Program-made: the position numbers and the translations under genes | Assembly (NCBI GenBank): GCA_002840055.1 | Contig: PGZJ01000001.1 | Span: 186,001-250,000 of the forward strand | Length of the DNA stretch: 64,000 nt | DNA from: Gammaproteobacteria bacterium HGW-Gammaproteobacteria-11 | GTDB lineage: Bacteria; Pseudomonadota; Gammaproteobacteria; Pseudomonadales; Pseudomonadaceae | Direction of reading: 5' to 3' | Notes under the pieces: model-generated | Told to the model about the DNA's origin: nothing | Databases searched by the model: none | What the model saw: the letters and a program-made list of their open reading frames with translations, nothing else | In this document: positions 1-64,000 of the stretch, in pieces | Numbering within the stretch: position 1 is the stretch's first letter | How the letters are laid out: each line of letters begins with the position of its first letter

Positions 1-1018
<1,018 letters not shown>

Positions 1019-1040
1019 TTATTGCCATATAGGGATAATC

Positions 1041-1934
1041 ATGGGCGAATGGGAAGGCATAGACGAATTTGTTGCTGTCGCGGAACTGGGCCACTTCAGC
1101 GCTGCCGCACTGCGCCTGAAGCTGTCCTCATCGCATGTCAGCCGGCAAATCGCCCGACTGGAGGAACGCCTGCAAACTCGTCTCTTCTACCGCAGCACTC
1201 GGCGTGTCAGCCTGACCGAAGCCGGTCAGACCTTCCTGCAACACTGTCAGCGCCTTATCGACGCCCGCGACGAGGCGCTTCAGGCCATCACTGATCTGGG
1301 GGGCGAACCCAAAGGCTTGCTGCGCATGACCTGCGCAGTGGCCTATGGTGAAGGCTTTGTCATGCCGCTGATCAACGATTTCATGCAACAACATCCGCAG
1401 TTGCGCGTCGAGATGACCCTGACCAATCAGACCCTGGATCTGCTGCACGGCAGTTATGATCTGGCCATTCGACTTGGACGACTGCAGGATTCCAGCCTGA
1501 TTGCCACTCGGCTGGCACCCCGGCACATGTACCTGTGTGCCGCACCCGAGTATCTGCAGCGCAAGGGTGCACCACACAGCCTGTCAGAGCTACCAAGACA
1601 CAACTGCCTGATCGGCAGTAGCGACACCTGGACCTTTCAGCAGGACGGCCGCGAAATACCCATCCGCATAACCGGCAACTGGCGCTGCAACAGCGGTCAA
1701 GCCGTACTCGATGCCGCGTTGCGCGGCTTCGGCCTATGCCAGCTACCCGATTACTACGTGCATGAACACCTGCGCTCCGGCGCCCTGTGCGCATTGCTCA
1801 ACCAGCATCAGCCACCGCACACCGCAGTCTGGGCGCTCTACCCGCAGCAGCGGCACCTGTCACCCAAGGTGCGGCAACTGGTAGATCACCTGAAAGCCGG
1901 CTTGGCAAAGCGTCCTGAGTATCAGGCGGACTGA
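1041..1934 (+). CDS. LysR-family transcriptional regulator
   Basis: 297 residues, normal length for LysR. The N-terminal winged helix-turn-helix (residues about 3-62, with the typical FSAAALRLKLSSSHVSRQIA stretch) is followed by a periplasmic-binding-like effector domain (about 90-290). It is transcribed away from frmA, so regulation of formaldehyde oxidation is the simplest inference, but the effector is unknown. It resembles the single-domain LysR regulators often found beside dehydrogenase genes in pseudomonads. The start at 1041 (MGEWEGIDEF) puts the HTH at the normal distance from the N-terminus. Confidence 0.88.
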   Translation: MGEWEGIDEFVAVAELGHFSAAALRLKLSSSHVSRQIARLEERLQTRLFYRSTRRVSLTEAGQTFLQHCQRLIDARDEALQAITDLGGEPKGLLRMTCAVAYGEGFVMPLINDFMQQHPQLRVEMTLTNQTLDLLHGSYDLAIRLGRLQDSSLIATRLAPRHMYLCAAPEYLQRKGAPHSLSELPRHNCLIGSSDTWTFQQDGREIPIRITGNWRCNSGQAVLDAALRGFGLCQLPDYYVHEHLRSGALCALLNQHQPPHTAVWALYPQQRHLSPKVRQLVDHLKAGLAKRPEYQAD

Positions 1935-2141
1935 GCATTAAGCGGGTGCGGCGCAGGCTCAACTCAAACCGCCTTTGCAGACGGCCATTCGTCCTCAGGC
2001 AGGGTATATTTTATGCCCCGCTTCCCGATCCCTGGGACGCTGTATCGCTGGCTGGAATAGCCGACAATTCGCTGAATGATTGACGCTGTATATCGACAGC
2101 CCAGCCGGCTAGGCTGAGAGCTATCCATCAGGAGTCAGCCC

Positions 2142-2825
2142 ATGCCCTTTGTCAAACCCTTCTTCGATGTTGGACTGTTCAGCAATCAGGCCGAGCAGCA
2201 GTTGCAGTTCTGGGCCGAGCAGGTTGGGCTGGTTTTTGATCACACGCTCAAACTCGGCGGCGGTGTACTGCAACACCGTTTTCAGGCCGATGCAGCAGTG
2301 ATGAAAGTCAATGTCGCACGTGAGCCCTTGGCAACGGCCGGCCAGGGCCCGCTCCAGCATCTACTGGTCGCCTGCCCTGGCTGCGTCAGCATCGAGACAC
2401 TGCAGGACCCGGACGGTAACCGCATCAGCCGGGTACCACCGGGTTACCAGGGTGTACAGGGACTGGCCGTGGAGCTACAGGTAGCCGACCTGGCCGCCAG
2501 CACCGCGTTCTATCAGCAGGTGCTGGGATTGCAACTTGAGTTACCTGGTGTGCTGACCTGTGGCCAGGGTCTGATCTTTCTGCGCCAAGGTGAAACAGTC
2601 AGCGCTACCACCCATACAGAACTGGCCGCCGTTGGCCTGCGCTATCTGACCCTGCAAGTCGAGGATTGCGACACCGCCTACCAGCACGCCATTGCCTGCG
2701 GGGCACATTCCGGACGGGCGCCAGTGACACTTGGCAGTACTGCCAGGATTGCCTTTGTGATTGACCCTGATGGTCTGTGGATTGAATTGTCGGAGCGCGC
2801 ATCATTGACCGGCAAAGCTGTATAG
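2142..2825 (+). CDS. VOC (glyoxalase/bleomycin-resistance fold) family protein
   Basis: 227 residues containing two vicinal-oxygen-chelate modules. The second (about residues 108-220) is clearest, with VADLAASTAFYQQVLGLQL and the closing FVIDPDGLWIELSE strand. ATG at 2142 is preceded by CAGGAG at 2129-2134. VOC proteins act on many small substrates as lyases, dioxygenases, isomerases or binding proteins, and nothing here identifies the substrate. It stands alone on the plus strand, with 207 bp of apparently empty DNA upstream and a short gap to the next gene. Confidence 0.75.
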   Translation: MPFVKPFFDVGLFSNQAEQQLQFWAEQVGLVFDHTLKLGGGVLQHRFQADAAVMKVNVAREPLATAGQGPLQHLLVACPGCVSIETLQDPDGNRISRVPPGYQGVQGLAVELQVADLAASTAFYQQVLGLQLELPGVLTCGQGLIFLRQGETVSATTHTELAAVGLRYLTLQVEDCDTAYQHAIACGAHSGRAPVTLGSTARIAFVIDPDGLWIELSERASLTGKAV

Positions 2826-2867
2826 ACTGTCTATAATGACCGGCAGAACAATCAGGAGCAGGATGGC

Positions 2868-3632
2868 ATGGTGGCCAGTTATAGATCAGCACTGTTGGCA
2901 TTTGGATTATTGATTTGCGCTGCGGGGGTTCAGGCACAGCATCTCAAATTGGTCACGGGTGAAGACTATCCCCCCTTTGCCGGTAATGATCTGGCCGATG
3001 GCGGCAGTCTGGCACGACTGGTCAGTGTTGCGCTGCAGGACGCCGGGCATACCAGCGAGATTGCCTTCAAGCCCTGGTCACGCGGCTATGAAGAAACACT
3101 GTCATTGGCCTTTGATGCCACCTTCCCTTACCAGATAACCCCTGATCGCGAGGCGGACTTCCTGTTTTCAGCGCCATTATACGAAGTAAGATCACGCTTC
3201 TACGTCCTGCAAGACAGTGCCCTGCACAGCGGTGAGCGAGATGAGTTACGCAATGCCGTTATCTGTCTGCCGATTGGCTATGCCCTCAATGGCTGGGTCG
3301 CCCAGCACAGCCAGGAAGCCAATCTGGTTCGCCCCCGCAACATGGATCAATGCCACGAAATGCTCATACGTGGCCGCGTGGATGCCTTGATCAGCAATGC
3401 TGAGGGTGTCGCTTTCCAACTGTTCATGCGTCAGGAAGAAAACAGCCTGCTGCGCCCCCTGCCCCATAGCCTGGCCAATAGCAGCCTGCATCTGATCATC
3501 TCCCGGCAGCACCCGCAGGCATCACAGATACTGACGCGTTTCAATAACAGCCTCACTGCGTTGCGCGATAGCGGACGCCTGTTGCAAATTGTGGCAGAGC
3601 CCGTTGCAATAATCCCCGCCCAGACACCCTGA
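2868..3632 (+). CDS. Periplasmic substrate-binding protein of the amino-acid ABC type (SBP_bac_3-like)
   Basis: 254 residues with a cleavable signal peptide (hydrophobic residues 6-22, cut near VQA-Q), followed by a type-II periplasmic-binding fold. The opening KLVTGEDYPPFAG is typical of the amino-acid-binding family. No permease or ATPase lies next to it, so it may be an orphan solute sensor, like many such proteins in Pseudomonas, rather than part of a transporter. A TATAAT-like hexamer lies at 2832-2837, upstream of the ATG, but without a well-spaced -35. Ligand unknown. Confidence 0.75.
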   Translation: MVASYRSALLAFGLLICAAGVQAQHLKLVTGEDYPPFAGNDLADGGSLARLVSVALQDAGHTSEIAFKPWSRGYEETLSLAFDATFPYQITPDREADFLFSAPLYEVRSRFYVLQDSALHSGERDELRNAVICLPIGYALNGWVAQHSQEANLVRPRNMDQCHEMLIRGRVDALISNAEGVAFQLFMRQEENSLLRPLPHSLANSSLHLIISRQHPQASQILTRFNNSLTALRDSGRLLQIVAEPVAIIPAQTP

Positions 3633-3717
3633 TTTACAGTTTCTTTACTTTTACAGCCTATGGATTGACAGTGCGACCCGTACACTAGAGCGCTGAATCA
3701 GCCTCTGGATTGAGCCA

Positions 3718-4872
3718 ATGCCTGTCAGTCACACCCCCCGCAAGGGACGCATTCTATTTATCGCAATCAGTCTATTGATTGCCGGCGCAGCCGGCTGGAC
3801 GCTGCTGGGCAATAACTCAAGTGCACCGGAGTTCAATACGGCGGACGTCATTCGTGGTGATATTGAAGACAGCATTACCGCGCTGGGCACACTGGAGCCC
3901 TTGAACTACGTGGATGTCGGCACCCAGGTATCTGGGCAGTTGAAAGTATTGCATGTGGAGCTTGGCGATCAGGTTGAAGCCGGCCAACTGTTGGCGGAAA
4001 TAGACCCTACCCTGTATCTGGCACAGGTAGAAGCCAGTACCGCTCAGCTGGCCAACCAGCAGGCGCAGCTCAAGGATCGCGAAGCACAATATGATCTGGC
4101 CCGCCTGCAGGCGCAACGCCAGCGCAACCTGTTTGCCGAGGATGCCACCAGCCGCGAATCTCTGGAAACCGCAGAGGCCACACTGCGTTCGGCGGCAGCC
4201 CAGGTCGATGTATTGAAAGCTCAGATTCGTCAGACCGAGTCGGCACTCAAGGGTGACCAGGCTGACCTCAATTACACCCGTATCTATGCACCAATGGACG
4301 GCACCATAGTCCAGCAACTGGCCAATCAGGGCCAGACCCTGAATGCCAACCAGACAGCACCCATCGTGGTACAGATCGCCGACCTCTCGACCATGCGCGT
4401 GCGCACCCAGGTCTCCGAAGCGGATATCAGCAAACTGCAGGTCGGCATGCCCGCCTACTTTTCCACCCTCGGCCAGCCCCAGCGTCGCTGGGAAGGCGAG
4501 TTACGGCAGATACTGCCAACACCCGAGGTGATCAACAATGTAGTGCTGTTCAATGCGCTGTTTGACGTACCCAATCCCGATGGTGAGCTCTTGCCACAGA
4601 TGAGCGCCCAGGTCTTTTTCATCAATGCCTCAGCCGAAGATGTTTTGCTTATCCCCGCTGCGGCCCTGCGCTCGCAGGGCAGTGGAGAACAGGAAATCCA
4701 GGTTCTGGATGCGCAGAATCGGGTACAAACCCGACAGGTGCGCATCGGCGTACGCAACCGGGTCATGGCCGAGGTGCTTGAGGGCCTTGAGCAGGGAGAA
4801 AGGGTCATTACCGGACAGGTATCATCAACCCAGAACGGCAGCACAACCGAGCGCCCAAGGCGGTTCATGTGA
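3718..4872 (+). CDS. macA: MacA-type periplasmic adaptor of a tripartite ABC exporter
   Basis: 384 residues. An N-terminal membrane anchor (about 11-29) is followed by lipoyl/barrel-sandwich half-motifs ([25 protein letters not shown]), a long Gln/Ala-rich alpha-helical hairpin (about 100-190), and the second half ([23 protein letters not shown]) leading into beta-barrel and membrane-proximal domains. This is the order in MacA/HlyD adaptors, which bridge the inner-membrane ABC protein to a TolC-like duct. The gene overlaps macB by 4 bp, and macB runs into the outer-membrane factor, so all three parts of one pump are encoded together. In pseudomonads such operons include PvdRT-OpmQ; the substrate here is not shown. 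Confidence 0.9.
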
Positions 4873-6824
4873 GCCAGCCCATGCCGCTGATCCGTCTGCG
4901 AGGCATTGGTAAAACCTTTCAGAACGGTGAAATTGCCACCACAGTGCTGCATGAGGTAGCCCTGGATATTCAAGCCGGTGAGTTTGTCGCCATCATGGGT
5001 GCCTCCGGCTCAGGCAAATCAACCCTGATGAACATTCTCGGCTGTCTTGACCGACCAAGCACCGGTGAATACCTGTTCGACGGCCAGAATATTGCCGACT
5101 TCGACAAGGACGCCTTGGCCAGCCTGCGCCGCAGCGCCTTTGGTTTCATCTTTCAAAGCTACAACCTGATTGGCTCAGCCAGCGCGCTGGAGAACGTCGA
5201 AGTCCCGGCGATTTATGCCGGCCTACCCCGTGAACAGCGGCATCAGCGTGCCGAACAACTGCTTAACGACCTTGGACTCGGCGAACGCCTGAACAACCGC
5301 CCCAGCCAATTGTCGGGCGGCCAGCAACAGCGGGTTTCGATTGCCAGGGCCTTGATGAACGACGCCCGCATTATCCTCGCCGATGAGCCCACGGGGGCAC
5401 TCGACAGCCAGAGCGGACAGGATGTGCTGGGCCTGCTGAAACAACTGCATGCCCGTGGCAAGACCGTCATTGTGATTACCCACGACCGCGATGTTGCCGC
5501 CCAGGCCGAACGCCAGATCGAGATTCGTGACGGCCGCATTCTGCATGACAGCGGCGCAGCCAAGCCGTTACCACAGACTGAGCCTGCAGCACTGGGCACA
5601 ACCACAGAGCACGCCGGAAGTGTATTCTTCAGCGATGCCGCAGAGGCTGTACGCATGGCCATCAGGGCCCTGCGCGCCAATCTGTTTCGTACGGTGCTGA
5701 CGCTGCTCGGCATTGTTATCGGCGTCGCCTCGGTGGTGGTCATGCTGGCAGTCGGCAACGGTGCGCGCCAGGAAGTGGTCGACCGCATCAGTTCGATGGG
5801 CACCCATCTATTGCTGGTGCGTCCCGGCGCACCCAACACCCGGCGCTCCCTGGACGGCTCAACCAACACCCTGGTGCCCAGCGATGCGGCACTCGCAGCG
5901 CAGATCGACAATGTCAGGGTTGCCGTTCCGGAGATGAATGGCCGGGTGACCGTGCGCAGTGGCAATACCGACTACCAGACGCAAGTGACCGCCACCAGCG
6001 CCGATCTGCCGCTGGCCCGGGACTGGGAGGTGGGCAACGGCGTATTCATTGATGACAACGATGACCAGCGTTATGCCGCCGTAACCGTGCTGGGCAGCAC
6101 GGTAGCGAGCAACCTGTTTGGCAAGGCTGATCCTCTGGGTGAGTACATACTGATCAACAATGTGCCCTTTCAGGTTATTGGTGTCATGGCGGAAAAGGGT
6201 GCAGCGCCCTGGGGTGGCGATCAGGATGATGTGGTCTTTGTGCCGTTGAATACCGGCAGCCTGAGACTGATTGGCCAGCGGCATCTAAACTCGGTGACCA
6301 TTCTGATCGAGGATCTGAGCCAGGCCGAACTGACCCAGGAAGCAGTTCGACAAGCCCTGCTGCAGGCGCATGCCGGCGTCGAGGATTTTCAGATTCGCAA
6401 CATGGCCTCGTTGCTGGAGAATGTAGCGGAAACGCAGAACACCTTTACCGTACTACTGGGCTCAATTGCCGCCATATCACTGCTGGTCGGCGGCATTGGC
6501 GTGATGAACATCATGTTGGTCAACGTGACTGAGCGAACCCGGGAAATTGGCATCCGTGTCGCGACTGGCGCGCGGACCCGCAACATACTCCAGCAGTTCA
6601 TTGTCGAAGCCCTGGTGGTCTCGGCCATCGGCGGTGCTCTTGGCGTCATCATTGGCCTGGCCTTTGCCGGCGGACTGCAGTTTCTGGGCACGGCCATCGA
6701 GTTCACAACCGGCCCGGTGGTGCTGGCCTTCGGTTGCGCCTTTGCCACCGGCCTGATTTTCGGTTACATGCCGGCGCACAAGGCCGCGCATCTTGATCCA
6801 GTGGTGGCTCTCAGTGCTGACTAA
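4869..6824 (+). CDS. macB: MacB-type ABC exporter: ATPase fused to FtsX-like permease
   Basis: 651 residues. The N-terminal ABC domain has Walker [10 protein letters not shown], signature LSGGQQQR, Walker [12 protein letters not shown] and the switch histidine ITHD. It is followed by one transmembrane helix (about 275-295), a large periplasmic MacB_PCD domain, and three C-terminal helices of the FtsX fold ([23 protein letters not shown] is diagnostic). MacB is a mechanotransmitting exporter that moves periplasmic substrates through a TolC-like duct. The GTG at 4869 overlaps the macA stop and has AAGG 8 nt upstream. An ATG at 4881 is possible but has no ribosome site. Confidence 0.93.
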
Positions 6825-8190
6825 CAAACCGCTTTTGCTGCTGCTTGGCAACCTTGTACTCGCCGGCTGCAGTCTCAATACGCCCATGCCTCAGGCTGAT
6901 CTGGCACTGCCGCAGACGTGGAATACCGCCTCTGCTGAAAACCACTGGCCGGCTTCGAACTGGTGGCAGCACTACCAGAGCCAGACGCTTGACAGCCTGC
7001 TGGATCAAGCGCGTCGCGATAACCTTGACCTGGCTACCGCCTCAAGCCGCCTGCTTCAGGCCGATGCACAACTGGCTCAAGCCGGTGCTGGTCTGCTGCC
7101 CCAGGTGCAGGCCAGTCTCGGCGCTGACCGCGCCGGCAGTGCTGGCAACAGCCCCGGGAGCCGTTTCAGCGCGGGCTTGAGCACCGCCTACGAGATCGAC
7201 TTCTGGGGACGTAACCGTGCCGTACGTGATGCCGCCCGGGCCAGCTATCAAGCCACCGCCTACGACCGTGAGACACTGGCCATCAGTCTGGATACGGCAG
7301 TTATCGGCAACTGGCTGCAACTGCTGGAAAATGCCGGTCGCGTGACACTGGCAAGGGACAGTCTGGCCAGTGCCGAACGGGTGCAGCAGCTGGTTGAAGT
7401 GCGCTATCGCTATGGTGCAGCAGACCGACTGGAATTGAGCCAGCAAAATACCCTGGTCGCTCAACTGCGTGCCGGCCTGCCTGCACTCGAGCAACAGCAG
7501 CGACAACTGCGCACCAGCCTGGCTCTTCTGCTGGGACAAGGACCGGACTTCGAGCTACCCGAACTGGAGCAGCTCAGCACCATCAGCATTCCACAACCCA
7601 GTGCAGGGATACCCTCAGAGCTATTGACGCGCCGGCCGGATATTCTCGCCAGCGAAGCCCGCCTGATCGCGGCAAATGCTGACCTGACAGCCGCACGCGC
7701 GGCACTCTTGCCGTCAATCCAGTTGACCGGTCAGCTTGGCGGCCAAAGCACCGACCTGAGCAGCCTGTTGAGCAATCCGAGCACGGCCTGGAGTCTGGCC
7801 GCTGGTCTTACACAACCGATCTTTCAGGGCGGCCGCCTGCGCGCCCAGGTGTCGCTCTCGGGCGCCCGGCAGGAGGAATTGCTGATTGACTACCGGCGAA
7901 CGGTACTCAACGCGCTCGGTGAGGTGGATAACGCGCTGGATGCTGTCAACCGTGCGGGCGAGCGCTACCGCTTCCTGGAGCAGGTCGAGCAACAGGCCGA
8001 GCTGGCCTTCAACCTGGCAGAAACGCGCTACCGTGCAGGGGCCATTACCCTGCAAACTCTGCTGGATACGCAACGAACCTGGTACCAGAGTCAGGACAAC
8101 CTGATCCAGCAGCGCAGCACCTGGCTGTTGAGCACCCTGGATCTGTATCGCGCTCTGGGCGGCGGCTGGCAGATCGACGGAGTGGTTTAA
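6814..8190 (+). CDS. Outer-membrane factor lipoprotein (NodT/OprM/TolC family)
   Basis: Outer-membrane efflux lipoprotein with two OEP repeats (coiled-coil segments around residues 50-210 and 255-440) and the family signature [16 protein letters not shown] chose GTG 6814 because it gives an ideal lipoprotein signal peptide (hydrophobic stretch ending LAGC, with lipidated Cys). A TTG at 6793 would extend the protein by 7 residues. Either start overlaps the end of macB, showing translational coupling. It completes the MacA-MacB-OMF pump as the channel across the outer membrane, similar in role to OpmQ or TolC. Confidence 0.88.
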
Positions 8191-8247
8191 AGCGCCTTGG
8201 CACTGGGGTAAGCTGCAAGCCTGTTGATTCTGCGCAAGGAACCCTGA

Positions 8248-8694
8248 GTGCCCACGGAAATACGACTGACGACCCTGCTTGACCGCCAATACTGCCAGCA
8301 CCCCAATCCACTGGTCAGCCTCAAGGCGCAGTTGAGCGTGCTGGACGAACTGGCCCGCAGCCTGGGTGTCAGCAAGCTCAGTCAGTTTGTAGATATCTCG
8401 CAATTGGAGCTGCAGGAAGCTGAGCGCCTGCTGCGCGAAGAGGGCCATGTTGATAGTCCCGAGCTGGCTGGCAGCGAACCGCCGCCTCTGGACATCGAAG
8501 ATCGCGTCTGGTTTCCGGCAGCCCTGGGCATGGCCACACTGGAAGCGCTGTCACAGCATATTCAACGCGGCAGCAGCCAGAAGCTGGATCAGAAGAGCCT
8601 GCCAGCCGTCCTCGACGAACTGGCTTTTTGCTGCACTGTCCTGGCTGAGCTGGAAAGCGAAGGCGGTCAGTTCAACCTGGCGCTGTCAGACTGA
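8248..8694 (+). CDS. Conserved hypothetical protein, 148 aa
   Basis: Acidic, mostly helical protein without signal peptide or membrane segment. The GTG start has AAGGA at 8236-8240. The region RVWFPAALGMATLEALSQHI looks like a structured helical core. It follows the exporter operon by 57 bp on the same strand and converges with the acyltransferase gene, overlapping it by 9 bp. I do not recognise the family and propose no function. Confidence 0.65.
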   Translation: MPTEIRLTTLLDRQYCQHPNPLVSLKAQLSVLDELARSLGVSKLSQFVDISQLELQEAERLLREEGHVDSPELAGSEPPPLDIEDRVWFPAALGMATLEALSQHIQRGSSQKLDQKSLPAVLDELAFCCTVLAELESEGGQFNLALSD

Positions 8695-9513
8695 TTCGGT
8701 TTTCGGCTGTGGCGCCTCAGTCTGACTACCTGTATTGCCTGCATCTGGCTGCGCAGTCTGTTCAGGCGGCTCGCCGAGCAAGTCCAGGATTGCCGAACGC
8801 GTCAGCTGCATCAGTTCCGGCAAGGCTTCCAGAGCAAAACCGCTGGCATCAATCGGCTCACCAATATGCACGGCTACCTGTTGACCAAGATTGAACTGCC
8901 AGGTTCTGGCCGGCAGAACCTCAGCGATACCCCGTATGGCCACCGGTACGATGATTGCCTCGGTATCCAGCGCCAGATGAAAGCAACCGCGCTTGAAGGG
9001 CAGCAGCTTGCCGCTCGGCGATCGCGTGCCCTCCGGCGCAGCCCACAGTACTATTCCGGACTCCATCATGGCCTTGGCCCGGTTAAGGTCAGCGATGGCC
9101 TGGTCACGATTGTGCCGGTTGATCGAGGGAAACTCGGCGGCCCGCATGGCTGCACCAAGAAAGGGAATACGATACAACTCGGATTTTGCCAGCATGCGGA
9201 TCGAACCGGGCATGGCGACGAAGCTGACGGGAATGTCATAGTGACTGGCGTGGGTACAGAGGATCATGTAGCGCCGGCCGTTATTGAAGTCCGGACACTG
9301 TCCCACGACGGACAGCTGCATTCTGATCAGGCGCAACAACCAGGCGGACCACGAACGGGTGTAGCGGTCAACCCGAGGGCGATCAAGCCGCCCCAGGACT
9401 GCGCGCCAGATCACATCAAGGCAGTACACAAGCGTGACCAGCGAAGAGCCACATACCACACCCAAGCGGCGCGCCCAGGTGGCAGTTTCATTGATCGGGT
9501 GCAAGGCGCGCAT
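8686..9513 (-). CDS. 1-acyl-sn-glycerol-3-phosphate acyltransferase (PlsC family)
   Basis: Contains the acyltransferase catalytic motif HASHYD (H-X4-D) and the phosphate-binding motif EGTRSPSG, after an N-terminal membrane segment (LGVVCGSSLVTLVYCLDVIW). PlsC enzymes transfer an acyl chain from acyl-ACP or acyl-CoA to lysophosphatidate at the inner membrane. The frame is open to 9627, but ATG at 9513 (MRALHPIN) is preferred: it has AGGA at correct spacing, and the longer form would abut the divergent BLUF gene. The low-complexity Gln/Pro/Thr tail after the catalytic domain is unusual for housekeeping PlsC, so this may be a secondary paralogue. Confidence 0.85.
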   Translation of the reverse strand: MRALHPINETATWARRLGVVCGSSLVTLVYCLDVIWRAVLGRLDRPRVDRYTRSWSAWLLRLIRMQLSVVGQCPDFNNGRRYMILCTHASHYDIPVSFVAMPGSIRMLAKSELYRIPFLGAAMRAAEFPSINRHNRDQAIADLNRAKAMMESGIVLWAAPEGTRSPSGKLLPFKRGCFHLALDTEAIIVPVAIRGIAEVLPARTWQFNLGQQVAVHIGEPIDASGFALEALPELMQLTRSAILDLLGEPPEQTAQPDAGNTGSQTEAPQPKTESV

Positions 9514-9627
9514 GGTTATTATCCTGAATGTCTCTGCGGACGTTTCTTGAAATATAAAGGTTGCCATTTTAACGTCATAAAAGCCTATTCTGCACAGACT
9601 AAAACCAGGGATCCTTCGGGTTAACAC

Positions 9628-10242
9628 ATGACTGACCTTATCCGCATCGTCTATATCAGCCGCGCCACCTTTCCGGTATCAAAATCCATGGATGGCGTTG
9701 AGCCCAATGTCGCTCGCATTCTGGCAACATCACGTACCAATAACCGCAAAAACGGCCTGGTAGGCATGCTTTATTACGGAGATGGTTGCTTCTTTCAGTG
9801 CCTGGAAGGTGAGACAAGCAAGGTACAGGCACTCTACAAGACCCTGCTCAAGGACCCACGCCACAAGGACCTGAAAATCCTCGCCAGCGAATCGATCAAG
9901 CGTCTGTCATTCCCTGACTGGTCAATGAAATACGTGCCGGTCGATGAACACATGCAAAAACTGCTGATCGAACACGGCTTTGACAAATTCGACCCTTACC
10001 GCTTTGACCATCACCTGGTCGAGCGTGTCATGCAATTGCTGCAGGGCGTTCCTGACCCGACCATACCCGTCACTGAAAGCCGCGCCTCGGCACCGGCTCG
10101 CACGGTACTGGATACCACCCCGGCTCGCGCCGACGATACTGCCTCGGAGAAGGCTTGCTCATCACGCCTGTGCCTGGTTATCAGCTGTGCCGCGTTGATG
10201 GTCAGCCTGATTTCCCTGGCGCTGGTTCTGACCCGGACCTGA
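9628..10242 (+). CDS. BLUF-domain blue-light sensor with C-terminal membrane helix
   Basis: 204 residues. The first ~100 form a BLUF domain with the expected flavin-contacting residues: Tyr9 (IVYISR), Asn42 (KNGLVGMLYY) and Gln57 (CFFQCLEGE), plus the PDWSMKYV segment. BLUF domains bind FAD and signal blue light through a hydrogen-bond switch. After a linker, residues ~178-201 form one hydrophobic helix, so the sensor is probably tethered to the inner membrane, unlike short soluble BLUF proteins. Its 3' end overlaps the convergent HD-GYP gene by 41 bp. No output domain is fused; the partner is unknown. Confidence 0.9.
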   Translation: MTDLIRIVYISRATFPVSKSMDGVEPNVARILATSRTNNRKNGLVGMLYYGDGCFFQCLEGETSKVQALYKTLLKDPRHKDLKILASESIKRLSFPDWSMKYVPVDEHMQKLLIEHGFDKFDPYRFDHHLVERVMQLLQGVPDPTIPVTESRASAPARTVLDTTPARADDTASEKACSSRLCLVISCAALMVSLISLALVLTRT

Positions 10243-13093
10243 TGTTCCGCAGACGCTCTATACAGGCCGCCACATCGACCTCATCAAGTTGTTCTGGATG
10301 CAGAAATTGACGGCCGTATTGCAGATAGACCCCTGAACTCAGGAAGAGCATCAGCAAATCAGCATCGATATGACGGTCAACTGCCATATGACAGAGAATA
10401 TTGACTGATTCAGAGAGGGTCTTGGCCACCTTGTATGGCCGATCTGCTGCCGTCAGCGCCTCGAAAATATCGGCAATGGCCATGATCCGGTCCGGCACAC
10501 CCAACTGGCTGGCATCCAGCCCTCGGGGGTAGCCACCGCCGTCGAGCTTTTCATGGTGATTGGCGGCAATATCAGGCACGCCTCGCAAGCTGCGCGGGAA
10601 CGGCAGTGAGGTCAGCATGATCAAGGTCTGGACGATATGATCGTTGATCTTGAAGCGCTCCTCTGCGGTCAGGGTGCCGCGGCGAATCGACAGGTTATAC
10701 AGCTCGCCAAGGTTCATCGCCTGGTCAGGCAACGGCATATCAAAACCCCATACATTGCGCGGATCACCCGCTTCCACCGCCGGCCTGCGTTCGCCCCAGG
10801 GCACTATATGTTCGGGCCGATCCGCCAGCAGACGCTCACAGGCCGGCAAGCTATCCGGCTCGGCATCAAGGCGATGGCTCTCCTCGGTTGACAGGCCCAG
10901 GGTTTTATCAAAATGCCGCAGCCAGGTCTCGGCACCAATGCGGTGTAACTCGGCAATATCCGTATCGGTCATGAACTCACCGCCAACATTGGCCTTGGCC
11001 ACCCGGGCAAAGTCTTCCTGCAACTGCTGCTGCCGGGCCTGCAGACCGGCTTTCAGACCGGCTTCATCCTGTCCGACCAACAACCCATGGCAGTAGGTCA
11101 GTTCGGCATCACGCCAGAGCACTTCAAAGCGTGTGCGGATTTCATGCAGGCGGTTATAGAGGGTTTCCAGCTTGGTCGCCTTGTCCACCACATACTCAGG
11201 GCTGGTGATCTTGCCGCAGTCATGCAGCCAGGCTGCCAGGCGAAAGGCATAACGCTGTTCTTCATCCAGCTGAAAATCGGCAAAGGGCCCGCTGTCCTCG
11301 GCCATGGCACGATCCAGCAGCATCTCGGCCAACTGCGGCACCCGCTCGCAATGCCCTGCGGTGTAGGGTGACTTGGCATCAATGGCGTCCGCCAGCAGCT
11401 TGATGATGGCCTCCAGCAGGCGCTGCTGTCCTTCAAACAACTGACGGGTTTCAACCGCCACCGACAGCGACCCTGAAAGGGCATCGACGAAACGCCCCAA
11501 ACTGTGCAGTTCGGCAGGGGCAATATCCTCCGGCATCTCGATCGCCAGCAGGCCCAACAGCACGCCGCGCCGGTCATGCAGGGCCAATGACAAGGGACTG
11601 CGACCGGCACCGTCGAGGGCGGCTAGCAGTTGTTCCGGACTATCCCTATGGGTGGCATCCAGGGTCACGCTGGCAGGATAGGCAGCACCCTGCCAGGCGG
11701 CGGCCATATCCAGATGGCGCTCATCATCGCGGCACAGATAAACCACACCGCTGTGCCCACCGGCAATCTGTACCAGATGCGTCAGTACCGACTCCAGCAT
11801 GCGCTCCAGATTGGCTTCATGACTGAGGCTCAGGGTAATCGCCTGAAAGTGATCGATGGCCCTGGCCATGTCGCTGATCACATTGCCCAGGTGATTGACC
11901 TCACGGATATGTGAGCGCACCCCAGGCGGCTGGCTGAAATCGAAATCGCCCAGTGCCTCGACCTGATCAGCCAGGGATTTAAGCGGCTGACCCAGGCGAT
12001 GGCCCAGTGCCCAGCCAATCAACAGCAGTACCGCCGCCAGAGCCGCTGCCCAGGCAACCTGATCAATCAGAATGGCCCGCGCACCGCTGAGCAGTTCGGC
12101 CTCGGGAATGGCAATGAGGATGCGCGCCTTGTTCTCGCTCAATCGCGCCAACGGCAAACTCACGCCGTACCATGCTTGGCCGTTGACGCTGAAGGGGCGC
12201 GGTGTTGCATCCGCCAGCTCAAAGTCTGCCAGTTGGGTGAGTGCCGGCACACCCAGCTCATGCAAACGCGCCAGGCGCATCTCACCCGGCTCATCGACCA
12301 GAATGCGCTGCAGATCCGGATAGGTAATCACCACCTCGAGGTCATCAATCACCACCATCTCGGTGCCCGGTGTCAGACGCAGGTCCTGCACCTCTCCGCC
12401 CAGATCGGCAACCGACGCATCCATGCCAATCACGGCCTGACCGGCCAGACTGCGCAGGGCCATGGTCAGCCCTACTTCCTCGGTGGTGAAAAACACGTAG
12501 GGACGGGTAAGCACCAGGCTGTCCGTCTCGACAGCAGAGCGATACCAGGGCCGCTGACGCGGATCAAAGCGGTAATCGGCAACCGGCCGACGTTCAACCC
12601 GTCTTACCCGCTCATCATAAAAATGCCAGGCACCGTTGAAGCGGCCCTGGCTATCCAGGGTAATGGTCTGGACCAGAAAGCTTGCCTCTGCGGGCGCGCT
12701 GAAACGCTGCCGTTGCTCCGCCGTCAGCAAGTGTCTGACCAGGATAAACTCACCCGAGTCATAGCCGACGTAAGCCGCACTGAGCATTTCATTGGCTTTC
12801 AGGGCTTCGACCAGCACCGGTAGTCTGTCCAACCGAGATTGCAGCGTATCCGCCGATGCGATCGGATCATGGGCCAGCAGTCTCAAGGTGCTCTCGACCG
12901 GATTGAGCAGGCGTCCAGCGCGTTCATTCAGCACCGTACCCAATTGCCGCGCCGAATCATTCGCGGCCAGCAGCAGGGCGCCCTCGGTACCCTTGTAACC
13001 CTGAACGGCGACCACCGAGAGTAATGCCAGCAGGCAGAACACGATCGAACTGGCCAACAACCACTGCAGCGATACGCCCTTGGCTTTTCTCAT
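10202..13093 (-). CDS. Membrane sensor with HAMP, GAF-like and HD-GYP domains, candidate c-di-GMP phosphodiesterase
   Basis: About 963 residues from ATG 13093 (AGGG just upstream). The open frame extends to 13333, but that would overlap the divergent hydrolase. Order: membrane helix (~8-30), large periplasmic dCACHE-like sensor (~35-325), second helix (~330-350), HAMP, GAF-like region, then an HD-GYP output. His624-Asp625 (WLHDCGK) and HHEKLDGGGYP at 846-856 keep the metal and GYP residues of active c-di-GMP phosphodiesterases. The ~220 residues between HD and HHE exceed the usual ~60, so the catalytic domain carries a large insertion. It probably converts a periplasmic signal into c-di-GMP breakdown. 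Confidence 0.88.
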   Translation of the reverse strand: MRKAKGVSLQWLLASSIVFCLLALLSVVAVQGYKGTEGALLLAANDSARQLGTVLNERAGRLLNPVESTLRLLAHDPIASADTLQSRLDRLPVLVEALKANEMLSAAYVGYDSGEFILVRHLLTAEQRQRFSAPAEASFLVQTITLDSQGRFNGAWHFYDERVRRVERRPVADYRFDPRQRPWYRSAVETDSLVLTRPYVFFTTEEVGLTMALRSLAGQAVIGMDASVADLGGEVQDLRLTPGTEMVVIDDLEVVITYPDLQRILVDEPGEMRLARLHELGVPALTQLADFELADATPRPFSVNGQAWYGVSLPLARLSENKARILIAIPEAELLSGARAILIDQVAWAAALAAVLLLIGWALGHRLGQPLKSLADQVEALGDFDFSQPPGVRSHIREVNHLGNVISDMARAIDHFQAITLSLSHEANLERMLESVLTHLVQIAGGHSGVVYLCRDDERHLDMAAAWQGAAYPASVTLDATHRDSPEQLLAALDGAGRSPLSLALHDRRGVLLGLLAIEMPEDIAPAELHSLGRFVDALSGSLSVAVETRQLFEGQQRLLEAIIKLLADAIDAKSPYTAGHCERVPQLAEMLLDRAMAEDSGPFADFQLDEEQRYAFRLAAWLHDCGKITSPEYVVDKATKLETLYNRLHEIRTRFEVLWRDAELTYCHGLLVGQDEAGLKAGLQARQQQLQEDFARVAKANVGGEFMTDTDIAELHRIGAETWLRHFDKTLGLSTEESHRLDAEPDSLPACERLLADRPEHIVPWGERRPAVEAGDPRNVWGFDMPLPDQAMNLGELYNLSIRRGTLTAEERFKINDHIVQTLIMLTSLPFPRSLRGVPDIAANHHEKLDGGGYPRGLDASQLGVPDRIMAIADIFEALTAADRPYKVAKTLSESVNILCHMAVDRHIDADLLMLFLSSGVYLQYGRQFLHPEQLDEVDVAACIERLRNIRSGSEPAPGKSG

Positions 13094-13323
13094 TTTCCCT
13101 GTGCTCCTGCACTGAACGAACAGACACGCTAAATAAACGATAGCCCATGCTTGAGAAAGCGAAGCCACAAGCAGGCAATACGTCAGATCAATGCCACCGT
13201 TATTGAGACAATCCATGCTGTGCCCATCGAACAGTGAATAAACGCGGCAAGCCTTTCCGCTTTTTGCCATAGTGCGCGTTAAGGAAACGCTGAATAATTC
13301 CTTGAACAACCTGAGGTGCCCTT

Positions 13324-14289
13324 GTGAGCGCATATCACCACCAGATGCTGACCCTGAGTGACATTAGGCTCAGTCTGTATTGTTCAGGCCCGGAAACCGG
13401 TCCGATCGTCTGGTTGCTGCACGGTTTCCCGGAGTGCTGGTACTCCTGGCGCCATCAAATCGATGCCTTGAGTGCCGCCGGCTACCGTGTCTACGCGCCG
13501 GAAATGCGCGGTTACGGTCAGACCAGCGCGCCGCAGGATGCTGAAGCCTATGACCTGATGTCACTGTGCGGCGATATTCGCCAGGCCATGGACCAGCTTG
13601 GCCATCAACGTGTGGCCATGATCGGTCATGACTGGGGTGCACCCGTGGCCTGGCATCTGGCGTTACTTGAGCCAGAGCGTGTTCAACTGGTCTGTGGCCT
13701 GTCCGTACCCTATGGTGGCCGCCCCAGAAAGCCGGCGATCAATATGATCCGCGAGCTGTACCAGGACCGTTTCCACTACATGCTGTACTTTCAGAAGCCG
13801 GGGCTGGCCGAGGCGGAGATGGCGGAAAATATTCCGCGCACCATGCGTTTGATGATGCATGGCATGTCAGCCTCAAAGACGGGCAATGCGCTGGTGCAGG
13901 ACAAAGCGGCCGATGCCCGCTGGCTGGACGACCGAGAGGACCCGGGACACCCCCCTGCCTGGTGCCCGGACGAGGCCTTTGCCGTTTACGTGCAAACCTT
14001 CGAGCGCAGCGGCTTCCATGGCCCGGTCAACTGGTACCGCAATTTTGAGCGCAACTGGGCGCTGACCGAGCCACTGGCAGGCCAACAGATACTGCAACCG
14101 GCGCTGTTCCTGATTGGCGATCGCGACCCGGTCGGTGAGCTGGAAGCCTATACCATTCGCAAGATGCCCGAGGTCATTCCGCGGGTGGAACAGCAGGTAC
14201 TCGTCGACTGCGGGCACTGGATTCAGGCCGAGAAGCCAGATCAGGTCAATCTTGCCCTGCTCGACTGGCTCAAGCGTCATCACTACTGA
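13324..14289 (+). CDS. Alpha/beta hydrolase, soluble epoxide hydrolase type
   Basis: 321 residues with epoxide-hydrolase features: oxyanion HGFPE (33-37), nucleophile Asp103 in GHDWG, the cap-domain segment FHGPVNWYRN, and catalytic His near 298 in DCGHW. Asp as nucleophile in the H-D-W-G elbow fits epoxide hydrolases or haloalkane dehalogenases, and HGFPE favours the former. The GTG at 13324 has GAGGTG 5 nt upstream. The next gene, 18 bp downstream, is a probable halohydrin dehalogenase whose product would be an epoxide. The pair suggests a short haloalcohol-to-diol pathway. Confidence 0.85.
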   Translation: MSAYHHQMLTLSDIRLSLYCSGPETGPIVWLLHGFPECWYSWRHQIDALSAAGYRVYAPEMRGYGQTSAPQDAEAYDLMSLCGDIRQAMDQLGHQRVAMIGHDWGAPVAWHLALLEPERVQLVCGLSVPYGGRPRKPAINMIRELYQDRFHYMLYFQKPGLAEAEMAENIPRTMRLMMHGMSASKTGNALVQDKAADARWLDDREDPGHPPAWCPDEAFAVYVQTFERSGFHGPVNWYRNFERNWALTEPLAGQQILQPALFLIGDRDPVGELEAYTIRKMPEVIPRVEQQVLVDCGHWIQAEKPDQVNLALLDWLKRHHY

Positions 14290-14307
14290 GAAGCACAAAG
14301 GATCCGC

Positions 14308-14988
14308 ATGAGCCACGCCAACCTGCATAACAAACGCATTCTATTGACCCAGGCAGACGCCTTTATGGGACCCGCTCTGCTCGCTGAACTGGCAGCTTGC
14401 GGTGCCAGCGTAGTGGCAGACCAGAGCGATCTGAGTACACGCGCAGCGGTCGATGCCCTGCTTGAGCGCAGTGGCGAAATCGATGTACTGGTGGCCAACC
14501 TGGGTATTCCAGCACCCAGCACCCCAGCCGATCAGGTCAGCGATGAGGAGTGGCAACGGGCCTTTGCCCATATGGTTACCCCCTTGCAGCAACTGGTGCG
14601 CGGCCTGCTGCCACAGATGATCGCCCGGGGGCACGGCAAGATTCTGCTGATGGGCAGCGCATCGGCACTGCGCGGGATGAAACGCGCCTCCAGCTACAGT
14701 GCCGCACGCGGCGCACAACTGGCCTATATCCGTGCCGTTGGGGTGGAGGTTGCCAAGCACAACATTCAGGTCAATGCGATTGCCCAGAACTTTGTCGACA
14801 ACCCGACCTATTTCCCCGCCGAGATTCAAGCCAATCCGGCCTTCCAGGCGCGGCTGCAACGCGAGGTCCCACTAGGTCGACTGGTCAGCGCCAGCGAGGA
14901 TGCCCAATTTGCTGCCTATCTATGCAGTGACGCGGCCAACTGCTTTGTCGGCCAGATCTTCCCGGTATGTGGTGGCTGGGCCGACTGA
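14308..14988 (+). CDS. Probable halohydrin dehalogenase (SDR-related, S-Y-R triad)
   Basis: 226 residues with SDR fold but both published halohydrin-dehalogenase signatures. T14-X4-F19-X-G21 replaces the glycine-rich NAD(P) loop of true dehydrogenases. Ser117-X12-Tyr130-X3-Arg134 has Arg where redox SDRs have Lys. Further similarity to the HheC type, as recalled, is the NAIAQNFVDNPTYFP segment forming the halide side of the pocket. Such enzymes convert vicinal haloalcohols to epoxides plus halide without a cofactor, reversibly, and accept other nucleophiles. It lies directly behind an epoxide hydrolase. The alternative, a non-catalytic SDR, is less likely with both motifs intact. Confidence 0.8.
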   Translation: MSHANLHNKRILLTQADAFMGPALLAELAACGASVVADQSDLSTRAAVDALLERSGEIDVLVANLGIPAPSTPADQVSDEEWQRAFAHMVTPLQQLVRGLLPQMIARGHGKILLMGSASALRGMKRASSYSAARGAQLAYIRAVGVEVAKHNIQVNAIAQNFVDNPTYFPAEIQANPAFQARLQREVPLGRLVSASEDAQFAAYLCSDAANCFVGQIFPVCGGWAD

Positions 14989-15109
14989 GCCGTTGTGACC
15001 GGTCGTCGCCTGTCAGCCATAGCAACTTGACGCCTTCGCAGCACATGCCATGTTTAAAGGGTAGATAGCTCTTTGCCATGACCTCGTTGTCCTGAGGAGC
15101 AATGCGCCC

Positions 15110-15799
15110 ATGAACCTGCACTGGCTGCTGTCCTATCCGCCCTTCAGTTTGATCCTGCTTGGCTCACTGCTACTTGCTCTGGTTGCCTGTGTGTTGTTGC
15201 TTCTGCGCCTGCGGCGTGCGCGTACTGCCCTTGAGGAGAACCGGTCAGCCAATGAAATGAACTTGCTGCAACTGCGCCGTTCAACCCACGCCGACCCCTT
15301 GACCGGACTGCATACCCGACAGCAACTGATGGACACCGGCAAGCAGGAACTGACCCGTTGCCGTCGTTATCAGCAAGCCCTGAGCGTTGTCTGTCTGGAC
15401 ATCGACCACTTCAACCAGGTCAACCGCAACTTCGGCGACCGGGTTGGGGATTCAGTGCTGTCGGGGCTGGCGGCAATGTTCAAAGGCCTGATTCGTGAAT
15501 CTGACACCCTGTGCCGCTGGGGCGGTGGCAGTTTCATGTTGTTATTACCGCACACCAGCCTCAATCAGGCACTGGAACTGGGGGAAAAGCTTCGGCAGCA
15601 AACCAGCCATAGCGGGCTGCTGGTCGACACCGAAATCACCATCAGCCTGGGTTGTGCAACGCTGACCGCCGATGACAGCATAGAGGGGCTGACCCGGCGC
15701 GCTGAAAATGCTCTGCACAAGGCCAAGGCCGAAGGTCGCAACTGTACTCTGGGACTGGATCCGGCCTGCGGACAAAAACAGGTCCAGCAGGCCTCTTGA
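15110..15799 (+). CDS. GGDEF-domain protein with degenerate active site
   Basis: 229 residues. One N-terminal membrane helix (about 11-34) and a short coiled segment lead into a GGDEF domain starting DPLTGLHTRQQL and including DIDHFNQVNRNFGDRVGD. The signature reads RWGGGSF (136-142) instead of RWGGEEF or RWGGDEF, so an acidic catalytic residue is missing. The family makes c-di-GMP from two GTP. This member is probably inactive as a cyclase and may bind GTP or act as a regulatory partner. It is separated by 121 bp from the dehalogenase gene and converges with speA. Confidence 0.85.
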   Translation: MNLHWLLSYPPFSLILLGSLLLALVACVLLLLRLRRARTALEENRSANEMNLLQLRRSTHADPLTGLHTRQQLMDTGKQELTRCRRYQQALSVVCLDIDHFNQVNRNFGDRVGDSVLSGLAAMFKGLIRESDTLCRWGGGSFMLLLPHTSLNQALELGEKLRQQTSHSGLLVDTEITISLGCATLTADDSIEGLTRRAENALHKAKAEGRNCTLGLDPACGQKQVQQAS

Positions 15800-15824
15800 A
15801 CGACGCCCGCATGGACCGCCGTGT

Positions 15825-17744
15825 CTATTCCGCAGTCAGATAGGAGGAGCGAGTCAGGCCCAGGCGCAGGGCATCGACTATGCGTGCCCGCTCAGCCGGA
15901 CTCAGGCGGGCGCCAGCGACCTTGTCACGGTACAGGGTGACCAACTCGTCCGGTTCAAAGTGCACATAGCGCAGCATGTCTTCGATGGTGTCGTGGGTTT
16001 CGATCCCACCATGCACCACCTTGCCATCGGCGCGCAGGTAGACGTTGACCGAGTCGGTGTCACCAAACAGGTTGTGCATGTCACCAAGAATTTCCTGATA
16101 GGCACCAACCAGGAAGATACCCAGCAGGTAATCTTCACCTTCGCGCAGCTCATGCACCGGCAGACTGTTCTCGATGCTTTGCTCATCCACATAGTGACGA
16201 ATCTTGCCATCCGAATCACAGGTCAGATCCTGCAGCACGGCACGACGCAGGGGTTCTTCGTCAAGGCGATTTAGCGGCATGATCGGCAGCACCTGATCAA
16301 TCGCCCAGGTATCGGGCAGGCTCTGGAACACCGAGAAGTTGCAGATGTACTTGTCAGCCATCTTGTCATTCAGCTCGTCCAGCACCTGACGATGCGAGCG
16401 CTGCCGCGCCTTGAGCAGATCATGCAGACGTGAACACAGCGCGTAGTAACACTGTTCGGCCAGAGCCTTCTCCGACAGACTGATTCGCCCTTCCGCATAC
16501 TGGGTAGCGACATCACCCATGTAATGGGTAGCACGCCAGTAGGTCTCGGTGACCATCTCGATATCGGTCTGTCCCATCAACCCGACCAGGTTGCGCACCA
16601 CCGGCGACAGTGTTTCCAGATCTTCAATGGGCGGCACGTCGGCGTTCTGCCGCTCAACATCGGTGACCTGAACAATCAGCATGGCGTGGTGCGCGGTCAG
16701 CGCCCGGCCGCTTTCGGAAAAGATATGCGGATGCGGCAGGCCCTGTTCATCGCAAAAATCGCGGAGCATGGCGACCACGGTATGGGCATATTCATGGGTG
16801 TCGTAGTTGATCGAGCTGGCATTGCGCGAATGGGTGCCGTCGTAATCCACACCCAGACCACCGCCAACGTCAATGTGATCCACCGGCAGACCCAGGGCGC
16901 GCAACTCGGCGAAATAGCGGATGGCTTCACGGAAACCATGCTGATAGTCGGCCAGATTGGCGATCTGCGAACCCATGTGAAAGTGCAGCAGGCGCACCCC
17001 GTTTTGCATGCCGGCCGTGCGGAACTGCTCGACCACCCGCAGCAGTTGCGCCGCAGACAGGCCGAACTTGGATTTTTCGCCACCGGTATCCGCCCACTTG
17101 CTCGAGGCCAGGGACGACAGACGCACGCGCAAACCAACCTGCGGCTCGATACCCAGCTTGCCAGCCTCCTCGATCACCAGACGGACCTCGGACTCTTTCT
17201 CGATCACGATAAACACCCGGTGTCCGAGCTTTTGCCCGATCAGCGCCAGATGAATGAACTCACGATCCTTGTAGCCATTACAGACGATGGTGCCACCCTT
17301 GGGTGCCAGGGCCAGCACCGCCATCAACTCGGGTTTGGAACCCGCTTCGAGGCCAATGGAGACGTTCTCGGTGGCGATGATGTTCTGCACCACCGCTTCC
17401 TGCTGGTTGACCTTGATCGGGTATAGCGCGGTATAGCTGGCCTGGTAGCCCAGCTCGGCAATATTCTGGTCGAAGGCGCCAGTCAACTGGCGAACCCGGT
17501 GCTGCAATATGTCGGGAAAACGTACCAGCAAGGGCAGGTCCAGACCGCTTTCACGCAGTTGCGCAACCAGCAGCTGCAGATCAATGGCCTTGCCATCTTC
17601 ACCATGCGGCGAGACCTCGATATGACCAAGCTCATTGACGTTGAAGTAGCCCGCGCCCCAGTGACGAATGCCAAACACACTGCGGCTGTCAGCCACGGTC
17701 CAATCCGACGCATCTTCCTTGCGCGAACGACGCTTTGCCACCAT
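15825..17744 (-). CDS. speA: Biosynthetic arginine decarboxylase
   Basis: 639 residues, matching the ~640-660 of SpeA. It begins [27 protein letters not shown] and has the PLP-barrel segment [15 protein letters not shown] with its lysine, the [10 protein letters not shown] motif, [10 protein letters not shown], and [13 protein letters not shown]. SpeA converts arginine to agmatine in putrescine synthesis. The frame stays open to 18266, but ATG 17744 has AAGGGG 8 nt upstream and the longer reading would lie antisense inside rhlG, so the extension is rejected. It diverges from rhlG across about 180 bp. Confidence 0.95.
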
Positions 17745-17924
17745 GCGCACTACCCCTTGTTGAAATTCGATTAACGCTCTACAGGATAAAGCAAAAGACA
17801 CTAGCGTGCCGCCCCGACAACAATGATCAGGCATTTGCTCGCTGGATAATTCCCCGTCGCGCTTGGCGCCGGAGCGCCAGCGCACTACTGTGGTCAGATT
17901 CAGACACCGTGGAGCAGCATTATC

Positions 17925-18695
17925 ATGCAGGAGTATTTCAGTTTGGCCGGGCGCACCGCCCTGGTAACCGGCGGCAGCCGGGGTATTGGCAAGATGATTG
18001 CCAGAGGTTTTGTTCGCGCTGGCGCACGCGTGTTGATCTGCAGTCGCAAACTGGAAGAAGGCCAGGCCACGGCCGAGGAATTGAGTGCCTATGGCGAATG
18101 CATCGCCCTGGCCGCTGACCTGTCCAGCGAAGACGGCGCCAAGGCATTGGCTGCTGATCTGCTCGCCTACACCGATCACCTGGACATTCTGGTCAATAAC
18201 GCCGGCACCGCCTGGGGCGGCTCCCTTGAGGAATTCCCTGCCGAAGGCTGGCACAAGGTCATGCAACTGAATGTCACCGCCGTGTTCAGCACTACCCAGC
18301 AGCTGTTACCGCTGCTGCGCAAGCGCGCCAATGCTGACGACCCCTCGCGCATCATCAATATCGGTTCGGTCGCCGGCATTGTCAGCATGAACGAAAATGC
18401 CTGGTCCTACGGCCCGAGCAAGGCAGCCGTTCACCAGCTATCCCGCCAGTTGGCCAGTGAACTGGTCAGCCAGCATATCAACGTCAATGTGATTGCGCCG
18501 GGCCGCTTCCCGAGCAAGATGACCCGGCATATCCATCAGAACCCCGAGGCGCTGGCCAAGGACTGTGAAGATATCCCCATGCAACGCTGGGGCCGACCTG
18601 ATGAAATGTCGGCCTTGGCCATCATGCTGGCCAGCCGCGGTGGCGCGTACATGACCGGCAACATTATCCCGATTGATGGCGGCTTTACCCTGTAG
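17925..18695 (+). CDS. rhlG: RhlG-type NADPH-dependent 3-ketoacyl reductase (SDR)
   Basis: 256 residues of classical SDR: cofactor loop [13 protein letters not shown], catalytic Ser/Tyr/Lys in IGSVAGI and YGPSKAA, and the closing [10 protein letters not shown]. The whole length closely follows Pseudomonas RhlG as I remember it (start [23 protein letters not shown]). RhlG reduces beta-ketoacyl chains and has been linked to rhamnolipid and polyhydroxyalkanoate precursors, though its physiological substrate is debated. No rhamnolipid genes are nearby. An 11-bp inverted repeat lies 37 bp after the stop. Confidence 0.85.
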
Positions 18696-18731
18696 GGCAC
18701 CTGGCCGCCTGCATACTCAGGGTCATCTTGC

Positions 18732-18767
18732 GCCCGTTACCCCTACTAGATAGCCTGGGTAACGGGC
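18732..18767 (+). terminator. Perfect 11-bp inverted repeat downstream of rhlG
   Basis: GCCCGTTACCC (18732-18742) pairs perfectly with GGGTAACGGGC (18757-18767) around a 14-nt loop. It starts 37 bp after the rhlG stop and could stop or stabilise that transcript. No T-tract follows on either strand, so a canonical intrinsic terminator is not shown. Confidence 0.45.
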
Positions 18768-19150
18768 CAACCTGCTCCGTACCCTCCCCGCAATATCAAG
18801 TCTCCAACAGACCCGACTCAGGCCCTTGTGCTTATTAAAACGGTGGCCGCTGGCACATGCCAACTTGGCCGCAGCGCTGCATGGCCACTATCCGGCGTCA
18901 ATTAAAACGCACACTCGCAGCAAGAAATCACCTCTGCAAATTGACTGATAAACCACGAGGGAAGCTGTCCGGGAAGATCGGCCCAGAGTCAAAAAGGACG
19001 GGGCCTCCAGCCAATATGTGACCAATCTATTTAACAGCTGTAAATATTTGATGAACAATAAACAAGACCTGCAAGCCACGACAATCATGGGTTGAGATAA
19101 GCAATCGAATGTGTTTATCATATAAAACATATTTATCAGTAAAGAAAATT
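18768..19150 (+). promoter_or_regulatory. Upstream region of ectA with candidate promoter
   Basis: No gene is visible in this stretch between rhlG and ectA. The 3' part becomes AT-rich. A TTGAGA hexamer at 19092-19097 and TATCAT at 19116-19121 are separated by 18 bp, with TATAAA directly following at 19121-19126. This is a plausible sigma-70 or sigma-S type promoter 30 bp before the ectA start, fitting the osmotic induction known for ectoine operons. No EctR gene lies nearby. Confidence 0.4.
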
Positions 19151-19669
19151 ATGACCAAGACACCCATTACCCTACGCAAGCCGCATGACACCGATGGCCT
19201 TGCGCTGAATCAGCTGGTTGCACGTTGCGAGCCACTGGACCGGAACTCGGTGTACTGCAATCTGCTTCAGTGCTCTGACTTTGCCGATACCAGTATCGCC
19301 GCCCTGACAGAGGCGAACGAACTGGTTGGCTTTATCTCCGGCTATATCCCGCCCATGCGCCAGGACACGCTGTTTGTCTGGCAGGTTGCCGTGGATAGCC
19401 GCATGCGCGGTCAGGGCTTGGCCCTGCGTATGCTGATGGCGCTGGTCGAGCGCGTCAGCGCACAAGGTGTTTGCCGCCTGGAGACCACCATCTCACCAGG
19501 CAATGGCGCCTCGGAAGCGCTTTTCAGCAAGGCCTTCAAACTGCTGGGTGTCGAAGCCAGAACCCGCACCCTGTTTGACAGCACAACCCATTTCAATGGC
19601 CAGCACGACGATGAAGTGCTCTACAGCGCTGGCCCATTTGCAACACCCTTGACCCAACAAACTGCCTAA
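19151..19669 (+). CDS. ectA: L-2,4-diaminobutyrate N-gamma-acetyltransferase
   Basis: 172 residues of GNAT fold, starting MTKTPITLRKPHDTDG and with the acetyl-CoA loop VDSRMRGQGLALRML, as in EctA. It acetylates diaminobutyrate, the second committed step of ectoine synthesis in the cytoplasm. The open frame extends upstream to 19109, but ATG 19151 matches the family length; the ribosome site is weak (AAAGAAA). First gene of ectABC-ask, 21 bp ahead of ectB. Confidence 0.95.
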   Translation: MTKTPITLRKPHDTDGLALNQLVARCEPLDRNSVYCNLLQCSDFADTSIAALTEANELVGFISGYIPPMRQDTLFVWQVAVDSRMRGQGLALRMLMALVERVSAQGVCRLETTISPGNGASEALFSKAFKLLGVEARTRTLFDSTTHFNGQHDDEVLYSAGPFATPLTQQTA

Positions 19670-20977
<1,308 letters not shown>

Positions 20978-20994
20978 GCCTGAACGCCTCCCCG

Positions 20995-21017
20995 GACCGG
21001 GGCCTTTGGCCCTGGTC
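20995..21017 (+). promoter_or_regulatory. GC-rich hairpin between ectB and ectC
   Basis: GACCGGGGCC (20995-21004), loop TTT, then GGCCCTGGTC (21008-21017) form a 10-bp stem with one G-T wobble. No T-run follows, so it is more likely an mRNA-processing or attenuation element in the 88-bp ectB-ectC gap than a terminator. Confidence 0.4.
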
Positions 21018-21065
21018 TGCCCCTGCATCACAACACTTGCCATGACAGCCTCAAGGAGATAATTG

Positions 21066-21449
21066 ATGATCGTACGCACCCTCAAGGAATGCGAGCAATC
21101 CGAACGCCGCGTGGTTTCAGAGAACTGGGAAAGCGTCCGCATGTTGTTGAAAGACGACAACATGGGCTTCTCGTTCCACATCACCACCATCAAGGCCAAC
21201 ACCGAGACGCATATTCATTATCAGAACCACCTCGAGTCGGTCTATTGCATGAGCGGTAACGGTGAAATACAGACCCTGGCCGACAACAAGGTCTACAAGA
21301 TCGAACCCGGCACACTCTACATACTCGACCAGCATGACGACCATCTGCTGCGCGGTGGCAGCGAAGACATGAAAATGGCCTGCGTATTCAACCCGCCGCT
21401 GTCCGGCAAGGAAGTGCATGACGAGAACGGGGTTTACCCGGTCGATTGA
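21066..21449 (+). CDS. ectC: L-ectoine synthase
   Basis: 127 residues of cupin fold, [16 protein letters not shown]... with the family motifs [20 protein letters not shown] and [12 protein letters not shown]. EctC closes N-gamma-acetyldiaminobutyrate to ectoine by loss of water. ATG 21066 has AGGAG at 21054-21058; a TTG three bases earlier is less likely. No ectoine hydroxylase gene (ectD) follows. Instead there are 328 bp with a repeat element, then the dedicated aspartokinase. Confidence 0.96.
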
Positions 21450-21520
21450 GTGAGCCGCTCAGATACCTATCTCAGTCTGTCATAGCGGACTTGATAGTCT
21501 GCGATATTCAGGTTGGCGTT

Positions 21521-21619
21521 GTTGTCAGCCCCGTGTTCAGGACACGCTGTCAATACATCCCTGTAAGCTCGCTACAGCCATCCATGGCTGTAGACGGTCC
21601 AGAACACAGGACTGACAAC
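21521..21619. repeat. Nested inverted-repeat element between ectC and ask
   Basis: The outer arms of ~23 bp (21521-21543 and 21597-21619, beginning GTTGTCAG and ending CTGACAAC) match at about 20 of 23 positions. Inside is a second perfect palindrome, CTACAGCCAT-CC-ATGGCTGTAG (21572-21593). This ~99-bp doubly nested structure resembles the small mobile or extragenic hairpin repeats (REP/MITE-like) of pseudomonads. Apart from the element, the ~328-bp gap 21450-21777 shows no gene. Confidence 0.6.
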
Positions 21620-21777
21620 ATCGCCTTTGAGCCATGTGCAACCCGAGGAATACAGAAGACCCGCAAGGCATTTAATGCACAAGTCGGAAACGGGTTCGAC
21701 ATACCGCGTCAACAAGCTTGCTTGACCAAGACAAGCAGTACGCCATACCAACACCCACCAGGACGGTAACCAGGACT

Positions 21778-23208
21778 ATGCATACAGTAGAAAAAATCGG
21801 CGGCACCTCGATGAGTCGCTTCGACGAAGTACTGCAGAACATTTTCATTGGCCAACGTCAGGGCGCGGAGCTGTATCAGCGCATTTTTGTGGTCTCCGCC
21901 TATAGCGGCATGACCAACGCCCTGCTTGAACACAAAAAAACCGGTGAGCCCGGCGTCTACGAGCGTTTTGCCAATGCGCACAACGAAGATGCCTGGCTGG
22001 ACGCACTGGATGCCGTGCTGGCCAAGATGAAAGCCAAGAACGCCGAGCTATTCAAGAGCGAGTATGAGCTGCAGGCTGCTGACCGCTTTATTGAAGGGCG
22101 CATCAGTGATGTGCGCGACTGCATGCTCAGCCTCCAGCAACTCTGTAGCTACGGCCATTTTCAGCTCAGTGAACAGTTGATGAAAGTGCGCGAAATGCTT
22201 GCCTCCCTTGGCGAAGCACACAGCGCCTTCAATACCGTACTGGCGCTGAAGAAAAAAGGTCTGCGCGCACGTCTGGCTGATCTGACCGGCTGGAATCTGT
22301 CCGAACCCAAGTCCTTCCAGGACATGATCAAGGACGGTTTTCAGGATATCGACCTGTCCCGCGAGCTGGTCGTGGCGACCGGCTACACGCACTGCCGTGA
22401 AGGCCTGATGAATACCTTTGATCGCGGCTACAGCGAGATCACCTTCGCCCAGATCGCCGCCACCACGGGTGCGCGCGAGGCTATCATCCACAAGGAATAT
22501 CACCTCTCCAGTGCCGACCCAACGCTGGTCGGCGTGGACAAGGTTGTGACCATTGGCCGGACCAATTACGACGTGGCTGACCAGCTGTCGAACCTGGGCA
22601 TGGAGGCCATTCACCCCAAGGCCGCCCGCACCCTGCGTTGCGCCGGCATTCAGTTGCGCATCAAGAACGCCTTCGAACCCGAGCACGGCGGCACCCTGAT
22701 CAGTCAGGACTACTGCAGCGAAAAACCCTGTGTCGAGATCATCGCCGGACGCAAGGATGTCTTTGGCCTGGAAGTCTTTGACCAGGAAATGCTTGGCGAT
22801 GTGGGTTATGACATCGAGATCACCAAGCTGCTCAAGCAACTGCGCCTGTATGTGGTGAACAAGGATTCGGATGCCAACAGCATCACCTACTATGCTTCCG
22901 GATCTCGCAAGATGATCAACCGGGCTGCGCGGCTGATTGAAGAAAAGTACCCCATGGCCCAGGTCAATGTGCACAACATTGCCATCGTTTCTGCCATTGG
23001 TTCTGACCTCAAGGTCAAGGGTATCCTGGCCAAGACCGTTGCCGCACTGGCTGAGGCCGACATCAGCATCCAGGCGATTCACCAGTCGATCCGCCAGGTG
23101 GAGATGCAGTGCATCATCAATGAGGACGATTACGACTCCGCGATCATTGCCTTACACCAGGCACTGATCGAGCCGGAGAACCATGGCGACGTAATTGTCG
23201 CCGCCTGA
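21778..23208 (+). CDS. ask: Ectoine-pathway aspartate kinase
   Basis: 476 residues. Starts MHTVEKIGGTSMSRF, with the kinase KIGGTSM and VVSAYSGMTNALL motifs and C-terminal ACT region (VKGILAKTVAALAEADISIQAIHQS). This form, with an insertion ahead of the catalytic core, is the Ask_Ect type found with ectABC and thought to escape feedback by amino-acid end products, supplying aspartyl phosphate for aspartate semialdehyde. ATG 21778 has CAGGA 7 bp upstream. It lies 328 bp from ectC, so it may have its own promoter. Confidence 0.93.
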   Translation: MHTVEKIGGTSMSRFDEVLQNIFIGQRQGAELYQRIFVVSAYSGMTNALLEHKKTGEPGVYERFANAHNEDAWLDALDAVLAKMKAKNAELFKSEYELQAADRFIEGRISDVRDCMLSLQQLCSYGHFQLSEQLMKVREMLASLGEAHSAFNTVLALKKKGLRARLADLTGWNLSEPKSFQDMIKDGFQDIDLSRELVVATGYTHCREGLMNTFDRGYSEITFAQIAATTGAREAIIHKEYHLSSADPTLVGVDKVVTIGRTNYDVADQLSNLGMEAIHPKAARTLRCAGIQLRIKNAFEPEHGGTLISQDYCSEKPCVEIIAGRKDVFGLEVFDQEMLGDVGYDIEITKLLKQLRLYVVNKDSDANSITYYASGSRKMINRAARLIEEKYPMAQVNVHNIAIVSAIGSDLKVKGILAKTVAALAEADISIQAIHQSIRQVEMQCIINEDDYDSAIIALHQALIEPENHGDVIVAA

Positions 23209-23221
23209 TCCCGCGTCTACC

Positions 23222-24100
23222 TCAGCTCGTCATCGACAGATAAGCGCCGACCAGGTCGGCGCTGCGGGCTGACTGCTCCTGCATGAAGCAATGCCCACCC
23301 GGCATGGCCATGATCTCTACTCGCTGATTGATGGCCTTCAAACGCTGTGCAGACTGGCGCACGAAGGGGTAAGTCTTTTCGCCATAGACCAGCAAGGTTG
23401 GCGTCTGGATACGCCGCAGTGACGACCACAGGCGGCTGGGCATGGATTCAAATACGTCAGCCTCGCGACTGGGGCGGCACTTGAGTTCTACACCCAGCTC
23501 GTGGTGATCCTTCAGTGCATGATCGATATGGGCGCGAAAGGCCGCCTCCTCCCAACCACGAAAAATCCCACGATTGTGCAGCGCACCGTAGGCCGCATCG
23601 CGGTCCGGCCAGTGATGACGACGCGCCCTTGCGCCCTCGGCCATCGGATTGCGACGCACACCTATCAGACTCAGGCTGTGGCGCAAACCGATCAGACTCA
23701 GAGGGAAGAGCACCGGGTCGAGTAATACGGCACGCTGAAACAGCTGCGGATGCGCCGCCAGTATCAGACTGGTCAGGACGCCACCAAAGCTGTGCCCACA
23801 GGCAACGCGGGGTACATCGCCAAAACGCCCGCGACCGGCTTCAAAACATTCCACGGCCAACTCGGCATTGCGGTTCCAGCCGAGAAAACGCCCACCATGA
23901 TCGCTCTCGCCATGCCCCTGCAGATCGCACAGCCAGAGATCAAAGTGCTCCGCCAGCAAGGCCAGCATGGGCTCATAGGTGCGGGTGCAGAAGCCATTGC
24001 CATGCAAATAATGCAGCAAAGGTTTGCCGCTCGGGGGCGTATGCCAGCCACGCAGGGTGAAGCCGGCGGAGGTGTCGTGGGACCAGGGTAGCAACTGCAT
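23222..24100 (-). CDS. Alpha/beta-fold hydrolase
   Basis: 292 residues with HGNGF oxyanion segment, Ser nucleophile in CGHSFGG, and closing AMPGGHCFMQE with the catalytic His. The lid region contains the basic stretch GARARRHHWPDRDAAYGAL. It is an esterase/lipase-type hydrolase of unknown substrate. I place the start at ATG 24100 (MQLLPWSHD), which has AGGAG upstream with an 11-nt spacer. The longer frame to 24157 has no good ribosome site. It converges with ask, with a 13-bp gap. Confidence 0.78.
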   Translation of the reverse strand: MQLLPWSHDTSAGFTLRGWHTPPSGKPLLHYLHGNGFCTRTYEPMLALLAEHFDLWLCDLQGHGESDHGGRFLGWNRNAELAVECFEAGRGRFGDVPRVACGHSFGGVLTSLILAAHPQLFQRAVLLDPVLFPLSLIGLRHSLSLIGVRRNPMAEGARARRHHWPDRDAAYGALHNRGIFRGWEEAAFRAHIDHALKDHHELGVELKCRPSREADVFESMPSRLWSSLRRIQTPTLLVYGEKTYPFVRQSAQRLKAINQRVEIMAMPGGHCFMQEQSARSADLVGAYLSMTS

Positions 24101-24179
24101 GAATGCATGGACTCCTGAACAGCATTGAGCTGCCATTCTAGGGCCTGATTTGCTCACTCACCACATAAATAACAACAGC

Positions 24180-24827
24180 TTATGCCAACCAATCGAGGGT
24201 CAGCAGCAGGCGCCGCTGGCCGGTCTGCAGTGCCGGTGAGCGATGCACCAGACCACGCCCCTGGTTGCCCTGCCAGCGCTCTCCCTTGAGCAAGGCAACA
24301 TGCCCTTCTGCGATCTTCTCTGCCCTGGCGTTGGCCATGGTCTTATCCACCGCTGGCGAGCCCAGTGCCTGGCGAACCACGTCCTGCTCCGGCAACCACT
24401 CGCACCCCGGCCCGACATAGCTGCTGACCAGCCGCACAGGGACTTTATCAACATGCCAGCGCGGGCACATGGCCTGCTCCAGCGTGCGCAGACGAACCCC
24501 TACTGTGCGGGCATCCACCAGACAACTGAACAGGCTGATCAGGTGCTTCAGGTCAGCCATAAAATCGCTATAACCCGGAATATCGGCAGCCAGATTGGTC
24601 AGCGTCGGCAATTGCAGGGCCACAGCCTCATCCTGCACCTCCAGACTGCAGGCCTCTGTCAGATCAATGCCACGCGCCATGAAGGCCTGAAGGAAATGCC
24701 TTACCGAGGCACTCAAGGACCGCTCCCAGACGGCCAGATTGACATCGTCGCGCAGGACGCCAAGCAGGCTATCCAACTCAGGCCCAATGACATGCAGCGG
24801 ATCAGCAAAACGAGTGGCCGGACGCAT
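24180..24827 (-). CDS. DUF1826-family protein, zinc-homeostasis associated
   Basis: 215 residues, with the family core CPRWHVDKVPVRLVSSYVGPGCEWLPE followed by GHVALLKGERW. The paired His/Asp and Cys residues suggest a metal site, but no activity is established for DUF1826 as far as I know. Its start overlaps the stop of the preceding COG0523 GTPase gene (TGATG), so the two are translated together. The Zur-type operator upstream of that gene suggests expression when zinc is scarce. Confidence 0.8.
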   Translation of the reverse strand: MRPATRFADPLHVIGPELDSLLGVLRDDVNLAVWERSLSASVRHFLQAFMARGIDLTEACSLEVQDEAVALQLPTLTNLAADIPGYSDFMADLKHLISLFSCLVDARTVGVRLRTLEQAMCPRWHVDKVPVRLVSSYVGPGCEWLPEQDVVRQALGSPAVDKTMANARAEKIAEGHVALLKGERWQGNQGRGLVHRSPALQTGQRRLLLTLDWLA

Positions 24828-26041
24828 CAGGCCGCCTCCTCAGCCCAGGCACCAAAGGGATCATCCCAACTCTGCCAGACCAGGGGACCGGCGTGCATTT
24901 CCGCATCAGTCAACAAACAGGCATCCAGATCAACATTGAGCTGCTGGAAATCAATATTCTGACCAATAAATACCAGCTCCTGGCGGCAATCACCTACCTG
25001 GGGATCCCAGTTGGCATCAATCGCCGCACGGCTTTCTTCATCCGTCGGCCAGTTGTCCCTGGGCACTGCGGCCCACCAATGCCCGGCGAAGCTGTAGCGC
25101 ATCAAACCACCGGCCTGGGACCAACTGCCTGCCTCGCCCGGTCGGGTCGCCAACCAGAAATAGCCCTTGGAACGCAGCAGGCGACCGTTCTCCCAGGTAC
25201 GGTTGAGAAAATCAAAGAATCGCTGCGGGTGGAATGGCCGCCTGGCCCGATAGACGCTGGAGGCAATGCCGTACTCCTCGGTCTCCGGCACGTGTTCTCC
25301 GCGCAGCTCCTGCAGCCAGCCCGGCGCCATGGCCGCCCGCTCCATACTGAACAGGCCGGTGTTCAATACGCGCTGCAAGGGTACGTTACCCTTGCTCATG
25401 GGAATGATCTGCGCCTGGGCATTCAAGCGTCGCAGAATCGCTTGCAGTTCCTGGGCCTGCTCCGCTGTAATCAGATCCACCTTGCTGATCAGCAGCACAT
25501 CGGCAAACTCGACCTGTTCAATCAGCAAGTCTGTGATCGAACGCTCATCTTCATCGCCCAGGGTCTCACCGCGACTGGCAAGGCTGTCGGAGGCCTGAAA
25601 ATCGGCGAGGAAATTGACCCCATCGACCACCGTCACCATGGTATCCAGACGCGCCAGATCGGACAGACTGCGGCCCTGTTCATCACGGAAGGTGAAGGTC
25701 TCGGCGACCGGCAAAGGCTCGGAAATACCCGTGGATTCAATCAACAGATAATCAAAACGACCCTCCGCGGCCAGACGCGCCACTTCTTCCAGCAGGTCTT
25801 CGCGCAGGGTGCAGCAGATACAGCCGTTGCTCATCTCCACCAGTTTTTCTTCAGCCCGATTGAGCGTAACCTCACGCTGCACCTCGCCGCCATCAATGTT
25901 GATTTCGCTCATGTCATTGACGATCACCGCGACCCGCAGATTCTCGCGGTTACGCAGTATCTGATTGAGCAGCGTGCTTTTACCCGCGCCAAGAAAGCCG
26001 GACAAGACCGTGACGGGGAGGATTGAAGAAGACTGGGTCAT
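24827..26041 (-). CDS. COG0523/CobW-family GTPase, probable zinc metallochaperone (ZigA-like)
   Basis: 404 residues. G1/Walker A GFLGAGKST (15-23), metal-binding GCICC (Cys74, Cys76, Cys77), Walker B LLIESTG, base-recognition SKVD, and a C-terminal CobW_C domain. COG0523 proteins hand metal to client enzymes using GTP; those under Zur control supply zinc in starvation. Here a Zur-like palindrome lies ~40 bp upstream of the ATG at 26041, and the downstream overlapping gene is DUF1826, a common partner. Zinc is inferred from context; the sequence alone does not fix the metal. Confidence 0.88.
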   Translation of the reverse strand: MTQSSSILPVTVLSGFLGAGKSTLLNQILRNRENLRVAVIVNDMSEINIDGGEVQREVTLNRAEEKLVEMSNGCICCTLREDLLEEVARLAAEGRFDYLLIESTGISEPLPVAETFTFRDEQGRSLSDLARLDTMVTVVDGVNFLADFQASDSLASRGETLGDEDERSITDLLIEQVEFADVLLISKVDLITAEQAQELQAILRRLNAQAQIIPMSKGNVPLQRVLNTGLFSMERAAMAPGWLQELRGEHVPETEEYGIASSVYRARRPFHPQRFFDFLNRTWENGRLLRSKGYFWLATRPGEAGSWSQAGGLMRYSFAGHWWAAVPRDNWPTDEESRAAIDANWDPQVGDCRQELVFIGQNIDFQQLNVDLDACLLTDAEMHAGPLVWQSWDDPFGAWAEEAA

Positions 26042-26078
26042 AAGCTGAATCCATGATGGGAGTACGGATTCAAGCCTA

Positions 26079-26109
26079 GCATTAGTTGTTATAACATAAC
26101 AACTAATGC
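26079..26109. promoter_or_regulatory. Zur-type operator palindrome
   Basis: A near-perfect 31-bp palindrome with central GTTAT-AAC-ATAAC and arms GCATTAGTT / AACTAATGC. The core agrees with the gammaproteobacterial Zur box as I know it (GTTATA-N2-ATAAC type). It lies between the COG0523 gene (minus) and a small plus-strand gene, and so could control either or both. Confidence 0.7.
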
Positions 26110-26181
26110 CTTGTACTTTGCGCTGGCAACATCAGGGCGGCCTGCTATGATCTTGAAATACTCCCAGCGCACAGAGTGGCC

Positions 26182-26565
26182 ATGCACCCAGACCTTGGTT
26201 TGACCTATCAACAACAAAACCCCAACGGCGGAGAGTCCATTGATTTTCTGCAAATTCGCTTCAGTGACATCGATTTTGTCAGTACGGATCTGTGCACTAC
26301 CCTGTTCGAGCTACCCTGGGGAGAGCAGGGAGAACCCCATGCCCTGTCACTGGATTTCGACCAGTCACTGTTACTGGAACTGCTCTCACGATTGAGCCCG
26401 GAGGCCCAGCAGCAGTTTCTGGACGAGGTTAACGGCCAACTGCCGCCCTTCCATGTCAGCCTGCCAGAGCCGGTACTGGTGGATCGCGTCAGTTGCGTAC
26501 TGGGCGAGCTTCAGGAAGTTGAAGGCGAGGTGTTCATTCCCTTTGTAATACGTGACATAAGCTGA
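26182..26565 (+). CDS. Hypothetical protein, 127 aa
   Basis: Acidic soluble protein (MHPDLGLTYQQQNPNG...) with no signal peptide, membrane segment or motif that I recognise. ATG 26182 is preferred over GTG 26176; GAG lies 5 bp upstream. It diverges from the COG0523 gene across the Zur-type palindrome, so a link to zinc is possible but unproved. It converges with the SIMPL gene with no gap. Confidence 0.55.
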   Translation: MHPDLGLTYQQQNPNGGESIDFLQIRFSDIDFVSTDLCTTLFELPWGEQGEPHALSLDFDQSLLLELLSRLSPEAQQQFLDEVNGQLPPFHVSLPEPVLVDRVSCVLGELQEVEGEVFIPFVIRDIS

Positions 26566-27285
26566 TCAGCGCAGACTGTAGTCAATACTGGTGACTACCC
26601 GAACACGTTTGATTTCAGGGGTAAAGGGATCTACATCCTCAATCGAAAAATAGCCCTGGGAGGCACGCCGGATGCTGCCGACCTGAGCATCGGCATCGCG
26701 CGCAAACTGGTCAGCCGCAGCGCGCGCATCGCGGGTAGCATGGGCAATCATCTCGGGCTTGATTGATTCAAGTTGGGTAAAGATGAAGCGCGGCTGAAAC
26801 TCATAACTCTGGGTAAGCGCCACCCCGGATTTGACCAGCTCACCTACACCCTGCATGCCCGCCATGACCAAGGCGACATCTTCGGTACGAACCAGCACCG
26901 TGGCTTCTGCCCGGTAACGTTCGGCGGGCAAATTACCGCCGTAGGCATTGGCGTGCTGATCAATGATCTTGGGCATGGATAACTGAATATCCTCGGCTAC
27001 AAAGCCCTTGAGCAGCAGAAACGAACGTATCTGATTCTGTTGGCGGTCAATCTCGCTCTGCAACTCATCCAGACCATTGCCAACCACACTGAAATTGACC
27101 GGCCAGAGCGCCAGATCGGCTTCGACCGTACGCTCGGCCAGACCTTTGACACTGACCACCCTATCCGCGTCCCGAAATTGCAGCAAACCCGATTTGATGC
27201 TGATCGCCATGAATCCCAGAGACAGGGCAACCAAGGCTGCCGCCAGTACCGCCATTGCACCCAACCCCTTGCTGCCAGTCATCAT
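26566..27285 (-). CDS. SIMPL (DUF541) domain periplasmic protein
   Basis: 239 residues from ATG 27285 (AAGGG upstream). An N-terminal membrane or signal helix (about 8-31) is followed by a SIMPL domain with VVSVKGLAERTVEADLALW and later RAEATVLVRTEDV and ARAAADQFARDADAQVG. SIMPL proteins are periplasmic and of poorly understood role, some tied to oxidative or membrane stress. The gene diverges from pomA and is not obviously part of an operon. Confidence 0.8.
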   Translation of the reverse strand: MMTGSKGLGAMAVLAAALVALSLGFMAISIKSGLLQFRDADRVVSVKGLAERTVEADLALWPVNFSVVGNGLDELQSEIDRQQNQIRSFLLLKGFVAEDIQLSMPKIIDQHANAYGGNLPAERYRAEATVLVRTEDVALVMAGMQGVGELVKSGVALTQSYEFQPRFIFTQLESIKPEMIAHATRDARAAADQFARDADAQVGSIRRASQGYFSIEDVDPFTPEIKRVRVVTSIDYSLR

Positions 27286-27449
27286 TGCACCCTTGAACAG
27301 AACATGTAGTTTCAATGTAGCCGAAGCCAGGCCAAACCGGTATTCAATTTGCCACGCAGCCACCCTATACTTGCAACAGTATTTGCTGCAATCTCAGCGC
27401 ACCCGGCATTTACCCTCCCGTACCGGCTCATGTCAGACGAGGCATTCTC

Positions 27450-28223
27450 TTGGATTTAGCTACCCTCATTGGTCTATTGGGTGCGCTCGGCATCATCGGT
27501 TCAGCCGTTGCTCTGGGCGCATCCCCTTCAGTGTTCATGAACGTGCCCTCGCTGCTGATCGTCATCGGCGGCAGCCTGCTGGTGGTGCTGGCAAAATTCA
27601 GCCTGGCGCAGTTTCTGGGTGCCATCAAGGTCGCAGGCCGGGCTTTCAAGTTTCGTTTACCGGATATTGAGGCGAGTATCGCCGAACTGGTCAATCTGTC
27701 GACCATCGCGCGAAAACAGGGATTGTTGGCCCTTGAAGGCCAGGACATAAGCAACCCCTTCCTGAAAAATGGCATACAACTGCTGATTGATGGCCATCCA
27801 CAGGAAACCGTTCGCGCTATCCTGGAAAAGGAGCGTGTCCTGACGCTGGATCGTAACCGTTGGGGGGCCAAGGTCTTCACCGCATTGGGCGATGTCGGCC
27901 CGGCCATGGGCATGATCGGCACCCTCATAGGTCTGGTGCAAATGCTATCCAATATGGAGGATCCCAAGTCCATTGGCCCGGCCATGGCCGTGGCCTTGCT
28001 GACCACCCTGTATGGCGCCATGCTGGCGACAATGATCTGTATTCCGATTGCCGACAAGCTGTCGCTACGCATGACCGAAGAGGCACGCATGCAGAGCCTG
28101 TGGATCGATGCCATTCTGGCGATCCAGGAAGGCACCAACCCCCGCATAGTTGAGCAACTACTGAGCAGTTATCTGCCACCCAACAAACGCGACAAGGCCA
28201 ACGATGAGGCTGCAGAGCGCTGA
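27450..28223 (+). CDS. pomA: Flagellar motor stator subunit A, PomA-like
   Basis: 257 residues with four membrane segments. MDLATLIGLLGALGIIGSAVALG, the cytoplasmic loop and GDVGPAMGMIGTLIGLVQML plus IGPAMAVALLTTLYGAM closely follow sodium-type PomA rather than E. coli MotA. With PomB it forms the ion channel that turns the flagellum. The start is TTG 27450, supported by GAGG 7 bp upstream and the fit to family N-termini. It overlaps pomB at TGATGG, giving coupled translation and stator stoichiometry. Confidence 0.9.
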   Translation: MDLATLIGLLGALGIIGSAVALGASPSVFMNVPSLLIVIGGSLLVVLAKFSLAQFLGAIKVAGRAFKFRLPDIEASIAELVNLSTIARKQGLLALEGQDISNPFLKNGIQLLIDGHPQETVRAILEKERVLTLDRNRWGAKVFTALGDVGPAMGMIGTLIGLVQMLSNMEDPKSIGPAMAVALLTTLYGAMLATMICIPIADKLSLRMTEEARMQSLWIDAILAIQEGTNPRIVEQLLSSYLPPNKRDKANDEAAER

Positions 28224-29128
28224 TGGAGCTGCCAGAGGAAGAGGATAAACCGGGCATCCCCGCCTGGGTCGTGACCTTTGCCGACTTGATGTCGCTATTG
28301 ATGTGTTTTTTCGTGTTGCTGCTGTCCTTCTCGGAAATCGACGCGATGAAGTTCAAACAGATAGCCGGTGAACTGAGCAAAGCCTTTGGTGTTCAGCGCG
28401 AAGTGCCGGCCCTGGATATACCCATGGGCACCAGTCCGATCTTTGACAAGTTCTCACCGGGTATTCCCGAGCCCACGCCGGTCGATGAAGTGCGCCAGCA
28501 GACCACTGAACAACTCCCGGAGCTTGAAACCCTGCGCGCTGAACTGGAAGCAGAGCTGCAGCAACAGGTGGCTGCCACCACCGAGCAGCAAATGCAGGTC
28601 AATATGCAGGCCCTGGAAAATGTGCTGGAACAGGAACTGACCGAAGGACGCCTGCAACTCGAGCAGGATCGCAAGCGCGTGATCATCCGCATTGAAGAGC
28701 GTGGTTCCTTTCCCTCCGGTTCGGCCGATATGACCGAGGACTTCGAGGATATTCTGCTGCGTATTTCCGAGGTTCTGGCACAACTGCCGGGTGAGATTAC
28801 CGTTGAGGGTCACACCGACGACATCCCTATCAATACCCCGCGTTTTCGCTCCAACTGGGACTTGTCTGCCGCACGCTCATCTTCTGTGGCCAATGCCCTG
28901 CTCGCCACAGGTAAAGTGGAGGCCAGCAGGATCAAAGTACAGGGTTATGCCGAGACACGCCCAAGAGCCAGCAACGACTGGCCGGAAACCCGCGCACTGA
29001 ACCGTCGGGTTGAGATTATCGTCGACCTGGCCGAAGCCGCAGACCAATATGAAACCCAACTGCGCGAGTTGATGGATGAGGATATGGGCAAACTGATCCA
29101 GGATTTTGAGATTCAGGATCAGCCCTGA
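28223..29128 (+). CDS. pomB: Flagellar motor stator subunit B, PomB-like
   Basis: 301 residues. One membrane helix with the ion-carrying Asp21 in VTFADLMSLLMCFFVLLLSFSE, a plug/linker rich in Gln and Glu, then an OmpA-like peptidoglycan-binding domain (EGHTDDIPINT... SNWDLSAARS ... NRRVEI). It anchors the stator to the wall. The similarity to PomB and the marine setting suggest sodium coupling, an inference. A 72-bp spacer separates it from convergent flhB. Confidence 0.9.
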   Translation: MELPEEEDKPGIPAWVVTFADLMSLLMCFFVLLLSFSEIDAMKFKQIAGELSKAFGVQREVPALDIPMGTSPIFDKFSPGIPEPTPVDEVRQQTTEQLPELETLRAELEAELQQQVAATTEQQMQVNMQALENVLEQELTEGRLQLEQDRKRVIIRIEERGSFPSGSADMTEDFEDILLRISEVLAQLPGEITVEGHTDDIPINTPRFRSNWDLSAARSSSVANALLATGKVEASRIKVQGYAETRPRASNDWPETRALNRRVEIIVDLAEAADQYETQLRELMDEDMGKLIQDFEIQDQP

Positions 29129-29200
29129 ATATCCAGCTGGCCGAGTTGCGGTAAAGCGGTCGTCTTAGCCGCGCCCACGACCAGCACTACCTTAGGCGCA

Positions 29201-30340
29201 TCACTCGTCGCGACGCAACTCCTCGGGGATATCCGGCTTGGGCATGGGGCCCGGCGCCTTACCCTGCCCGGCCCGGTATTGACGCAACTGAAAGACGTAT
29301 GCCAGTACCTGTGCCACGGCCAGATAAAGCCCTGACGGAATCTGCTGTTCCAACTCGGTACTGTAGAACACCGCACGCGCCAGTGGCGGCGACTCCAGCA
29401 CCACCACATTGTGCTCTGCTGCCACTTCACGAATGCGCTGGGCGACAAAGTCAGCGCCCTTGGCCACCAGCACCGGCGCGCCGGCCTGCAGCGGATCATA
29501 TTTCAACGCCACGGCAAAATGCGTCGGGTTGGTAATCACCACGTCAGCCTTGGGCACTTCGCCCATCATCCGACGCTCGGCCATTTCACGCTGCAATTGA
29601 CGAATGCGCGACTTGACCTCGGGTTTGCCCTCGGAATCCTTGTACTCGTCCTTGATTTCCTGTTTGGTCATCAGCAGCTTTTGCTTGTTATCCCAGAGCT
29701 GGAACGGAATATCCACCGCGGCGATCAAAATCAGCGAGCTGGCCAGCAGCAACAAAGCCTGCCCCAGTATCCAGGCGCTGTGTTCAATGGCATCCGGCAG
29801 GGCTTCGTTGCTGAGCGCCATCAGCTCCTTCTGATTAAGCCGCAGTACCAACAGCGCCATGGCCAGCACCACCAGAAACTTGGCCAATGCCTTCAACAAC
29901 TCAACCAGTGCCTTGAGGGAAAACATCCGTTTCAGGCCGGCCAACGGATCCATGCGCTCAAACTTGGGCGCCATCGACTTGAGGCTGAGCAGCCAGCCGC
30001 CAAGCAAAATCGGGCCGCCTATGGCCGCGATCAGCAAGACAATAAACAACGGGGCAAGCACATCCAGCCCAATACCCACCGAAGCCAACAAATGCATGCC
30101 CATACTGTCTGTGGCATACAGGGATTGGCGTTCAAGGGTAAAATTGAAGGCCATCAGATTCAACAGATTGGCGACCATGGCCGGACCCAGCATGATCAAA
30201 CCGACCGCGGCAAACATCACCACGGCCAGCGTGTTCAGCTCCTTGGAGCGCGGGACCTGGCCCTTGTCACGGGATTCCTTTAGGCGTTTCTCCGTGGGCT
30301 CTTCGGTTTTTTCCTGGCCACTGTCCGGTTGTTCGGCCAT
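29201..30340 (-). CDS. flhB: Flagellar type III export switch protein FlhB
   Basis: 379 residues with four membrane helices and a cytoplasmic domain containing the autocleavage motif NPTHFAVALKYD. FlhB controls the substrate switch from rod/hook to filament proteins, together with FliK. The N-terminus is the usual charged GQEKTEEPTEKRLKESRDKGQ. Last gene of the fliL-flhB run in this window, starting on the base where fliR ends. Confidence 0.96.
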   Translation of the reverse strand: MAEQPDSGQEKTEEPTEKRLKESRDKGQVPRSKELNTLAVVMFAAVGLIMLGPAMVANLLNLMAFNFTLERQSLYATDSMGMHLLASVGIGLDVLAPLFIVLLIAAIGGPILLGGWLLSLKSMAPKFERMDPLAGLKRMFSLKALVELLKALAKFLVVLAMALLVLRLNQKELMALSNEALPDAIEHSAWILGQALLLLASSLILIAAVDIPFQLWDNKQKLLMTKQEIKDEYKDSEGKPEVKSRIRQLQREMAERRMMGEVPKADVVITNPTHFAVALKYDPLQAGAPVLVAKGADFVAQRIREVAAEHNVVVLESPPLARAVFYSTELEQQIPSGLYLAVAQVLAYVFQLRQYRAGQGKAPGPMPKPDIPEELRRDE

Positions 30341-31116
30341 CAGCGCGCCCTCACCAGTTCACGCAGCCAGATCAGCGTCTCAGACGCCACTGTCTGGTAT
30401 TGTTCGCCTACGCTGCCAAGCAGCACCCAGATAATAAACAGACCAAATATGAGCGTCAGCGGGAAGCCGATGGAGAAGATATTCAACTGCGGAGCAGCGC
30501 GCATCATCACACCAAAGGACAGATTGACGATAAGCAGTGCAGTAATCGCCGGCAGACCGATCAGCAGGGCCGCAGCCAACACCCAGGAAAAGCGCAACAC
30601 CAGCGCATGAAAGTCAGTAGCAAGCAGCGACTCGCCAATCGGCAGGGTGGTAAAGCTCTCGACCAGCACTTCTATCACGACCAGATGGCCGTTCATCGCC
30701 AAAAACAGCAGGGTCACCAGCATGGTAAAGACCTGCGCCACCACGGCCACGGAAATACCCATGCTCGGATCGTTCATCGAGGCAAAACCGAGGCCCATCT
30801 GCATGGCGACAATCTGACCGGCCAGCACGTGGACCTGGAACAGCATCTGCAGCACAAAGCCCATCGCAGCGCCAATCAGTATCTGCTCGGCAATAATGAT
30901 CCAGGTAGACAGCGACAGGGCGTCCAGCGTAGGTACCACGGGGATATGCGGTGCCGCTACCAGGGTGATGGCCAGCGCCAGATACAGGCGAATGCGCATC
31001 GGCACCAGTTGGGTACCGAACACCGGCATGGTCATCAGTACGCTGGCTACTCGAAACAGTACCCAGAGGTAGCTGGCTACCCAGCGGCTGATATCTTCGC
31101 TGGCCAGTTCGATCAT
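30340..31116 (-). CDS. fliR: Flagellar export gate protein FliR
   Basis: 258 residues, hydrophobic with about six membrane segments, typical FliR openings (WVLFRVASVLMTMPVFG) and the conserved GLGFASMNDPSMG. Part of the FliPQR export gate inside the basal body. It overlaps fliQ at its start and flhB at its end by one base each, showing tight co-translation. Confidence 0.96.
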   Translation of the reverse strand: MIELASEDISRWVASYLWVLFRVASVLMTMPVFGTQLVPMRIRLYLALAITLVAAPHIPVVPTLDALSLSTWIIIAEQILIGAAMGFVLQMLFQVHVLAGQIVAMQMGLGFASMNDPSMGISVAVVAQVFTMLVTLLFLAMNGHLVVIEVLVESFTTLPIGESLLATDFHALVLRFSWVLAAALLIGLPAITALLIVNLSFGVMMRAAPQLNIFSIGFPLTLIFGLFIIWVLLGSVGEQYQTVASETLIWLRELVRAR

Positions 31117-31385
31117 CAGCCAATCAAACCGGGGATGTTCCGGTACAACGTGTCGCTGAAGTCAATCAACTGCGTCACCAGCCAGGGGCCGAGCCAGATC
31201 AGGGTCAGGAAGGTAAACAGCAGACGCGGCAGAAAGCTCAGCGTCTGCTCGTTGATCTGCGTAGCCGCCTGGAACATGGCCACGATCAGGCCAATGACCA
31301 AACTCGGCAGCACGATAACTGCCACCATCACCGTGGTCAGCCAGAGTGCCTGGCGAAACAGATCAACCGCTACTTCGGGCGTCAT
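31116..31385 (-). CDS. fliQ: Flagellar export gate protein FliQ
   Basis: 89 residues with two membrane helices (about 15-40 and 50-75), MTPEVAVDLFRQALWLT and the FQAATQINEQTLSFLPR stretch that is nearly invariant in FliQ. It packs around FliP-FliR in the export gate. Ten bases separate it from fliP. Confidence 0.96.
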   Translation of the reverse strand: MTPEVAVDLFRQALWLTTVMVAVIVLPSLVIGLIVAMFQAATQINEQTLSFLPRLLFTFLTLIWLGPWLVTQLIDFSDTLYRNIPGLIG

Positions 31386-31395
31386 GGCAAGGGTC

Positions 31396-32148
31396 CTATG
31401 TCACAGCGAAACTGGCGGCCAGGGTACCGATAATCAGCGCCCAGCCGTCTACCAATACAAACAGCATGATCTTGAACGGCAAGGAAATGATCAGTGGCGA
31501 CAGCATCATCATACCCATAGCCATCAACACACTGGCCACCACCAGATCAATCACCAGAAACGGGATAAAGATCATGAAGCCGATCTGGAAGGCGGTCTTC
31601 AATTCCGAGGTGACAAAGGCCGGAACCAGAATATGAAAGGGTACATCATCCGGACCAGTCAAATCGGTGCGCCTGGCTAAACGAACAAAGAGTTCGAGAT
31701 CCGTTTCACGGGTTTGCGCCAGCATAAAGCCACGCAACGGAATGCTGGCTGCATCAACCGCCTCCTGCGGGGTCATCTGTTCGTTCAGGTAGGGCTGCAG
31801 CGCGGTCTCGTTGATGCGCTCAAATACCGGGGCCATGATGAACAACGTCAAGAAAAGGGCCAAACCCACCAGAATCTGACTTGAAGGCGTCTGCTGCAGA
31901 CCCAGTGCCTGGCGCAAAATGGCAAAGACGATAATGATTCGGGTAAAACTGGTCATCATCATCACAAAGGCGGGAATAAAGGTCAGCGCCGTCATCAGAA
32001 TGAGGATCTGAAGACTGACAGAGTAGGTCTGTTGCCCCTCCTCACCGGTGGTCATGGTAATGGCTGGCATACCCAGCGCATTGCCCGCTTCCTGGGCCAG
32101 GGCGGCCGGCGCCAGGAACATCAGTGCCAGCAGAAACCAGCCCTTCAT
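31396..32148 (-). CDS. fliP: Flagellar export gate protein FliP
   Basis: 250 residues with a cleavable signal peptide, then the FliP core ([52 protein letters not shown]). Five copies form the pore of the flagellar export gate. It overlaps fliO by 4 bp and has the same order as in other pseudomonads. Confidence 0.97.
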
Positions 32149-32567
32149 TGGTCTTTCTCCCGTTTCAACAAAGCGCGCAACGTCCTGGCAAAGTCGGTCT
32201 GGCTCGCCGCGGGTGTACTCAAGTCGGCAACCGGTTCGGCAAACACGTGCAAGGTATTGATCCGTCCGGGCGAGGTACCCAATAGCATCTGGGTACCGCC
32301 CACATCCACCAGCAGCAAGCGATCGCGGGGACCCAGCGGAAAACTGCTGACCAGCCGGATATGCTGACCCTGAGGGGCCATAGGGCCAATACGGCGCATC
32401 AGATAGCCCATCAGGAAGATCAGCCCTACCACCAGCAGCAGCCCGATACCAAGCTGCGCCAGTTGGCCCGTCAGCGAGACCTGGCTGGCGGCTGGTGACG
32501 CTGACTCAGCCGCGCTGACTGTGAGCGGCAAACCGAGGAGCAACAGAACAAGGTGACGATTCATCAA
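32145..32567 (-). CDS. fliO: Flagellar biosynthesis protein FliO
   Basis: 140 residues: signal peptide, then a membrane helix ([24 protein letters not shown]) and a short cytoplasmic domain with [20 protein letters not shown]. FliO helps assemble FliP. It overlaps fliN and fliP by 4 bp each. Confidence 0.93.
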
Positions 32568-33031
32568 CGCAGTTTCTTGATACGTTCAGAGGGACTGATA
32601 ACGTCAGTGAGACGAATGCCGAACTTTTCATTCACCACCACCACCTCACCGTGGGCAATCAGGGTGCCATTGACCTTAACGTCCAACGGCTCACCGGCCA
32701 GGCGATCCAGTTCAACTACCGAGCCTTGATTCAGCTGCAACAGATTGCGGATAGTGATATCGGTATTGCCGACTTCCATCGAGATGGTCACCGGGATATC
32801 AAGTATCACATCCAGGTTCGGACTGTCGGTGGCGTCGTACTGCTCATTACGGTTACCCGCCGGCGCGTTGAACTCTTCCATCGGCATGCGCGTGGATTCG
32901 GTATTACCGGCCAGCATGGCATCGATGTCTTCCTGACTGGCATCACCCGCCTCTTCCAGGGCAGCGGCCCACTCATCAGCCAATGCCTGCTCTTCAGGGG
33001 TGACTTCATCGGCATTCTTGTCTTCAGCCAT
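32564..33031 (-). CDS. fliN: Flagellar motor switch protein FliN
   Basis: 155 residues. An acidic, variable N-terminal half is followed by a C-terminal SpoA domain (LDVILDIPVTISMEVG...VVELDRLAGEPLDVKVNGTLIAHGEVVVVNEKFGIRLTDV). FliN forms the lower part of the C-ring and helps place CheY-P. Lies 40 bp after fliM. Confidence 0.96.
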   Translation of the reverse strand: MAEDKNADEVTPEEQALADEWAAALEEAGDASQEDIDAMLAGNTESTRMPMEEFNAPAGNRNEQYDATDSPNLDVILDIPVTISMEVGNTDITIRNLLQLNQGSVVELDRLAGEPLDVKVNGTLIAHGEVVVVNEKFGIRLTDVISPSERIKKLR

Positions 33032-33071
33032 CTCTCATTCCTCTACGCGAAAAAACGGTGTCCTGCACAGC

Positions 33072-34043
33072 CTACTTGGGGCGGTGCAGCGGACCCAGAA
33101 TCTGTAATGCCAGATTACCCTTGACCGACCCCAGCTTGGCCTTGAAGGTGGGTACGCCATTGGCGCACAACACCATGTGCTCGGGCAGTTCAACAGGAAT
33201 CACGTCACCTTCCTGCATGCTCAACAAGTCCCGCAACTTCAACTGACGACGCACCACAGTGGCGCTCAATGGCACCTTGGCTGCCGTAATTTCCTCACGC
33301 AGGGCTCTGACCCAGCGCTCATCATGTTCATCAACATCCGACTGTACGCCGGAATCCAGCACTTCACGAAGCGGCTCAATCATTGAATAGGGGAAGGTGA
33401 TGTGCATATCACCCCCACCGCCATCCAACTCGATATGAAAGGTCGACACCACCACGACTTCACTGGGACTGACAATATTCGCCAAGGCCGGATTGACCTC
33501 GGAATTGACATACTCGAAATTCACTTCCTGAACGGCCTGCCAGGCCTCCTTGAGATCCTGGAAGGTCTGGTCCAGGACCATGCGCACCACGCGCAGCTCC
33601 GTCGGCGTAAATTCACGACCCTCAATCTTGGCATGCCGACCGTCGCCGCCAAAAAAGTTATCAACCAGCTTGAACACCAGGCGAGCATCGAGAATAAATA
33701 ACGCGGTACCGCGCAGCGGTTTCATCTTCACCAGGTTGAGGCTGGTTGGTACATACAGGGAGTGCACGTACTCGCCAAACTTCATCACCTGTACCCCACC
33801 CACAGCCACATCGGCGGAGCGCCGCAGCAAATTGAACATGCTGATGCGCGTATAACGGGCAAAGCGCTCGTTGATCATTTCCAGCGTCGGCATCCGACCG
33901 CGAACGATACGGTCCTGGCTGGTCAGGTCGTAACTTTTGACCGAACCAGGCTCGACATCGACATCGGTATCCACAGCTCCATCGTCGACGCCGTGAAGCA
34001 GGGCATCAATTTCATCCTGTGAGAGCAGATCCTGAACGGCCAT
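33072..34043 (-). CDS. fliM: Flagellar motor switch protein FliM
   Basis: 323 residues starting with the CheY-P-binding segment DLLSQDEIDALLHGV, followed by the middle domain (RGRMPTLEMINERFAR) and a C-terminal SpoA domain (KVPLSATVVRRQLKLRDLLSMQEGDVIPVELP). It is the switch-complex protein that reverses rotation. Nine bases separate it from fliL. Confidence 0.97.
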   Translation of the reverse strand: MAVQDLLSQDEIDALLHGVDDGAVDTDVDVEPGSVKSYDLTSQDRIVRGRMPTLEMINERFARYTRISMFNLLRRSADVAVGGVQVMKFGEYVHSLYVPTSLNLVKMKPLRGTALFILDARLVFKLVDNFFGGDGRHAKIEGREFTPTELRVVRMVLDQTFQDLKEAWQAVQEVNFEYVNSEVNPALANIVSPSEVVVVSTFHIELDGGGGDMHITFPYSMIEPLREVLDSGVQSDVDEHDERWVRALREEITAAKVPLSATVVRRQLKLRDLLSMQEGDVIPVELPEHMVLCANGVPTFKAKLGSVKGNLALQILGPLHRPK

Positions 34044-34052
34044 GGAGGCTTC

Positions 34053-34583
34053 CTATTGCAAGACTATGTTGGTAAACAAAACCGACTCGATGACCGGATT
34101 GCCGATCTCCCTTTCCAGCAGCGACTTGACTGCCAGTGTCGCCCTTTCACGCAGGGTTTCCTTGCCTTCTGGGGTCATCAACGAAGCAAACTCCTCACTG
34201 CCAAACAACATGACAAGTTCATTGCGCAGCAATGGCATGTGATTGCTCAGTTCCGCCATGCCCGCCGTATCGCGCCCCATCAGCACAACACTCACCTGCA
34301 TATACCGACGCCGGCCCTCATGGGTGTAATTGACAACAAAAGCCGGTGTCAGCGGCTGATACACAGCCATCTCGCGCGTAGGTTGAGCGGGTTCGGTGGC
34401 AACGGCCTCCTCAGCCTCAGGGCTATCATCACCACTCAACACAAAGAACAGAACGCCGCCAACCGATAGCAGCAATGCGAGCAGGCCGACGCCCACCAGA
34501 ATAAGCAGTTTCTTTTTGCTCTTGGGCGCTGTTGCGTCGCCTTCCTGTTGTTCTTCTTCTCGCTCAGCTGGTTGCTTTGCCAT
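34053..34583 (-). CDS. fliL: Flagellar basal-body-associated protein FliL
   Basis: 176 residues with a charged cytoplasmic N-terminus, one membrane helix (about 28-48) and the periplasmic FliL domain (VNYTHEGRRRYMQVSVVLMGRD, LRNELVMLFG). FliL stabilises stators at high load. It is the first gene of fliLMNOPQR-flhB; a sigma-54 type promoter lies about 50 bp upstream and a terminator behind fliK isolates it from that gene. Confidence 0.93.
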   Translation of the reverse strand: MAKQPAEREEEQQEGDATAPKSKKKLLILVGVGLLALLLSVGGVLFFVLSGDDSPEAEEAVATEPAQPTREMAVYQPLTPAFVVNYTHEGRRRYMQVSVVLMGRDTAGMAELSNHMPLLRNELVMLFGSEEFASLMTPEGKETLRERATLAVKSLLEREIGNPVIESVLFTNIVLQ

Positions 34584-34632
34584 GTCAAAATTCCGTCATT
34601 TACGCGGATATACGTCCGGTTTACCAACCTAC

Positions 34633-34648
34633 TGCATCGACCGTGCCA
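34633..34648 (-). promoter_or_regulatory. Sigma-54 (RpoN) promoter for fliL operon
   Basis: Minus-strand TGGCACGGTCGATGCA carries GG and GC exactly 12 bp apart (-24/-12) and agrees with the TGGCACG-N4-TTGC consensus except at one base of the -12 element. The expected start point is about 39 nt before the fliL ATG. RpoN/FleQ control of these genes is known in pseudomonads. Confidence 0.75.
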
Positions 34649-34755
34649 AAACAGTAAGCCCCCTGAAACAGCTCTTCAAGGATAAAGCCAAGTGCAGTAA
34701 AAGTCTTGGCTTGTATTCGTCGGCTGGCTGAGCCGGTCAGGCTGCAGCGGCAAGC

Positions 34756-34780
34756 AAAAAAAACCGGGCTTACGCCCGGT
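34756..34780 (-). terminator. Intrinsic terminator after fliK
   Basis: On the minus strand, stem ACCGGGC with loop GTAA and GCCCGGT (34763-34780) is followed by eight T residues (34756-34763). It starts 23 bp after the fliK stop and separates fliK transcription from fliL. Confidence 0.9.
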
Positions 34781-34802
34781 CAGTCTGTTATCAACGCCAG
34801 GT

Positions 34803-36179
34803 TCAAGCGTAGTAATCAACCAGTCGATCTGACAGCACCTGAGATGCCGCTTCAACCAATTGCTGCCGAGCTACGTCATCACCATCTGTCGCTCCACCAG
34901 AACCACCACGAGAGCCCCCCCGCCCCTGCTCGGCCAGTTGCTCCTGCCCCTGACCTACTGCCGAGTCCCCTACTGATACATCCACCAGATCCATACCCTG
35001 CTGACTGAAGGCCTCACGCAAACGGAACATTTGTGCTTCAAGGGCTTCTCGCACCGATGGATTCTGACTAACGAACTGAACCTGATGCTCCTGGCCACGA
35101 CTTTGAATATGAATTTCCAATGGCCCCAGCTCGGCGGGGTCCAGGCGAATTTCCACGCTGCGCAGGTTTTGACTGGACATCCATAGCATCTTGTCCATCA
35201 GCGCCTCACCCCAACTTGGCTGGCCAAAAGGCACACCTAGCGTCTGAGCAGTAGCCAGAACCGGACGTGCGGATAGCGCACCCTGTGCCGCAGCCTGCGA
35301 CTGGCTACCAGGACGCAGCAGGGCTTCCAGCCCTTCGGCCTCCGACTTGCTGCGACGCGGCGTGGACTCCAGCGCCTCTGCCAGACCCGCAGCGAAGGCT
35401 GCGCTGCGCACATCCCCCGTCGGCACAAGGGTATCCTGCCCGCGTTGCGACTGCGTCGGCGCATTGGCCGCATCAAGCATCATCCTGCGCTGATCGGGGT
35501 TCTTGCTGTCGCGGCCATCCAAAGCCGACTCAGCCAAGGTCTGACGACTCGATGGGTCAGCGTCACTGCGGCGCAGCAGGCTGGCGGGAATAGCTGGGTC
35601 GGCCTCATCGGGCGACAATGCGGGCGTTACAGAAGCAAGGGCCGTATTGCTTCCTGCAAAACCGGCAGTCAGAGACTGCGGTAACCCATCAGCATCCAGT
35701 TCGGCTTCTGCCTCGGCCAAGATTGCCACTCCCTCTGTTTCAGCGTCAGCGGCGACAGCCTCACCCTGCAAGACGGCCCGCGCCTGATTAAGCCAACTGG
35801 CCCAATCTTCAACCATGTCTGCCATGTCAGAAGCCAGGGCCGGATCCGCAAGCGCCGCCGATAGACCTTCGGTCTCGCCAGACAAAGTCATCTGGGATAG
35901 CTGCTCGAGCCATTCCTGCATGCCATCCGGCAAGGTTTTGCCGTCGCCGGCAATAGCGGGGTCAAGCTTTGCCGCAGCATCAGCCCCCTCTGTACCGGGG
36001 TTGAGCAGACTTAAAAAGGACGCCAACTGCTCGCGCTGCTGTCCAGACAGCACATCGGAGAAGGCCTGTGCATCCAGTGCCTGCGTGCTCTGCAGGGCTT
36101 TGACCGAGGCAAGACTGGTCTTGCCTGAGGCAGACTCAGGGGTGAAAAACGCCAGCAGATTGGGACTGACTGACATCAT
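34803..36179 (-). CDS. fliK: Flagellar hook-length control protein FliK
   Basis: 458 residues. A long, low-complexity, Ala/Asp/Ser-rich N-terminal ruler region precedes the conserved C-terminal Flg_hook domain (VEIRLDPAELGPLEIHIQSRGQEHQVQFVSQNPSVREALEAQ). FliK measures hook length and triggers the FlhB switch. Paired ATGs at 36179 and 36176 follow GGAG; I use the first. Followed by a strong terminator and preceded by an Hpt gene on the same strand. Confidence 0.93.
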   Translation of the reverse strand: MMSVSPNLLAFFTPESASGKTSLASVKALQSTQALDAQAFSDVLSGQQREQLASFLSLLNPGTEGADAAAKLDPAIAGDGKTLPDGMQEWLEQLSQMTLSGETEGLSAALADPALASDMADMVEDWASWLNQARAVLQGEAVAADAETEGVAILAEAEAELDADGLPQSLTAGFAGSNTALASVTPALSPDEADPAIPASLLRRSDADPSSRQTLAESALDGRDSKNPDQRRMMLDAANAPTQSQRGQDTLVPTGDVRSAAFAAGLAEALESTPRRSKSEAEGLEALLRPGSQSQAAAQGALSARPVLATAQTLGVPFGQPSWGEALMDKMLWMSSQNLRSVEIRLDPAELGPLEIHIQSRGQEHQVQFVSQNPSVREALEAQMFRLREAFSQQGMDLVDVSVGDSAVGQGQEQLAEQGRGGSRGGSGGATDGDDVARQQLVEAASQVLSDRLVDYYA

Positions 36180-36250
36180 GAAATCTCCATTGCAATAAGC
36201 GGGTACTAACGCTTTGCAAGGGATGGGCCAGATATCCTGAAAGGGATTGA

Positions 36251-36589
36251 TCAGTGAGTAAGCGCCATTTCTGCGCGCAAAAAAAGACGCCGCAAATCCT
36301 GGTAGGCCTGACGTGCGGCAGTCGCGTCGGCGCTCAAAGCAGCGCTTTCGGCTTCGGAACAGGCCTGCTGCAAGGCCTGGGCACCCATATTCCCGCAGCT
36401 GCCCTTGAAACTGTGAGCGGCCTGACGAAAACTTTCCCAGTCGGCACTGTCGAGGCTTTGCGCCAACTGCATCATGCGCTTGGCCGCATCAGCCAGAAAG
36501 GTATCCACCAGCAGGCGGTAATCATCCTGCATCAGATCACGCAGGTTGAGCTGCACATCTGGATCGATATCTTTCAACGCCTCGGACAT
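36251..36589 (-). CDS. Histidine phosphotransfer (Hpt) domain protein, HptB-like
   Basis: 112 residues from ATG 36589. The frame runs open to 36700 but that part is antisense-like sequence over the phosphatase end. A single Hpt four-helix bundle with phospho-histidine motif AAHSFKGSCGNMGA. Hpt proteins relay phosphate from hybrid kinases to a receiver. Its neighbour is a SpoIIE-type phosphatase normally fused to a receiver, as in the Pseudomonas HptB-HsbR system that adjusts motility and biofilm. Because the phage cuts that partner, the relay may lack its target here. Confidence 0.85.
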   Translation of the reverse strand: MSEALKDIDPDVQLNLRDLMQDDYRLLVDTFLADAAKRMMQLAQSLDSADWESFRQAAHSFKGSCGNMGAQALQQACSEAESAALSADATAARQAYQDLRRLFLRAEMALTH

Positions 36590-36626
36590 GGCAGGCTGGC
36601 CTCCCTTTGGGCAAATCCCTGAATAA

Positions 36627-37487
36627 TCAGGCCGCAGTATGCCCAAGGCGCCAATCAAAGGCCACCCTGACCTGATTTCCCAATGCGTTGAACTGCACAT
36701 CGGCCGCTAACGCCCTGACCAGCGCCAACCCTCGTCCGCTGTATGTTTCTGCCTGCTCACCGGGGGGTTGTGGAGCGAAACCTGGTCCGCTGTCCTCTAC
36801 CTGAATCACCAGCCGTCCACCCGCTTCGTCTGGACAGTGATCGAGGACAACGCGAATCCAGCCCTGGTCCAGTGATGACAGCCGCAGGTTACGCTCACGA
36901 TAGTATCGACTGAATCCGTCCGCATTACCCTTGAGCGACGAATCCAGCTGCAACAACCCATGCTCCAGGGCATTACTGTACAGCTCGCTGAGAATAATGA
37001 AGAGGCTGCCGGCATGCATACGCAAGCCGGGTACCTCCATCAGCACCTTGTTCAAAAAAGGCAGCGGGTTGTGGTCGCGGATTGAGGCCGCGCGAAAGGT
37101 GTAATCCAGCACCCAGTCCTGAGCTTCAAGCTGCCTGGCATCGGGTTGCAACAAGCTGGTAATAGGCAGCGGATGTCGCTGCATGACCACTTCGAGCAGG
37201 CTGACATCGTCTTCCCTGCTGCCATGAAAGGCCTCCAGCGCCAACAGCAAACCTTCGAACAGCGCATCCGGTTGACCGACATGTGCCGTGATCACATCAA
37301 GTACGCGCTGATCACCAAACTGGGTACCTTCGGCATTACGACTTTCTATGATGCCATCAGTCCAGCACAACAGCCGCTCACCATCGGCCATGGGCAAGAC
37401 CACGGGGGTCGGATCGAAACGTTCGCTGTTGACCACCGCCAAGGGCAGATGGGTGGAAGGAATACGATGCAATAACGCGCCTTCACG
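36627..37487 (-). pseudogene. C-terminal remnant of a fused response-regulator/SpoIIE phosphatase (HsbR-like), interrupted by prophage
   Basis: About 286 residues remain: the last part of a PP2C/SpoIIE phosphatase domain (STHLPLAVVNSERFDPTPV, GERLLCWTDGIIESRN, REDDVSLLEV) and a GHKL anti-sigma-type ATPase domain (ELYSNALEHGLL, IQVEDSGPGFAP, GRGLALVRAL). The receiver and first half of the phosphatase are absent. The coding similarity stops at Arg (codon 37485-37487), exactly where TGTAG and phage-end repeats begin; beyond that the frame reads phage-end DNA to a stop near 37574. The 5' part should lie beyond the far prophage end. A TTG at 37470-37472 could restart translation but would give a non-functional fragment. 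Confidence 0.8.
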
Positions 37488-37529
37488 TGTAGCCGCGCGC
37501 GATAAATCTACCGGCGCGGCGCGATAAAT
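37488..37529. repeat. Prophage right end with tandem transposase-site-like repeats
   Basis: The phage end begins 5'-TGTAGCC, matching the TG...CA termini of Mu-like elements. GCGCGATAAAT occurs at 37497-37507 and again at 37519-37529, exactly 22 bp (two helical turns) apart, as expected for end-binding sites of a Mu-type transposase. The adjoining host bases TCACG (37483-37487) should be duplicated at the other end. Confidence 0.7.
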
Positions 37530-37566
37530 GGATGGCGGTGGATGTTGCTCACTGTGAAAGAGAATT

Positions 37567-38163
37567 TCAGTTTATAGACTTCAGGGGCTTGGGATCAAAC
37601 GCTGGCTCCCAGGTTGCCAGAGCCGCTAACTGTTCCTGACCAGCCGGAACACCCCCAGACTCACAAGCCTCCAGCAAGTCAGCAAACATGCGAACACCCA
37701 TAGGGCCAAGGTCTCGCTTCCAGAGAGCGGCCGCAGTGTCGTCTGGCCGGACTATGCACCAGTCCTGGTAGATGATGGGGCCGGAATCGACCCCGTCATC
37801 CATCCAGTAGAGAGTGCCGCCGGCGACGGGCTCGCGCATGTGTATCGTCCACCTCACCGCGTCACGGCCCCGGTGCAGGGGCAGCAGCGAGGGATGATAG
37901 CCAGCACACCCAAGCGCCGCCATAGAACGTGCACTGGCACCAATATATGCATGGGCGTGCGCGGCAATGAGAAGGTCACAGCGGGGCACGTGCTCTGCTT
38001 CTAACCTCCGCGCGGACAGCACCGGTATTGAATGAACAGCTGCGGCGGCGGCAAGGCTGTCGCCCAAGGGCGCGACTACCTGCAGCACCCGGTGTCCACG
38101 CTGCAGGCAGACGTCAAGAACGACGCGGCCCAGCCATTTCTGGCCAACTATGACTATTCGCAT
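37567..38163 (-). CDS. Formyltransferase-family protein of the phage modification cassette
   Basis: 198 residues resembling the catalytic domain of Fmt/ArnA/GART enzymes that use N10-formyltetrahydrofolate. HPSLLP (90-95), RG at 98-99, and MDDGVDSGPI with Asp126 are present. The usual catalytic Asn two residues before the His is Gly88, so the chemistry may differ. GGGGG precedes the ATG at 38163, which overlaps the ABC-GNAT gene by 10 bp. It is the last gene before the phage end, where Mu has mom. I infer that it supplies or modifies a group added to DNA; a substrate is not shown. Confidence 0.75.
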   Translation of the reverse strand: MRIVIVGQKWLGRVVLDVCLQRGHRVLQVVAPLGDSLAAAAAVHSIPVLSARRLEAEHVPRCDLLIAAHAHAYIGASARSMAALGCAGYHPSLLPLHRGRDAVRWTIHMREPVAGGTLYWMDDGVDSGPIIYQDWCIVRPDDTAAALWKRDLGPMGVRMFADLLEACESGGVPAGQEQLAALATWEPAFDPKPLKSIN

Positions 38164-39272
38164 GTTTCCCCCAGATATCTGAAGCCCTGTACAGCCCGGA
38201 AGTGGCCACCGAAGCCGCTGCCTGCCTTGGGTTTGCCTAGACGAGCGGCGCTGGCATGAAGTGATGCCGCACTCTTCGCCTTGTTACCTCCGACCAAGTT
38301 AGCCGAGACCTGCGTCCAACGTCGGTCGCGCCGAAGCGCGGCCGCCAGGCCGGGGTGGCTGGTGTGAAATAGTGTCCTAAGGGGGAGCCGATGCCTGTTA
38401 TCTCCAGCAAGCCAGAGCTCGCAAACAGCATTAAGGAACCGCATGCCAACGCCCGCGCCCTGCCACTCTGGCATCACAACCAGCCGGCAGGCTCTAGCCT
38501 CAATAAGGCCAGGCCGGGTTGCAAACGCGACGTGGGCGACCGGTTGGCCGTCAACCCAACCGGTGTAGTGCGTTGCCGCAACCATGGGCGGGAGTTTCAG
38601 ATAGTGATGCTCTTCAAAGGGGGCATAGTCGCGCTGAGCAGCTTGGCGTACCTCGAGCTGAATGCATGGCCGTCGCCGGTGCCACCCCCTGAGGAATTCA
38701 CCGGACGCGGTGTCATACACCCAATCCGGCTGCACCCAGTCGAGAATGTCGTAGTGGCACGACAGGAGAACAACTTGCCCTGCAGTTCGCCGCCATGCTT
38801 TAGCGAATGCCCCCGCTCCGATCTGGGCGATCTGCCGATCGATTACAGAGCTGAACTCGTCGACCACAGCAAGACGAGGCGCCTCGCAGACCAAGCGGGC
38901 CAGCGTTGCGCGAAACTGCTCACCCATCGAAAGCACTTGGTAAGGGCGGAGCCAGGCAGGCACAGACCCCAGCCCGACAGCAGAAAGCGCGGCAGGTACC
39001 TGGTCAAACGCCTGATCTGGAGCAATAGCATCAATGATCGGCTGATCTTTGGACCAGCGGGGGTTATAAGGCGCCTTGAACTTGCGGCCGATGCTGCTTT
39101 TACCCGAGCCGGATGGGCCAACTATCACCCCAATCTGCCATGACATGTCTTCAATCGGCAGATCGGCATCAATCGTGACCTCGTTGCCCTGGTCGACATT
39201 GAACAGGGACTTGACCCTCGCGGCGCGGTAGCTATTTGAATCCGGGCAGTGGTGCTGGATATGAATTTTCAT
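38154..39272 (-). CDS. ABC-type ATPase fused to GNAT acyltransferase (Mom-like position)
   Basis: 372 residues from ATG 39272, which overlaps the stop of the 51-aa ORF (ATGA). Residues ~45-195 form a soluble ABC ATPase: Walker A GPSGSGKSS (52-60), signature LSMGEQ (114-119), Walker B LAVVDEF (134-140), switch His173. Residues ~205-370 form a GNAT domain with acyl-CoA loop VMPEWQGAGVG (267-276) and an EHHYL motif (221-225). Mu Mom, which adds a carbamoylmethyl-type group to adenine, is also a GNAT relative but has no ATPase. There are no membrane segments, so this is not a transporter. A DNA-modifying role rests on the com-like context. Confidence 0.75.
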   Translation of the reverse strand: MKIHIQHHCPDSNSYRAARVKSLFNVDQGNEVTIDADLPIEDMSWQIGVIVGPSGSGKSSIGRKFKAPYNPRWSKDQPIIDAIAPDQAFDQVPAALSAVGLGSVPAWLRPYQVLSMGEQFRATLARLVCEAPRLAVVDEFSSVIDRQIAQIGAGAFAKAWRRTAGQVVLLSCHYDILDWVQPDWVYDTASGEFLRGWHRRRPCIQLEVRQAAQRDYAPFEEHHYLKLPPMVAATHYTGWVDGQPVAHVAFATRPGLIEARACRLVVMPEWQGAGVGMRFLNAVCELWLAGDNRHRLPLRTLFHTSHPGLAAALRRDRRWTQVSANLVGGNKAKSAASLHASAARLGKPKAGSGFGGHFRAVQGFRYLGETCE

Positions 39273-39424
39273 ACGCACACCACCCTTACTTTATGCCCGC
39301 TACTCTTGAGCGTTTCGAAGGCCCGCTGCTGGGCGGTCTCATCTGGACAGATAATGATGACGCCGAACTGGGGCTTATATTTAAACCCGTTCTGACCCGG
39401 TGGTTGTTTCGCTTGTTTTGCCAT
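39269..39424 (-). CDS. Small ORF, 51 aa, between com and the ABC-GNAT gene
   Basis: ATG 39424 has a perfect GGAGG 5 nt upstream. The protein starts MAKQAKQPPGQNGFKYKPQ, continues FGVIIICPDETAQQRAFETL and ends VRVVCV. The first 44 nt overlap the 3' end of com in another frame, and the stop overlaps the ABC-GNAT start (ATGA). A beta-alpha-beta pattern suggests a small folded domain. I recall similar small ORFs next to modification-type genes in other phages but give no function. Its Shine-Dalgarno is sequestered by a hairpin. Confidence 0.75.
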   Translation of the reverse strand: MAKQAKQPPGQNGFKYKPQFGVIIICPDETAQQRAFETLKSSGHKVRVVCV

Positions 39425-39587
39425 GATGGCCTCCACAATTGGCGCTCAGTGGCGCGCATGTTTGGAGGCTCATGGCCTTCTGATGGTTGAGTGTGCCGCA
39501 GCGCGGACACTTGATCTCGATGACGCTTGCTGAGCTGGTTTTTGCCAGCATTCGATTACAACTACCGCAACGTAGTATTTTCAACAT
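39381..39587 (-). CDS. com: Com-like zinc-finger translational activator
   Basis: 68 residues from ATG 39587 (AAGG 8 nt upstream). Cys7-X2-Cys10 (RCGSCNRML) and the later EIKCPRCGT pair form a zinc finger very like phage Mu Com (RCKNCNKLL ... EIRCPRC). In Mu, Com binds the com-mom mRNA and opens a hairpin that hides the mom start. Here the 3' end of com overlaps the next ORF by 44 nt, and a hairpin covers that ORF's ribosome site, so the same control is likely. Confidence 0.88.
   Translation of the reverse strand: MLKILRCGSCNRMLAKTSSASVIEIKCPRCGTLNHQKAMSLQTCAPLSANCGGHHGKTSETTTGSERV
39423..39473 (-). promoter_or_regulatory. Ribosome-site-sequestering hairpin at the com/51-aa ORF junction
   Basis: In the minus-strand RNA, GCCTCCA (39463-39469) pairs perfectly with TGGAGGC (39429-39435), which contains the GGAGG of the 51-aa ORF. 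ATGA (39470-39473) can pair with TCAT (39423-39426), reaching into the start codon, across a 2-nt bulge. It resembles the inhibitory stem of Mu mom mRNA that Com melts. Confidence 0.7.
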
Positions 39588-39681
39588 CTGCAAAGCCTTT
39601 TCATTTTCTGATAGCCTTGCCCGGCACTCGCGAGTGTAGCGGGTCTTGGCTGGCTTGCAGCTCAGTTCTGCAGGTTGGCGG

Positions 39682-39711
39682 CCGGATCAAGTGTTACAGC
39701 ACCTGGTCCGG
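39682..39711 (-). promoter_or_regulatory. Hairpin between tail genes and com
   Basis: CCGGATCA (39682-39689) and TGGTCCGG (39704-39711) form an 8-bp stem with one wobble, with GTG/CAC extending it. No T-run follows in the direction of transcription. It lies in the 134-bp spacer 39588-39721, otherwise empty and presumably holding the com promoter. One GATC (39685-39688) lies in the arm. Confidence 0.4.
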
Positions 39712-39721
39712 TCACCCGTTC

Positions 39722-41872
39722 TTAAATGGTGAGCGTAAAGGAGTGGCTCAAGCGTTGCCACGAGACAATGCCATCACGAACAGACCACACCTCAACAATT
39801 ACTTCGCCAGCATATGCTGACTCCAAAACCACTGACGTGCCGGATATACCGCTTTCAATATCCAAAACCGCTAACGTGTCAGAACGCAATAGCCGGGCCG
39901 TATAGCTGGTGCCAGGCTCGGGTCCAATGTTTCCAATAGTAGTATCGATCAACTGATCAGACTGGCTCACACGGTCTCTGTGAGACCAGGAGAGAGTAAC
40001 TGGGCTTACGGCGCTAGCTGGGTTTTCATTGTCATTGATGCGCAATCGTCCAGGTGGATACGGTTTGCCCTGCCGCGCCTGCAGCGTAATCGAATCAATC
40101 GGAGCCAAATCAGGCCCCAGTTCTCCCGCAGTGGTTACAGTCAGCATTTTGGCTTGCATACCGGTACCCATGCTGTAAGCGGTATCATCAACTGCTGCAT
40201 TCTGTTCATAAAACCAGATTCTGGTATCCGCTGAGTGGGCGGCAGGCGTGGTATCAGCGCACCCCCTTCCGATCGTAGCTATGCCAGTATCAATATCCAG
40301 CGCGTCAATGCGAACGACTTCAGACCCGAGCAACGCCGCGCTGCCTATTGCCACCTCATCAGCGCGAGTCATACCTGTTAACTGAACAACAGTTTGCAAA
40401 CGGCCGATATCAGCAGAGAGCTGGGCAGATGGGCACCAGCCAGCACCGCCTCGGTCAACAAATTCGCCGCTGGCACCAACGCGTGTTGCCAGTCTGTAAC
40501 CAATGGCCATGGTTGTCGGCGATGTACCAACCGCCCCGAAATACGCCGCGGTCACATCTATCAACGCCAAATTTGCGGGGTCTGTAATCGCTGAAATATC
40601 GCGATATGGGAGCTCGAATACCTGCCTTACCGCAACAGGGGCTGGGGTACGATCGGGAGGCGCCCAGCCCGCCGGCGGAACAGATACATAGCTTGTTGCA
40701 GGCAGCCCGAAAACATCTTGAACCGCTGTGATCTCTATACGCCCATCCAGTAAGGTTCCATCTTTGATTTTACCTGCCCTCAGCACGACAATGTCTATGC
40801 CGCGTCGCAATGAACGTATGCGAAAAGGCTGACCTGGCTCTAGATCACGAGCGCGGCGGTCCAGAACTATTTTGAATCGCTTCAGGCCTGATGTTCGGAT
40901 GCGCATATCACGTGCCGCCAATCGCGATGCAATCTGGGCTGTAGGTGCTCCTGGGTATTCAATGGTCTCTGATGCTCGGCCACGATCACGCGCTGCTACA
41001 GCGCTGTTAACCGCGCGTACAGTCTTTTTCTTGCCATCTATGGCATCTGTATATTTGACGAAGAGTTCGCTGGGCGACTCATCATTAGATGTATTGTCGT
41101 CTTCAACAACCTCAAGTAGCCCAGAATTTTCGTCAAATAGAGGCAGGGCTTCAGGGTCATAATCATCCCGCATCAGACGTATTTTAATCAGACCGGTCCG
41201 CCGGTCGTCGAAGATTTCAGCACTGATATGGTTCGTTACAGCGGAGCTGAATGTTTGGAAAGAATCGCTTCTGGTCCATTCCAGGCATAGGCCGAGCTGC
41301 TCATCAAAACAGGTATCAGCTGCCGCCCTCCATGCCGCATCATCCATCCACTCCCTTGGCCAGCCCCTGAAACGACTACCAGTGCGAATCAGATAAAGAA
41401 TATGCACGGGGTTCATAGCCTTGATCTCACCATCGGCGAGCCATATGAACTGCTTCTCGGGGTACCACGCGCCCTCAGCATCCCACAAACGGTTTCCGCC
41501 CCGACGGAGGATCTCCCAGGGCTTGGGATATGGGTTCATACTAGTGACCAGTCCGGAGTAAAACGCGGTTGTAATACCTCTGAATGCAGGAACAACGCCG
41601 CCCAGCATGCTTGCCAGCTTAGGTAATATGCCTTGATCCTCCTCACCAAACAGCACATCCAGGGTACCCTGCAGGCCGCCTTCACCGTCATCACCACCAA
41701 ACAATTTAGGGGCGTTGATAACAATTTGTTGGTTGGACGTTACTGAGCCACGCCAGGCCCTTTTGTCGCTGGCACGAATCTCGACCATCTCATCAAGTGG
41801 CAGGCCGAGGCCCATGTGAATATCAAAGTAATAACGATATCCGACTGTTTGGCTTGAACTACTGCTGCCCAT
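39722..41872 (-). CDS. Phage tail tip/hub protein
   Basis: 716 residues from ATG 41872 (GGAGG 6 nt upstream; the ATG at 41887 precedes this site). The length, position after the BR0599 and small tip proteins, and beta-rich C-terminal modules (fibronectin-like closing segments, SWSHRDRVSQSDQLIDTT) fit the large central tip protein (TipJ/phage-tail_3 type) of siphoviruses. It probably forms the tail tip that contacts the host. No separate tail fibre or invertible segment follows. Confidence 0.7.
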   Translation of the reverse strand: MGSSSSSQTVGYRYYFDIHMGLGLPLDEMVEIRASDKRAWRGSVTSNQQIVINAPKLFGGDDGEGGLQGTLDVLFGEEDQGILPKLASMLGGVVPAFRGITTAFYSGLVTSMNPYPKPWEILRRGGNRLWDAEGAWYPEKQFIWLADGEIKAMNPVHILYLIRTGSRFRGWPREWMDDAAWRAAADTCFDEQLGLCLEWTRSDSFQTFSSAVTNHISAEIFDDRRTGLIKIRLMRDDYDPEALPLFDENSGLLEVVEDDNTSNDESPSELFVKYTDAIDGKKKTVRAVNSAVAARDRGRASETIEYPGAPTAQIASRLAARDMRIRTSGLKRFKIVLDRRARDLEPGQPFRIRSLRRGIDIVVLRAGKIKDGTLLDGRIEITAVQDVFGLPATSYVSVPPAGWAPPDRTPAPVAVRQVFELPYRDISAITDPANLALIDVTAAYFGAVGTSPTTMAIGYRLATRVGASGEFVDRGGAGWCPSAQLSADIGRLQTVVQLTGMTRADEVAIGSAALLGSEVVRIDALDIDTGIATIGRGCADTTPAAHSADTRIWFYEQNAAVDDTAYSMGTGMQAKMLTVTTAGELGPDLAPIDSITLQARQGKPYPPGRLRINDNENPASAVSPVTLSWSHRDRVSQSDQLIDTTIGNIGPEPGTSYTARLLRSDTLAVLDIESGISGTSVVLESAYAGEVIVEVWSVRDGIVSWQRLSHSFTLTI

Positions 41873-42080
41873 TTTCTGCCTCCGCATGAGCGTGCTGGAC
41901 TAGCGTCAAGGCACGGTCATCGCCTGTCGCAACAAGCAGGCGCTCATCAATGCCGTGGTTTAGAAATTCAAACCAATTCAAATTGTGCCGCTGGAAAAAT
42001 TCCCGCGAGGCCCGGTGGCAAAACCCTTGCCGCCCGTTCCATGTTGGAACACTGTGCAGGTGCTGTATGGTAATGATCAT
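41859..42080 (-). CDS. Small phage tail-tip protein, 73 aa
   Basis: MIITIQHLHSVPTWNGRQGF followed by CHRASREFFQRHNLNW: a compact, His/Trp-rich protein with no recognised catalytic motif. The start overlaps the preceding stop (ATGA) and its end overlaps the next gene by 14 bp, so it is clearly part of the tail operon. Siphovirus tip regions usually carry small proteins here. Function unknown. Confidence 0.6.
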   Translation of the reverse strand: MIITIQHLHSVPTWNGRQGFCHRASREFFQRHNLNWFEFLNHGIDERLLVATGDDRALTLVQHAHAEAENGQQ

Positions 42081-42304
42081 TTCTTGCCAGCCTTTTTTAC
42101 GATTGGGCGCGTCCGATAGTTACCCACAGTTAGCACCATCCAACCCTTCGACCATACCTGACCGAACACAGCACTTTGGGCAGTGCCTTCCTCTGCTTGT
42201 GGGAAATCGATGTCTTCAAACGCAGTCGGCTTCGGCTGAGGCGGCTTTGGGGTCAAAGCGCTCATGATGAAAACCGATACAATTAATACAAGAAAAAGCC
42301 CCAT
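42077..42304 (-). CDS. Small phage tail-associated membrane-segment protein, 75 aa
   Basis: MGLFLVLIVSVFIMSALTPKPPQPKP... starts with one hydrophobic helix and ends RTRPIVKKAGKK. The VFGQVWSKGWMVLTVGNYRTRP portion is characteristic of a small protein preceding the tail-tip gene in Mu-like siphoviruses, often seen as the N-terminus of larger tip proteins. ATG 42304 (GAGG upstream) preferred over 42337. Function unknown. Confidence 0.65.
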   Translation of the reverse strand: MGLFLVLIVSVFIMSALTPKPPQPKPTAFEDIDFPQAEEGTAQSAVFGQVWSKGWMVLTVGNYRTRPIVKKAGKK

Positions 42305-42314
42305 ATTTAAGCCC

Positions 42315-43136
42315 TCACCAGACCTGGTTGCCGTCAAAGGGGCTATCGAGCTGTAGATGTGGAATGCCCCTATTGTTTAATGAATTGCCAAACTTGCTAT
42401 GGCACGTACTGGCAAGAAAGTCGCAGCCGGGGTAGGCCCTGAGCTGGGCTGCAGGCGGAATGCCTACAGTGCCACCCAACAGTTGGAGCTCATTTGATAT
42501 GTGACGATCAATAAATCTTCGGTCGAACTCACCGCCACCAACTGCCCATGCCACGTATCCACCTGTAAACCATCCAGCCGGATAATCCGATAGGTCGCTA
42601 CTGAAAACAGATAACCCATTCCGGCTGTCTATCGACAAATCTACCCTGTACGACTCAAGATCAACTTTGCAGCGCCTGTCACCCAAAACAGCAGTGCATG
42701 TGCGCATATAGGCATCCAGAAGCCCTGGCTCTCCCATTTCTGAATCCCTGGTCACACATTTAATCTTGCATCGATCAAGGGCAGGAAAGCCCACACTGCT
42801 GATACGATAGCTGCCCGCTAGTCGAGCTTCTGTATCACCGTAGTGCATATCAAAAACTGATAAACCTATAGGGTCGCTGGGCGGAAATGCCCTGAAGGGC
42901 TGAACAACATCAAGTGATGCCGGTGCAGTAATCGTTAAGCCGTCTGATTTAGCGTCACCAGTCTGCTGTATGCCGGAGTCTGAGATACCGCCTAAAACTG
43001 ATCTGAACGTTTGCACACCCAGCTCAATATTTCGGTCTGCTGTGCAGTAGAGCCAGAGTGTTACCCCTCTGTGAAACCTGTAGAGTCGCACCGGGATTCC
43101 TTGAGCAATTGAGAACTCGCGACTATCAAATGACAT
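42315..43136 (-). CDS. Phage BR0599 (DUF2163)-family tail protein
   Basis: 273 residues from ATG 43136. Typical opening MSFDSREFSIAQGIPVRLYRF and Cys-rich C-terminus PGCDFLASTCHSKFGNSLNNRGIP identify the BR0599 family. These lie between the tape measure and the tip protein in many siphoviruses and gene transfer agents and probably form part of the tail hub. It overlaps the preceding gene by 11 bp. Confidence 0.8.
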   Translation of the reverse strand: MSFDSREFSIAQGIPVRLYRFHRGVTLWLYCTADRNIELGVQTFRSVLGGISDSGIQQTGDAKSDGLTITAPASLDVVQPFRAFPPSDPIGLSVFDMHYGDTEARLAGSYRISSVGFPALDRCKIKCVTRDSEMGEPGLLDAYMRTCTAVLGDRRCKVDLESYRVDLSIDSRNGLSVFSSDLSDYPAGWFTGGYVAWAVGGGEFDRRFIDRHISNELQLLGGTVGIPPAAQLRAYPGCDFLASTCHSKFGNSLNNRGIPHLQLDSPFDGNQVW

Positions 43137-44844
43137 CGTCTGCCACTCCCATAAAAACAATCTGCGCCGAGGCGAGCCCTTCACTGTCAGCCATATGATC
43201 AATATCAGAGGTATCTGATGCGCCACGTGACAAAACCAGCCAGCAAATTCGCTTAACTCCTTCCGGGTTCACTGATAGCCCGAGGGGCTCATTTATGAAA
43301 AGCCGCTCAACGTCTGAACTGATTTCAGAGGATGAGTTGATTCTGCGGTAATAAATCTCTCCTGAGAAAAGCTCTACGCGAATATCCCTTCGACCCACAC
43401 GGGCCTGCCCGAAACGCGTATAACCGACGTGAGCGACATCAATAAAGGGCTCGGCATCACTAGCCGGGTTAACCAGAGTCAGATCGTCGGCGTGAGTCGG
43501 AATCCATACAGCTGTGCGCTTTCCCGCCAAGGTGTATAAAAGCGACCGGTAACGAGCACGTTGCGCACGACCCATTTCTAACCAACCAAAGCCTGTGACA
43601 GGCATAGCTCGGCCTGCGACGTCAGTTACCAATGGTGGTCCTGTTCGGCTATCGAGTGTGATCAAGCTGCGCTGGAATAAACGGGTAAGGTCTTCTGATT
43701 CATCCGGACGATCGTCATACACTAATTGTGCGCGATAGGTAGGGAGGTCCTCTACAGTTAAAGCAGGCCAGTCACTTACGCCCAGGAGCAAAAATTGCAC
43801 CTCAGCTTCATCAAGCTGATCAGTCAGTCTTGTAGTCTCCGGCTGCCGCATTAATTGAGCTGGACGCGCTGGGTACAGCCGGGTGCCAGCAGGCCAGCTT
43901 TGCTGCAGGGGACGCTTGAGATCTATACCTGTTGAATCAATAGAGTCGATTTCAACCACTTCATATTCGCGGGCTGATTCACCCCTCAACATTGCAAGGC
44001 CACCCGTTACAAAGTCCAGATATTCTGTTTCAGCATCGATTCGGGAAGCGGTTGACTCCAACGGATTTTTCAGAAATTGAATATCAGGCCAAATCGGCAG
44101 CGCCCACACTCTGCTGCCCCAACCGAACAAAGCAAGATCCAACATTTGACGATCTCGACCCTCAACAAACATTGGGGCTTTGAACTCTCTTCTTGGCGCT
44201 GTACGCAAACCCCGGCGCTGTTCAACCAAACTTTCTGAAGCCAACACATCAGTCAGGAACTCAAGACTCTCTTTAACACCATCGCCCCAGTCTGGCACAA
44301 AGGACCATGCAACAATTCGGTTGGCGGTTACGCGAAGCACGACCTCCTCGCCATTTGCGAAGACCCACCGTACCAAGGTGTCAACAACCGATTCACCCTC
44401 AGGTGAAACAGATAGCTCATATTCACGCTCCTGGAGTGCAGCAAATTCAAGGGGCGGGGTAGGCTGACCGATCAGTTCCAGGCCCTCAACCAAACCGGTC
44501 AGCTCAACTAAATTACGAGTCTCGAGATGGGCATTCCAGAGACTCAACGCGGTTACTTGAATAGAAACCAGGTTGCCTAGGTCCACGCGGGTGGTGTCGA
44601 TATGTATACGATCATAAAAGTCGTATCGGTAACTGCCAGACCTGATAACAGAAATGGGCCTAGATGCTGCAGAGACTGGAAAATGCAATAACAATTCAGA
44701 GGGTGACGAGTCAGATACCACTGACTCAAATGGCGGCCAGCCAACAATCTCATTTGCAGAAAACAGGTCATGACTTGATGAAAGATATGGATTAGCAACG
44801 CCGCCTGAGGCCGAGTTGATCCCAAATGTGGTCAGGATGGCCAT
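43126..44844 (-). CDS. Phage tail hub/structural protein, 572 aa
   Basis: A large, beta-rich protein from ATG 44844 with no clear ribosome site but overlapping the preceding gene, so likely coupled. The middle (RREFKAPMFVEGRDRQMLDLALFGWGSR) resembles proteins encoded in front of BR0599 genes in B3-like phages, judged by position only. Probably a distal tail/hub component. No catalytic motif is evident. Confidence 0.6.
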   Translation of the reverse strand: MAILTTFGINSASGGVANPYLSSSHDLFSANEIVGWPPFESVVSDSSPSELLLHFPVSAASRPISVIRSGSYRYDFYDRIHIDTTRVDLGNLVSIQVTALSLWNAHLETRNLVELTGLVEGLELIGQPTPPLEFAALQEREYELSVSPEGESVVDTLVRWVFANGEEVVLRVTANRIVAWSFVPDWGDGVKESLEFLTDVLASESLVEQRRGLRTAPRREFKAPMFVEGRDRQMLDLALFGWGSRVWALPIWPDIQFLKNPLESTASRIDAETEYLDFVTGGLAMLRGESAREYEVVEIDSIDSTGIDLKRPLQQSWPAGTRLYPARPAQLMRQPETTRLTDQLDEAEVQFLLLGVSDWPALTVEDLPTYRAQLVYDDRPDESEDLTRLFQRSLITLDSRTGPPLVTDVAGRAMPVTGFGWLEMGRAQRARYRSLLYTLAGKRTAVWIPTHADDLTLVNPASDAEPFIDVAHVGYTRFGQARVGRRDIRVELFSGEIYYRRINSSSEISSDVERLFINEPLGLSVNPEGVKRICWLVLSRGASDTSDIDHMADSEGLASAQIVFMGVADDVI

Positions 44845-44846
44845 AA

Positions 44847-45818
44847 TCAAGCGCCGTCGTATCTGATTGCCATTCCGAATGTACCCGTGTGGTTTACAGC
44901 GCTCCCGCCATCACGTGAAACTGTATTTTTCAAATAAAATGGGTACACCTTCCAGCTTTCTGGCCCAATACTGAAAATTTGACCAGGCTCGTAATTGTCA
45001 ATGCGCAGATATCGTGCATTTTGCAAGTCTGCAACCATAACAACCTTAGATTCTGAAACGGTTACATGGGGCTGGATAGGCAAAAGAACCGCTTCACTGT
45101 TCCATGGGCTGGGTGACCTCTCGACCAATGGCGCTATAAACCCGACTGCGTGTAGCCTTTCAGCGGCATTATTTGTCCCAGTATTACTTGTTCCGTTCCA
45201 CGACAAGCTGTTGAGTCCCGCATTAACAAATTCCCCTAGACCACCAGCCAGCGTCATTTTTTGAGTATTCCAAAAAAGTCCCCCAGAGACTGATGCGCCA
45301 CTGGCTGTGTTTGCTGACCCAACCCCTCCACTAGTAGGTGATATTAAATAGCCGGTTGTTGGCCCCGTGGCTGTTATATAGCCTTGACGGGCGCATCCAG
45401 ATAGCCAATTTCCAGTTCCAGCGGTATTTAGACTCGATGAACCAAACGCAAGCCAAAAATAGCGATCAATGTTGAAACGCAAGATGACGTAAACCTCATC
45501 AGGGTCATCAAATACGTGGATGAAGTACTCAGCAGGAAACGATACGCCTTCAAATCTATCCGCAGAGCCTGGTCTTCCCAATCGAGCAGCATTGGGTGCC
45601 GGGTTGACGATAGCAGCACCAGATTGGCCATCGCCCATCTGAATCAATAAGCCTGGACCCTCTGTAGTCGTTGTTGTGCTTGAAACGTAGGGCCTCACAA
45701 AAGCGGAACCCTTGCTAAGAATGCCGCTGCTGAGTATCCAACCTTGATCAACCAGAGCGTCGACCAGGTGAGATTGCAGCTCAGCGAAGGAACTTGCGCT
45801 GCCGTTGTAGTAAGCCAT
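44847..45818 (-). CDS. Phage virion structural protein A, 323 aa
   Basis: Starts MAYYNGSASSFAELQSHLVDAL and ends with TGTFGMAIRYDGA. Gly/Ser/Thr-rich with a predicted beta-sandwich, no signal peptide. Shares layout with the next gene upstream (45818-46663): a short N-terminal helix, VDQGW/GDNGW, then EYFIHVFDDPDEVYV-type strands and a closing segment with a Trp. The two are probably paralogous tail-tip or fibre proteins. Exact role unknown. Confidence 0.6.
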   Translation of the reverse strand: MAYYNGSASSFAELQSHLVDALVDQGWILSSGILSKGSAFVRPYVSSTTTTTEGPGLLIQMGDGQSGAAIVNPAPNAARLGRPGSADRFEGVSFPAEYFIHVFDDPDEVYVILRFNIDRYFWLAFGSSSLNTAGTGNWLSGCARQGYITATGPTTGYLISPTSGGVGSANTASGASVSGGLFWNTQKMTLAGGLGEFVNAGLNSLSWNGTSNTGTNNAAERLHAVGFIAPLVERSPSPWNSEAVLLPIQPHVTVSESKVVMVADLQNARYLRIDNYEPGQIFSIGPESWKVYPFYLKNTVSRDGGSAVNHTGTFGMAIRYDGA

Positions 45819-46663
45819 TAATCAAGCCTCATGGAATAATAGTCACTGAAACCATTACGGCTGACATCTTGTATAACAACCCAGTCTTTACCATCCAGCT
45901 CAAACGTATTTTCAACAGCGTTATTGAACCCTGTTATATGACGAATACCATCTAGCTCACCAAGAACGCCGATAGCAGAGTTAAGAACTATCGGATTTGA
46001 TGGATATGAACCATTGGTATCACGTTGTTGAGTTTGCGAAGCAATTGAGCCATTTAGAAGCGTGTTGTTATAGGGCCAACATTCAGGCTGTGCCCACGAC
46101 CCATCATTGAACCTCATCCGCATCTGGGGCCGAGAGCCTTTGTAAGGGATGCTATGCACTGTGTCTGAAAATCGTGTTGCAGGCGTACCGTTCAGCATGC
46201 CTGCGCAGATCACGGGATACGGGTACTGACTGGGGCGTGCGTAGGGCAAGAACTTGCCGACATAGGCCGACTCATAGACCGGCGTGCCCACTTTCATCGC
46301 CAATGCTATACGCTGTGGGTTGAGCGTCAGCCAGTAATCGATCCGCTGGTTGTGGGCTGGCACGCCTGAGAGCATGGCCCCCGGCTGAGCATTAAATGGG
46401 TTACCTGGTAGGTAGCCTGTAAAAGCTGCAGCAACGAGATTGTAATAATCCGCTCCAGCGTTTTGATAGGTTCTAAAGCCTACAAATATTTCCTCCTCTT
46501 CGCTGTAACCAAAGCCCTTGAGAATAAGCTCCCGATCAGCAGGGGCTGTGTCATAGCGCAGTACCTCCCAACCGTTATCTCCGGCAAAGTCACGAATGGT
46601 CTCAAGCATGGCGTAATGCGCCAGTTGACTTGAGTTATCGACAAAAGAGACCTCATGCGGCAT
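45818..46663 (-). CDS. Phage virion structural protein B, 281 aa
   Basis: MPHEVSFVDNSSQLAHYAML, then GDNGWEVLRYD and a repeated aromatic-rich beta region (FRTYQNAGADYYNLVAAAF). It follows the tape measure by three bases and meets its likely paralogue end to end. Position suggests a distal tail or adsorption protein. No enzyme motif seen. Confidence 0.6.
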   Translation of the reverse strand: MPHEVSFVDNSSQLAHYAMLETIRDFAGDNGWEVLRYDTAPADRELILKGFGYSEEEEIFVGFRTYQNAGADYYNLVAAAFTGYLPGNPFNAQPGAMLSGVPAHNQRIDYWLTLNPQRIALAMKVGTPVYESAYVGKFLPYARPSQYPYPVICAGMLNGTPATRFSDTVHSIPYKGSRPQMRMRFNDGSWAQPECWPYNNTLLNGSIASQTQQRDTNGSYPSNPIVLNSAIGVLGELDGIRHITGFNNAVENTFELDGKDWVVIQDVSRNGFSDYYSMRLD

Positions 46664-46666
46664 GAA

Positions 46667-49600
46667 CTAAACCCCCAGTATTTGGCGCACGGCTGCGCGG
46701 TTGTTCGACAGCTCGGTATAGAACCTCTCTGTCCCCGAACGGCTCCATGCACGCTCTGCGACAAATTCGTCACTCATACCTACATAGACTTCCATGTTGT
46801 TCTTCAACGTTGTTTGTGACGTTCGCGCGCCGTCAGAAAGGCTACCAACGTTAAGAACAGGCGCTGGTGCTGGCGGCGCTGGCACTCCGGCCAGGCCACC
46901 AGTTGAGTGATTTGCAGCACCGGCCCAGTCGTCCAGGGCGGCCATGCCGCGTTTGTTGAAATCGTCCAGGAAAGGCAGGGCGCCGGGCTGGGTGACGACT
47001 GCGGCGCGGGTCACAAATTCGTTGTTTGATAGCCGGGCATTGATGCTGTCGCTCGTCCCGGTACCGGGGCCGGTTACGTGACCACCCTCTGCAAACGCTT
47101 GGAACGCCATGGCCGCGACCACGGCGGCCAGGCCGATCGCTGCTGCGGATCCGAAACTGCCGATCGAGGCTGCGATCGCTGCCGGGGTCCATGCTGTGGC
47201 TGTAGTAGCTGCGGCGGTCGCCTGACCAGCGGCGGCCGTGTTGGCAGCGACGACGGATGACGTGGCGCGGGTTGTGTCTGCGACGGTCTGAGCAGCGGTG
47301 ACAGTGTTGATTGCCGCTACCTCGGCTGCGGCTTTCTGACCAGCTGCGGCGATGGCGGCCTGGCTGCCTTGGCGGAACAAGTCCATGATGCCCTGGGTAG
47401 CCATTTCGGCCAGGCCTTGGGAGGCCATCCTGGCCATGCTCTCTGCAACGCCAAGTAGCAGACTGTCGAGCGCGTCGCGCAGGTCGTGGGTGCCGCGAGC
47501 TAGGCCCAGGATGGCTTCTTCAAGTCCGCTCTGCAGGCCATCGCGCAGGGCTAGGGTCAGCTCACCGGCCTGGGTGCGCAGAGCTTCGAGCTGGACTTGC
47601 ATGTCTTTTAGTCGCTCGATCGCAGCAGGGTCGCCTGTGGCATCGGCAAGCTCCCGCATTAGCGGCAACAGCTTTTCAACTTCTACGGCCGTAGCCTGGT
47701 GCAGCTCGACGATCTGCTTGCGGGCTTCACGTTCGGATATCAACCCCGCCTGGATCTGGGTCTGGATCGACTGCTCGCGGCGGTTCTGCTCGGCATACAG
47801 CCGGTCGAGCTGGCGTTCCAGGTCTGCAAACTGCGCTGCCGCTTTCTCTATGCCAATCAGCTTGTCGACCAGCGTGGCGCCATCTGTGTCACCGCGTTCG
47901 CGCAGCCGCTGCTGCAGCTCGCCGTACTTGCGCTCGATCTCCGCGCCTGCGGCCTCAACGGCCTGGCCGGTGGCTTTTAGGTAGTCCAGCTGCAGGCTGG
48001 CCAGCAGCTTTGTGTCAGCCGCAAGCTGCTTGTCCATCGCTGCCTGCGCCTCGGCAGCAGCCAGCGCCGCTACAGCGGTCTCGGCGCGCTCACGCTGCGC
48101 GGCAGACAGATCGAGCAGACCCATCTCGTACTCGCGCAGCTCTGCGCGGGTCTTGCCGAACGTCGAGGCTTCTTTCTCAAGCTGCGCGATAAACCGTGCG
48201 GCAGCCTGGGCGTCGCGGTCTACCGGCGTCCTAGTCGACTTCTCTGCATAGCGCTGATTGATACCTTCAATATTGCGGGCAACAGTTGACTCATCAAGGC
48301 GAGAGTCATTTGGATTGGCCAGACGTATTGCTTCTAGGATGTCCTGGTATTCTTTAATTGCAATGACACGTTGCTCATCTTTAGTAAGATGTTGTTTGGC
48401 AATGGCATCAGCTTTCTCCATTGCCTTGATAGCCTCATTCTCGATTCTGGCCATCTCACCCGCAAAACGTGCTTCACCAGCTTGTTGCTCAAGGGCTAAC
48501 TCCAGGCGGTTTCGCTCCAGCTCAAGCGCCCGCTGAGCACGTTCATCAGCTTGGGTCGTTCCACGAAACCCGAGCACACCACCCGATTCTGTGAACTGCG
48601 GCGCAGGGTTGGCGGCGATCTGGCGCAGCTTGTTGTCCACATCAGCCAACTGCTGGGCCAGTGTCTGTTCGCGACCCACTCCAAGCATCGCATCCCAGGC
48701 ATCTGCAGCTACGCCCTTGACCGCACGCCAGGCCGTTTCGATGTATCCCAGGTTCTCGACGATCCTGTCTGATCGCTCCTGCATGGCGCTTGAGTAGGTC
48801 TCAAACGCCAGCTGAGCCGCGCCGGACTCGTCGCCCTGCGCCTTGAGTGCTGCGATCTGCTCGTAGACTGATGCAGTCAGGAAGTTCTGGCCTTCATTCA
48901 GCTTGGCAATGGCACCGACAGGATCTTCAGCGAGCTTGACATACTCCGCCACCGTGTCCTTCACGGCCTTGCCCGTCGCGATCTGGAGCTGCAGCGCTGT
49001 TTGCGCTACCTGTTCCAACTGTTCACCAGACAGTTTGCCTGAGCGCGCTGCCTCTGTGACCGCTGCAGCGGCCTGGCGCTGTGTACCGGCAACGGCACTG
49101 ATACGTGCCGCCATATCGGCCATCTGGCCAGAACTCACTCCCGCTGCATCGCCCGTCATGATCAACGCTTCGCGGTATTGACGCGCCTCGCGGGCTCCCT
49201 GTTCATACGCAACAAACAGCGCGCCGGCAGCAGCTGCTGCAGCACCCAGACCCAGAGTGACTGGGTTAATGGAGGCGATCAGCGCCCTGGAAGCGGTACC
49301 TATGCCCCCGAATGAATCCTTGACGCGCCCGCCCTGGGTGATCGCAACCTGCCATGCGGGCTCACCGCGTACCAGTGCATTGGTTATGCTGGTGATGCGC
49401 CCCGGGAGCTGGCCAGCAGCGCGGTTGTATTGCCCGGCGCTCAGCCCAGCGGTCTTCATGGCCTCGGATGTGGTGATCAGCTCGTTGCGCTGCTGCTGGA
49501 GCTTTGACGTGTAGAGATCGAAGGTCTCGGTATCAATCAGGTTGTTCGAGCGGGCATCGGCAAGTTGCCGCTCGGCCTTGTCGAGCCTGTCGAGTTCGCG

Positions 49601-50056
49601 CACCAGTGGATCGATCTGCCCGATCAGCTTTGCGAGTTCGGCGCTCTGCTTTTCAGCTGCAGCAGCCGAGGCCACGGCGGCTTCAGCCGCTCGGGCTTCT
49701 GCTGCGGCTTTCTGCTCGACTGCACGCTCGGCATCAAAATAGGCCTGCATCGCAGCGGTCTGTGCGCGAGCCGTGTCCTCGCTGCTGCCTGCGGCGCGTT
49801 CCTGGGAGAGTGTGAGCCCATCCAGGGTGTCGCGGGCTTCTTCCTGCGCACGGACCTGGGCCAGGCTCGCGGCAACCATGGCTTGTATGCGGGCGGCCTG
49901 TGCATCGGCTGATTCGCCGGCCTGGTTCAGCCGTGTACTGGCGCTCTCGGCCGCCTCACCGGTCTGCTGCAGAGCATCTTCCAGCCGCAGCAGCTCCTCC
50001 TGCCCCTGCTTGAGGTCAGCTGAAATACGGAGGGCGAGTTCGAGCTCTTTGGACAT
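46667..50056 (-). CDS. Tail length tape-measure protein
   Basis: 1129 residues, the longest phage gene here, mostly heptad-rich alpha-helix (Ala/Gln/Glu) with a hydrophobic stretch (about 270-290) and a C-terminal Ala-rich hydrophobic region (~950-1025). Such proteins set tail length and are ejected with DNA. By the usual 1.5 Angstrom per residue rule it predicts a tail of about 170 nm. Heads the third late operon, 60 bp downstream of a palindromic promoter-like motif. Confidence 0.93.
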   Translation of the reverse strand: MSKELELALRISADLKQGQEELLRLEDALQQTGEAAESASTRLNQAGESADAQAARIQAMVAASLAQVRAQEEARDTLDGLTLSQERAAGSSEDTARAQTAAMQAYFDAERAVEQKAAAEARAAEAAVASAAAAEKQSAELAKLIGQIDPLVRELDRLDKAERQLADARSNNLIDTETFDLYTSKLQQQRNELITTSEAMKTAGLSAGQYNRAAGQLPGRITSITNALVRGEPAWQVAITQGGRVKDSFGGIGTASRALIASINPVTLGLGAAAAAAGALFVAYEQGAREARQYREALIMTGDAAGVSSGQMADMAARISAVAGTQRQAAAAVTEAARSGKLSGEQLEQVAQTALQLQIATGKAVKDTVAEYVKLAEDPVGAIAKLNEGQNFLTASVYEQIAALKAQGDESGAAQLAFETYSSAMQERSDRIVENLGYIETAWRAVKGVAADAWDAMLGVGREQTLAQQLADVDNKLRQIAANPAPQFTESGGVLGFRGTTQADERAQRALELERNRLELALEQQAGEARFAGEMARIENEAIKAMEKADAIAKQHLTKDEQRVIAIKEYQDILEAIRLANPNDSRLDESTVARNIEGINQRYAEKSTRTPVDRDAQAAARFIAQLEKEASTFGKTRAELREYEMGLLDLSAAQRERAETAVAALAAAEAQAAMDKQLAADTKLLASLQLDYLKATGQAVEAAGAEIERKYGELQQRLRERGDTDGATLVDKLIGIEKAAAQFADLERQLDRLYAEQNRREQSIQTQIQAGLISEREARKQIVELHQATAVEVEKLLPLMRELADATGDPAAIERLKDMQVQLEALRTQAGELTLALRDGLQSGLEEAILGLARGTHDLRDALDSLLLGVAESMARMASQGLAEMATQGIMDLFRQGSQAAIAAAGQKAAAEVAAINTVTAAQTVADTTRATSSVVAANTAAAGQATAAATTATAWTPAAIAASIGSFGSAAAIGLAAVVAAMAFQAFAEGGHVTGPGTGTSDSINARLSNNEFVTRAAVVTQPGALPFLDDFNKRGMAALDDWAGAANHSTGGLAGVPAPPAPAPVLNVGSLSDGARTSQTTLKNNMEVYVGMSDEFVAERAWSRSGTERFYTELSNNRAAVRQILGV

Positions 50057-50115
50057 GGGGTGCGGTTACGGCCGTGAATGTGCAGCCATGGTGTCGCACG
50101 CGACATTAAATGTAA

Positions 50116-50132
50116 TTTTGCGCACGCAAAAA
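50116..50132 (-). promoter_or_regulatory. Palindromic late-operon motif, copy 1 (before tape measure)
   Basis: TTTTTGCG-TG-CGCAAAA on the minus strand, directly followed by TTACATT, a candidate -10 element. Same palindrome as at 55677 and 63785. Located 60 bp before the tape-measure ATG and just after a terminator hairpin, it likely drives the tail operon. Confidence 0.6.
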
Positions 50133-50151
50133 GAAAGCGGCCGCAGCCGCT
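50128..50151 (-). terminator. Intrinsic terminator after the G/GT genes
   Basis: Minus-strand stem AGCGGC, loop TGCG, GCCGCT (50136-50151) followed by TTTC then five T residues. It ends the head/tail-tube operon, 60 bp after the GT stop, and its T-run merges with palindrome copy 1. Confidence 0.75.
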
Positions 50152-50210
50152 CTGAGTCCTATCCGTTGGTTCCGACTGGCAGCTTCTTGCTGCCTCCCTG
50201 GGCACGCCAG

Positions 50211-50468
50211 CTATAACAATTTATTGAGATAGTCAGCAGCGTTTGTACCGCCTGCAAACGCCATATTCATGTCCATGATGTTGTTGTAACGCTGCCGCCG
50301 CTCGTTTGCCAGGGCTCTGTCGTAGTGCAGAAGAACCTGCCGGTGGGTATAACGGCCAATCTCTGCCGGCGAATGCTCAGCTGCAATCAGGACGGCGTAG
50401 ACGTCGCCCCAGCGCGGGCCGCCGCTACTGCTCTGTCCGCTCTTATGCGATCGAACACACGCCGCATG
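50211..50468 (-). CDS. Frameshift extension (T part) of the tail assembly chaperone GT
   Basis: Open frame in the -1 register relative to gene G, with no start of its own but continuous with it across a T-TTT-TTC slip site. It adds about 85 residues (HAACVRSHKSG... YAVLIAAEHSPAEIGRYTHRQVLLHYDRA ... DYLNKLL). The fusion of about 216 residues corresponds to lambda GT, which bridges tape measure and tail-tube protein in assembly. Confidence 0.75.
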   Translation of the reverse strand, partial: HAACVRSHKSGQSSSGGPRWGDVYAVLIAAEHSPAEIGRYTHRQVLLHYDRALANERRQRYNNIMDMNMAFAGGTNAADYLNKLL

Positions 50469-50860
50469 AAAAAAGGGGCATTTACGGTCCACCACAGATA
50501 AAGCAGCTCGCTACCATCCTTGTCGTTGAGCCCCCTTACCCAATCGAGCTCAACATCCGCTGCAGCGGCTATCAGCTGCTCGATGCTGTCAGTATGATTT
50601 GCCATGATACCGACAATCTCGTTCAGCGGTGGCACGCCACCTGACACGACCTGATCATGTAGATCATCGACAAAGGGTTTGTATAGCGGGTTCAGTTTCA
50701 ATCCTTCGATGAAACCATACTCCCGCATAACGATAGCCCGGCCAGCAATTTTTACAGACAGGTCCGGATGCAGGATTGCCAGATCATCAGCACCGTCCGC
50801 CGCTGGAGCAACAGCGACGGGATCAGCGGTGATGACCTTGGGTGGTTTGCGCTTTGCCAT
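50387..50860 (-). CDS. Tail assembly chaperone G
   Basis: 157 residues, MAKRKPPKVITADPV..., with acidic middle region and LYLWWTVNAPFF near the slip site. It lies between tail tube and tape measure, where lambda-type phages encode G and GT. The unshifted product ends TSTPS; about 26 of its residues are encoded beyond the slippery heptamer. Confidence 0.8.
   Translation of the reverse strand: MAKRKPPKVITADPVAVAPAADGADDLAILHPDLSVKIAGRAIVMREYGFIEGLKLNPLYKPFVDDLHDQVVSGGVPPLNEIVGIMANHTDSIEQLIAAAADVELDWVRGLNDKDGSELLYLWWTVNAPFFMRRVFDRIRADRAVAAARAGATSTPS
50468..50474 (-). promoter_or_regulatory. Programmed -1 frameshift site T-TTT-TTC
   Basis: In frame (..CC-T TTT TTC ATG..) with gene G. A slip of one base back gives the open frame leading to the T part without interruption. 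Fits the X-XXY-YYZ rule. Confidence 0.75.
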
Positions 50861-50872
50861 GAATTCCCCTTA

Positions 50873-51634
50873 TCAGCCGATTTCGATCAGGCGGCCGAAC
50901 TGTCCGAGCGGGCCGTTGGCCGGCTTGGACAGGTCACCCAAGGAGGTGAACGTCACCGGTGCGGACGCCAGCTGGTTACCCGAAGTGATCAAGCTCAGCG
51001 TCTGCAGGAGGCCAGCATCCACCTTGTAAAGCTCAAGGAGGAACGGCTGCTCACCCTCGGCCAGGTTCTTACCCTTGTAGCGCAACCGATACTGCTTGCG
51101 TGCAGCGTTCAGCATCGCGACATGGCGGGTGGCGGCATAGCTGTACGCGGCCACAAAAGGTTGCGTTGGCGCGGTTGCAGGCAGTGAAAGGATCTCTACG
51201 TCGCCGTACGGGTCGTAGCTGTAATGCTGGGGGTCCAGTAAAACCGGATCAGGTGTGGCGCTATCCATGATCACCATGTTGCTCGGGCCGAAATGATCCA
51301 GAGTAACCACATCGCCTACTGCCAATCCTGTGGGGAATTCCTCGCCGCTTGCGGTACCCGGTTCGGTCTGGGTCACAGTGCCCTGGGTAAACCGTGCAAT
51401 GTTGTCAGCGCTGAGCTGGAACAACGCTACGTTCCAGACCATCATTGGCTCGATACCAAAATTGCGCACCAGGAGGTTTTTGCCGCTCATGCTTTCGCGG
51501 TGCTGGACCATCGTTTCAGACAGGGTGCCTTCGAGCGAGTTTGCGTCACCCAGCTTTTTATAGGGGCCGTCCTCTGTAGGGCTGATGATCTCGCAGATCT
51601 GCAGCTCGCCCTTGCCATACATGTACTTTTCCAT
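50873..51634 (-). CDS. Major tail tube protein
   Basis: 253 residues. Beta-rich, soluble, with MEKYMYGKGELQICEIISP and ending GPLGQFGRLIEIG. Sits between a small DUF protein and the G/GT chaperone, the standard site of the siphovirus tube subunit; no contractile sheath gene exists beside it. Function from gene order and composition. Confidence 0.8.
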   Translation of the reverse strand: MEKYMYGKGELQICEIISPTEDGPYKKLGDANSLEGTLSETMVQHRESMSGKNLLVRNFGIEPMMVWNVALFQLSADNIARFTQGTVTQTEPGTASGEEFPTGLAVGDVVTLDHFGPSNMVIMDSATPDPVLLDPQHYSYDPYGDVEILSLPATAPTQPFVAAYSYAATRHVAMLNAARKQYRLRYKGKNLAEGEQPFLLELYKVDAGLLQTLSLITSGNQLASAPVTFTSLGDLSKPANGPLGQFGRLIEIG

Positions 51635-51637
51635 GAC

Positions 51638-51847
51638 TTACCCCTTCTTCGCCGGTTGGGTAGCAGCTGCAACAGCGGTTACAGCAGGCTCAGGCGCTTG
51701 TTCAGCACCGATGATCTTGTTCGCGACCAGCCATTGCTTTGCCAGCGCGTTGACGTGGATCGTTTTGCCAGCCAGTTCCTTTTTGCCAGCGTGTTCGTGG
51801 TCCTTGAGTAGCGTGACCGGGTAAAGATTTTGTTTCTTGTCGCTCAT
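51638..51847 (-). CDS. Small phage protein, 69 aa
   Basis: Core HEHAGKKELAGKTIHVNALAK continuing to QWLVANKIIGA is a recurrent small Mu-like phage protein motif (cf. Mu gp38 position/DUF2635-like). It overlaps the terminator protein gene by 4 bp and precedes the tube gene by three. A head-tail or tail role is likely; function unknown. Confidence 0.7.
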   Translation of the reverse strand: MSDKKQNLYPVTLLKDHEHAGKKELAGKTIHVNALAKQWLVANKIIGAEQAPEPAVTAVAAATQPAKKG

Positions 51848-52284
51848 GACTTGGTGCCTCTGAGTACATGGGTTGTGGTGAAAACATCTATCCAGAGCAC
51901 CCGGCTGGCATCACTGTCCACCGCATCGCCCTGTAGCCATTTAATCGCGTCCATTCCCTGAGGCTCCCAACCAAGCAGTGCGTCACGCGCATCGCCGATC
52001 AGGGGGCCTAGGTCCTGCAGCGCCTCGGCGCCTGATTGATCCCGGTAGTTACGCGCAACCAGGATGACGCCGAATACCGCCTCTGCACTGGCTGCGCGCT
52101 TGTGCTGCGGCGCGCTACCGGCCGGGTTGCGTTCGCTGGCCAGGACTACAAAAGCGGTGCCGATCCGGAAGTCGGTCAGGCTCTTTACCTGGTTGTATTC
52201 TGCTGCGCCCTGAACGTCATCCAGGCCGGGAACCAACTCCTTCAGCCGGTCAATAATCACTTGCGTATTGAGCGGCCGCATCAT
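51844..52284 (-). CDS. Tail terminator / gp37-like protein
   Basis: 146 residues: MRPLNTQVIIDRLKELVPGL then strands ... AEAVFGVILVARNYRD ... and ending VFTTTHVLRG, the layout of Mu gp37/phage tail-terminator proteins that cap the tail tube at the head end. Overlaps gp36 by 4 bp. Confidence 0.75.
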   Translation of the reverse strand: MMRPLNTQVIIDRLKELVPGLDDVQGAAEYNQVKSLTDFRIGTAFVVLASERNPAGSAPQHKRAASAEAVFGVILVARNYRDQSGAEALQDLGPLIGDARDALLGWEPQGMDAIKWLQGDAVDSDASRVLWIDVFTTTHVLRGTKS

Positions 52285-52796
52285 CTGAAGAACTTCAACT
52301 GGCCGCGATTGAACACGTTAGGCGAGGCTTCAAAGCGCACGTCCAGGCTGTTCGGGTCAGTCTGAATCGGGTCATCCGCACCCAGGCTGAACTTGCCATC
52401 TGCGGTCAGCTGCAGCAGCTTCATGGCATCGCGGTAGTCGCGCACGATTGGATCATTGCTCTCGGTGCTCAGCCGGTGCTGGTGCAGGTAGTACCGCACA
52501 ATGGCACGGCACCAGACCGTGACCATGTCCGGTACCGGATCCAGCGGCAAGTACCCACGCCGGGCCAGAAAGCCGTCAATCACGGCCTGCGCATCCCTGG
52601 TGGCATCGTCGATGCGCTCCAGGGCGGCATCAGCCCGTTCATTCTCGTCGGCAGTCCAGCTGCTGCGGTCGCCGCCCGTGAGGGAGACTTCCATCAGCGC
52701 ATCCGGCACTACACGCAGGTGCGCGGGCGTGGCCACCTGGGCCAGTTCGCGTGCACCTGGGCGCTCGGCCAGTTGGGCGTGGGTGATGTAGGTCAT
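52281..52796 (-). CDS. Mu gp36-like protein (DUF1320)
   Basis: 171 residues, MTYITHAQLAERPGARELAQV, with IDDATRDAQAVIDGFLARRGYLPLD, typical of DUF1320/gp36 head-completion (connector) proteins. Follows gp35 by overlap. Probably joins portal and tail. Confidence 0.85.
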   Translation of the reverse strand: MTYITHAQLAERPGARELAQVATPAHLRVVPDALMEVSLTGGDRSSWTADENERADAALERIDDATRDAQAVIDGFLARRGYLPLDPVPDMVTVWCRAIVRYYLHQHRLSTESNDPIVRDYRDAMKLLQLTADGKFSLGADDPIQTDPNSLDVRFEASPNVFNRGQLKFFR

Positions 52797-53218
52797 GCCA
52801 GGCGCTCACCGAAATGAGAAAACTCGCCCCGTTTAACCACCAGGTTCGGATCCGCCATCAACTGCTCGACCTGGGCATCTGTGAGCGCACTCAGGGCAAT
52901 GCCATAACCCTCGCGGGTAAAGCGGAAGCCGCAGCGGCGGAACGATTCAGGCACCGACCGGATCCACAGCCCATCAACGACATTGCCTTCCATGGCGGTC
53001 TCCGGGCTGGGCGTTTCCTGTGCGCCCTGGGGCGCAGTTGCGGCCGAAGCCGCGTTCGCGGTGGGTTGTTCAGTTACAGGAGCGGCCGGATCGCCACCCT
53101 GAACCACTGGCGCGGCAGCTGCACCCGTGGTTTCAAGATTCTCCAAAGGCTTTTCATCCTTAGGAGTCGTGCTGGCAGCGGGCTTGGCGCCCGATGCCGG
53201 TTTACGATTTGCAGTCAT
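52793..53218 (-). CDS. Mu gp35/HI1506-like protein
   Basis: 141 residues. A long Ala/Pro/Thr-rich disordered N-terminal half (about 1-75) precedes a small C-terminal domain (VDGLWIRSVPESFRRCGFRFTREGYGI) as in FluMu gp35/HI1506 proteins. Located directly after gpT. Role in head structure inferred from conserved position. Confidence 0.8.
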   Translation of the reverse strand: MTANRKPASGAKPAASTTPKDEKPLENLETTGAAAAPVVQGGDPAAPVTEQPTANAASAATAPQGAQETPSPETAMEGNVVDGLWIRSVPESFRRCGFRFTREGYGIALSALTDAQVEQLMADPNLVVKRGEFSHFGERLA

Positions 53219-53233
53219 GGCGTCATCCGTCTC

Positions 53234-54127
53234 TTAGGCGAGCCAGGGCGTGACGAGAACGTCCACCACGTCGCGGTTGATGTTGGTGGCGCCGGCGGCA
53301 TTACGCTCAGCCTTGACCACTTCCAGCGCCTGTTCCCGCAGGCTCGGCGGCACGACCAGCAGCTTGGGACGGATGCCGAGGATCTTGCCCTTGTCACCCT
53401 TCATCCCCTGCATCGCAGCGTAGGCGGTCCCGAAGTTGGCGGCGTTCAGTTCCTGACGGCTGGCGTGCGCTAGCTGCCAGAGGCCAAAGCCGACGTTCAA
53501 GCGCGCATCTACTCCGTAGATGTATTCCTTGCGCATGAACACGTTCTCGTCCTTTTCCTGGTCCTGCTGGACGAAGTTGTAGTTCTTGCGCATCTGCAGA
53601 ATCAGCGGCTTCATCACGCGGGTGGTGTCCAGCAGGAACCAGGGCGTACCGCTGCCGCCGGATGAGTTGCTGACCGAGACTTCCGCGCCAGCGACGTTGA
53701 TCACCGGGTGATCAGTATCAAAGAAGGGCTGACCGTCATAGCACAGATCAGTGAAACCCTTTTTCAACAGCTCATACACCAGAGTGGCGGGATGCTCTGC
53801 AGCGTCCTGGCCCAACTGCGCCATCATTGGCGAGAAAATGCCCAGGTTGTCGTCCTCGATGTTCTCGCGGGGCACACCCACAGTGTTCTCGAACGTTTTG
53901 TTCTTGATGGTGTAGTCATGCAGTTTCAGGTTCTGAATGACGCGGTCGCCGATCCACTCGCGGAAGGCGGTTGTCTTGCCCAGCCAGCCGTACTCCTCGG
54001 CAGAGGTGGTCGACGGAACGGTCAGGGTGAACTGATCGAAGTCCGGAGTAGCACCTGCAAACCCAGTCTGGAATGCGGCTTTAAACCCGATATACAGCGT
54101 GCGCAGGTTCGTCTGGTTAATGATCAT
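53234..54127 (-). CDS. Major capsid protein, Mu gpT family
   Basis: 297 residues. MIINQTNLRTLYIGFKAAFQ and YGWLGKTTAFREWIGDRVI..., with FFDTDHPVI, match Mu-like gpT major head subunits. It assembles the icosahedral shell over scaffold derived from gpI. 11 bp after the decoration protein gene. Confidence 0.95.
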   Translation of the reverse strand: MIINQTNLRTLYIGFKAAFQTGFAGATPDFDQFTLTVPSTTSAEEYGWLGKTTAFREWIGDRVIQNLKLHDYTIKNKTFENTVGVPRENIEDDNLGIFSPMMAQLGQDAAEHPATLVYELLKKGFTDLCYDGQPFFDTDHPVINVAGAEVSVSNSSGGSGTPWFLLDTTRVMKPLILQMRKNYNFVQQDQEKDENVFMRKEYIYGVDARLNVGFGLWQLAHASRQELNAANFGTAYAAMQGMKGDKGKILGIRPKLLVVPPSLREQALEVVKAERNAAGATNINRDVVDVLVTPWLA

Positions 54128-54138
54128 CAGTGAATCTC

Positions 54139-54546
54139 CTAGATGGTTACCCAGACGCCAGCGCTATCGACATCATCGATAGTGCCTGCAACCGAGCGGG
54201 TACTGGTGGCGTCGGTTTTGGCGACGGTTTGGTCATCGACGATGTAGGCCAGCTCGCCGATATCGGCGCGGGTGATCTCGTCGGCGCTGGCGCTGTTGGC
54301 AAAATGAAATGTGCCCCGGCGGCTTTCTACGCTCTTGTCACCTGCCGCACCATCGCGGTTGTCAACGTGCTCCTGGGCCACGCCGCGCGCGGTCAGGGTG
54401 GCGGAGGTACTGCCCGGCACCGCATTGCCCGCAGCGTTCAGGCAGACGATCGAGCCGGTGAAAATGCGGGTGGCCGCCGCCACCGGGTCATTGAACTGCA
54501 CGCCATCCCGGCGATTGGTGTTGCGGTCTTGAGTCAGCGCGGCCAT
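54139..54546 (-). CDS. Capsid cement/decoration-like protein
   Basis: 135 residues with beta-rich sequence (RIFTGSIVCLNAAGNAVPG, DIGELAYIVDDQTVAKT) like DUF2190-type head-stabilising proteins. Lies between the protease/scaffold gpI and the major capsid gene, the usual place. No other motif. Confidence 0.75.
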   Translation of the reverse strand: MAALTQDRNTNRRDGVQFNDPVAAATRIFTGSIVCLNAAGNAVPGSTSATLTARGVAQEHVDNRDGAAGDKSVESRRGTFHFANSASADEITRADIGELAYIVDDQTVAKTDATSTRSVAGTIDDVDSAGVWVTI

Positions 54547-54547
54547 G

Positions 54548-55651
54548 TCATGCCCCCTTTGCTGCTTTGAATTGCTCAGCGGTCAGGTTGAGCTGGCTGC
54601 ACACGGCCAGTTCATCCTGCGTGAGTCCGGTGCCGTCGTCGGCGATGTGCTGGCCCTTGGTCTGACTGGACAGCAGCACAGACAACGGCGTGGCCGCATC
54701 CAGGTAGCTGTTCAGCGCCGCGACATTGGTCTTTGCCAGGTCTCGCGCCCAGGGCTCCAGGGCCTTGGCCAAACGACCATCTTCAATCGCGGCATTGATC
54801 AGGGTGTTGGTATCCACCTCGTCACGTGCCTGCAGGCGTGCACTGAGTGCGGCGACTTCGCCCTGCAGCTGCTGCACCGCAGCCACCGGCACAAACTGTG
54901 CGGGGTCGGCAGTAGCGGCTTTCTGCATCAACGCGCTGCAGGCGGTGACGATGGTGGCCTGGTCGGCCTTGTCGTCCAGCTTGAGCGCTTTGCGCAGATC
55001 GGAGAGTGGGTCAGCGGTCAGGCGGGCATTGAGCGCAGCCACGGCCTGGTCGGGTGTAGCGTTTTCGGCGAGGCCGAGGGCGGCAATAAGCGCCACGAGC
55101 AGTTTATCCACGGATACATCCTCTGGTTGGTAATGCCCGAAAGTGGCAGCGGCAATCAGGGCAATGCCCTCCATGCCGTGCACCGCCGGGGTGTTGGTAA
55201 GCGCGCCCATGTGCAGCTCCTGGACGACACCGGTGGTGCCGTCGTAGCCGAACACGGGACTGAAATACATGTATTCCCGCTTGGCGCGGGACTCCATGGC
55301 GCGGTCGGTCAGCTCTGCCACGGCCCACAGGCCCTGGTCATCCCATTCCAGGCCCTTGAACCAGCCAGCTGCGGGTGCGGGCTGGCCGTTCTTTTCCTTG
55401 TTCAGGGTCTGGTGGTCGTAGTCGATAACCAGCGGCTGGCGCCGCGCATTGAACCGCTCGATGACCACCTGGGCCGTCGCGGCGTCGATATACCAGCCGG
55501 GCACATCCAGCGGGCGGCCATCGGCCGGCTGAAACAAACCTGCAGGGGTGACCTGAATGCGCACTAAGTTTCCGTCTGCCTGTGAGGGCATCTGGAAACT
55601 GCATGGTGCAACAGCGATAAGGTGGGCTGGTTTCGTCTTCATGGGCCCCAT
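54548..55651 (-). CDS. Mu gpI-like prohead protease/scaffold
   Basis: 367 residues from ATG 55651 (AGGG 7 nt upstream; ATG 55642 also possible). The N-terminal protease domain (GLFQPADGRPLDVPGWYI, VIDYDHQT, YFSPVF, ALTNTPAVHGM) is followed by an Ala-rich helical scaffold region. It processes and scaffolds the prohead. Starts the second late operon just after palindrome copy 2. Confidence 0.92.
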   Translation of the reverse strand: MGPMKTKPAHLIAVAPCSFQMPSQADGNLVRIQVTPAGLFQPADGRPLDVPGWYIDAATAQVVIERFNARRQPLVIDYDHQTLNKEKNGQPAPAAGWFKGLEWDDQGLWAVAELTDRAMESRAKREYMYFSPVFGYDGTTGVVQELHMGALTNTPAVHGMEGIALIAAATFGHYQPEDVSVDKLLVALIAALGLAENATPDQAVAALNARLTADPLSDLRKALKLDDKADQATIVTACSALMQKAATADPAQFVPVAAVQQLQGEVAALSARLQARDEVDTNTLINAAIEDGRLAKALEPWARDLAKTNVAALNSYLDAATPLSVLLSSQTKGQHIADDGTGLTQDELAVCSQLNLTAEQFKAAKGA

Positions 55652-55676
55652 GATTGGACCCTGCGCGCGCAATGTC

Positions 55677-55694
55677 TTTTTGCGTGCGCAAAAA
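55677..55694 (-). promoter_or_regulatory. Palindromic late-operon motif, copy 2 (before gpI)
   Basis: Perfect TTTTTGCG-CA-CGCAAAAA on the minus strand followed by GACATT, 26 bp before the gpI start. Same element as copies at 50116 and 63785. The 190-bp gap 55652-55841 contains no gene otherwise. Confidence 0.6.
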
Positions 55695-55841
55695 CTTAAT
55701 GCAGTAAGGGAAACAGGTTGGATCGGGAATAGCCTAGCGATCTACCGGCGCGACGGCGTCCACGCGTGTTTATAAACGTGTCCGAGGCGCTCTTTCGGGG
55801 ATCCGTAGCCTGCAACGCCTCTTAGACGCTTACAGGGCCTT

Positions 55842-56414
55842 TCACGGGCTCGCGCTGAAACCGGCTTTGCGGATGTAATCCAGGGCGATATTGCCCAGGT
55901 GGTCATCGTCTGCAGCACTGGTACCCAACCAGGGGCGCGCCGGGATCTGGATCGAGTAACCGCCAATGGTCACCCACTGGGCAAAGTTGCTGCGGCTCTT
56001 TTTGGTGAATCGGTTACCCGCAGAGCCGTCCCGGCCCTGCCGGAAATACGCCTGCTGACTGCGCGCCGGCATATCGATGGTGCCCCCAAAATGCTGGATG
56101 GCGGCATAGATGCGGTTGGAGCCGAACAGCAGGTCGTTGTCATCGAGCTGGTAGACCAGGGTGTTCTTCAGGTAGCCATCCAGCTGCAGGATCCTGTCCG
56201 CGTTCTTTTTCTTGCGGCGCTGATAGGCGGGGCTCAACGGTGCCCAGGGCTGGCCGTCAGGTGATGTCTGGCTGGCCCAGCGCTGGTCGTGGGCAATCAG
56301 CAGGTACTCGCCCATGTTGCGCAGCATGGGGCCTGGGTCGCCCATGGCGGTAGCAGCAAGGCGTATAACTGCCAGTGCGTCTGCATTGTCAAATTCGAGA
56401 GTGGCGCCTGCCAT
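55842..56414 (-). CDS. Virion morphogenesis protein, Mu gpG family
   Basis: 190 residues, with GDPGPMLRNMGEYLLIAHDQRW, the basic SPAYQRRKKK and IQHFGGTID, IPARPWLG motifs typical of phage virion morphogenesis proteins (gpG/tail completion). Last gene of the first late operon, 97 bp after gp30. Confidence 0.88.
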   Translation of the reverse strand: MAGATLEFDNADALAVIRLAATAMGDPGPMLRNMGEYLLIAHDQRWASQTSPDGQPWAPLSPAYQRRKKKNADRILQLDGYLKNTLVYQLDDNDLLFGSNRIYAAIQHFGGTIDMPARSQQAYFRQGRDGSAGNRFTKKSRSNFAQWVTIGGYSIQIPARPWLGTSAADDDHLGNIALDYIRKAGFSASP

Positions 56415-56511
56415 CGTGTACCCCTATACTCTTAACCAACTGCAGCGTGGCGTTCCTGGCTATTGGACATCCAAGCGCGGCAGGGCCAGGGGTGCCAGCC
56501 CCTGGCCAGCT

Positions 56512-57753
56512 TCATTCTTCCCGCCTGTACAGCAACACACCCACACGCATATCGTTAATATCCTGGCTAGGCGAAAAGGTTGTTATGCCAGTCCAGCCAT
56601 CCCGCCCAACTTCAAATACCGCCAGCATGGGTGCGTTTTCACCCTCAACTTGAAATTGCGCAACATAGCGCCGCCGCACAACCGCTTGTTGTCGCGCACC
56701 ATGCCATTCAATACGGGCCCATATTTCATCAGGTAGTTGCACGGCGGCAGCCAGCAGCTGCATGAAAGGCCCGCGCTCGTTCTTCATCGACTTTAGTTTG
56801 CCAGTCTTGGGATTGATGAACAGCTCACTACCAATCACCAGGTGTTCGCCCAGCACGTCCCGAAAAATGACCGGCTGTTGCATCGTGGCGCCAAAAGGAC
56901 GCAGAAAGGATTCCGCGTAGTCATCAGGGGAAAGGTTGTCCGGCAGCAGGTCTACCAGCGCTGGCCGTACAGATGGCAATGACTCACTTGGGCGTGTGTT
57001 CGGCAGACCAGGGCCGCCAGTGGATCCAGGCAACGGAGGATCCGGCAGCTCTGGAGGTATCTGGCTGACCAGGCGCGATTGCCCAGGAACGTACTCAAAT
57101 CCGGGATCAATACCCTGAGGCACACGCACAACACGCGGCCCGTTCGGTCCACGCTGCCCAATGGTGCGTTCCTCAAACACAATCGGCGGTGCCGTGTCGG
57201 GGCCATCCTTACCCATCCTGCGCAGGTCATCCTCGCTCAGGGCTCGCACGCTGCACTGGCAGCCCCAGGCATTGATCGGGAAATGGTACTTCCACCAGGG
57301 GTCATCCCAGCGCAGGATCATACCGTTCCACCCCTCATGAATGGGGCGTGGCACCTCTACCGCATCGCTGTGTATGTACTGCCAGTACGGCCGCTCCTCA
57401 CGGACGGCCATCAGCTGCTCATAGCGGCCTGCCATATAGCTGCTGCGTAGGTTGGTCTCGTATATGACCCTGCTGCGCCAGTTGCGGCCCCCGTTGTAGC
57501 TCCAGCCCGTTTGCGCGACGATGCGGTCGAAGTCGCGGCGAAACTCTTCAAGGGTGCCGCCGCCCTCGATGGCTTTCTCGATCGCCTGGCGGAAGCCAGC
57601 CACGATCTCATCCCGGTTCGCGCCGGCTACCACAAACGCATAGTCGTGTTCGCGGGTATACACGTCCGTCCAGGCGTTGGTGGGCAGGTTCAGCTTGCGG
57701 CGCAGAAACTCGTTCTGCTCGCGGAATGGCAGGCTGGTGGGGCTAACGGCCAC
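56512..57753 (-). CDS. Head morphogenesis protein, Mu gp30/SPP1 gp7 family
   Basis: 413 residues from GTG 57753. The TTG further upstream lies before GGAGG, which is the ribosome site for the GTG. Middle motifs ..RVIYETNLRSSYMAGRYEQL, the CQC pair (WGCQCSVRAL) and SEDDLRRMG are diagnostic for the minor head protein encoded after the portal. It helps start head assembly. Overlaps the portal gene by 11 bp. Confidence 0.92.
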   Translation of the reverse strand: MAVSPTSLPFREQNEFLRRKLNLPTNAWTDVYTREHDYAFVVAGANRDEIVAGFRQAIEKAIEGGGTLEEFRRDFDRIVAQTGWSYNGGRNWRSRVIYETNLRSSYMAGRYEQLMAVREERPYWQYIHSDAVEVPRPIHEGWNGMILRWDDPWWKYHFPINAWGCQCSVRALSEDDLRRMGKDGPDTAPPIVFEERTIGQRGPNGPRVVRVPQGIDPGFEYVPGQSRLVSQIPPELPDPPLPGSTGGPGLPNTRPSESLPSVRPALVDLLPDNLSPDDYAESFLRPFGATMQQPVIFRDVLGEHLVIGSELFINPKTGKLKSMKNERGPFMQLLAAAVQLPDEIWARIEWHGARQQAVVRRRYVAQFQVEGENAPMLAVFEVGRDGWTGITTFSPSQDINDMRVGVLLYRREE

Positions 57754-59323
57754 GGCCGGCTTCCTCCAGGATATCAACCCGGCCCTGCAGCGCCGCAGCA
57801 GCCAGCGCCTGGGCCATGGCCTCGGCGTATTGCTCCAGCGTCATGTCGGGCAGCAGGCTGGCCAGCTGGTCGCGGATCTGTTCCAGGGAATCAGCTTGGT
57901 CGACCATTGCGCGGATCCGCGTGATCCACTCGCCGGTCATTGGCTGCAGGGCAACGTCCAGCTGCTCGGCAGCGGTGCGCGGTGGTATCGGCGTTTGCAT
58001 TGCCAGTTGGGCGTTCAGTGCGGCGGTGGGCTGTGGTAGCACTGGCGCTGGTGCGGCCGGGGCAGGCTCGGCCACCAGCACGTCTTCGCCTTCCTCTGGA
58101 TCCGGAATGCCCAGGCGCTCCTGGGCCCATTGGCGCGGTACGCGGATACCGGCCTTGATCAGCGGCGGCAGCGCGGTGGCGTAGTACTCCAGATCCTCCG
58201 GCTCCTGCAGGTCGAACTTGAAGCGCGGGCAGCGCTTCCAGTTTGTCACAAGGCCATTGAGTGCGGCGATCGGGTAGACAAGGTCACGGCTCAGCGTCTT
58301 GGCCAGCGCCTTGGCGTCGGAGTCGCGCAGTTCCTTGCGTACCTCGTTGTGCACGTTGCCCAGGGCATTGGTGCTGCTGGCACCGTCGGCCTGGCTGGTT
58401 AGCGTGCCGCCAAGGATCGCCTTGCTCTGCGTCTTCTCGCACCAGTCGATCATCAGCTTGAACGCGGCCGGGTCGCCCTGGGCGGCGTCCAGGAAGTCCA
58501 GCTCCATGCCCACTGGAATGATGCCTGCCGCGTTGTGACCCAGAGCTGCCAACGCGCGCAGCAGGGTCAGCTTCTCTTTCTCAGTGGCACCGCCGGGGTA
58601 CTTGCCCACGCGCATGGGTATGCCGTAGATCTCCAGGAACTCGGCCAAGTCGCCCACGCTGTAGTTCTTGAACAGGTATGGCCAAAGCAGCACCCGGAAC
58701 AGTGCACTGCGTTCCAGGTACCCGCTCTTGGCTTTGTGGGTGTGCTTTATCCAGGTGAAAGGCCGCAGTGCTTCACCGTCGCCGGCGCCCCGTAGGCGAA
58801 TCTCCTGGCGCACGCCGCGCTGAAACTTGAACCAGGTCTGTGGCCGATGATCGATGTGGCTGGGCAGCCAGTTGCCATCCAGGCGCTGCCACTCCATCTC
58901 CAGGCAGCAAAACCCTTTGCCAGTCGCGTCGGTGGCGTCGAACAGCACGTCTTCAAAATCATCCAGCCCCTGCATCAGGCTGTACAGCTCGACCGCTGCT
59001 TTTTTCTCGGCTGCCGTGGCGCCATCGGGCGGCACGATGTCCCATTCCAGCCCGGTGACAGCGCGCCGGCGCTTGGACATCTCGGACATGACGTGGCCGT
59101 CTTTCTCTTCGATGTCTTCATACAGCTCAAACTGAGCGGTGATATCGCCTTGTTCTGCGCGGTCGAGAATGTCCGCCAGCTTGCTGGGGGTTAGTCCGCG
59201 TGATGGGTGGTTGGCCACCTCGTGGTGCAAGCCGATGGTGTGCGCGGTCTGCGGTGTGTCCAGATCGCGGACCTGCAGCGGCTGGCCGTCTGGTCCTACG
59301 ATGCTCGATGTTCTGGTTACCAT
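57743..59323 (-). CDS. Portal protein, Mu gp29 family (DUF935)
   Basis: 526 residues. Contains AEQGDITAQFELYEDIEEKDGHV, MSEMSKRRRAVTGLEWDI and the DUF935 middle part (RHTHKAKSGYL-like, LLWPYLFKN). It forms the dodecameric portal through which DNA is packed. Overlaps the terminase gene by 7 bp. Confidence 0.95.
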   Translation of the reverse strand: MVTRTSSIVGPDGQPLQVRDLDTPQTAHTIGLHHEVANHPSRGLTPSKLADILDRAEQGDITAQFELYEDIEEKDGHVMSEMSKRRRAVTGLEWDIVPPDGATAAEKKAAVELYSLMQGLDDFEDVLFDATDATGKGFCCLEMEWQRLDGNWLPSHIDHRPQTWFKFQRGVRQEIRLRGAGDGEALRPFTWIKHTHKAKSGYLERSALFRVLLWPYLFKNYSVGDLAEFLEIYGIPMRVGKYPGGATEKEKLTLLRALAALGHNAAGIIPVGMELDFLDAAQGDPAAFKLMIDWCEKTQSKAILGGTLTSQADGASSTNALGNVHNEVRKELRDSDAKALAKTLSRDLVYPIAALNGLVTNWKRCPRFKFDLQEPEDLEYYATALPPLIKAGIRVPRQWAQERLGIPDPEEGEDVLVAEPAPAAPAPVLPQPTAALNAQLAMQTPIPPRTAAEQLDVALQPMTGEWITRIRAMVDQADSLEQIRDQLASLLPDMTLEQYAEAMAQALAAAALQGRVDILEEAGRGR

Positions 59324-60990
59324 GCGCGGGGCTCCGGCAGTCCTATGTCATTGTCGTCGGCATCAACGTTGTCGAAACCGCGTGAGTGTTTGGGCAGCGC
59401 GGTGAACTCGATCATGCCGCCCTGCATGAAGCTGGCCCGCACAGCCATGGCCAGGGAGATGGCCGAGTCGCCGTGGCGCTTTGCCTTCGAGCTGCTGCTC
59501 TCCAGATCCTTGGTGCGGCCCTTGTCGATGACCGGCACACCTTTCTCGACCTTGATCGAGAGCAGGTCATCCAGCCGGGACTGGTGGCGGGCGATCGCGA
59601 TATTGAATGACTCGAACTCGCCCTTGAGTTTCGGCATCCACTCCGCATACCAGGCCAGCGAGAGCTGCACCTGTTCCACCAGCGTGGTGCCGTAGCGCAG
59701 CGCGGCCTGCTCAGCCAGGTAGCCGCCGTTACCGGTGGCATCAAACGCCATGCCGGTCAGGCGCGGCAGGCGATCGCAAATGAAGAACATCACATCGCGC
59801 TGGGCCTCATAGGTCAGGTTGCGCAGTTCCACCTCAAAGGGCGTGCGCTTGCGCAGCAGTGGATCGATCTGCAGCGGCGTGAACACCGTCAGGTCACCAC
59901 GGCGTGCAAAGTCTTCACCGAACACATGGCGCCAGTTGGGGTTGAGCCGGGCCAGTTCAGGCTCTAGATTCTCTTCGCACCAGGCTTGCACCTCGGCCTC
60001 GCGCATGTCCGGGGTCCAGCTTTCAAAGCCCTCTGGTGCCTCGTAGCGATAGATCCGGATCGACCGGTCGGCCACCATCGCCTGCTCGATCAGCACCCGG
60101 CTCAAGTAGCCGCCGCCGCTCTTCTTCGGTACACAGCCATACTCTTCTTCTGCGGATTCGATGTTTGGCGCGTTTTTGTACAGGTCGTCGCGCCATTTCT
60201 TCTCGGCCTCCACTGACCAGGTCATGCCGGTGACGTAGCAGATGCGCTTGTACAGGCCCTCGGCGATGGCGCTGTCAAGGGTGATGCGGTGGATGCTGTA
60301 GTCCTTGCGGCCTTCGCGGGCATCCTGAATGTATTGGTTGAACGGGTTGTCCACGCCGTTGTGGGTGCTGATCAGCCGTACCTTGTTGCCCCACATGGTC
60401 AATGCCAGTGCGGCCTTCAGCAGCTCTTCCAGAGATTCATGGAATGCCGCCTCGTCGATCACTACGTCGCCCTGCAGGCCGCGCAGGTTGCTGGGGCGTG
60501 AGCTGAGTGCCTGGATCTTCCGGCCGGTCTTGGGGAAGCGGATCATGTAGGCCAGGATCTCTTCCTTCTTGCCGTCGTCCCAGAAGGTCTGCTCGTACAC
60601 ATCGGCCTCGGCCAGCTCGTTGAAGGCCTTGGCGAACAGCGCACAGGCGGCGATGTATTCCAGGGCCATTTCCTTTTTGCTGCCCACGTAAAACGTATTG
60701 CAACCACCACGGCGGCGAGGCTTAGCAGCGTTGACGACATTGCGGCCAGCCTCGGCCCAGGTGATACCCGTGCGGCGTGACTTCTCGCCGAGCATGATCG
60801 GGCTTTGGTCTTCAAACCACCGCTGCTGGTAGGGCAGGAATACCGGCTCGTTGGCCGGCTGGGCGTCGATCATCTCCTGGGGCACATCAACGCCGTGCAG
60901 CGCCATCTCCTCGGCCAGGTCGATCTTGCGCGGGGCTGACGTCGCCTTGATGTTGTCGCCCAGGGCGCCAGTAGCAGTCCGGGCGGCCAT
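59317..60990 (-). CDS. Terminase large subunit, Mu gp28 family
   Basis: 557 residues. ATPase Walker A-like EKSRRTGITWAEA, Walker B VVIDEAAFHE, and C-terminal nuclease part (VFTPLQIDPLL..., FDATGNGGYLAEQAALRYG). It translocates and cuts DNA, in Mu-like phages packaging headful-length DNA with host sequence attached. Overlaps the small-subunit gene by one base. Confidence 0.95.
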   Translation of the reverse strand: MAARTATGALGDNIKATSAPRKIDLAEEMALHGVDVPQEMIDAQPANEPVFLPYQQRWFEDQSPIMLGEKSRRTGITWAEAGRNVVNAAKPRRRGGCNTFYVGSKKEMALEYIAACALFAKAFNELAEADVYEQTFWDDGKKEEILAYMIRFPKTGRKIQALSSRPSNLRGLQGDVVIDEAAFHESLEELLKAALALTMWGNKVRLISTHNGVDNPFNQYIQDAREGRKDYSIHRITLDSAIAEGLYKRICYVTGMTWSVEAEKKWRDDLYKNAPNIESAEEEYGCVPKKSGGGYLSRVLIEQAMVADRSIRIYRYEAPEGFESWTPDMREAEVQAWCEENLEPELARLNPNWRHVFGEDFARRGDLTVFTPLQIDPLLRKRTPFEVELRNLTYEAQRDVMFFICDRLPRLTGMAFDATGNGGYLAEQAALRYGTTLVEQVQLSLAWYAEWMPKLKGEFESFNIAIARHQSRLDDLLSIKVEKGVPVIDKGRTKDLESSSSKAKRHGDSAISLAMAVRASFMQGGMIEFTALPKHSRGFDNVDADDNDIGLPEPRAW

Positions 60991-61538
60991 CAGGCTTTAC
61001 CCAGCAGCACGTTGCGGATGCGGTTTTCAAGCTGCTCGCTCATGCCATCGCTGCCGCGCATCTCCTCCATGCGTTGCTCCTGTTCGGCCAGCAGCTTTTC
61101 ACGGGCTTCGCGCTCGATCGCCTTGCGTTCTTCACGGCTGACCTTGCGGGCGGCCAACACGTCCTTTGCGGCGCGGGCCAGCTTGCGCACATCATCAACA
61201 GTGGTTTCCTCATCGATCTGTGCGCCCAGGGCAGCATGGGTAGTCAGCGTGGTGATCGACTGCACCATCAGCGCGCCGGCCTTGTCGTCCGGGTTCTCGC
61301 CCAGCTCCTCTACCAGGGCACTGGCCATGGCCTGCTGCTCGCGCAGACGTTTGGACATCTCGTCGAATGACACCTTGTAGCGGCCAACAGCCGAGCGGCT
61401 GGGCTTTTCCTTGGCTGGGAAGTGGCTGTGCAGATCCTCGATCAGCTCGTCCAGGGTCATGCGGTTCTCACGCAAGCGCCGCTCAATATGTGAGCGGACG
61501 TTGGGTTCCAGCTTGTCGATGCTCGACTTGCGTCCCAT
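60990..61538 (-). CDS. Terminase small-subunit-type protein, Mu gp27 (DUF3486)
   Basis: 182 residues starting MGRKSSIDKLEPNVRSHIE with a helix-turn-helix-like N-terminus and a coiled C-terminal half (EERKAIEREAREKLLAEQEQR), as in DUF3486. Likely recognises DNA for packaging. One base separates it in translation from gp28. Confidence 0.92.
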   Translation of the reverse strand: MGRKSSIDKLEPNVRSHIERRLRENRMTLDELIEDLHSHFPAKEKPSRSAVGRYKVSFDEMSKRLREQQAMASALVEELGENPDDKAGALMVQSITTLTTHAALGAQIDEETTVDDVRKLARAAKDVLAARKVSREERKAIEREAREKLLAEQEQRMEEMRGSDGMSEQLENRIRNVLLGKA

Positions 61539-61540
61539 GA

Positions 61541-61834
61541 TTACGCTCCTGGCTTCTTGACGCCCGGCACATTTGACCGGCCTGCAGCAACGTCACTGCC
61601 GCGCTCGGTAAGCGTGACAATCAGTACCGTCTGCAAGTCCTCGATCTGTACCAGCCCTTGTTCGGCCAACCAGTGAATCTCTGTCTTTACCTGGTCGCGG
61701 CTGGCGTTATGGCCGTAGCGCTGCAGGAAGTCGCTCAGCACAGATGAGTTGGAGCGGTACCCCGGTAACTCAGCGAGGATCCGCAGGAGCACCAGACGCT
61801 GATCCTCACGCAGATAGTTGGCAAACTGGCTCAT
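61541..61834 (-). CDS. Mu gp26-like small phage protein (VpaChn25_0724 family)
   Basis: 97 residues from ATG 61834 (AGGG 5 nt upstream); the longer frame to 61960 is rejected. MSQFANYLREDQRLVLLRIL plus GHNASRDQVKTEIHWLAEQGLV show a winged-helix-like small protein recurrent in Mu-like packaging regions. Function unknown; perhaps DNA binding. Confidence 0.82.
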   Translation of the reverse strand: MSQFANYLREDQRLVLLRILAELPGYRSNSSVLSDFLQRYGHNASRDQVKTEIHWLAEQGLVQIEDLQTVLIVTLTERGSDVAAGRSNVPGVKKPGA

Positions 61835-61841
61835 GTATCCC

Positions 61842-62144
61842 TCACTTATGATTGAGCAGGTAGGCGTTGACCCGGTCCAGGCTACGGCTGATCGGCTGTA
61901 ACGATTCGGCGATCCCGGACATGCGCTCATCGATCCGCTCCAACTTCGACGACACAACATGCAGCTCCTGGGTGCTGGGCACCTGTTTCATCTGCGATTC
62001 CAGGGTGATCAGCCGGGTGCGGATCTCCAGCAGCTCTTTGGCACTGGCACTCTGTCGGCCTACAAACCAGGCGTAACTGCCAATGGCCGCAGTCAGAATC
62101 CAGCGCATGGCCTCGAACGAAAAATTGAGTTGCTCAATATCCAC
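61842..62144 (-). CDS. Mu gp25-like protein (DUF2730)
   Basis: 100 residues from GTG 62144 (AAGGA upstream). One N-terminal membrane segment (about 13-30) and a heptad-rich coiled coil (RTRLITLESQMKQV) typical of DUF2730. Located between lysis and packaging genes as in Mu. Role unknown. Confidence 0.82.
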   Translation of the reverse strand: MDIEQLNFSFEAMRWILTAAIGSYAWFVGRQSASAKELLEIRTRLITLESQMKQVPSTQELHVVSSKLERIDERMSGIAESLQPISRSLDRVNAYLLNHK

Positions 62145-62403
62145 TATCAGGTTCCTTCTCCAGGTAATCGATCAGCTCGACCAGTTGACCGCCGCAGCGC
62201 CCATACAAGTCGTACATCTCCTTTAATGCGATCAGCGCCGCATCAGCGTGGCTGTTCATCATGTCCACTGGTGCTGGGCACGGCACGGCCAAGGCCGGTG
62301 GTAACGGCTTGTGCCGCACGATCACGAGCGGAGTTGGTGAGGCGCAGGCTGTCAGCGTCATACACGCAGCCAGCACGATCGGGGGCAGTAAGTGTGAGCG
62401 CAT
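62134..62403 (-). CDS. Rz1-like outer-membrane spanin lipoprotein, nested with Rz
   Basis: 89 residues from ATG 62403, in a different frame from Rz and starting inside it. Lipobox LTAC (Cys at about residue 20) after a short signal peptide, then a Pro-rich segment (KPLPPALAVPCPAP). It forms the o-spanin that links with Rz to fuse inner and outer membranes at lysis. Its end overlaps DUF2730. Confidence 0.8.
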   Translation of the reverse strand: MRSHLLPPIVLAACMTLTACASPTPLVIVRHKPLPPALAVPCPAPVDMMNSHADAALIALKEMYDLYGRCGGQLVELIDYLEKEPDSGY

Positions 62404-62698
62404 GGCGTAGCTCTCGTGTTGTCTGCCGGTCAGCCTGCTGGCGATCGGCAATAGATTGAGTGATAGCCCTGCTTGCGGCATATGCATCGGAGGTCAAGCG
62501 CTGGCTGGATATGATCAGTACGGTCAATTCGTCGATCGTGTCCTGTTTACATTCAGCCTCTGCAGCTGCAACACCCTTTTTGTAACCGATACCTTCGGCA
62601 TCCATCAGGCGCAGTTCATAAACCGTGACAATACCCAGCAGCAGCCCAGCTGAGACCCATATTGCTACGTTATTCACAACTGGTACCGTTCGGCGCAT
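62243..62698 (-). CDS. Rz-like inner-membrane spanin
   Basis: 151 residues with an N-terminal membrane helix (NNVAIWVSAGLLLGIVTVYE) and helical periplasmic part (SIADRQQADRQTTRELRHALT) like lambda Rz. The Rz1 gene is embedded out of frame in the 3' part. It overlaps the transglycosylase gene by 25 bp. Confidence 0.8.
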   Translation of the reverse strand: MRRTVPVVNNVAIWVSAGLLLGIVTVYELRLMDAEGIGYKKGVAAAEAECKQDTIDELTVLIISSQRLTSDAYAASRAITQSIADRQQADRQTTRELRHALTLTAPDRAGCVYDADSLRLTNSARDRAAQAVTTGLGRAVPSTSGHDEQPR

Positions 62699-63357
62699 AC
62701 ACCGGCGCCCCAGCCCGCCCGGACATACATGGGCTCATGCCGTTCAAGAATGCGTCTTGGGTAGTCGCGGTTCTCGCGGAAGTTGGCAGCCGAGCGGCCA
62801 GCGTTGTACCGCTCGACAGAATCAAACCAGGTCAGCGGATCGGCCCCAGAAGCCGATGCCACCTTTTTGTCGCGGTTGATCCAACCCAGCCCGCCGTTAT
62901 AGGCAGCCAGAGCCATTGCCCACTTCTCGCAGTGGGTGTGCGCTTGGATTCGCTCAAGGTGCCACTTGTTGTAAGCCACCATTGCTCGCATTGACCAGCC
63001 CGGATTGAACGGCTGCGCGGGCCCAACGGATAGCGGGTATATCTCCGCCATCCAAGTCGCGGTGCCCGGCATAAACTGCGCCAGGCCCTGAGCCCCGGCC
63101 GGGGACGTTACATCCGGCCGCCAGCCGCTTTCCTGATGTATCTGCCCTGCGAGCGTTGCAATCGGCGCATTGAGGCCAAAGCCATGCTGGGCCACTCTGA
63201 CCAAGTCACGCTTGTATTGCTCTGCCGCTCGCGGAAGGTCTTGAGCGAATGCAGGCTGGCAACCCAGCCCGGCAAGCGTGAAGATGATCAGCGCAAACCA
63301 CACAACCAGGTGCAGGTTACGGGTGATTGGCGAGAGATGAGCTGTCCAGTTACGCAT
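62674..63357 (-). CDS. Phage endolysin, SLT-type lytic transglycosylase
   Basis: 227 residues from ATG 63357. N-terminal hydrophobic signal (VVWFALIIFTLAGLGCQPAFAQ), then the SLT domain with catalytic Glu76 in QIHQESGW, AGAQGLAQFMPGT and ALAAYNGG. It cuts peptidoglycan and is exported by its own signal or anchor, suggesting a SAR-type or lipoprotein-like release. Follows the holin gene, whose stop lies three bases downstream of its start. Confidence 0.9.
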   Translation of the reverse strand: MRNWTAHLSPITRNLHLVVWFALIIFTLAGLGCQPAFAQDLPRAAEQYKRDLVRVAQHGFGLNAPIATLAGQIHQESGWRPDVTSPAGAQGLAQFMPGTATWMAEIYPLSVGPAQPFNPGWSMRAMVAYNKWHLERIQAHTHCEKWAMALAAYNGGLGWINRDKKVASASGADPLTWFDSVERYNAGRSAANFRENRDYPRRILERHEPMYVRAGWGAGVCAERYQL

Positions 63358-63359
63358 GG

Positions 63360-63710
63360 TCACAGCCCCAGGGTCAGGCCAAGCACGCACGCGAGCACGA
63401 TCAGCGCGCGACGTAGACAGGCAAAAGCGAATCGCAACTCGCTGCGGTCCCGCTCAACGTCAGACGGTACGCAACCACCGGGACCGGGCAGGCCGGACAG
63501 GCACGTATGAGGGCGACCGTAGGGAAACAGCGCACGGTCGAGCCAGTAGGCCAGTACGGCGCCGAGCACCACCAGGCTAAGTTTGTAGAAGATGACCGGC
63601 ACTTGCTCGGGCGCGGCCAGTGCAAGGCCGAGCATCATCACCAAGGCAACGATGAGCCAGCCCAGCAGGCGCGGCAAACGGGAAGTACTACACGATGGAG
63701 ATCCGTACAT
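63360..63710 (-). CDS. Putative holin
   Basis: 116 residues with three hydrophobic segments (LLGWLIVALVMMLGLAL, LSLVVLGAVLAYWL, ALIVLACVLGLTLGL) and the ...YWLDRALFPYGRPH motif of the phage_holin_8-type putative holins near SLT endolysins in Mu-like Pseudomonas phages. It times lysis by opening the inner membrane. First gene of the late operon after palindrome copy 3. Confidence 0.78.
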   Translation of the reverse strand: MYGSPSCSTSRLPRLLGWLIVALVMMLGLALAAPEQVPVIFYKLSLVVLGAVLAYWLDRALFPYGRPHTCLSGLPGPGGCVPSDVERDRSELRFAFACLRRALIVLACVLGLTLGL

Positions 63711-63784
63711 TGTTCAGCTCCTGAGACCATTGTTATCGAGGTATTAACAAGGTCTTCAGGGTGATCTATACGATGTCAGATGTA

Positions 63785-63801
63785 TTTTTGCGCGCGCAAA
63801 A
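63785..63801 (-). promoter_or_regulatory. Palindromic late-operon motif, copy 3 (before holin)
   Basis: TTTTGCGCGCGCAAAAA on the minus strand followed by TACATC. Located 75 bp before the holin start and overlapping the T-run of a terminator. Same element as copies 1 and 2. Confidence 0.6.
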
Positions 63802-63822
63802 GAAACCCGCCGGGTGGCGGGT
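63798..63822 (-). terminator. Intrinsic terminator after the right-edge gene
   Basis: Minus-strand stem ACCCGCC, loop ACCC, GGCGGGT (63805-63822) then TTCTTTT. It lies five bases after the stop of the partial zinc-ribbon gene and marks the end of the upstream transcription unit. Confidence 0.85.
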
Positions 63823-63827
63823 CGATA

Positions 63828-64000
63828 TCAATCAAGATCGTTCTGGCCAAATGCAGACCTACAACTATTGCACTCCCACTCACCAGCAAACCTAAAAGCC
63901 TCTGCCATACGGGACAGTCGGATTTTTTGCTGACTCTTGTCCCAGCAAGTGGTGCAAAAAGGATGCTGATCATCACCGAAGTAATACAGTCCGTCTTTGA
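63828..64000 (-). CDS. C-terminal end of a zinc-ribbon phage protein, continues beyond window
   Basis: A minus-strand frame open from the window edge to TGA 63828-63830 encodes KDGLYYFGDDQHPFCTTCWD... and ...GEWECNSCRSAFGQNDLD. The CXXC pairs (CTTC, CNSC) form a zinc ribbon, of a kind common at the ends of small mobile-element and phage proteins. Only 57 residues are in the window; the rest and its role are unknown. It is immediately followed by a terminator. Confidence 0.7.
   Translation of the reverse strand, partial: KDGLYYFGDDQHPFCTTCWDKSQQKIRLSRMAEAFRFAGEWECNSCRSAFGQNDLD

Follow-up and report, generated by a model that had tools for sequence, protein, structure and literature searches.

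Four overlapping genes at the right end of a Mu-like transposable prophage are best explained as a late phage operon for DNA modification, placed in the slot that com-mom holds in phage Mu, a reading to which, with the acyl chemistry proposed below, we assign a probability of about 0.7. The cassette probably marks phage DNA by means of ATP and a one-carbon (formyl) enzyme, to judge from its sequence and from that of its relatives. It lies in a 64,000-nucleotide stretch of DNA from Gammaproteobacteria bacterium HGW-Gammaproteobacteria-11, the whole of which is referred to here as the window.

Organization of the locus

The following features were located in the window:

37482..37487, no strand: right copy of the 6-bp target duplication, inside a host gene
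37488..64000, continuing beyond the window to the contig equivalent of 76690, no strand: transposable prophage (TG/CA ends, target duplication, head and tail genes, transposase)
37567..38163, minus strand: FDH-like formyltransferase domain protein, 198 aa (PF00551, E 1.3e-15)
38154..39272, minus strand: ABC-ATPase (residues 1-200) joined to a GNAT acyltransferase (residues 204-372), ATG start (phrog_11143, E 3.5e-157)
39269..39424, minus strand: 51-aa ORF, putative C-terminal domain of a ParB-like partner, encoded on its own, ATG start (phrog_28816, E 4e-22)
39381..39587, minus strand: com, zinc-ribbon translational activator of the Com family (PF10122, E 2e-18)

As originally predicted, the genes run on the minus strand in the order Com, 51-aa ORF, ABC-ATPase–GNAT fusion and formyltransferase. 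Counted from the ATG starts, consecutive genes overlap by 44, 4 and 10 bp (for com, an alternative TTG is possible at 39593). They are the terminal genes of a 39.2-kb transposable prophage, the formyltransferase ending 79 bp inside its right end. Both prophage ends were located, as TG/CA ends, and the predicted right-end position was borne out, since TG/CA and the 6-bp duplication place that end at 37488. The interrupted host gene reads, by eye, as a response regulator with a phosphatase domain, and the other prophage arm carries a transposase (phrog_310) and a DNA transposition protein (phrog_296). The predicted absence of a neighbouring methylase or restriction gene also held, none being found among the 10 large prophage ORFs scanned.

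Genes found behind com in other phages

We surveyed 100 com loci, chosen as the highest-ranking hits to two Com proteins, near-duplicates included, 94 of which had a gene of at least 150 aa in range (L097, L108, L127, L129, L161 and L188 were left out for want of such a gene). The genes at these 94 loci cluster as (i) D12 methylases (n = 38), (ii) N6_N4 methylases (n = 32), (iii) Mom (n = 18, corresponding to 15 distinct proteins), (iv) C5 methylases (n = 2), (v) ABC-GNAT fusions (n = 2), and (vi) unrelated genes (n = 2), DNA-methylase or Mom clusters thus accounting for 90/94 loci. Pfam confirmed 7 cluster representatives, and DPPY was present in all 70 loci of the D12 and N6_N4 methylases. 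Since nearly all the other sampled genes behind com modify DNA, the survey argues for the DNA-modification role that had been predicted, and the right-end position together with Com supports the claimed occupancy of the com-mom slot. The slot provides an independent reason for regarding DNA as the target. Within the class, Com scored above the cut-off in 3 of 369 genomes, the source genome included.

Com and its RNA signals

Three putative RNA elements were recognized on the minus strand around the start of the 51-aa ORF:

39466..39478, minus strand: Com-type RNA hairpin 1, loop core GCC-AU-GAGC plus two further pairs (motif scan with stem pairing)
39442..39455, minus strand: Com-type RNA hairpin 2, GCGC-CACUGA-GCGC, capping the start-hiding stem
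39420..39476, minus strand: predicted translation-inhibitor stem, pairing the Shine-Dalgarno sequence (39430-39434) and AUG (39424) of the 51-aa ORF

The Com protein also matches phrog_6417 and Mu gpCom phrog_13819, and its cysteines C9, C12, C29 and C32 are invariant in an alignment of 20 Com proteins, Mu Com among them. The target loop motif of Mu Com is given in PMC6483171 as CC(N)2-3GAG, which the loop of hairpin 2 fits. The start-hiding stem of the window has a folding energy of -32.6 kcal/mol (z -3.66), none of 200 shuffles being equally stable, and hairpin 1 would be mutually exclusive with it because, as read from the fold, it overlaps the left arm of the stem.

A strict Com hairpin was found in 55 of the 69 com-bearing ABC-GNAT loci, compared with 1.1 expected from the remainder of the same loci, and in only 1/16 ABC-GNAT loci that have no com; all 18 Mom loci carried it. 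After removal of identical stretches the counts were 51/65 for the com-bearing ABC-GNAT loci and 12/12 for the Mom loci. The strict form was absent from the other 14 com-bearing ABC-GNAT loci, from 23/70 methylase loci and from both C5 loci. As the DNA alignment made for covariation was badly gapped, the hairpin pairs were counted by script: both outer pairs were kept, with varied base pairs, in 59/68 distinct contexts against 39/212 in the background, and the stem reached a fifth pair in only 1/68. The start-hiding stem was weakly enriched over the family (at least 6 pairs in 47/69 loci versus 38% of base-shuffled controls), and the one Mu control stretch folded, which is shorter than the whole Mu structure, gave an ordinary fold (z +0.90, 160/200 shuffles equally stable). 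We therefore dropped the idea of a uniformly conserved stem, and claim a predicted one for the window and for those relatives whose folds display it by eye. Overall, the Com protein, the RNA hairpins and the start-hiding fold in the window are consistent with the translational control by Com that had been proposed.

The ABC-GNAT fusion and the 51-aa ORF

Pfam recognized ABC_tran (29.6 against a cut-off of 25) and Acetyltransf_1 (21.2 against 20.7) in the fusion protein, with Acetyltransf_7 below its cut-off. The Walker A motif, the signature, Walker B with its Glu, the H-loop and QGAGVG are invariant or almost so across the relatives, and the motifs of the ATPase and for acyl-CoA binding are intact. 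The AlphaFold model (pLDDT 83.9) has ABC domains and GNATs as fold matches; the GNAT matches among those listed are ordinary acetyltransferases and RimI, which counts against a DNA-modification operon. The GNAT nevertheless co-occurs with com, in 67/80 viral contigs and 39/80 genome contigs, the latter figure indicating that com is not a core part of the system. Of the two-part refutation named with the original prediction, one half, a match to ordinary acetyltransferases, was thus seen, and the other, a lack of co-occurrence with com, was not.

The original prediction had likened the GNAT to Mom, which found no support past the superfamily. The Mom family (PF25680) was not among the 11 Pfam families matched by the fusion up to E 1, the same library scoring a true Mom at E 6e-79; and hhalign against 14 Mom proteins gave a probability of 0.1% (E 0.43), though with shallow profiles (Neff 2.3 and 2.8). 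A Mom structure exists (8bv8), but the structure matches listed for the model, mostly taken up by the ABC domain, contain no Mom chain, to which we attach no weight. A diverged Mom thus found no support from Pfam or from the profile comparison, whereas Com control, the com-mom slot and the DNA-modification role were retained from that earlier reading.

According to PMC7824862, which names phage pT24, the ABC-GNAT family was predicted to acylate DNA by Iyer et al. 2013 (its reference 136). Searching with the fusion of the window recovered phage pT24 (E 1e-44), which we assume by its name to be that of PMC7824862. DNA acylation by ABC-GNAT proteins is a prediction made before and is not new here. 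Among the literature matches listed, which consist of titles and abstract openings with subscription papers mostly outside, no paper joins ABC-GNAT, a formyltransferase and com.

The 51-aa ORF matched in phmmer the C-termini of longer ParB-like or ParB-sized proteins, mostly at E 4e-18 to 1e-6 (8e-5 in locus L385), with no match in L004 or L005. Two ParB-like proteins likewise carry phrog_28816 at their C-terminus, and Pfam found no ParB_N match, i.e. no ParB N-terminal domain, in the ORF. On this sequence evidence the ORF is a detached tail of a ParB-like partner protein.

We set aside a defence system, as PADLOC gave only ABC–mad3 (E 2e-7), ABC–AbiLi (E 0.069) and ORF–SduA (E 0.0018), which we took as generic domains.

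The formyltransferase and its pairing with ABC-GNAT

The 198-aa protein has the fold and the His/Asp active site of amine-type formyltransferases (PurN, Fmt, ArnA), and its best solved relative is the hydrolase domain of 10-formyl-THF dehydrogenase (FDH; 4qpd, E 1.9e-20, TM 0.86), with tRNA and sugar formyltransferases ranking next in sequence and structure searches. His90, Ser92 and Asp126 are invariant in all 57 sequences compared, among which are that of the window itself and those of L002, L003 and L006. Two residues before the His, PurN/Fmt-type enzymes have an Asn that we take to be catalytic; it is kept in both E. coli Fmt and PurN and replaced by Gly (n = 53), Ala (n = 3) or Ile (n = 1) in the cassette proteins. 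According to PMC4388273, the FDH hydrolase domain uses H106/S108/D142, transfers to a phosphopantetheine thiol and is also able to release formate. HypX is described in PMC6802093 as related to the FDH domain and is proposed there to formylate CoA.

An ABC-GNAT gene lies directly upstream in 76/76 formyltransferase loci with room for it, the two frames usually overlapping. Conversely, the formyltransferase stands beside ABC-GNAT in 53/57 viral and 68/78 genome loci with room; it is missing from the other 10/78 genome loci, and its presence switches 8 times along the tree, so that the GNAT appears able to act without it. The cassette is found in phages or genomes of Proteobacteria and Bacteroidota and in Gordonia phages, isolated representatives being Gordonia phage NHagos and Pseudomonas phage Komp_PAO1_1, and the recurrence of the same order in viral contigs and bacterial genomes indicates that the order is not due to chance. 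The annotation in phage Komp_PAO1_1, which implies a PurN housekeeping role, is unlikely given the ABC-GNAT pairing and the missing Asn. In phage Jace, a sister type combines ABC-GNAT with a ParB-like protein, with aspartate decarboxylase and with a protein that matches CoA-transferase III; it would likewise be CoA-linked.

In these counts, duplicates L001 and L087 were excluded from the motif and conservation figures, and L267 was excluded for a stop codon. Kept were L007 and L089, a single viral contig whose Com and ABC-GNAT share 100% identity with those of the window, and L013, though identical to L002 over the hairpin stretch. Over the class, phrog_11143 reached the threshold in 272/274 genomes, an uninformative figure since any ABC domain matches; among the matches listed, it exceeded 34 bits only in the window's own genome.

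Proposed reaction and competing explanations

We propose that Com binds the hairpins and melts the stem, so that the 51-aa ORF would be translated and, through the frame overlaps, the two downstream enzymes as well. The ABC-GNAT fusion and the ParB-tail subunit may spend ATP to grip or distort DNA, the fusion taking an acyl group off a CoA donor and placing it on a base, and the acylated base would shield virion DNA from restriction. The formyltransferase would supply or finish the acyl group. As our first choice, formyl from 10-formyl-THF would be loaded on the CoA thiol, and the analogy with HypX suggests that the enzyme makes formyl-CoA as the GNAT donor. The full form of this scheme, in which an ATP-driven GNAT uses formyl-CoA from 10-formyl-THF to formylate an exocyclic amine of DNA as a programmed N-formyl base and related cassettes swap the donor-making enzyme, is speculative and more likely wrong than right. 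N-formyl-adenine is chemically labile, and hence awkward as a mark. If true, the full scheme would make acyl-DNA modification modular, in that one acyl-CoA supplier could be exchanged for another, such as the aspartate decarboxylase and CoA-transferase-like protein of phage Jace.

A tentative alternative, with DNA still as the target, is that the GNAT adds an aminoacyl-type group to a base, the free amine of which is next capped with formyl by the formyltransferase, in the manner of PurN on glycinamide ribonucleotide. The enzymes that rank behind the FDH domain act on amines, an accessory and repeatedly lost formyltransferase is as expected of a finishing step, and the aspartate decarboxylase that adjoins ABC-GNAT in phage Jace could supply beta-alanine; however, the Asn of E. 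coli Fmt and PurN is missing in 57/57 sequences, and the closest relative uses a thiol acceptor.

It is improbable that the target of modification late in infection is RNA or protein (tRNA or RNA polymerase, for instance) and not DNA. TmcA, an ATP-dependent GNAT with a helicase-type ATPase, acetylates cytidine in tRNA, and TmcA-like ATP-coupled GNATs act on RNA; the likeness is an analogy only, an ATPase joined to a nucleobase-acting GNAT, and the TmcA system differs in its ATPase and in its RNA substrate. RimI, found among the GNAT matches, is a ribosomal protein acetyltransferase, and PMC7824862 describes other phage GNATs whose reported or predicted targets are host proteins. Against this stand the DNA modification enzymes at 90/94 com loci and the small subunit, a tail of ParB-like proteins.

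Still less probable is a formyltransferase that takes no part in modification, its task being only formyl-THF hydrolysis or a service to folate metabolism in the course of infection. Formate release by the FDH domain and the lack of a C-terminal acceptor domain in the 198-aa protein would fit such a role, but not the invariable pairing with ABC-GNAT over such different hosts and phages. That the genes are decayed passengers on a defective prophage is hardly credible, since, fragmentary as the source assembly is (75.9% complete, 82 contigs), the four frames are open, the catalytic motifs intact, both prophage ends present and the genes broadly conserved.

Relation to known systems

The DNA-modification operon that we favour differs from the 2013 acylation prediction as cited in PMC7824862, with which it shares the domain fusion, in adding an FDH-like formyltransferase and Com control and in having the ParB part reduced to a tail; the com slot turns that prediction into a specific test in isolated phages. 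The formyltransferase shares its fold, its His-Ser-Asp triad and its lack of the Asn with the N-terminal domain of 10-formyl-THF dehydrogenase. Unlike that enzyme and HypX, whose likeness is taken from its description in PMC6802093, it stands alone, with no C-terminal subdomain or fused partner.

Known phage DNA modifications are mostly methyl, hydroxymethyl, glucosyl, amino, deazaguanine or Mom-type, to which an ATP-coupled acyltransferase travelling with an FDH-like formyltransferase would add folate- and CoA-linked acyl chemistry. The locus resembles com-mom of phage Mu in its right-end position, in having com overlap the gene that follows, in the Com zinc ribbon and in the hairpin core and stem length. 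In contrast, the place of Mom is filled by a different, widespread gene set (ABC-GNAT, formyltransferase and ParB-tail), whose GNAT showed no detectable sequence relation to Mom. Shared by Mom, methylase and ABC-GNAT operons, the Com hairpin could serve as a simple signature for hidden DNA-modification genes. The number of hairpins also differs, at least two strict hairpins being present in 38/69 com-bearing ABC-GNAT loci, against one in Mu-type loci.

Cassette anatomy and prophage position

The four overlapping minus-strand genes of the original prediction were borne out by their coordinates and by Pfam and PHROGs, which agree on the cassette genes. In order of transcription, with successive overlaps of 44, 4 and 10 bp, they are:

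39381-39587, minus strand: com (Pfam Zn_ribbon_Com, E 2e-18)
39269-39424, minus strand: 51-aa ORF (phrog_28816)
38154-39272, minus strand: ABC-ATPase-GNAT fusion, ABC-GNAT (phrog_11143, E 3.5e-157; Pfam ABC_tran and a weak GNAT match)
37567-38163, minus strand: formyltransferase (Pfam Formyl_trans_N, E 1.3e-15)

When the window was joined to the next contig stretch, TG/CA ends and a target duplication of 6 bp delimited the prophage from 37488 to 76690 (39.2 kb). It carries phage head and tail genes (10 ORFs scanned), and encodes a transposase and a DNA transposition protein. Between the end of the formyltransferase and the prophage right end lie 79 bp; in Mu, mom ends 115 bp short of the record end. 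The cassette shares the right-end position of com-mom in Mu, as had been predicted. The prophage splits a host gene (window 36627-37481 and about 13690-14720 of locus L382) that looks, by eye, like a response regulator carrying a phosphatase domain; genes that look flagellar lie nearby.

Conservation and gene pairing

The operon is real and conserved; it sits in a known slot, and its control is of a known type. Among the best 80 of 505 viral contigs retrieved with ABC-GNAT, a small ORF of the 51-aa type was present in all 80, com in 67, and the formyltransferase in 53 of the 57 having at least 500 nt downstream. The corresponding figures for the best 80 of 209 bacterial genome contigs were 78/80, 39/80 and, where there was room, 68/78; co-occurrence of ABC-GNAT with com was seen in both sets. 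Record titles of the genome set include Pseudomonas, Achromobacter, Rhizobium, Psychrobacter, Planctomycetota and many Bacteroidota, among others. Conversely, among the best 80 of 328 loci of the formyltransferase family, ABC-GNAT lies directly upstream in all 76 with at least 1 kb upstream (three loci without room and L052, which was not recounted, were omitted).

No formyltransferase-like ORF followed ABC-GNAT in the 15 formyltransferase-less loci inspected, one of which (L053) has only 402 nt of room. In L333 and L335, what comes after ABC-GNAT looks, by eye, like ordinary genes of the host. In L073, a 502-aa ORF (4669-6177), with no Pfam match up to E 0.05, overlaps the ABC-GNAT end in the expected formyltransferase place. 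The order is ParB-like gene, ABC-GNAT, formyltransferase in Gordonia phage NHagos, and ORF, ABC-GNAT, formyltransferase in Porphyromonas phage 007a. Gene 3 of the Gordonia phages (L003 1826-2473 in NHagos) belongs to the cassette's formyltransferase family, although the records of several of these phages call it a tRNA-methyltransferase and that of NHagos leaves it as hypothetical.

Genes found behind com

A set of 100 com loci was compiled from the best 80 of 207 found with the window Com and all 20 of 20 found with Mu Com, and 94 of them have a gene of at least 150 aa in range. These genes cluster as 38 D12-type adenine methylases, 32 N6_N4 methylases, 18 Mom, 2 C5 methylases, 2 ABC-GNAT and 2 unrelated genes whose loci look like false com matches; the loci contain near-duplicates, and the tally is to be read as a pattern, not as independent events. 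Pfam confirmed seven cluster representatives, and the DPPY motif occurs in 70/70 members of the D12 and N6_N4 clusters. Since several unrelated enzyme types fill the com slot, and those identified are all DNA modifiers, ABC-GNAT and its partner very probably act on DNA, this pattern being the best evidence for such a target. The DNA-modification role originally proposed is therefore very probable; in the proposed mechanism, the Com-controlled ABC-GNAT would transfer an acyl group to DNA, guarding it against restriction. What the sequences themselves establish is the anatomy of the cassette, its conservation, the hairpins, the gene pairing and the altered active site, whereas the DNA target, the acyl transfer, the donor chemistry and the protection from restriction are inferred. 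The ABC-GNAT effector family already carried a published prediction, of which we found no published test in the literature; the formyltransferase partner makes a specific new chemistry testable.

Com hairpins and translational control

The Com target in Mu is described as a hairpin, with CC(N)2-3GAG in its loop, beside a structure hiding the mom start (PMC6483171). The window contains two such hairpins, between the Com zinc-ribbon part and the small ORF, together with a predicted stem:

39466-39478, minus strand: first Com-type hairpin
39442-39455, minus strand: second Com-type hairpin
39420-39476, minus strand: predicted start-hiding stem, pairing the Shine-Dalgarno sequence and AUG of the 51-aa ORF

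The predicted stem, with the second hairpin as its tip, has a fold energy of -32.6 kcal/mol (z -3.66), a stability that none of 200 shuffles reached. The first shares bases with its left arm, so that its formation would open the stem; this competition suggests a possible way for Com to switch translation on. Over the relatives, such a stem is only modestly enriched (at least 6 pairs in 47/69 loci vs 38% of controls). A Mu control stretch, which stops short of the whole Mu structure, gave no unusual fold stability (z +0.90).

Counted strictly, with a stem of four pairs, the motif was found in 55 of the 69 com-bearing ABC-GNAT loci against 1.1 hits expected, in 18/18 com-mom loci and in 0/2 C5-methylase loci. 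It also occurs in 47/70 com-methylase loci (D12 and N6_N4, among com loci L091-L168), so that Com seems to switch on the translation of phage DNA-modification genes in general, and not of Mom alone. After removal of identical stretches, the counts were 51/65 (ABC-GNAT), 12/12 (com-mom) and 43/61 (com-methylase). Of the 16 ABC-GNAT loci without com, only L064 has the hairpin, and its com gene may have been overlooked by the profile. Both outer pairs are kept through varied base pairs in 59/68 distinct contexts vs 39/212 for the same core elsewhere; a further stem pair is kept in 1/68 only. Mu-type loci have one strict copy, whereas the window and 38 of the 69 com-bearing loci have two or more, often about 20-23 nt apart (39442-39478 in the window).

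The 51-aa ORF and ParB-like proteins

The 51-aa ORF matches the C-terminal 40-50 residues of 185-240-aa proteins that occupy the same place in relatives and whose N-terminal part is ParB-like wherever tested. Most of these matches lie between E 4e-18 and 1e-6, that of L385 at 8e-5; the distant ParB-like proteins of L004 and L005 were not matched. PHROGs places phrog_28816 at the C-terminal end of the two ParB-like proteins scanned (2/2). The long form (at least 180 aa) occurs in 0/40 loci with com, window included, vs 10/39 without (Fisher P = 4e-4, on genome loci having the ORF and uncorrected for relatedness), with 11 state changes on the tree for com and 5 for the long form. Because the tail is shared with ParB-like proteins and the long form is absent beside com, the system core is the tail domain plus ABC-GNAT, with ParB or Com as an add-on. 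The ParB-like protein DpdB is described as part of another DNA modification pathway (PMC12839542). For the ParB-tail ORF of phage 007a (L006 3876-4004), which carries the annotation of a candidate anti-CRISPR, the conserved position next to ABC-GNAT suggests that it is instead a subunit for modification.

Formyltransferase and proposed donor chemistry

The structure model of the formyltransferase is a confident one (pLDDT 92.5). In both sequence and fold, its closest solved relative comes from 10-formyl-THF dehydrogenase (FDH), namely the hydrolase domain (E 1.9e-20; TM 0.86, 30% identity); methionyl-tRNA formyltransferase (6e-13 at best) and PurN (3.5e-8 at best) rank behind it. The FDH acceptor is given as a phosphopantetheine thiol, and a related HypX domain as proposed, without direct experimental proof, to load formyl on CoA (PMC6802093). 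His90, Ser92 and Asp126 are invariant in 57/57 formyltransferases, the catalytic residues reported for FDH being His106, Ser108 and Asp142 (PMC4388273). At the position where Fmt and PurN of E. coli have an Asn, two residues ahead of the His, the 57 carry Gly (53), Ala (3) or Ile (1), and FDH aligns with Ile. Because GNATs take acyl groups from acyl-CoA donors, the simplest joint scheme would pass formyl from formyl-THF to formyl-CoA, by the formyltransferase, and then to the base, by the GNAT. Alternatively, the GNAT might add an amine to the base, which the formyltransferase then formylates, a route that fits the accessory pattern of the formyltransferase equally well.

As to CoA-linked donors, Gordonia phage Jace (L004 3456-6221) encodes a ParB-like protein, ABC-GNAT, an aspartate decarboxylase and a 227-aa protein matching only part of the CoA-transferase III family, and no formyltransferase. 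The two genes after ABC-GNAT point to CoA-linked donors here too, and the Jace set is a sister cassette whose acyl donor may differ. A more distant ABC-GNAT, that of Aeromonas phage PX29 (L388 3620-5552), has two genes without annotation behind it, and one of these matches N6_Mtase below the threshold.
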